From: a virus
Reading direction: 5' to 3' (one strand)
DNA length: 23,948 nt
IMG/VR virus record: IMGVR_UViG_3300036820_000605
Coordinates: 1 to 23,948 of that record
Below are positions 1-23,948 of the stretch, one piece after another. Made by a program: the position numbers and the translations under genes. The notes below the pieces were generated by a model that worked only from the letters and a program-made list of their open reading frames with translations, was not told where the DNA came from and did not search any database. Every line of letters starts with the position of its first letter. Position 1 is the first letter of the stretch.

Positions 1-72
1 AAGAAATAAAAAAAACTGCACCAGGAACAGAAATGTGGCTGTCAGCCAACGGGGGTCTGCAATAGGGTTCAT
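1..72 (-). CDS. N-terminus of a small membrane protein, cut by the window edge
   Basis: A minus-strand ATG at 72 opens a frame that stays open for 24 codons to the window edge. The peptide starts MNPIADPRW and continues into a strongly hydrophobic stretch (TATFLFLVQFFLFL) that would make a membrane helix. A TGAGG ribosome-binding-like sequence lies about 10 bases upstream. The start is only 10 bases after the stop of the preceding minus-strand gene, as expected within an operon. Downstream of phage tail genes, a short protein beginning with a membrane helix could be a holin, a spanin or another lysis-module protein. That is a guess from position and hydrophobicity, because only the first 24 residues are visible. 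Confidence 0.5.
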   Translation of the reverse strand, partial: MNPIADPRWLTATFLFLVQFFLFL

Positions 73-82
73 TGTCTTGGCC

Positions 83-634
83 TCATCCAAACAGGGATGC
101 GATCCCTGAGCCGAGGCCCAAAAGCCCGTTCACGCCGTTAGAAGATCCGCCAGAAGCGCGCTGACGAACGCTAAGCAGTTCCGAGGGGACGCCCATGGCT
201 TTTCCAAGCAAATTCGTATCAATGCCGTATGTCTGGCCCAGGGCGTTAAGACCAGCCATCTGGTCCTGTCGCTGGCGATTTGCAAATGCAACCTGATTTT
301 GCTGCGCCTGGCTTGCGTCTGTCTGCGCCTGTTCGCGGCCGAGCTGCGATACAAGATCGCTATATCCGGCGGAATTATTCGTGGCCGCCGTGCGGTTTGC
401 GGCGCGTTCCCGAAGCGCATCAAAGGCCGTGTTGGACGCTCCGAGACTCTGCTGCGTAATGTCCGATTGCTGCTGCGGCGTAAAACCAGGGCTCGTCAGT
501 AAGTTATTGATCGTCGGCATTAGTAAGCTACGATCCTGCTGTCCCTGCTGGTCCGACTGGGAAATTAACTGGTTCTGCTGTGCGAGTTGCTGATCCGTAA
601 GCGCGCGAGTGCTTTGCTGGGCTCCACGAGACAT
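83..634 (-). CDS. Gln-rich phage protein, possible DNA-ejection (internal virion) protein
   Basis: This 183-residue product is very rich in Gln, Ser and Asn. Roughly residues 10-130 are helical and repetitive in character, with many QQ pairs, and the C-terminus is a glycine-rich hydrophobic tail (GLLGLGSGIASLFG). No catalytic motif is visible. I chose the ATG at 634 (MSRGAQ) because GGAGG lies 4 bases upstream. An ATG 15 bases earlier would place that ribosome binding site inside the coding sequence as Asn-Gly-Gly-Asn. It follows the tail genes at the distal end of the visible operon. Small helical Gln-rich proteins with a glycine/hydrophobic tail at this position in short-tailed phages are often ejection proteins carried in the head. 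Assignment is by composition and context only. Confidence 0.6.
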   Translation of the reverse strand: MSRGAQQSTRALTDQQLAQQNQLISQSDQQGQQDRSLLMPTINNLLTSPGFTPQQQSDITQQSLGASNTAFDALRERAANRTAATNNSAGYSDLVSQLGREQAQTDASQAQQNQVAFANRQRQDQMAGLNALGQTYGIDTNLLGKAMGVPSELLSVRQRASGGSSNGVNGLLGLGSGIASLFG

Positions 635-694
635 GTTTCCTCCGTTCATAAAATAAATTGTTCAACAGACAGATACCAAACGAAACCATTCGAA

Positions 695-1093
695 TTAATC
701 GAGGAGTCGGCAATAAGGCGTCCACTTGTCGTCGCGGACCCAACCTAGAGCTTCCAGTCGACGGCCAAATCGCTTTGCAATTGGCGGTGGAAGCCAGGCG
801 TGGGCGTCATCCAATCCCCTTGCGGCGAGATCGATCTTGCCAACTCGGTGTAATTCCATCAGACGTGCGAAACGATCGCGCGGAGATCCCGCATCGGCAT
901 CTATCAGCAGATACATTTCGCACGTCAGGCGCGCAAGCGACGCCATCACCACGCCCGCGGACTCATCTTCCACGACGAGCTTGGAGACAAAGATCGGGTC
1001 AGAAATATCCGGAAAGACGTAATCGAATCCTTGCCGGGTATGCATTCGCTTAAGGGTCTCCAGATCGCCGGGCGCGTATTCGCGGACGAGCAT
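695..1093 (-). CDS. Phage-encoded GNAT-like N-acetyltransferase family protein
   Basis: This 132-residue protein starts MLVREYAPGDLETLKRMH, the usual opening of GNAT-fold proteins (beta strand, then a helix after a D-L pair). A central segment at about residues 38-66 (KLVVEDESAGVVMASLARL and onward) resembles the core strands that accept acetyl-CoA. The C-terminus holds a W-L-P-P motif followed by FGRRLEALGW, which resembles the last helix and strand of the fold. I do not see a clean acetyl-CoA pyrophosphate loop (R/Q-x-x-G-x-G/A), so activity is uncertain. The ATG at 1093 was chosen over a TTG at 1096. A GGAAGGGAAG ribosome binding site lies about 8 bases upstream. In phages such genes often sit among tail genes and may modify host or virion proteins, but the substrate is unknown. 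Confidence 0.6.
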   Translation of the reverse strand: MLVREYAPGDLETLKRMHTRQGFDYVFPDISDPIFVSKLVVEDESAGVVMASLARLTCEMYLLIDADAGSPRDRFARLMELHRVGKIDLAARGLDDAHAWLPPPIAKRFGRRLEALGWVRDDKWTPYCRLLD

Positions 1094-1123
1094 CAATGTG
1101 ACTTCCCTTCCACAGATCGAAAC

Positions 1124-1534
1124 TTAAAACACGCGATGGCGCAGCAAGGGATGGACGCGCGCCATCGTTTCGGTCGCATCAAATGTCGATGTTCCGGGAG
1201 CGACTCCGTGTGGCGCGAGCGCCGACTGAGCCGCGTGTGAGATTGGCTTTTGTGAGAGGGGGTGCGGCAACGGATCAAAGGAGCTATCATCCTCGAGCGC
1301 GCCGTGAGTTCCTTCATCCGCTTCGACCAGCACTAGGATCGGAGTGGAAGCAGCAATCTCCCCCGTGCCGGGCGTGCAGCGATCCATCTCATTCGATCCT
1401 TCTGCCCGCTCCGGCGTCCCCGCACTAGACTCTCCTACCGTGCCCTCGAGAAGAAACCAATGCGAATTCGCAAACGACGCCGCCCGCCGTTTCCAATCGC
1501 CAAAAGTTGTCACGTAGTAGCGCTTACCTGTCAT
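1124..1534 (-). CDS. Hypothetical phage protein
   Basis: This is an open frame of 136 residues with a plausible start: ATG at 1534 with CAGGA about 7 bases upstream. It fits tightly between the Hint-domain gene and the GNAT-like gene on the same strand. The first 30 residues (MTGKRYYVTTFGDWKRRAAS, then a WFLLEG stretch) look like a small folded beta-alpha unit. The rest is rich in Glu, Gly, Ser, Pro and Ala and probably disordered. I do not recognise the family. No signal peptide, membrane helix or catalytic motif is visible. Co-transcription with flanking tail genes suggests a virion-associated or tail-assembly role, but nothing in the sequence shows this. Confidence 0.55.
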   Translation of the reverse strand: MTGKRYYVTTFGDWKRRAASFANSHWFLLEGTVGESSAGTPERAEGSNEMDRCTPGTGEIAASTPILVLVEADEGTHGALEDDSSFDPLPHPLSQKPISHAAQSALAPHGVAPGTSTFDATETMARVHPLLRHRVF

Positions 1535-1576
1535 AAGAGCATCCTGTTTAGAGTCGAGTCTTGGCGTGCATAAAAG

Positions 1577-2584
1577 TTACGAACTGAAGTTATAGTTGTG
1601 CGTCAGGATTGTCGCGGCGTGCCGCCCAGCATAAAATTGATGCGTTGGTTCGCAGGTGACGGTAACTTTCTGGCTCTCTTCGATAACGGCTTCGATTTTC
1701 TTAAGAATAATTCGCCCAAATCGTCCCACAAATATATCGCTCAGACATAAGCGTTCGGCCCGCATCGGCGATCCGTCGGCCAAAGTGAAGATGTGATGCG
1801 GCGTTACGTCGAGCGTCTCTTGGTTTGAGAAGTGAAGGCGGATGAACGTATCTGCATCGCGTATTTCGAGCCGAACTATCCGGGTCCATGTTTCTCCGCC
1901 GCATGTGGAAGGGCACCGCAAGTGTTCTCCCAATTTACAAGTTTCCAGCCCAACGCTTCCCCGCTCTTTCGTCAGCACCATCGCGCCCGAACGAAGACAA
2001 TTTCCGCTTCCGCCGCCGGACCCGCCCCCCGTCCCGCTTGACGTGGTCGCTGCCGTGATCGCGCCTTGCGACAGTGGGACGTGCCCCTGAAGCGCTTGCT
2101 GCTGCGCTGCGGTGTTCGTCTTCGCGTTCTGCCCGAACGCCGGAGCACCCGAACCCCCGGACACCCAATTTAAGGTCGAAGCGGCGTCGTCCCAATACGG
2201 ATAGAAATAGTAAGTAGTCGCGGCCGATAAACCCGTGATCGCCACAGATCCATTGGGCACTGCCGTCATAGTGCCATCGGCCCGAGAGATCGTCAGGCCG
2301 CTCCAACTCCAAGTCAGTGTCGACGTCGTTGAGACATACGTGAACGACCCCGACCATGTCGGCGGCACCGACCCTTTCATCAGCACGCCTGATTTTGAAG
2401 GGTCGATCTTTCCGCCGGTCACGGCGCCGGTTGCGACGCGAGAGAAATTCGTCCCGTCCGTAATTTGGTCGTCCAGGCTCCATCCTTGATTCGGGCCGAG
2501 CGAAGCTCCCGCAAGCCTCTTCATGGTTTCGTAGAGCTGTGGATTTGTTTTGCGCAAGGCTTCGATCTGGCTAATCGTGAGCAT
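1577..2584 (-). CDS. Phage structural protein with C-terminal Hint (intein-like, BIL-type) domain
   Basis: From the ATG at 2584 (GAGGAA about 10 bases upstream) the product has 335 residues. Residues 1-30 are helical (MLTISQIEALRKTNPQLYET). Residues about 65-150 look like a fibronectin-type or Ig-like beta domain, with many Thr, Ser, Trp and Tyr. Residues about 182-195 form a Gly-Ser linker ending in Asn. A Hint domain follows: Cys196 at its first position with the block A pattern after it, a T-P-H-H block B at 261-264, and a C-terminal block with CEPTHQFYAG ending in Leu-Thr-His329-Asn330. The protein then ends after YNFSS. His-Asn is the usual intein C-terminal pair, but the next residue is Tyr, not Cys, Ser or Thr. 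That matches bacterial intein-like domains that cleave instead of splice. It sits directly after the putative tail nozzle gene, so the N-terminal part is probably a tail or virion component. Confidence 0.8.
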   Translation of the reverse strand: MLTISQIEALRKTNPQLYETMKRLAGASLGPNQGWSLDDQITDGTNFSRVATGAVTGGKIDPSKSGVLMKGSVPPTWSGSFTYVSTTSTLTWSWSGLTISRADGTMTAVPNGSVAITGLSAATTYYFYPYWDDAASTLNWVSGGSGAPAFGQNAKTNTAAQQQALQGHVPLSQGAITAATTSSGTGGGSGGGSGNCLRSGAMVLTKERGSVGLETCKLGEHLRCPSTCGGETWTRIVRLEIRDADTFIRLHFSNQETLDVTPHHIFTLADGSPMRAERLCLSDIFVGRFGRIILKKIEAVIEESQKVTVTCEPTHQFYAGRHAATILTHNYNFSS

Positions 2585-2627
2585 GTCGTTATGATTCCTC
2601 GGGTTTTTAATGATGGAGAGAACTGAG

Positions 2628-5015
2628 CTAATTCGTGCCGCGAACAATCGCGAACGGATCGGGTTTTGCCCAAGGCACAAGCTTTGTGAGCGAGAACCAC
2701 GACCCGACGGCATTCGTGCCGATCTGAAAGGAAACGCGCTCGGCCAGCAGGTTTGTAAACTGCTCCATGTCTCGCGCGGCCGGCGATGCCAACGTCCAAG
2801 AGCCCAAAGCGGTGACGCTCGCGTCCCCCGGCGAGTACGCCGTTACGGAAAGCGCGCCCGCGCCCTGAACGTACGCGGTCAGGTAACCAAACAGGTTGCG
2901 TCCGCTAAGTCCGGTCGCCGCGAGAAACGCCGTGCTGCAAAAGGAATTGATCGCGGCGCCATTGTCCGAATACTGTCCAGGTGTTAGCCCGTACACATTT
3001 CCTGTGTTGTTGTTCGACCCCAGCATTATTTGGGCGGTGCCGTTTGGACGTTCGATCAGGCCGCATGAATTTGCGGAGATTGTCCACGGCGCCCATCTTC
3101 TGGATCGTTCAGGAGCGGAGAGCATCGCGACGAGCGGATCACCGAATCCTTCCGTGTAGTCCAGCATGAGAATCTGGTTGGGTTGCGTGGCCGTTCCCAT
3201 CGGAACGCCCACGTAGATTTTCTTGTGCTGCGTGTCTACCTGGACCCACAAATTCTTGCCGTATTGCCAATTGATTGCATCCCACGTTGGCTGAATCTCT
3301 TGGGATAGCTTCGTCGGTTCGCTGCCATCGAAGAGGTACAACCCAGAGCGTCCCGCGATCACCGCCCATTCCTCGCCAAGCCCTATGCCATGCGCAGAGG
3401 GTGTCCCCACTTCGTTTGAAACTTCTTCCACGGTCCAGAGTGCTGGCTCATTCACGCCGTCGGTCGCAGTCGCATACATGCTGCGTTCCTTCACAAAATA
3501 AAGGTTGTTCCGTAAGGTGAACGCCGCACGGATGCACTGCCCATTGTTTTCGTCAATGCTCATGAACCCTGTGACGCCGTCGTACACCTCGGGCTCCTCG
3601 GTGCCGGACGCCCGCACGATCGAAGCGTTCAGTGGCTCATCGGTCGGAAAAATTTCGATGTTGTCGGTGATGAATGCCTCACCCGACGGAGACGGCGTGC
3701 CATCCGCGTACACGCGTAGCGTAAGATCGGTCGGTAGCGAAGTTTGGGGTGGAAAGAGCTGCGCCGTGAATTCTTGATAGGCTCCCGTCACCTGCACGGC
3801 ATTGATAGCCAATCCCGTGCCGACCTGGCCGGCTGTCGGGCTGTAGGCGTTGATCCGAAGCGTGCCTTGAAGGAGATTTGTAGTTCGCGTTATGCGGACT
3901 CGGACCGAATACTCCACGTTGTTCGCGCACAGCGGATTGCCGTTCACATCACGCACCGCGTTCTGCTCGATCATTCCGCGAACCAGACTCGATCCATCGG
4001 CCGTGATCTTGTAGGCGTCTCCCCAGACGACGTTAACTGATTCCCTTCCCGCTCCTGGCCCAAACGAAGGATCCAGCTCCCAACCAAGCGGGCGGCCGTT
4101 TCCGCTGGCGTCCCAACCGCCGTCGAACGAAAGATTGCGCCAATTATCCATTTGGGCTCGTTCGCCCCACCAGAAAAGGCGCTCCGCATAGTCGATCACT
4201 CCGAGTTGCTCGGGAAGTTCGATTTGAGAGAACAGATAATCCATGCTCACGCCGGAAAGCAAAATCGTGTCGGTGAAATCCAGCGTTAGGGACGTCGTCG
4301 AATTGTCATTGATCACCATCGTCGCGGGCACGTGATAGAAAGTCGCTCCTCCGGACCCGGTGAACGTAAGCAGACGCTGCACGACGTTCGATGGACCGGT
4401 GGGAATATTCGTCACGTTCACCATGAAGCCGCCGGCGGCGGTCCACGTAACTGGAGGCGATGGTGCGGTCCAGTAACCCTGGCGTGTCACGAAGACCACG
4501 GCGCACTGGTGTGGGCCCGGCGAGATGCTGCCCGGTGATGTGGAGTCTGCGGCCGCAGGGCTTTCCGCGGGTCCGATCTGGCTAACGCGATCCATGAACG
4601 AATCGTCATATTGCCGTGGGATGTCCTGTCCGCTCACGCCATCTCCGAAGGCCATGTACTCTCGGCCGAAGTGAGTCGTAGAGGCCAGATATAGCCCTGG
4701 CGTCATCCCGCCGCCGCTCACACCCGATAGAACTCCCGGTGTGGTCTCCTTATACAAATTGCCAAGCGAGTCATAGACCAGGCAACGTTGCACTAGACTG
4801 GGCGTCACATAGGTTTTCAGTCCGTTGATTTGCGGCGTGGCGCTCACTCCGGAAAATATCGAGACGAGGCCCGCACGTGTCCGTATACCGCCGGGAAAGA
4901 AATCAACGTCGCCCAAACTCGGCGACATTCCCGCCGGGACATCGGACGGGTCAAGCAGCGTCACCCAGCTGCCAAACGTATTCAACGGCAATGGCGAAAA
5001 AGTCTCTATAGACAT
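2628..5015 (-). CDS. Large tail hub/nozzle-like virion protein
   Basis: This 795-residue protein is almost entirely beta-rich, with no signal peptide. Its start, MSIETFSPLPLNTFGSWVTL, and the following PGDVDFFPGGIRTRAG-like pattern resemble the opening of phage tail-hub/nozzle proteins that thread a beta-propeller. Several blade-like segments follow, including the W-A-V-I-A-G-R-S-G-L-Y-L-F-D-G stretch near residue 560 and K-I-Y-V-G-V-P near residue 610. Residues about 300-460 look like an inserted jelly-roll (carbohydrate-binding type) domain, with alternating strands around RGMIEQNAVRDVNGNPL. Its size and place downstream of the capsid, spike and adaptor genes fit the tail nozzle of a podovirus, the role of gp10 in P22. 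No clear ribosome binding site precedes the ATG at 5015. It may depend on translational coupling or a weak site. Confidence 0.65.
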   Translation of the reverse strand: MSIETFSPLPLNTFGSWVTLLDPSDVPAGMSPSLGDVDFFPGGIRTRAGLVSIFSGVSATPQINGLKTYVTPSLVQRCLVYDSLGNLYKETTPGVLSGVSGGGMTPGLYLASTTHFGREYMAFGDGVSGQDIPRQYDDSFMDRVSQIGPAESPAAADSTSPGSISPGPHQCAVVFVTRQGYWTAPSPPVTWTAAGGFMVNVTNIPTGPSNVVQRLLTFTGSGGATFYHVPATMVINDNSTTSLTLDFTDTILLSGVSMDYLFSQIELPEQLGVIDYAERLFWWGERAQMDNWRNLSFDGGWDASGNGRPLGWELDPSFGPGAGRESVNVVWGDAYKITADGSSLVRGMIEQNAVRDVNGNPLCANNVEYSVRVRITRTTNLLQGTLRINAYSPTAGQVGTGLAINAVQVTGAYQEFTAQLFPPQTSLPTDLTLRVYADGTPSPSGEAFITDNIEIFPTDEPLNASIVRASGTEEPEVYDGVTGFMSIDENNGQCIRAAFTLRNNLYFVKERSMYATATDGVNEPALWTVEEVSNEVGTPSAHGIGLGEEWAVIAGRSGLYLFDGSEPTKLSQEIQPTWDAINWQYGKNLWVQVDTQHKKIYVGVPMGTATQPNQILMLDYTEGFGDPLVAMLSAPERSRRWAPWTISANSCGLIERPNGTAQIMLGSNNNTGNVYGLTPGQYSDNGAAINSFCSTAFLAATGLSGRNLFGYLTAYVQGAGALSVTAYSPGDASVTALGSWTLASPAARDMEQFTNLLAERVSFQIGTNAVGSWFSLTKLVPWAKPDPFAIVRGTN

Positions 5016-5090
5016 GACTGTCGAGTCTCGATTGGAGTTTTGCGTCCCGCGAATGCCGCCGAAATAAATTCCGACGGTTAAGGCGATGCC

Positions 5091-5444
5091 CTACTGAAGT
5101 TTCTTGAAGATTCCGTAAAACGTAATGACGTCGGAGGTTATCGCTCCGGGATAAGCGCCCGCAGCCAGCTCCGGAAACGCGCCGGCGCTGCTTCCTTGCT
5201 GGAAAACTTTCATCGCGCCGTTATTCATCGCCGGCCCGGGATAGAATACATAGTCGTATCCCGCGAGTCCGTCCATCCAGGCAGTGCCCTGGATCGGCGC
5301 CTGCGACGAAGCAACGATCGGATTCTGCGAAAGGTCAATCGTATCCCCGCCTGTCGTATAGCTTCCCGACGCGGCAATGGTTCCGGCCAAATGTATCCGT
5401 TGGCCGTCATCCCATGTGTCAATCATTTTGAAAGTAAGTGCCAT
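5091..5444 (-). CDS. Small beta-rich phage virion protein (decoration or tail candidate)
   Basis: This 117-residue protein starts at the ATG at 5444 with AAGGGGGAAG just upstream. The pattern is a compact beta barrel: an opening MALTFKMIDTWDDGQRIHLAG, a G-S-Y-T-T-G-G-D-T-I-D-L core, a G-Y-D-Y-V-F-Y-P-G-P strand pair, and an ending ITFYGIFKKLQ. I associate this opening and ending with small structural proteins that recur in metagenomic tailed phages, usually left as hypothetical. No enzymatic motif is visible. It is the first phage gene after the plus-strand NHL gene and lies 75 bases before the large nozzle gene, so a virion role is likely. Whether it decorates the capsid or belongs to the tail cannot be decided here. 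Confidence 0.65.
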   Translation of the reverse strand: MALTFKMIDTWDDGQRIHLAGTIAASGSYTTGGDTIDLSQNPIVASSQAPIQGTAWMDGLAGYDYVFYPGPAMNNGAMKVFQQGSSAGAFPELAAGAYPGAITSDVITFYGIFKKLQ

Positions 5445-5549
5445 GCTTCCCCCTTAAGGAATTTGCCGCCACGCAGCGTCTGGTTTTGCTGTTTTGACTG
5501 CGAAAACTGGTAGGAATGTCATCCTGCGCTAGGTACTCGCCCCGGTCGC

Positions 5550-5558
5550 TGCTATGAT
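5550..5558 (+). promoter_or_regulatory. Extended -10 promoter candidate for the NHL gene
   Basis: The sequence TGCTATGAT lies in the divergent gap between the minus-strand gene starting at 5444 and the plus-strand gene starting at 5627. It fits the TGn-TATAAT extended -10 consensus with one mismatch in the hexamer. This would give a leader of about 60 bases. A second, weaker possibility is TTGACT at 5494-5499, spaced 17 bases from TGTCAT at 5517-5522. This is prediction by eye only. Confidence 0.4.
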
Positions 5559-5626
5559 GGCGGTTTTGGGACGCAACCCAGACGTTATGTATGTGAATCC
5601 AACGCGTCGAATACAAGGAGCTATTG

Positions 5627-7567
5627 GTGCGCCGAGTGCTGACTGTGTTTGCGGTTATGGCTGTTGTGTTTGTCGCAGTGGCTTTTCCGCAAAAGGGAGT
5701 GGCTCCCGCGTCCGGCGTGCTTGGCGCCATTCAACCCACGGTCGTAGCTCAGGGTGTTGCCGCTAGAGCTCTCGCGATTGGGCCCCAGGCGTCCATTTAC
5801 GTAACGGTAGCCTCGCCCGCCGATCGAATCTTTACCCTTTTAGATTCCGCGACGACCGCTCTGCCACAGAACTCCGCCACAGCTCTCGCCCCAGTCGCCG
5901 GAACCGGTCTTGCCGGATCGCTCGGGGATGGCGGTGCAGCCCTCTCTGCGCAGCTAAGCCTAAATGCGAGCCTCGCTTACGAACGCAGCGGAGTATCTTT
6001 CGCCCCGGACGGAACCACCTACATCGCAGACACCGAGAACGGCACAATTCGCCGCATTGCTGGTTCGGCAAGCACCGAGCCGGGAATCATTCGCAGTGTC
6101 GCCGGCCAATGGGCGCCGCGCCAGAATCTGACGCTTTCCCGTCCCATGGGTATCGCCCTGGACCGCGCGGGCAATCTTTACATTGCCGACCACTCCGCTG
6201 GAGTGTTGGATATCCTTCATCAGGACACAGGCCTTCTCGAAACGCTGGCGCAGGTCTCATCTCCCGCAAGCGTTGCGGTCACCAGTGACGGAAGCGAAGC
6301 CTTCGTTGCCTCTCCCGAGACCGGCGCGGTTTTCGCAATCAATTTGCACACCCGGTCCATTCATTCAGTCGAAGGCATCGGCGGCCAGTCAACCTCCGCC
6401 GGCGAGGTCGCGGAAGTCTCGCCTTGTTCGGCCGGATCAAATCGCGTTTGCCCTTCAGGGCTTGCCGTGGACGGCGCCGGAAATCTATTCGTATCGGATC
6501 TGACCTTCGGAAGGGTCGTTCGAGTGGATGCACGTACCGGCGCGACAAGCGTCGCCTTAAGCAACCTCCAGCAACCGGGGGCTCTCGCCTTTGATCCCCA
6601 GGGGCGAAATCTCTACATTGCGGAACAAGGTCTGAACCGGATCATCGTGGCGCAAGGGGCAGGCGATCCGCCCGGCGCCCTTTCTATCTCGCCCTCTTCT
6701 TGGGCCTTCGCAAACGAGCCGATCTCAGGGGTGTCGCAGCAAGAGCAGTTCACCGTCACAAATACCTCCTCAGCTGCCGTGTCCGGCATTGCCGTCGCGT
6801 TCCAGCCGACCGCGCCCGCCACCACGAAGGATTTTTCTGTGGAGAGCACGTCTTGTCTCTCAACTCTCGCGGCGGCGGCAAGTTGCGCGGTGAACGTCGC
6901 TTTCACGCCAACCTCTATGGGCCCGCTCGCTTCTGCCGTTGCTGTCACAGATACGAATGGAGATTCTTCCACCGCATCCGTTGCGGGTACCGGCGACGAT
7001 TATCAGCTTCAGCTCGCTAGTGGCCAGACCCAGGAAGTGTCTGTAATCGAAGGGAGTTCCGCGACGTTCCATTTTCAGGTTGCGCCTCTTGGCGTCTTTG
7101 GCCAGAGCGGTGAGCAGGTAGCGATCGTTTGTCCCAGTGAAACTCCGCTGCGCAGCACCTGCACCGTGAATCCTGCCACGGTAACTGTCACCACGGGGTC
7201 GCCGTCCCCGTTTACGATCACAATTCAGACGTCCTCAACCGCAACGCTGGCGAAATTTATTCCTTCGTTCTTCTCGAACCCATTTAATTCGCGCGACCGC
7301 CTGCTCCTTATCGGCGTTGTGTTCGGCATAATTGGAATCGGTGCGTTATCGATCACGTTTAGCCAATTTCGGTATGTACGCGTACCGGTCCTCTTGATGG
7401 CAGGGGTTTTATTGCTCGCCGGCTGTCATCACGCGTCCTCTACATCCCTTGCAACGCCCACGGGTACGGCCCAGATTTTGGTACAGGGCGCCGCGCTCAG
7501 CAAGACGGGAGCGTCGCTAAATGCCACGAGGGGCGTCACAGTCGTCCTGGATGTCTTAAAGAACTAA
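5627..7567 (+). CDS. Exported NHL-repeat / choice-of-anchor Ig-like protein with C-terminal membrane segment
   Basis: I chose the GTG at 5627, with AAGGAG 6 bases upstream, over a TTG at 5624. The product has 646 residues. An N-terminal hydrophobic segment (about 3-20) follows basic residues and looks like a signal peptide or anchor. Residues about 120-345 contain at least four NHL-type blades, seen as G-x-A-x-D-x-x-G-N-L-Y-I-A-D (two near-exact copies, others degenerate). Residues about 355-455 look like a choice-of-anchor D Ig-like domain. A second beta domain follows to about 540. Residues about 559-580 and 587-600 are hydrophobic, the second ending A-G-C-H-H like a lipobox. This architecture is characteristic of secreted acidobacterial proteins. 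It faces against the phage genes, has its own promoter-like sequence, and therefore looks like cargo. NHL domains are binding beta-propellers, and no ligand can be inferred. Confidence 0.8.
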   Translation: MRRVLTVFAVMAVVFVAVAFPQKGVAPASGVLGAIQPTVVAQGVAARALAIGPQASIYVTVASPADRIFTLLDSATTALPQNSATALAPVAGTGLAGSLGDGGAALSAQLSLNASLAYERSGVSFAPDGTTYIADTENGTIRRIAGSASTEPGIIRSVAGQWAPRQNLTLSRPMGIALDRAGNLYIADHSAGVLDILHQDTGLLETLAQVSSPASVAVTSDGSEAFVASPETGAVFAINLHTRSIHSVEGIGGQSTSAGEVAEVSPCSAGSNRVCPSGLAVDGAGNLFVSDLTFGRVVRVDARTGATSVALSNLQQPGALAFDPQGRNLYIAEQGLNRIIVAQGAGDPPGALSISPSSWAFANEPISGVSQQEQFTVTNTSSAAVSGIAVAFQPTAPATTKDFSVESTSCLSTLAAAASCAVNVAFTPTSMGPLASAVAVTDTNGDSSTASVAGTGDDYQLQLASGQTQEVSVIEGSSATFHFQVAPLGVFGQSGEQVAIVCPSETPLRSTCTVNPATVTVTTGSPSPFTITIQTSSTATLAKFIPSFFSNPFNSRDRLLLIGVVFGIIGIGALSITFSQFRYVRVPVLLMAGVLLLAGCHHASSTSLATPTGTAQILVQGAALSKTGASLNATRGVTVVLDVLKN

Positions 7568-7593
7568 CGCTGCCGCCGTACGCCGATGCCAAA

Positions 7594-8310
7594 CTAAAGG
7601 TAAATCACGCGTGCGTGGTAGCTGTACGGCATCCTCCGTCGGCCCTTCGTCTGTTCCGGCCTCACGTATCGCTCAATCAGTTGTTCCGTCGCCATTTGCG
7701 CGGTTCCCAGCAGATCCTGTGCTAGAGCCCGTGCTCCTCGTGACCTTGCCGCCAGTGCGGCGGTGGCAAAGCCCAGCGGATCCGTGGCCGAGCGGATCTG
7801 CACTGGATCGGTTCCCGTAGTCAACAGAGGCAGAAGCTTCTCATAACGGATGCGCACCGTAATCGACTGGGTCGCTCCGATTAAATTGATCTTATCCTCT
7901 CGCCATTCCCAAAGCCTTAAGTACGAGCACGGCTGCAGGTTGAGCATTCCTCCGCCGCTCGTGAATTTCTCCATGGGCACAAACACATCCGTAGTGTTCG
8001 CTGCGGCGCGCTCCCACAGCATATGCGGGACCAGGCAGTCGGTGGGAAGCTGCGGGCTGGATACGTCGCTGATTTCCGTGCTCGTCACGCCGGTTGTGCC
8101 AACGGGATCAAGTTCCAGATCCTGCTGCTCCGCCATGACGCTCACGCCGTTCTCTGCCAACTCGCGCTGCAATCCTCGATAGGCCGAGTTCAACAATGGC
8201 ATGAGCAAAGTGTCCGTAAACACTGTGCCGGCCGAATCGTTCACGAGCGCCCGTGCCAGGTTCATTGCATCTTCGGCCTGCAAATACGCGGTTGTGGGAA
8301 CAACAGGCAT
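7594..8310 (-). CDS. Putative head-tail adaptor (tail accessory, P22 gp4-like) protein
   Basis: This 238-residue protein has a good start: ATG at 8310 with GGAGGAA four bases upstream. The first 65 residues are helical, with the pattern AEDAMNLARALVND, a short loop (AGTVFTD), then LLMPLLNSAYRGLQRELAE. I recognise this as typical of head-to-tail adaptor or tail accessory proteins of short-tailed phages. A central beta-rich region, with L-P-T-D-C-L-V-P and W-E-R motifs at about 88-105, is followed by helical residues about 180-215 and a basic C-terminus (KGRRRMPYSY). The family normally plugs onto the portal ring and connects it to the nozzle. It lies next to the spike and nozzle genes, unlike the classical order beside the portal, so the role is inferred from fold pattern. 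Confidence 0.6.
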   Translation of the reverse strand: MPVVPTTAYLQAEDAMNLARALVNDSAGTVFTDTLLMPLLNSAYRGLQRELAENGVSVMAEQQDLELDPVGTTGVTSTEISDVSSPQLPTDCLVPHMLWERAAANTTDVFVPMEKFTSGGGMLNLQPCSYLRLWEWREDKINLIGATQSITVRIRYEKLLPLLTTGTDPVQIRSATDPLGFATAALAARSRGARALAQDLLGTAQMATEQLIERYVRPEQTKGRRRMPYSYHARVIYL

Positions 8311-8369
8311 GATATTCCTCCGACCAAGGTTTAGAGATAGCTGCTAATGCGCGAACCGAGCGCCGCTTC

Positions 8370-8744
8370 TTATGGCATGAGTACTGTTGGAATTTCTTTC
8401 TGCAGAAATGGCACTTTAGCGGCGGCCCAATCGACCATACTGTCTCCAGAAAGGCCAAATAACGCGGCAGTTGCGTGCCCAGGCTCCAGTGTAAGATTGA
8501 TCGGAATTCCCATCGTTCCCAGAACGTGTGTTGCAACTCCCGGATGGGCAATCCAGTAGGAAAATGTCGCGGCATTCACGAAGAACCGAATCGCCAGCGT
8601 CAGCGCGTTTAACTTGAACCATTGCCGGCGGCTCTTGGTTCCCGAGATTCGAGACGCCGTCGAGAGCCCCGCCCGCTTCATCACGTGCAGGCCATGGCCT
8701 GCGACGAAAAGCGCCCACAAATGTGCATTTTCAGGGATATGCAT
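8370..8744 (-). CDS. Small phage membrane protein, holin-like candidate
   Basis: This 124-residue protein starts MHIPENAHLWALFVAGHGLHV. Two or three hydrophobic stretches are visible: about residues 8-22, 46-66 (LNALTLAIRFFVNAATFSYW) and 88-98. A basic patch (KSRRQWFK) lies between the first two. The end, G-L-S-G-D-S-M-V-D-W then V-P-F-L-Q-K-E-I-P, resembles a conserved phage motif that I have seen in hypothetical membrane proteins next to tail genes. It lies between the spike-like gene and the adaptor gene, 40 bases after the former, with a weak AAGGCG ribosome-binding-like site. Size, position and membrane character allow a holin or a membrane-docking tail accessory. The sequence does not settle which. 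Confidence 0.55.
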   Translation of the reverse strand: MHIPENAHLWALFVAGHGLHVMKRAGLSTASRISGTKSRRQWFKLNALTLAIRFFVNAATFSYWIAHPGVATHVLGTMGIPINLTLEPGHATAALFGLSGDSMVDWAAAKVPFLQKEIPTVLMP

Positions 8745-8785
8745 TGAAGTATCGCCTTGTGAAGCTGATTAGATTGGGGCGGAGA

Positions 8786-11700
8786 TTAATTCAGCAGAAT
8801 GGTTGGCAATCCGTACGAACTGAATGTCTGTCCGGCCGTGGGCATACCTATCGGGAACGCCATCGCACCGGACGAACTTGTCGATGTCGAAACCGCGCTC
8901 GATAGCGCGAGCGGGGCCGTTCCGCTGTATGCGATCTTCGCGGTCGTGGCACTTCCCGTAAAGGCGAAGATGTAATTTCCATTGGCGAGCGTCACGGTCC
9001 CTTGCGAACACGACTGCTGATCCGTTCCCGTTGCCGTTAGATTGACGGCCGACGACATCGAACACTTCACGTTACCCGCCGTATCCGTAATCGCCCAGCT
9101 GTAGAAATCGCCAGTATTCGAATCGAGCGTCGAGACATCCACGGTGATGTGAGAAAACGTCACGTCCGGCAAATAAATTACCGAGACGTCCACCTGGTTC
9201 GCGCCGCCCGGCGCGTTTCCCGCCGTGACAGTCCCCATCGAATAGCTCGATACCGTGTTGATGCCGCAGCCGACGCACGCTCCATTTTCAGTCACCGCAG
9301 AGCTGTGCGGCACTCTCGTGTTCACCGGCCCTTGTGAAAGTGCGATGTCGTCAACGAAGATCTGATTGGGGTTTGCGGCTGTATTCTCGAGAATGAACAC
9401 CCGCATGGATTGTGCCGTCGTACTCGAGCTGGAAAACGCATTCGGAACGCGAAACGTTATCGCGAAATTCCGCGTCGGAGTCCACGTGTTCGCCGCGGCG
9501 ACATTCCAATCCGCGCCCGTTACGTCGCAATTGCACGTAATTCCGTTGTTATACGTCAATGAAGCGTTGGTCGATTGCCAGTTGGCGCCCGTTCCAGCCA
9601 GCGCGGATGTCCCCGCATAGTAGGCAGGTTGGAGAACTCTTGCGTTCGTCGAAACGCTCGTGATCCGATCCGCCTCTGTGCAATTAGGGTCGGAGTAGAA
9701 ACGGAATCCAGGCCGAAACTTTGCGCTCGTGCTCGTCGAAGCGACCCGGAAGGCCAGTGTGTAGTTCATCGTCGGATCGGCTTGGATGCACCCGGAATGA
9801 ATCCCCAGCCCTGCCGTAGCGTTGTCTCCGATTTTTGCGCTGTAGGAGCCCTGTGTTGTCGAGTCTGTCGGAGTCGAAGCGCTCTGCTGTTGCGCGTATA
9901 TTCCGCTGCCCGCCTGATTGATGCTCGTGCCGCTCGCCCCGCTCCAATCATAAAGTGTCGTGGAGTTCGCCCATCCCTCCAATCCCGGATTGGAAAGCAG
10001 GTTCGTTCCTCCCAGGTCACTCAGACCATAGTGAAATGACGGTTGCCAGTTCGTTCCTGTATTGTCCATGGCTTGCTGAGCAGCCGCAGGCTCGTTCGGT
10101 TTCACCATCGTGTTCACGGAGAGCGAGAGGTATGGATCGATCATGTGATTGCCAACTGCCGATCCATCGGAGGGAAACTGAATGCAGTTGTAGACATTCT
10201 CGCAACGATTTGTCGGGCCGATCTGGACGTTCTGCGCGCCGACTAAATTGAAGCAGATTTGCCCGAAAGACGTCGTCGCCGCCTCGCAATCGTTCGCGTC
10301 AAATTCATCATTATCCGGATAATTTCCATTCGAATCTTTCGCAAGCGCGAATCCGATTGTTCCTGTGTTTTCAGCCGGCAAGTAGCAGGAATTCTGCTCC
10401 ACCTTTATTGAGTTGAACACTCCAGCGAGATAGAGACACGTGTCGTTCTGGCTGGCGGCGTCGAATTCGTTGTGTTTGATGAGCGAGTTCGTCGAATCCT
10501 CATTCCCTGTCGAGGTGTTTCCGTAGACCCCGTACGACCCGCCCCCCGTCCCCAGCACGAACCGGTTATTCTCAATATCTGTGTGGCCGACGCTGGTCAT
10601 ATTTATTACCGTCGAACTCGCGCCGTTCGCCGCCAGATACATTTTCTCGATGTGAATCCAGTCCACGTTGGCCGTTCCCGAATTCGGATTGTCGACGTCC
10701 GTGCAACCCGCGATTCCGCACGCGATATATCCAGAAGTCTGCGGCCTTGGAACCGTGCCCGAACCGCTCTCTCCGCATCCGTACATCGCCGCTCCATCGC
10801 CGGCTAACTCGACTGCATCGTTCGTCCCGGTGTCGCTGATCGTCAGCTTCCCTTGGCACCAGAGCAAAGAGGTGTGGGCCGGGATAGAAATGTGATGAGT
10901 CCCCGTGTACGTTCCTGTCAGACCGCGCGCGTCGCAAACGCCCGAAGTCGTCGACGCGGTAGTCAGGCACGAATTGATCTGCAAGCCCGCATCCGCTCCC
11001 GCAAACCGCTCAGCTTTCTGCACGCCATTTAATGCGTTGACGGCTGCCGTTCCGTTCACATCAAGGTTATACGCAGGGGTCGTCGTGTTTACTCCAAGCG
11101 AATTGTAAGTGAATCGATGCTGGCTCACCATTTCCGACACAGGCCACACGGTTCCCACGGCGCCCTGCGTTTGTCCGGTATAGAGAAAGCTCGTCGAACC
11201 AGAAGATACGAAAATAGCCGAGTTAACCTGCCCATCGAACCCGGGGTTAGTGGTGCTCACGTAAAGGCAATAGCCTCCAACCGCGGTCGGGGTCGATTGC
11301 GGAACGGTCCATGTGAAATTCACCGCGTTGTTCGATCCACTTATACCGATGCCTGTCGCGTACGCAAGTGTAGATAGGTGATAGAAGGTGCTTACCGCGC
11401 AATTGCTCAGCGAACCGCCCGATGTCGCCCATATCACGCCGTAGTAGGTCGCAGCCGAAAGTGAGCCGCCCGTTGTCGCCGAGCCGCTGAAACCACTTGG
11501 CGGCAAGAGTGCCGCAGTCTGGAAATCAGTATCACCCAAAGCTGTCTGCGTAACGCTTGAACTATAACCATGCAGCGAACCATTCCCGAATAGAACTCCC
11601 GTGGAAGCGTCCAATCCCAGCGTCGACAAAGAGTTGCCGTTCATGAACCATCGATGCGCGATCACTCCGTTGACGCAGCCGCCAAAAAATCCCGCGCACG

Positions 11701-13420
11701 GAAGGGAGTTCGATGCGGAGAGATACCCGCTAACGGGCGACGTTTCATCGGTCCCGTTCTCGTCGACCTGTTGCATTGTGCCCGTACTGATTGGGCCGCT
11801 CGGTCCTACGACGCTCCCTCCGTTGCCTATCGTGTAATAATCCCGCAAAGTGCCGGATTGGACTCGGATCCCTACGGCATTTGGCAATTGCGACCACGAA
11901 TTGATTAGCACGGGATTTTGCATGTATCCTGTCGCGACATTCAGGTTAACCATAGGATTGCCGCCATCAGGCGCATCCGCCTGTTGCGAATTATCCATCA
12001 GGATGTTGGCTATTCCGGCCAGGTTCCCAGGGGTGGACTCCGTGACGTTCAAAAACGGCAGGCTGGAGTTTTCTTGCGTAACGTTGCGGAAGCTCCAATT
12101 CCCTGGGAGGCTAGCAACCGAAGCCGATCGTTGGATGTAATCAAATCCCCCGCCAAAAGTGTTCACGTCCCGCATGAAGAGCAGTCCCACGATATTCTGT
12201 TCGCCTGTGAGTGGAGCTTCGCCGCTCATAATCATCGTGGGAACAGTGGGACTTCCCGAGTTGAACTGGCTGTTGTTGATCCAGACCCATATGCTATTGC
12301 TAATTTTGAGAGGCGTATTGTCCGTCTGTCCGGTGACCTGCGACGTGAGGTCAACGTCCTCCAGACGAACGTTGCCGGATGTTTGGATCCAGATCGCTTG
12401 GTTATAGCCATTGATAGCGATGTTTTCAAACGTGTTGTTCACGTCCGAATTGGGGCCAGAGCCATCGCCTGAGTTGCTGATCAAAAATACGGGCGCGCCA
12501 TTTGGACTCGCGCCGCCGTTCACATACAGCACGGCTCCCTCGGGCGGATTAGCTCCTTGGCTTGTCGTTGAAAGTGAACCGTACGAAAAAATATGAAGGC
12601 CGCCGCATATCGTAAAGATAGGAGCGGTTGTCGAGGTGCCCGTCTGCGTTTGAGTGATCGAGTACTTCCCTGATGGGATGAACACGCTGGGCCGCCCGTG
12701 CGATGCCACACTATAGCCGCACGCTGCCGTGATCGCTGCCTGAATGGCCGCGGTCGCATCACTTGCAGCCGTAGGGTCGGCGTTATAAGGTGGCGCCGTT
12801 ACATCGATGTAAGGACGGGGGCCTGCCACACTGGCATTCCCCCCTACCATGAGCGATGAAGGCGAAAAGCTGCCTGGACTAAAGTTTGACGTTGTCAGAG
12901 TTCCAGTGATCGTGGCGTTTCCGGCCACGCTTAAATTGCCTCCGAGAGTCAGCCCAAATGCCGAAATATCGTTTCCACTGCTCGTCGAGCTGACGTCCGG
13001 CGCCAGAATCACGTCGGGATAACTCATTGTCCCGGTTAAGCCGGGTCCCGTGATTTGAATCAGGTAGCGTCCCGCGGGCGCATAGAAGTGATAATTGCCG
13101 ATCCCGTCCGCCTGTAAAGGATTCGCCGAGGTTGTGGTAAGCGTCGCATTCGTGTAAAGCGTTGCCAACGGAGTGCATGGCGATCCTGTCGCCGTCGCCT
13201 GGCACACTCTCACGGTCGCGCCGGCGATCGGATGCCCCGAAGGCCCGAAGACGATGTCGTCTTTCCGCGAACCTTGTGCGTGGGCGCCGCCAACTACCCC
13301 CAGAAGTATCACCAAGGCCACGGCGCACGCCCCCGGTAGAGATAACCGTCGCGTATGTCGGGGCGAAGGAATTGGCTTGCTCCCATCGGCTTCAGTCTGC
13401 GTTTTTAGAATCATCGTCAT
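8786..13420 (-). CDS. Giant tail-spike-like protein with two beta-helix regions and a signal peptide
   Basis: From the ATG at 13420 (AAAGG upstream) the product has 1544 residues. A TTG at 13459 extends the frame but is a poorer start. Residues about 21-49 have basic residues (RHTRR), a hydrophobic run (AVALVILLGVVGG) and A-H-A before Gln49, a good signal peptidase I site. Residues 50-150 look like a beta-sandwich starting QGSRKDDIVFGPSGHP. A pectate-lyase-3-type opening at about 204 (YIDVTAPPYNADP with D-A-T-A-A-I-Q-A-A-I) begins a first beta helix. A second lies at about 845-1170, with repeated N-x-I/F strands. Residues about 1200-1400 look like a carbohydrate-binding jelly roll (TNLLSNPGLEGW). 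The mature part contains 28 cysteines by my count. Such proteins bind or cut surface polysaccharide. Context says tail spike, but the signal peptide suggests an exported protein. Confidence 0.75.
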   Translation of the reverse strand: MTMILKTQTEADGSKPIPSPRHTRRLSLPGACAVALVILLGVVGGAHAQGSRKDDIVFGPSGHPIAGATVRVCQATATGSPCTPLATLYTNATLTTTSANPLQADGIGNYHFYAPAGRYLIQITGPGLTGTMSYPDVILAPDVSSTSSGNDISAFGLTLGGNLSVAGNATITGTLTTSNFSPGSFSPSSLMVGGNASVAGPRPYIDVTAPPYNADPTAASDATAAIQAAITAACGYSVASHGRPSVFIPSGKYSITQTQTGTSTTAPIFTICGGLHIFSYGSLSTTSQGANPPEGAVLYVNGGASPNGAPVFLISNSGDGSGPNSDVNNTFENIAINGYNQAIWIQTSGNVRLEDVDLTSQVTGQTDNTPLKISNSIWVWINNSQFNSGSPTVPTMIMSGEAPLTGEQNIVGLLFMRDVNTFGGGFDYIQRSASVASLPGNWSFRNVTQENSSLPFLNVTESTPGNLAGIANILMDNSQQADAPDGGNPMVNLNVATGYMQNPVLINSWSQLPNAVGIRVQSGTLRDYYTIGNGGSVVGPSGPISTGTMQQVDENGTDETSPVSGYLSASNSLPCAGFFGGCVNGVIAHRWFMNGNSLSTLGLDASTGVLFGNGSLHGYSSSVTQTALGDTDFQTAALLPPSGFSGSATTGGSLSAATYYGVIWATSGGSLSNCAVSTFYHLSTLAYATGIGISGSNNAVNFTWTVPQSTPTAVGGYCLYVSTTNPGFDGQVNSAIFVSSGSTSFLYTGQTQGAVGTVWPVSEMVSQHRFTYNSLGVNTTTPAYNLDVNGTAAVNALNGVQKAERFAGADAGLQINSCLTTASTTSGVCDARGLTGTYTGTHHISIPAHTSLLWCQGKLTISDTGTNDAVELAGDGAAMYGCGESGSGTVPRPQTSGYIACGIAGCTDVDNPNSGTANVDWIHIEKMYLAANGASSTVINMTSVGHTDIENNRFVLGTGGGSYGVYGNTSTGNEDSTNSLIKHNEFDAASQNDTCLYLAGVFNSIKVEQNSCYLPAENTGTIGFALAKDSNGNYPDNDEFDANDCEAATTSFGQICFNLVGAQNVQIGPTNRCENVYNCIQFPSDGSAVGNHMIDPYLSLSVNTMVKPNEPAAAQQAMDNTGTNWQPSFHYGLSDLGGTNLLSNPGLEGWANSTTLYDWSGASGTSINQAGSGIYAQQQSASTPTDSTTQGSYSAKIGDNATAGLGIHSGCIQADPTMNYTLAFRVASTSTSAKFRPGFRFYSDPNCTEADRITSVSTNARVLQPAYYAGTSALAGTGANWQSTNASLTYNNGITCNCDVTGADWNVAAANTWTPTRNFAITFRVPNAFSSSSTTAQSMRVFILENTAANPNQIFVDDIALSQGPVNTRVPHSSAVTENGACVGCGINTVSSYSMGTVTAGNAPGGANQVDVSVIYLPDVTFSHITVDVSTLDSNTGDFYSWAITDTAGNVKCSMSSAVNLTATGTDQQSCSQGTVTLANGNYIFAFTGSATTAKIAYSGTAPLALSSAVSTSTSSSGAMAFPIGMPTAGQTFSSYGLPTILLN

Positions 13421-13494
13421 TGCCCGCACCTTTCTCGCGTTTAGTTCCCTGCTCGACAAAATCTCCAGCCTCGCACTGCCGCCGCGCGCGCATT

Positions 13495-14226
13495 TTATCG
13501 CCCGCGCGCCGCCTGATTGTTTTCGCCCGTCTGATTGGATGGAGTTGCGGGTGCGCTTTCATGTATCGGGCGTCCTTGCCCTGTGCTGCCCATCGCACGA
13601 CCAAGTCCATGTCGCGCGGCCTTTTCGTGATCCAAAATCGCATGGCAGTGCTTGCACACGGCCACTCCCGTTTTTACTTTCTCGCCGCACGCCGGGCAGT
13701 CGGTCGTTCGCATCGGGACATAGGCCCACTCTCGTTCAACGCCCATCGCAGTCGCTGCGCGTCGGTGCAAATCGGATATTTCTCGAAACGAGTGTCCGCG
13801 CGCCCACATCATATCGCCATCGCCAATTAAGCCTAGATAGTAACTACTGCGTTTTTTGTTCGCTGCCGCTAACTCTTCACCTGTTGGCCGCGCTCCAGCG
13901 CAGACGAAAATGCCGTGATCGTGAAAGTCTTGCAGCAGATCCTCGGCAACGTCTCTTGCCGAGATCGTGAACGGAAATCGCCGGTTATCGCCCAGGTCGA
14001 TTGCATCTCCTCGGGCAGTGATTGTCAGTAACGCGTATGGCTGATCTTTGCCGCACGCGGGGATGTGATACACGCCATGCGTACGTGAGATATACCAATC
14101 TTGATCTGACACCGACGCGATCGAAACCGTCGCCGCGGCATCTCCCCTGGTCTGCGTTTCGACCAGAATATCTCGCCTTCCATTGCCAGGCGAACTGACG
14201 CGAATATTTTCTCTGCTTGTTTCCAA
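13495..14226 (-). CDS. Uncharacterised phage protein with C-terminal zinc ribbon
   Basis: I accept the TTG start at 14226, with AAAGGA about 7 bases upstream, giving 243 residues. Residues about 40-170 form an unrecognised alpha/beta domain (DWYISRTHGVYHIPACGKDQ, then a helical ARDVAEDLLQDFHDHGIFV). Residues 177-194 carry two CxxC pairs (C177-P-A-C180 and C191-K-H-C194) ten residues apart, a classic zinc ribbon. The tail from about 215 is rich in Ser, Pro, Gln and Asn and probably disordered. The gene sits 37 bases after the preceding hypothetical gene on the same strand. Zinc ribbons of this kind mediate nucleic acid or protein contacts. Whether it is structural, regulatory or part of host takeover is unknown. 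Confidence 0.55.
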   Translation of the reverse strand: METSRENIRVSSPGNGRRDILVETQTRGDAAATVSIASVSDQDWYISRTHGVYHIPACGKDQPYALLTITARGDAIDLGDNRRFPFTISARDVAEDLLQDFHDHGIFVCAGARPTGEELAAANKKRSSYYLGLIGDGDMMWARGHSFREISDLHRRAATAMGVEREWAYVPMRTTDCPACGEKVKTGVAVCKHCHAILDHEKAARHGLGRAMGSTGQGRPIHESAPATPSNQTGENNQAARGR

Positions 14227-14263
14227 GTGAATTTCCTTTCGTGAGGTTCTCTCAGCAGATCAG

Positions 14264-14821
14264 TTACATTACGCAGTCCAACGCGTCGTCCACCGTCTGA
14301 TTCCACTCATAGTCCCGGCGTTCTTCTCGGGTCGTAATCGCACCGCGCGCGATGCTTTTCGGTTGCCGCCGTGCCCACTCGATGGCTCGCACTACCCAAT
14401 CAGAAGCCGTTGCCGTCAGCTGTACGAAATCGCTATTCATCCCGCTCAGTGTGAAGCAGTGTTCATACTCTCCCCGAGAGGGGTAAGGACCCAGCGCTGG
14501 CAAGCGTATTCCGTCCTCAACTTCCGTCGTCCGCGTGTACCACTCCTCCGGCGAACCGTAACTTTCTGGCGGCGTCCATCGTTCGATGTGCCACCGATCG
14601 ACTGGCGCATATTTGGGAACTTGGCGAAGTTCGATGACCTCCCGGACCACGTTTCCGTGGGCATCCCGATCGACCCAGCGCCCGCCGATCCACGTGAGTC
14701 GGCTACCGCCCCACACGACTCGAAAATTGGGCTCGCCTAAACGGTTCGTCCCACCTGCCTGAATCAATCTCTCGCACAAGCTCTCGGGCGGAACGTGCGT
14801 CTCTCGTATCACGTGAATCAT
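14264..14821 (-). CDS. Conserved-looking hypothetical phage protein downstream of the capsid gene
   Basis: This frame encodes 185 residues from the only ATG at 14821, with no strong ribosome binding site. It is rich in Trp, Arg and Glu: FRVVWGGSRLTWIGGRW near residues 33-49, then V-P-K-Y-x-x-x-D-R-W-H-I-E-R-W, P-P-E-S-Y-G-S-P-E-E-W and L-G-P-Y-P-S-R-G-E-Y. This pattern is familiar to me from hypothetical proteins of metagenomic phages, but I cannot name a function. A C-terminal helix (DYEWNQTVDDALDCVM) closes the protein. It lies just past the hairpin that follows the capsid gene. The position between capsid and tail genes would fit a head-completion, replication or DNA-binding accessory. The sequence does not decide. 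Confidence 0.5.
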   Translation of the reverse strand: MIHVIRETHVPPESLCERLIQAGGTNRLGEPNFRVVWGGSRLTWIGGRWVDRDAHGNVVREVIELRQVPKYAPVDRWHIERWTPPESYGSPEEWYTRTTEVEDGIRLPALGPYPSRGEYEHCFTLSGMNSDFVQLTATASDWVVRAIEWARRQPKSIARGAITTREERRDYEWNQTVDDALDCVM

Positions 14822-14882
14822 AATGTTTTGTATGCCCCGTTGACGTCGTCGTCAAAAACCAATGGTCATTAAGCAAAAGTCA

Positions 14883-14910
14883 GGGGCGGCCTGATAGCCG
14901 CCCCATTTTT
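14883..14910 (+). terminator. Hairpin with T-tail downstream of the capsid gene
   Basis: An 8-bp GC-only stem (GGGGCGGC / GCCGCCCC) with a 6-base loop is followed on the plus strand by ATTTTT, a canonical intrinsic terminator in that direction. On the minus strand, the direction of the capsid transcript, the tail is TGACTTTT, weaker but usable. No plus-strand gene is seen just upstream. It may therefore stop antisense plus-strand transcription, or act in both directions to lower expression of genes after the capsid gene. Apart from this hairpin I see nothing in the 194-base gap from 14822 to 15015. Confidence 0.7.
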
Positions 14911-15015
14911 CCTACAGTAGCGTTCTTACCGGCATAGCCCAATTCCGGCAGCTTCCCATGTTGGAGCTCGCTTCAGAAATGGCGAAAGCCAGTGGAACAC
15001 CGCTGCTGCAATGGT

Positions 15016-16290
15016 TTAATAGCCGGAGGGGATTGCAAGGTTGTCGATGTAAGCTCCGCTGCGCGGCGAGTCATTCCAAACTTGGAAGCCCGTCACGAAG
15101 TAGAAGATATACGCGCTCGCCAGACCGCCGCTTGCGCCGTAGATCGGAAACACCGTTTGCCCGCCGACATCGTAGAAGTCGATATCCTGCATTACGGCGC
15201 GACCCCAATGTGACAAGTCCAGGAAATCAACGCGCGACTGGTTCGCGTTGATGCTCGACTTAATCGGGACTCCCGCCATTGACTTTTCGCCGGTGAACAG
15301 CAAATCGAGGTCGCTTGCACGGCCGCCGGCGCCCTCTTTGATAATCTGCGAAATCGTCACGCCGAGCTGTTCCCACTGGTGCTCTTGCTCGAGTGACGTG
15401 TAAGCAATCAGCTTGCTCAGCTGGTTCGTGCCCAACGACTTCCGTACCTTGTTGATGGCAAGCCGCACCGCTCCCGGCGTAATCGCGGAATTGTTGCCGT
15501 TCACTCGGGGTGTCGCCAGTTCAACCGGATACGTCGCACGGTTCATGTTGAGCCACGTTCCAGTCGTGGCATTGGTTTGGTGATAGAGGACGCCGAACAG
15601 CGAAACCGGCGAAGATCCCGTCAGGCCATCGTGCACCACCAGGTCGTTCGCGCTTGTGCCGCTCGGCAGGCTGTCTACTTGAAGGAGCGAATTGAACGGG
15701 TCGACGAGCATTACGTTCGCCGATCCGCGGTTTGTCGTGAGAGTCGGGTCGTATACCTGAACCGTCTGGTTGTAGTAGAAGAGCTGCGCGCCAGGCGGCT
15801 TCGCCATCGCAAACTGCGCCGCCACCCCGCTGGGAAGCCCGCTGGTTGTGATCGAACCGATTGTTCCAAGCACGCCGTTCCCATTCGTCTGCATCACCTT
15901 GTCCAGGAACGAGCGAAACTGCGCCATCGCGTTCTTCACTTCGCGCTTTGCCGCATTCTCGACCGCTTTCTCTGGCGCGTTCGACGCGTATTCGACAAGC
16001 TTCGTGATTTCCACGGCATGCCGGAAGAATACCGGCGTGACCTGTGCCACGTCGTAGGTCGTCCCGGACCCGCGGCCAAGGTCGCCGCCGTCCATGTTTG
16101 CCAGGCCGGCCTTGCCGCCCGGTCGAATCTGCAGCGGAAGCCGCATGTTGCGTGAGCTGACGCGCTCCACATCGCCCCGCTGCTGGATCATCGTCAGTAA
16201 GATATCGTCGCGCTCGTAGAGTAGGGGAAGCTTGTCTCGCACTTTCTCCAGTTGCAGCGCAACAGACTGCGAATTTTGCATCTGTGCCAT
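15016..16290 (-). CDS. Major capsid protein, HK97 fold likely
   Basis: This 424-residue protein is the best candidate for the main shell protein. The start is ATG at 16290 with AAGGAG 10 bases upstream. Features fit an HK97-fold capsid: a helical N-arm (residues 1-45, with VRDKLPLLYERDDIL), a beta-rich P-domain-like region (about 45-90, with R-P-G-G-K-A-G-L-A-N), a spine-helix-like stretch at about 100-135 (KLVEYASNAPEKAVENAAKR), and a long A-domain-like C-terminal part. The C-terminal part carries typical phage patterns such as D-x-L-F-T-G-E-K-S-M-A-G-V-P-I-K at about 325-340 and F-x-F-V-T-G-F-Q near 395. The length is close to the P22 coat protein (430 residues). The order portal, scaffold, capsid supports the call. 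Confidence 0.8.
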   Translation of the reverse strand: MAQMQNSQSVALQLEKVRDKLPLLYERDDILLTMIQQRGDVERVSSRNMRLPLQIRPGGKAGLANMDGGDLGRGSGTTYDVAQVTPVFFRHAVEITKLVEYASNAPEKAVENAAKREVKNAMAQFRSFLDKVMQTNGNGVLGTIGSITTSGLPSGVAAQFAMAKPPGAQLFYYNQTVQVYDPTLTTNRGSANVMLVDPFNSLLQVDSLPSGTSANDLVVHDGLTGSSPVSLFGVLYHQTNATTGTWLNMNRATYPVELATPRVNGNNSAITPGAVRLAINKVRKSLGTNQLSKLIAYTSLEQEHQWEQLGVTISQIIKEGAGGRASDLDLLFTGEKSMAGVPIKSSINANQSRVDFLDLSHWGRAVMQDIDFYDVGGQTVFPIYGASGGLASAYIFYFVTGFQVWNDSPRSGAYIDNLAIPSGY

Positions 16291-16609
16291 TGTTTGAAAT
16301 CTCCTTGAATTTAAATTAAGTCTTTAGCGATGTCGGAAAACCAGAGGTCGATTTGCAGGTGTTTCGGTCTCTGCCTTCTCGTCGTGTTGCCCTCTTTGGA
16401 TTTTCCTGCGTGCCCGCGCCTATCGAACATCAGCGGTTCTTGATTTCGGTACAGGCGCGAGGCCCGCCCGTAAACTGCTCTTAGGGCCAGTTGATGGAAC
16501 TTCTTCAAAAGCGCGATGATGCCGCCGCTGGAAACAACATCAGGCCAGCGCGCGCTCCACGGGCCCAACCCACGTCGGCACGCAACATTTAATCCGGGAA
16601 GGAATGTCG
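16291..16609. other. Divergent intergenic region between capsid gene and exported-protein gene
   Basis: These 319 bases separate the minus-strand capsid gene from the plus-strand exported-protein gene. They hold the capsid ribosome binding site (AAGGAG on the minus strand) near the left end and the GGAAGGA site of the plus-strand gene near the right end. A minus-strand frame crosses it to 16634, but it overlaps the plus-strand gene start and has no ribosome binding site, so I do not call it. I see no convincing promoter hexamers, hairpin or repeat. Confidence 0.5.
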
Positions 16610-17311
16610 ATGATGACGCCTGCCAAATGGGCACTAACCGTGGTGTGTCTTGCTGTTCTCGAACTGATTCCTGCTGTGTCGACTCCGGCTCAATGCAACT
16701 CCAGCCAGGATGGTGCAGTCGAGTGTTTCGTCGCTAACGCTGTGAAAACGGGACTTACTTCTCCGCGCTACGGCATGTCCATGTCGCAGTTCAAGGCCTA
16801 CGGAGTTTCTGTCTCGCGGATTTTGCAAACCGATGAGACGTACCTTGTGGTCGTGGGCACTTCCAGCGCAATCGCCGACGCGATGCCGCCCCTCAATTCC
16901 AACGGCGCCACCAACTCCTCCGCGCAACAAGCGGCGATCTCCAGCGTTGTGAGTGCACTTTTGGCCAACGATCTCGCAACCCTGCCATCGGAGACCACTG
17001 AGCTTGATCTTCAATACTTCTCGATGGACGTCGTCAGTGCCATGAATACAAGCGGTGGCTATCTTCAGTTGATGACGCCAGGCGTCGGTCTTCGCATCAT
17101 CGATTCCTACGTGGTCACGGGTACTTCCGCTGGAAAGGTCAATTGGACGTCCGTCGACGCAAGTTTATCCACCGCCATCAACAACATGCTCGCGGCCGGA
17201 CTAATAAAAGTTCCATCCGGAGTGTCGCTAGCCCAGGTGAATTCCTTTGTGGATTCGGTGGCGCAAACCATATGGACTTACAAGCAAGCAACAGCACGCG
17301 CCCATCTGTAG
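16610..17311 (+). CDS. Exported protein of unknown function (phage cargo candidate)
   Basis: I chose the ATG at 16610 because GGAAGGA lies 6 bases upstream. The ATG at 16604 is too close to this site. The product has 233 residues. Residues 1-28 form a signal peptide (basic K6, hydrophobic WALTVVCLAVLELI, then A-V-S-T-P-A-Q before Cys). The site is not a lipobox. Mature residues contain two cysteines ten apart at the N-terminus (CNSSQDGAVEC), a segment with a DETYLVVVG strand, and a helical C-terminal half rich in Ala, Ser and Thr, ending in an amphipathic helix. I do not recognise the family. It opposes the phage genes, is separated from them on both sides, and is followed by the tandem hairpin repeat. 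It is probably secreted or periplasmic, possibly cargo expressed during lysogeny. Confidence 0.6.
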   Translation: MMTPAKWALTVVCLAVLELIPAVSTPAQCNSSQDGAVECFVANAVKTGLTSPRYGMSMSQFKAYGVSVSRILQTDETYLVVVGTSSAIADAMPPLNSNGATNSSAQQAAISSVVSALLANDLATLPSETTELDLQYFSMDVVSAMNTSGGYLQLMTPGVGLRIIDSYVVTGTSAGKVNWTSVDASLSTAINNMLAAGLIKVPSGVSLAQVNSFVDSVAQTIWTYKQATARAHL

Positions 17312-17321
17312 GATTCTGCTG

Positions 17322-17641
17322 GAACGGTTTCGTAGCGACCGGCTTTCCTTTCAGCCGGTCATCTTCGCCCAGCATCCATCTGACGAATCAAACGCGATTG
17401 TCGCGCCAGATCAAGCCGTAAACCGCAGCACCCTGCCGGTCGAACGGTTTCGTAGCGACCGGCTTTCTTTTCAGCCGGTCATCTTCGCCCAGCATCCATC
17501 TGACGAATCAAACGCGATTGTCGCGCCAGATCAAGCCGTAAACCGCAGCACTCTGCCGGCCGAACGGTTTCGTAGCGACCGGCTTTCTTTTCAGCCGGTC
17601 ATCTTCGCGCAGCATCCGGCTGGCGGACCAAGCACGATTGT
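17322..17641 (+). repeat. 120-bp tandem repeat, about 2.7 copies, each with an 8-bp hairpin
   Basis: Three head-to-tail units start at 17322, 17442 and 17562. Units 1 and 2 are 120 bases each and differ at three positions by my count. Unit 3 matches up to about 17609 and then diverges, ending near 17641. Each unit holds the perfect stem GACCGGCT / AGCCGGTC with an 8-base loop, at 17337-17360, 17457-17480 and 17577-17600. The block fills most of the gap between the exported-protein stop (17311) and the scaffold stop (17673). Because 120 is divisible by three, one plus-strand frame reads through all units as a 40-residue repeat, but I regard that as incidental. The hairpins lack a T-run, so classic termination is doubtful. 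A stabilising 3' structure or a REP-like element is more likely. Bases 17642-17672 hold nothing else visible. Confidence 0.9.
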
Positions 17642-17672
17642 GAACGCCCGCCGCCTTCGACGCCGCCTATCG

Positions 17673-18809
17673 TTACAAATTCAGGATGTCCCCGTCGGAC
17701 ATTCGACCGTAATCGATATCGCGAGGCGATCGCACGCGGGCGCCGTCGTTGCCGCCTCGGGTGCCGGCGATATCGACGCGGCTCTCCGCGGATCGCTGTT
17801 TTGCGCGCCGATCCTGGTTCGCTGTCAGAATCGTTGACGTCCACTCAGTCAAGACGCGTTTGGCTACGCCCGGTAGCGCTTGTCGTGCCCTTCCGACGAT
17901 CAGCGAAACGACCGCGGTGTGATGCTTGTCGTCAAGATTGCCCGAACGGAGAGCCCCGCGTAGGTGTTTCGCAAATTCGCCATTCGACTGAAGCGTTTTA
18001 TCGAGTTCCCTGTAGATTTCTCCGATAACCCGGTTCCGCGCGGTGCTCGAAACCTTGTCCGGCAATAGACGATTGACCTGTGTTTCGATGGCTTGTACAA
18101 CGCTCTTCACGGCTTCCGCATTCGCTTCCTGAAAGAATTGATGCTGCCCGCTTGCAAGCGCATCGGCGCTTTTTTGCGAACTCCCGGACTGCTGCGACGA
18201 TCCCTCAGCCGGATGCGAGTCAGATCCGCGCTCCTTAGGACGCTGTGCCTCGGCGGCCAGATTTTTCATGGCCTTTGCCAGTGACTGGAACGAAGCCGGA
18301 TCAAGCTTCGCCACCATCCGCGCCAGCTCGGCGTGATCTTCCGCGCGTCCAGACAAGAACAACGCGTCCATCGTCTGCACATCCGCCAGGAGCTTCGTCG
18401 CCGATCGCGCTTCCTCGGGCGTCGAAAATAATTCCCGATAAGCCTGCGCCTCATCCCAAGCCCGCTTCAGCTCAGGATTCGCATCGAACACTTCCTGAAA
18501 TTCTTCGGGGTCGGCGATTCCTGGAGCATTTTCATCGCTTCCGTCGGACCGGCCGGCATCGTCGGCGCTCTCGGCACCCAATTCACCTCGTTCAGACGAA
18601 GTGCCCTCAATGCCATTGTCATCAGTGCCTCGCGGGTCATGCCTCCTCGTGCGGGTGCGAACACCAAGCCCCAATATTTCGTCATCGGTTAAATTGCGAT
18701 TGGTCGCCCGCGATGAAACCTGCTCAACCGATTGGACTTCCGGCCTGATCGCCCTTGGGCCGCCAGGAGCCTGAACCACATTACTTTCCGTCATCGAAGC
18801 ACCCGCCAT
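17673..18809 (-). CDS. Putative scaffolding protein
   Basis: This 378-residue product has a strong ribosome binding site: GGAGGA six bases before the ATG at 18809. It is polar and helical, with no hydrophobic core pattern of an enzyme. An acidic, disordered N-terminal third (residues about 40-100, many Asp, Glu and Ser) precedes helical segments at about 103-185 (DPEEFQEVFDANPELKRAWD and onward). A low-complexity Ser-Gln-rich linker lies at about 195-225. A helical C-terminal region ends R-D-I-D-Y-G-R-M-S-D-G-D-I-L-N-L, a terminal motif I have seen in scaffold-like phage proteins. Position between portal and major capsid protein is classic for a scaffold, which guides procapsid assembly and then leaves. 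No Ser-His-Asp protease motif was visible, so a fused maturation protease is unlikely. Confidence rests on context and composition. Confidence 0.65.
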   Translation of the reverse strand: MAGASMTESNVVQAPGGPRAIRPEVQSVEQVSSRATNRNLTDDEILGLGVRTRTRRHDPRGTDDNGIEGTSSERGELGAESADDAGRSDGSDENAPGIADPEEFQEVFDANPELKRAWDEAQAYRELFSTPEEARSATKLLADVQTMDALFLSGRAEDHAELARMVAKLDPASFQSLAKAMKNLAAEAQRPKERGSDSHPAEGSSQQSGSSQKSADALASGQHQFFQEANAEAVKSVVQAIETQVNRLLPDKVSSTARNRVIGEIYRELDKTLQSNGEFAKHLRGALRSGNLDDKHHTAVVSLIVGRARQALPGVAKRVLTEWTSTILTANQDRRAKQRSAESRVDIAGTRGGNDGARVRSPRDIDYGRMSDGDILNL

Positions 18810-18980
18810 AGACTATCCTCCGCACTTCCCATGTTGTTCCAAAAGCCGATGCGATCGGAAAATTGTTACCAACGTACTATTCCGTGCCGCGCGCAGCCCT
18901 GCGAATCTTACTGTTCGAAAGCGAAGAGCCCTTGCCCGCCGTGGGCATTGCATCTCGCCAAAATATTTGAGGGGACGTTA

Positions 18981-19829
18981 ATGGGTACCACGACTTCCGC
19001 CAACATCGCGACGCAAGCCGCGCCCGCCTCCAAGGCGCAATCATTCACCGGCGCGGACCGTCGCCGCCGCAAGCGCGCAAAGATCAGCGCGCAGGTTCAC
19101 GTTCGAGTGCCCGGCTTAAAATCCCACGAGGAAATCTGCACGAGCGTGGATGTCTCGCGCGACGGCTTGCTTTTCAGCAGCGGACTATCCGGTTATTCCG
19201 TCGGCCAGTCCATCGAAGTAATCTTTCCCTACTCGGCGGCCGCCACGTCGCTCAACAAAGCCGAGCCAGCGGAAATCGTCCGCGTCAGCGAACAACCCGG
19301 ACAACGCTTCGCCGTCGCTGTCCAGTTTCTGTCATCCAAATCGAGAAGCGCCGCACCGGGTCCTTCCGTCGCAGCCGCCAACGCGCAATCATCGCTTTCG
19401 CAACAAGCCGTCGTGCTTGCCGTCGAGGCCGATCCGCGCACTGCCGAAGTTATGCGTGGCATTCTCCAGCAGGACGGCTACACGGTAATTATTGTTTCGA
19501 CCGGCAACGAAGCTCTCGAAGTCCTGAAGACCACGATTCCAGTCGTCTTCATCGCCGAAGTCGAAGCGAAAGACATGTCCGGTCACGATCTCTGCCTGAT
19601 CGTTAAGCGCAACGAGCGCCTGCAGCGCGTGCCCGTAATTCTTCTCACGCGCGCCGCCCAGCCCGCGGACTACGCTGCCAGCCACCAGCTCGGTGCGGTC
19701 GTCTGCATGGCGAAACCGTTCAAGCCCGAGCGCCTCTTGCATGTCGTGCGTTTGGTCGCGCCGCCGCCCTCTCAGAAAAACGCCTACGCCTCGCGCGTCT
19801 CCAATAGCTCCATCGAACGCGCATTTTGA
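18981..19829 (+). CDS. PilZ-receiver fusion with Glu at the phosphoacceptor position
   Basis: The ATG at 18981 has GAGGGGA five bases upstream, giving 282 residues. No signal peptide is present, so it is cytoplasmic. A PilZ domain spans about 25-118: the arginine motif RRRRKR (27-32) followed by D57-V-S-R-D-G62, the (D/N)xSxxG c-di-GMP-binding signature. A linker rich in Ala, Pro and Ser (about 119-142) leads to a receiver domain at 143-260, with the acidic pair E149 and D151, T223 in VILLT, and K245 in the K-P-F motif. In the aligned position of the phosphorylated Asp the protein has E193 (VVFIAEVEAKDMSG). Glu there often mimics the phosphorylated state. The gene faces against the portal gene, with a strong hairpin between. 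It resembles bacterial c-di-GMP effectors, not phage proteins, and is probably cargo that alters motility, attachment or exopolysaccharide. The output partner is unknown. Confidence 0.85.
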   Translation: MGTTTSANIATQAAPASKAQSFTGADRRRRKRAKISAQVHVRVPGLKSHEEICTSVDVSRDGLLFSSGLSGYSVGQSIEVIFPYSAAATSLNKAEPAEIVRVSEQPGQRFAVAVQFLSSKSRSAAPGPSVAAANAQSSLSQQAVVLAVEADPRTAEVMRGILQQDGYTVIIVSTGNEALEVLKTTIPVVFIAEVEAKDMSGHDLCLIVKRNERLQRVPVILLTRAAQPADYAASHQLGAVVCMAKPFKPERLLHVVRLVAPPPSQKNAYASRVSNSSIERAF

Positions 19830-19834
19830 TCGTC

Positions 19835-19887
19835 GAAATTGGAAGTCTCACTGCCGCGGGGATAAATGCGGCAGAACTTCCGATTTC
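19835..19887. terminator. Long hairpin between convergent genes (bidirectional terminator candidate)
   Basis: The arms GAAATTGGAAGT (19835-19846) and ACTTCCGATTTC (19876-19887) pair over 12 positions with one T-G wobble. Inside them CTGCCGC and GCGGCAG form a second 7-bp stem, after a 4 by 1 interior bulge, closing a 10-base loop. It lies 5 bases after the stop of the PilZ-receiver gene and 36 bases before the end of the portal gene. The sequence after the stem on the plus strand is TCTCCTGC, only slightly T-rich. It could serve both converging transcripts. Confidence 0.6.
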
Positions 19888-19923
19888 TCTCCTGCTCAAG
19901 ACGTGCCAAACGCAGCGGTCTGC

Positions 19924-22311
19924 TCAGTTAGCCTTCTGCGTCTGCGCCTGCTGTTTTCTCAAATAGTCCCTATGGAACATCGCATGTGCCTTCACATTCG
20001 CATACCCCGCGGGCGCATCAACCTTCGCCACCTGCCCGGCATCCGACGAAAACCACCGCATGCAAATCTCAAGCTCCACCGCATGATTGTCGGCAAACTC
20101 ATCAGGAACAATGCTCGGCAGCATCAGCTCGACGCCAGATCCATCGTCCCGTCGCACCACCGGAACCTCCGCCACGAGTTGCGCGATCTCGCGGTATTGC
20201 TTCGTCCTCGATTCCTCATCGGGAACGACAAGCTCCTCAAGCCCGATCAGCCGCTTGACCAGCGCCATGTTCTCAGGATGCGCCAGCACAGCCTGCATCT
20301 GTGGATCGGGACTCCCAAGCAGTTGCAGCAGCACCGCGCGTTGCTGTGACCACAGTGTCGGATACTGCTCATCCGTCTCCGGATAACTGAAAAGGTTTCC
20401 CTTCAAATCCACTAGCCGTATCCATTGCGACTCAAACGCCGCCCCCGCGCCTAGCAGTGTCACCTCAACGTCGTTCGGCCTGTTCCTGCGGAAGCAATCC
20501 ACCGCAAGCAGCATCACGTCCGCGTGGAAGAATTTCATCCTCCTCCACACCAGGCCAATCCTGCCCATCGCCTGGTCCCGCGCCATCGCGTAACCTGAAG
20601 CCGTGTCGTTGTTCGACATCGCGCCGCCGAAAAGCGCCGGAAAAGCGCCGGTCAGAAACTGCGCGATCGGTCCCATCAGATTCGCGGCGTGCTCCGTAAG
20701 ATCCGGAGGCACTTCAGCGGCCGCCGGTTGGAAGAACCCCGCAGCTAGCGACTGCCCCGGTTTTGCCCGCGCCGGATAATGCGAACCCGGTTCTGCCGTC
20801 TGGTTCTGCAGCGAGTCGAAATCCAGCACTTCGCTGTCCGCATAAATCGGCGGAATCCCGTACTCGTAAGTCTCCATCTGCAAATTTGACAGCGTATTAA
20901 AACGCTCCTGCACGCTGATCAACGCATCGCCCAGCGCCGGCCGCCCGCTGGATCCATCGCCGGGTAGTGCATGCAACACGCGCCAGTGGTCATCCATGCT
21001 CTCGTTGCGCGATTCGCAGTAAACGTCGCCCGCAAAAGCCACATACGCGCCATCCGGAAACATCTGCAACAACTGATCGCGAATTTCCTTATCCTCAAGC
21101 GCGAAAAATGCCCATGGCCTCAGCCACGTGCGTTGGAACGTGATGAGGTTAATGTTGGAATCGCCGCCCTCGGTCAACGGCCCGCCCTGCGATTGCGCAA
21201 GCCGCGCGAGCCGTTCGTATTCCTGTGAGCCGGACGCAACCGGAACCCCGATCCTATCCGTCGCGTGTGGATATGCCGCGCGCAACCGCGCCAGATGTAC
21301 CTCCATATTCCACTGGAGATACGGATATTCATGCATTTCGTTGGCCCACGGTGGAGTTTTCAGCTCCAGCCCGCCAACCATCGTCACCACTTCCTGGCCG
21401 TTTGGAACCCGCAGCCGCGTCTGGTTTCCAGGCACGGTAATCGTTTCGGCCGCAACAAAATCTTCTTCGGTCAATAACGCTCCGCATTGCGCGCAACTCG
21501 TAAAGCTCGGCGCGCCCGCATCGCCATCGCCTTGGCTGACGGCGTCGCTGGCTGCTTTCTTCGCGTTGTTTCTATTCGGCGCCGCGTCAGTTTCGCCACC
21601 GCACTCCGGACACACGTACGTATCCGCGCCGATTTTCACCTCGCGCTCGTCTAATTCCGACTCAGGGTGAAAACCAAACCGCTGCCCGTCGACCACGTAC
21701 CGCACATATGCGCCAACCTTGCCGTCCGTCCAAAGGTGAAACGCTTCATCGACGATCAGATTCCCGATTCGATTGTTTCTTTCCACCAGTTGCGACACTT
21801 CGGTCGCTGCCTTCGCCGCAGCCACGTCTTCCTCTGCCTGCGCCGACGCTGGGAAAAATCTCACGCGAGGCACATCCTGCGAAAGTACGGCGACAAGCGA
21901 CAGCCCGAACGCCTGGTAAATATTGGTCACGAACTCGTAGCGCGGCATTGAATCCAGCGAGCTGTTGCCCATCAGCTTTTGCTCGAATGGCAAATGCCAA
22001 TTCTGGTCGCGCTCGTTCCACCACAAATATTGCAACCCGCGCCAGAATTGGTGCGCCTGTTTGATCCGGCGGATTTCCTGACGGCGCGTTGATTCGGACT
22101 CGGTCGAGAATTGAAATACGAGTCGCCGCAGCGCATCCTGCAGTCTTTCGGTTAGCCGTTCGTTGTTCGGTCCGAAGTCGGCAGTGTCGGCCGCGCTCGG
22201 CCTTCCGCCATCGGTTAACTTTCCCGAGGCGTTGCTATTTCCCATTGCGGCCGGTGTTTCCACCGGCACAATTGCCGGATCGCCCTGCTGGAATTTTGTT
22301 TGCATGGACAT
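19924..22311 (-). CDS. Portal protein, P22-like, with a zinc-ribbon insertion
   Basis: This 795-residue protein has the size and order of a large podoviral portal (P22 gp1 is 725 residues). The start is ATG at 22311 or, more likely, 22305, since a weak CAGG lies right against the first ATG. Residues 60-155 show the usual portal opening: a long helix of Arg, Glu and Gln (75-88), W-R-G-L-Q-Y (90-95), then R-Y-E-F-V-T-N-I-Y (124-132) and Q-D-V-P-R-V-R-F-F-P (145-154). A long helix follows at about 160-195. Residues 234-276 carry two CxxC pairs (C234-P-E-C237 and C273-A-Q-C276), a zinc ribbon split by 35 mostly disordered residues. The C-terminal third has clip- and stem-like helices (about 535-600) and a helical tail (about 670-715, 775-795). 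Portals form the dodecameric DNA channel at one vertex and dock the terminase. Confidence 0.75.
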   Translation of the reverse strand: MSMQTKFQQGDPAIVPVETPAAMGNSNASGKLTDGGRPSAADTADFGPNNERLTERLQDALRRLVFQFSTESESTRRQEIRRIKQAHQFWRGLQYLWWNERDQNWHLPFEQKLMGNSSLDSMPRYEFVTNIYQAFGLSLVAVLSQDVPRVRFFPASAQAEEDVAAAKAATEVSQLVERNNRIGNLIVDEAFHLWTDGKVGAYVRYVVDGQRFGFHPESELDEREVKIGADTYVCPECGGETDAAPNRNNAKKAASDAVSQGDGDAGAPSFTSCAQCGALLTEEDFVAAETITVPGNQTRLRVPNGQEVVTMVGGLELKTPPWANEMHEYPYLQWNMEVHLARLRAAYPHATDRIGVPVASGSQEYERLARLAQSQGGPLTEGGDSNINLITFQRTWLRPWAFFALEDKEIRDQLLQMFPDGAYVAFAGDVYCESRNESMDDHWRVLHALPGDGSSGRPALGDALISVQERFNTLSNLQMETYEYGIPPIYADSEVLDFDSLQNQTAEPGSHYPARAKPGQSLAAGFFQPAAAEVPPDLTEHAANLMGPIAQFLTGAFPALFGGAMSNNDTASGYAMARDQAMGRIGLVWRRMKFFHADVMLLAVDCFRRNRPNDVEVTLLGAGAAFESQWIRLVDLKGNLFSYPETDEQYPTLWSQQRAVLLQLLGSPDPQMQAVLAHPENMALVKRLIGLEELVVPDEESRTKQYREIAQLVAEVPVVRRDDGSGVELMLPSIVPDEFADNHAVELEICMRWFSSDAGQVAKVDAPAGYANVKAHAMFHRDYLRKQQAQTQKAN

Positions 22312-22322
22312 CCTGATCTCGC

Positions 22323-22700
22323 TTATCGGCAGGTGCCGTTTTTCGCCAACTCATTTTTCAGAAAATTCACCAACTGACCCTGGTCGTAAAACACACGTTC
22401 CACCGGCCGGGTTGCCCCGCCTTGCGCCGCGTCCGGCTCGCTCGAATCCCCGCGGTGCAACCTAGCGATGTAGCCGGTAGTCCCGTGCCCCGAATGAGCC
22501 GGAACAAACTCGGCCACTTCGATCTCTATCCGGTTAACGGGCTTCGTTTCCGCCGTATCACTTGTGTCGCTCTGATTGTTGCGCCCGTCATCATTGTGAG
22601 AAGATTGCGAAGCAAGCAGCGCTTCTTCTGCTTCTCTGGCGGCCTCAAGCGCTCCGCCTGCAACCGGGTTCGCGTAATATCGACCTCGAATAAACGGCAT
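22323..22700 (-). CDS. Small hypothetical protein upstream of the portal gene
   Basis: This 125-residue product starts at the ATG at 22700 (GAGGGC about 5 bases upstream). Its stop is 11 bases before the portal start, so translational coupling is likely. The first 30 residues are MPFIRGRYYANPVAGGALEA followed by a short acidic helix. Residues about 34-55 are Ser-Asp-Asn-rich and disordered. A compact C-terminal part (about 58-120) contains I-E-I-E-V-A-E-F-V-P and V-F-Y-D-Q-G-Q-L-V-N-F-L-K-N-E-L, which look like beta strands followed by a helix. I do not recognise a family. Location between terminase and portal suggests a head-packaging accessory, but nothing more can be said. Confidence 0.55.
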   Translation of the reverse strand: MPFIRGRYYANPVAGGALEAAREAEEALLASQSSHNDDGRNNQSDTSDTAETKPVNRIEIEVAEFVPAHSGHGTTGYIARLHRGDSSEPDAAQGGATRPVERVFYDQGQLVNFLKNELAKNGTCR

Positions 22701-22783
22701 ATATTGCCCTCATGTAGTTCGAGTCTTCAGACCCGAAGCTTTCCGCGACCAATCACTGACGCTGATATGGCAGCAACCATCAC

Positions 22784-23128
22784 TTACGACTCGCTTCCGC
22801 CAGACTCTTTCTTTTTCGCCGCTTCCATCTCCAGCGCACGATTCACCTGCTGCCACGACCGTCGCCGGACCGGAGCCGCAACGTGCGTGCCGCCTGGAAC
22901 TTTTCCATTGCTGCCGACGCTCGTTTTCGCGACGGATGTCGCCGGCTGAACTCCTCCACTTTCTGGCGTAATCACGGGCGGAATTCCCGCGATTCCGAGA
23001 ATCGAATTCATCAGCGCCCGATTCTCTGCGCGCAGCCGGGCGACCTCTGCTTCCAGCGCCTGCACGTATTTACTGGCGATCAGCCGCCTCCAAAGATCGC
23101 GAATGCGGCTCAAGATAGAAATTGTCAT
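22784..23128 (-). CDS. Small coiled-coil phage protein
   Basis: This 114-residue protein starts at the ATG at 23128. A GAGGA lies about 12 bases upstream, so initiation may be weak. Residues about 18-42 (SKYVQALEAEVARLRAENRA and onward) form a leucine-zipper-like coiled coil with hydrophobic residues at heptad a/d positions, implying a dimer or higher oligomer. A hydrophobic patch (LGIAGIPPVI) follows, then a Gly-Ser-Thr-Val-rich disordered middle and a basic C-terminal helix (RRRSWQQVNRALEMEAAKKK). I do not recognise the family. The first 15 residues (MTISILSRIRDLWRR) are amphipathic. Position between large terminase and portal fits a packaging-related accessory, but function is unknown. Confidence 0.55.
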   Translation of the reverse strand: MTISILSRIRDLWRRLIASKYVQALEAEVARLRAENRALMNSILGIAGIPPVITPESGGVQPATSVAKTSVGSNGKVPGGTHVAAPVRRRSWQQVNRALEMEAAKKKESGGSES

Positions 23129-23195
23129 AAGGGATTGGTTCCTCGAGAGAGAACTGCTCGTTCACACGCTTTACAGAATCACAAATCCGATCGCG

Positions 23196-23948
23196 TTACT
23201 GTCGTCGGCGCAGAAACGATACAGGTGTTGTTCGGCGCGTTTCTTCCAGTTGTGCCTTCCGCGCCTGAATCGCGCGAACCGTCGGATCAGTCGAAGTCAC
23301 TCGCGCCGCGAGCCGCTGATCGAGAGGCGCATACGCCAGCCCTTGCCGCATCCCATAGCGCGATTTCAATCCATAGCGTGCCGCGTCCGCCGAATCGTCG
23401 CCATCCACTTTTTTAACGTCTTCAATGCGCGCCGCATCGCGGATCAGGTTCGGCAATGTGCGAACCAACTCAATGCAGTTTTCCGTAAGGAGCCATTCGC
23501 CGGCGTCTAGCATCTGGTACATCAGCATCCACCCGCCGATTCGGTCATCGTCAGCGGGAATAGGACGCGGAAATCCGGCGGCCGCCAGCACATCCCCCAT
23601 CTGTTCTGCGATCGACGATTCATCCGTCCGCCTTGCGAACGCATCCGGTGAAAGATAAACCGCATCAATCTTTTCTCGCGTTCCATCGAACTCGCTTCGC
23701 GCGATGATCTCGCGCGCCAGCTCCCGCGGCGGCGTACGGTGCGTCACGTATTCCCGATAAGTCGCGATCTGTCCTTGGCGCGTCGACTCCATATCCACGC
23801 CCCCCGCATTCGCATAGCTGCCGGGAATCGACGTGTGCCAATACACTGCCGCCGGATGTTCAAAACCCCAGTCGAGCGAAATCCATCGCGGCCACCACCC
23901 TTTCCACTCGATGGTTTCCGGACGAATCACATGCCGCGAAAAATCAAA
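23196..23948 (-). CDS. Terminase large subunit, C-terminal nuclease domain (partial, cut by window edge)
   Basis: The open frame enters from the right edge as FDFSRHVIRP and runs 250 residues to a stop at 23196. The GTG at 23930 lies inside the frame and is not a real start. The motifs fit the RNase H-like nuclease of large terminases: W-P-R-W-I-S-L-D26-W-G-F (visible numbering) as the first acidic strand, D-A-V-Y-L-S-P-D103 as the second, and D-G-D-D-S-A-D-A-A-R-Y-G-L (182-194) as the conserved acidic-helix end of the active site. The N-terminal ATPase with Walker A and B lies beyond the window. The enzyme cuts concatemeric phage DNA and powers packaging through the portal. It is the most upstream late gene seen, consistent with the usual terminase to portal order. 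Confidence 0.9.
   Translation of the reverse strand, partial: FDFSRHVIRPETIEWKGWWPRWISLDWGFEHPAAVYWHTSIPGSYANAGGVDMESTRQGQIATYREYVTHRTPPRELAREIIARSEFDGTREKIDAVYLSPDAFARRTDESSIAEQMGDVLAAAGFPRPIPADDDRIGGWMLMYQMLDAGEWLLTENCIELVRTLPNLIRDAARIEDVKKVDGDDSADAARYGLKSRYGMRQGLAYAPLDQRLAARVTSTDPTVRAIQARKAQLEETRRTTPVSFLRRRQ

Follow-up and report, generated by a model that had tools for sequence, protein, structure and literature searches.

An exported, disulfide-rich candidate tailspike in a vertically inherited phage-like gene cluster of Acidobacteriota

RcGTA-like gene transfer agents (GTAs) are encoded by chromosomal, vertically inherited clusters of head-tail genes that are often mistaken for prophages (PMC6821227). 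The tailspike of the Rhodobacter capsulatus agent, TspA, has been described as detachable and able to degrade biofilm (PMC13420450, preprint 2026) and, by analogy, is the closest functional parallel of the spike reported here, which is encoded in a phage-like cluster of Acidobacteriota. Compared by its description, TspA is also the tailspike of a particle cluster kept by its host, and its non-canonical N-terminal beta-sandwich, its action on matrix polysaccharide and its loose attachment to the particle can be counted as further likenesses (PMC13420450). In contrast, the text on TspA mentions no signal peptide, periplasm or disulfide, its gene forms a genome module of its own with its own promoter rather than lying between capsid and tail genes (PMC13420450), and its particle belongs to Alphaproteobacteria. 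The acidobacterial cluster, a candidate GTA, shares with RcGTA-like agents a chromosomal, vertically inherited set of head-tail genes, but it is found in a different phylum and its gene set is podophage-like. WceF of Pantoea stewartii is, like the spike, an exported tailspike-like protein, a trimer (putative for the spike) that trims exopolysaccharide, although it carries a Tat signal and is encoded in an exopolysaccharide cluster with no particle genes (PMC7949094); it appears among the fold matches of the spike. The tailspikes of Sf6, HK620 and Det7 and gp12 of phi29 share with the spike a right-handed beta-helix fold and the combination of an N-terminal docking domain (proposed in the case of the spike) with a variable distal part. 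Podophage and other tailspikes are made and assembled in the cytoplasm and are not known to have a cleaved Sec signal, in which they differ from the protein described below.

The window analysed is a 23,948-base virus record without flanks. Its structural genes are all on the minus strand: the C-terminal part of the terminase large subunit (23196..23948, matching phrog_2 and cut by the window end), a portal-like protein (19924..22311, named from its size and its position beside the terminase, with no family match), a scaffold-like protein between portal and capsid (17673..18809, by position only), the major capsid protein (15016..16290), which was used as the survey marker, the spike (8786..13420), a connector-like protein conserved beside the spike (7594..8310, by position and conservation only) and a virion structural (tail) protein (2628..5015, phrog_3287). 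The spike gene runs from an ATG at 13420 to a stop at 8786-8788 and codes for 1544 amino acids, and a TTG at 13459 is a possible alternative start. Every clear relative of the spike, in viral contigs as well as in Acidobacteriota metagenome-assembled genomes (MAGs), lies within a terminase-portal-capsid-tail operon of this kind, which argues against the recent capture of a host exported gene put forward in the preliminary description. A phylum-wide profile search likewise gave no convincing host gene with the N-terminal domain of the spike outside phage-like elements (L064/L070 aside).

The first 48 residues of the spike (13277..13420, minus strand) have the sequence MTMILKTQTEADGSKPIPSPRHTRRLSLPGACAVALVILLGVVGGAHA, followed directly by QGSRKDD, and on the evidence of this sequence and of its relatives they form a Sec signal peptide cleaved between AHA and Q49. 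The n-region is positive, residues 26-44 are the most hydrophobic 19-residue stretch in the whole spike, and alanine occupies positions -3 and -1, as in signals cleaved by signal peptidase I. Relatives were gathered from viral contigs and Acidobacteriota genomes with the patterns QGSRKDDI or DGIGNY[HY], which introduces some bias; members with a different motif, L008, L038 and L044 among them, must have been found through the second pattern, and they contain a signal peptide too, as do most of the variants found later (QSSRKDD, QGTRKDD, QGSRHDG and QGSRKQD). A hydrophobic segment precedes the same cleavage site in all 49 distinct relatives, position -1 being A or G in every one of them and position -3 being A, V, T, L or I, so the signal peptide ending in A-H-A that had been read from the window alone is well borne out. 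In the window's clade, which comprises 24 sequences, average identity is 25% over the final 28 residues of the signal (20% when shuffled) and 76% over the 120 residues that follow the cleavage site; the signal peptide thus drifts almost freely in sequence, yet it ends directly before Q-G-S-R. Such drift next to a fixed cleavage context is the way in which a cleaved signal peptide, and not an attachment helix, is expected to evolve. A twin arginine is not conserved (RRx[hydrophobic] precedes the core in only 10 of the 49 relatives), which points to Sec and not to Tat. A cluster-wide excess of signal peptides was considered and discarded, because on the structural strand the spike alone consistently carries one; the antisense NHL and secreted genes of the cluster also carry them. 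A version without signal peptide, of the kind asked for earlier, is a 171-amino-acid protein with the N-terminal domain (L071:7622-8137, from an Acidobacteriota genome with a distant capsid homologue); in this element the parts are divided between two genes, since the protein adjoins a 1214-amino-acid spike that has both a signal peptide and 20 mature cysteines (L071:7983-11627).

The spike contains 29 cysteines, 28 of them from Q49 onward, in agreement with the earlier count. The proposal that this richness points to export gains from the parity of the counts: the mature proteins range from 9 to 32 cysteines, and among 54 distinct spikes 48 have an even number (p = 3e-9) and 6 an odd one. After clustering at 60% identity the number is still even in 21 of 24 (p = 3e-4), while no parity is seen when the signal peptide is included (even in 32 of 54, p = 0.2). 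In a 14-sequence alignment, cysteines 528/547 and 1407/1497 show matching presence patterns, 855/882 co-vary likewise and 1453/1471 nearly so. Even mature counts together with paired gain and loss indicate disulfides, which form outside the cytoplasm. They are most simply read as nearly every mature cysteine being bonded in a disulfide and the signal being cut at the predicted site, which implies export to an oxidising compartment. Metal sites could also yield even counts, but a metal reading does not need a signal peptide. As a control for parity, the capsid, portal, connector and other cluster proteins are of limited value, most of them having too few cysteines or mixed counts. Taken together, the sequence patterns strongly support Sec export of the spike, cleavage behind AHA and the pairing of its cysteines into disulfides, in the periplasm or outside the cell.

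Structure models built from the 14-sequence alignment, compared with known folds, place two right-handed beta-helices in the spike, as the preliminary description had suggested. The first (residues ~194-564, 11729..12841, minus strand, as are all segments of the gene) is hypervariable among relatives and confidently modelled, with good pLDDT and Z scores of 23-28; it matches ORF18 of Geobacillus virus E2 (Z 28.4, rmsd 2.9, 291 residues aligned) and the Det7 tailspike (Z 26.2, rmsd 3.1, 297 aligned). The second (residues ~790-1133, 10022..11053) is conserved, cysteine-rich and more weakly modelled (Z 20-22), the match to the Sf6 tailspike reaching Z 21.7 with an rmsd of 3.6 over 281 residues, and it is preceded by the phage motif LGVNTTxPAYNLDVNG. 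The structural matches of both helices are tailspikes and polysaccharide enzymes. Between them lies an FnIII-like beta region (residues ~633-760, 11141..11524), assigned from predicted strands and sequence with no family match. Behind the second helix follow a conserved region (residues ~1140-1370, 9311..10003), whose fold is not reliably modelled and whose carbohydrate-binding-like nature is a guess, and a C-terminal module (residues 1371-1544, 8789..9310), which according to the alignment is swapped between subclades. For the window spike, a Pfam scan found no family and a sequence search of the PDB gave chance matches only; no Peptidase_S74 domain is present in the virus record. In more distant relatives, the region behind the N-terminal domain has matches to Pect-lyase in Pfam and to tail spike in PHROG.

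The N-terminal domain itself (residues 49-198, 12827..13276, beginning QGSRKDDIV), defined by its conservation, is 74-79% identical to that of relatives, as against 20-51% for the middle region (residues 199-760) and 65-81% for residues 799-1348, and the second clade can be aligned to the window spike in this domain only. Its relatives give a weak match to a CarboxypepD_reg-like beta-sandwich. The identity of the domain tracks that of the capsid (Spearman 0.80), with the signal peptide at a mean identity of 30%. In comparisons of the window with four relatives, dN is 0.46-0.83 in the middle region and 0.015-0.065 in the capsid. Conservation and analogy suggest that this domain is the one that docks the spike to the particle. 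With right-handed helices that match solved tailspikes and a gene located in a structural operon, the modelled protein follows the modular plan of a tailspike.

A receptor-binding, polysaccharide-binding and probably depolymerising tailspike, belonging to a vertically inherited cluster that is most likely a GTA, is the reading that we consider somewhat probable, docking to the particle and transfer of DNA by the cluster being inferred. With the spike exported by Sec, cut after AHA and folded with paired disulfides in the periplasm or outside, as strongly supported above, capsids and tails would assemble in the cytoplasm while spikes accumulate in the periplasm. The transglycosylase and the spanin-like protein of the cluster would then open the cell and, at or after lysis, the N-terminal domain may dock the spikes onto the released tails, a timing suggested by the fact that spike and tail would be made in different compartments. 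The tailspike of P22 can dock onto particles in vitro. Spikes that stay free may in addition loosen the matrix around them, and the hypervariable first beta-helix would set the surface polysaccharide that is recognised. The more specific proposal, that this acidobacterial order keeps a GTA whose spike is matured in the periplasm and locked by disulfides, so that the infectious particle is completed only at lysis, is advanced tentatively.

It is rather unlikely that the exported spike never joins a particle and serves instead as a depolymerase or adhesin that the producing cells keep in the periplasm or on the surface, or secrete, for example thinning the matrix for particle spread or preventing particles from sticking to the producer. 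Signal peptide and disulfides speak for such a protein, and there are precedents both in WceF, a bacterial tailspike-like exopolysaccharide enzyme that is exported with its Tat signal (PMC7949094), and in TspA, which detaches and degrades biofilm (PMC13420450). However, the spike gene is part of the structural operon and shares its strand, and the conserved N-terminal domain with exchanged distal parts, as well as the correlation of this domain with the capsid, suggests a physical partner in the particle.

The assignment of the cluster to the chromosome rests on a survey of genomes, mostly metagenome-assembled, in which 44 of the 95 genomes from a single order of soil Acidobacteriota carry the capsid gene. 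This order includes Ca. Acidiferrum (the group was named through loci from Ca. Acidiferrum typicum, L056, and Ca. Acidiferrales, L039); at class level the capsid gene is present in 56 of 399 sampled genomes. The capsid is mostly single-copy. In 14 genomes a NAD synthetase gene is located 17-30 kb from the capsid, on the same contig and always convergent, with a DsbA-like gene in between, and the host genes that flank the cluster (DsbA-like, NAD synthetase, IscA and IDH) recur from genome to genome. Among the flanks of four MAGs, those of G004 and G005 have the same host genes on both sides, and host genes also adjoin the block in the IMG/VR records L002 and L005. A gene for a DsbA/DsbC-like periplasmic thiol oxidoreductase adjoins the lysis end in 14 of the 14 genomes checked (for example L077:9145-10056, L079:4938-5858 and L080:6057-6959). 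This gene was considered as cargo of the element but, being also present in genomes that lack the cluster, it is a host neighbour. Over 32 genomes, the capsid and NAD synthetase trees have 18 of 29 splits in common (random mean 0.2, maximum 3) and the Mantel r is 0.69 (0 of 2000 permutations); the other 11 of the 29 splits disagree, indicating some transfer or noise. The GC content of the cluster tracks that of the host, and the capsid is under purifying selection (dN/dS ~0.01-0.04, with dS near-saturated). No integrase was found in four viral records or within 30 kb of the cluster in the MAGs G001, G003, G004 and G005; replication genes were assessed by visual inspection of the gene lists. 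At the same locus, G432 and G478 have only the end genes of the cluster, without the capsid gene, and in G433 the host flanks lie side by side. The window is assigned to this cluster from its gene order, which is the same, and from its capsid, which shares 83% identity with the capsid of G003, a genome having the cluster at this locus, and 88-97% with those of nearer relatives.

Inheritance of the cluster with the chromosome at one locus, under purifying selection, is strongly supported by these comparisons, and the phage context assumed in the preliminary description has to be revised in this sense. Vertical inheritance at a fixed locus, no integrase nearby and structural genes under purifying selection are the features looked for in a GTA, and the pattern is that expected of a GTA or a similar domesticated particle. 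No RcGTA family came up in the Pfam and PHROG scans, and our literature search, incomplete in its coverage, found no paper on an acidobacterial gene transfer agent. A conventional temperate phage or prophage lineage, whose tailspike would have an unusual signal peptide, seems an improbable alternative: IMG/VR lists the record as a virus, the set of head and tail genes is full and capsid relatives exist outside the order, but the chromosomal site is the same across the order, with congruent trees, mostly single copies, no nearby integrase and remnants at that site in G432 and G478, and tblastn gave no match in 50,697 annotated phage records, whether the query was the complete spike, the N-terminal domain or the capsid.

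Export also leaves room for a surface protein by which the carrying cell excludes superinfection or modifies its capsule, as proposed earlier, and cysteine parity and the other secreted genes on the opposite strand of the cluster are in line with it. This function is nevertheless quite improbable, because the mature protein has neither a membrane anchor nor a lipobox at the cleavage site, and the conserved N-terminal domain, the hypervariable and swapped distal part, the tailspike fold and the late-operon position fit a receptor-binding spike better. Hydrophobic N-termini of virion proteins are generally known, but none of the results speaks for an uncleaved helix used in attachment, which the preliminary description had named as the refuting case, or in trimerisation. 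Such a helix is hardly credible, since the segment drifts to near the level of shuffled sequences around invariably small residues and a fixed QGSR, and the parity of cysteines requires its removal.

If the reading as a tailspike of a vertically inherited cluster is right, Acidobacteriota, which are among the most abundant and least tractable soil bacteria, would be added to the small number of lineages in which a candidate gene transfer agent is known, and the particle would be a tailed one built from two compartments, a mode of construction that to our knowledge is undescribed for tailed phages. The case is also a warning that viral contig collections contain fixed chromosomal clusters, and the test of cysteine parity offers a cheap and general way to separate real from chance signal peptides.

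Several minor observations concern the cluster and its relatives. Distant capsid homologues outside the order are present in G668 (G668:C1:3675665), G662, G689, G711, G717, G739, G745 and G552. In G458 and its kin the capsid is kept and no such spike lies within 12 kb; at L108 (G458) the capsid is 81% identical, the neighbourhood is rearranged and a terminase gene lies downstream of the capsid, and L112 (G460), of the same lineage, contains no such spike in the stretch read. This lineage may represent either a genuine prophage or a cluster that has been remodelled. Frames are interrupted, by decay or assembly error, in the spike of L006 and in the capsids of L035, G473, G471 and G002. Three genes of the window lie on the opposite (plus) strand inside the structural block, coding for an NHL-repeat protein with a signal peptide (5624-7567), a small secreted protein (16604-17311) and a protein with PilZ and response-regulator receiver domains (18732-19829); many relatives of clade 1 retain them, and they could serve the system in regulation or at the cell surface. 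Finally, the gene at 1577-2713 (minus strand) codes for a tail-like protein, 71-75% conserved in near relatives and with no Pfam match, whose C-terminal half, starting with GNC and ending with THN, has by eye the look of a Hint/intein-type domain.
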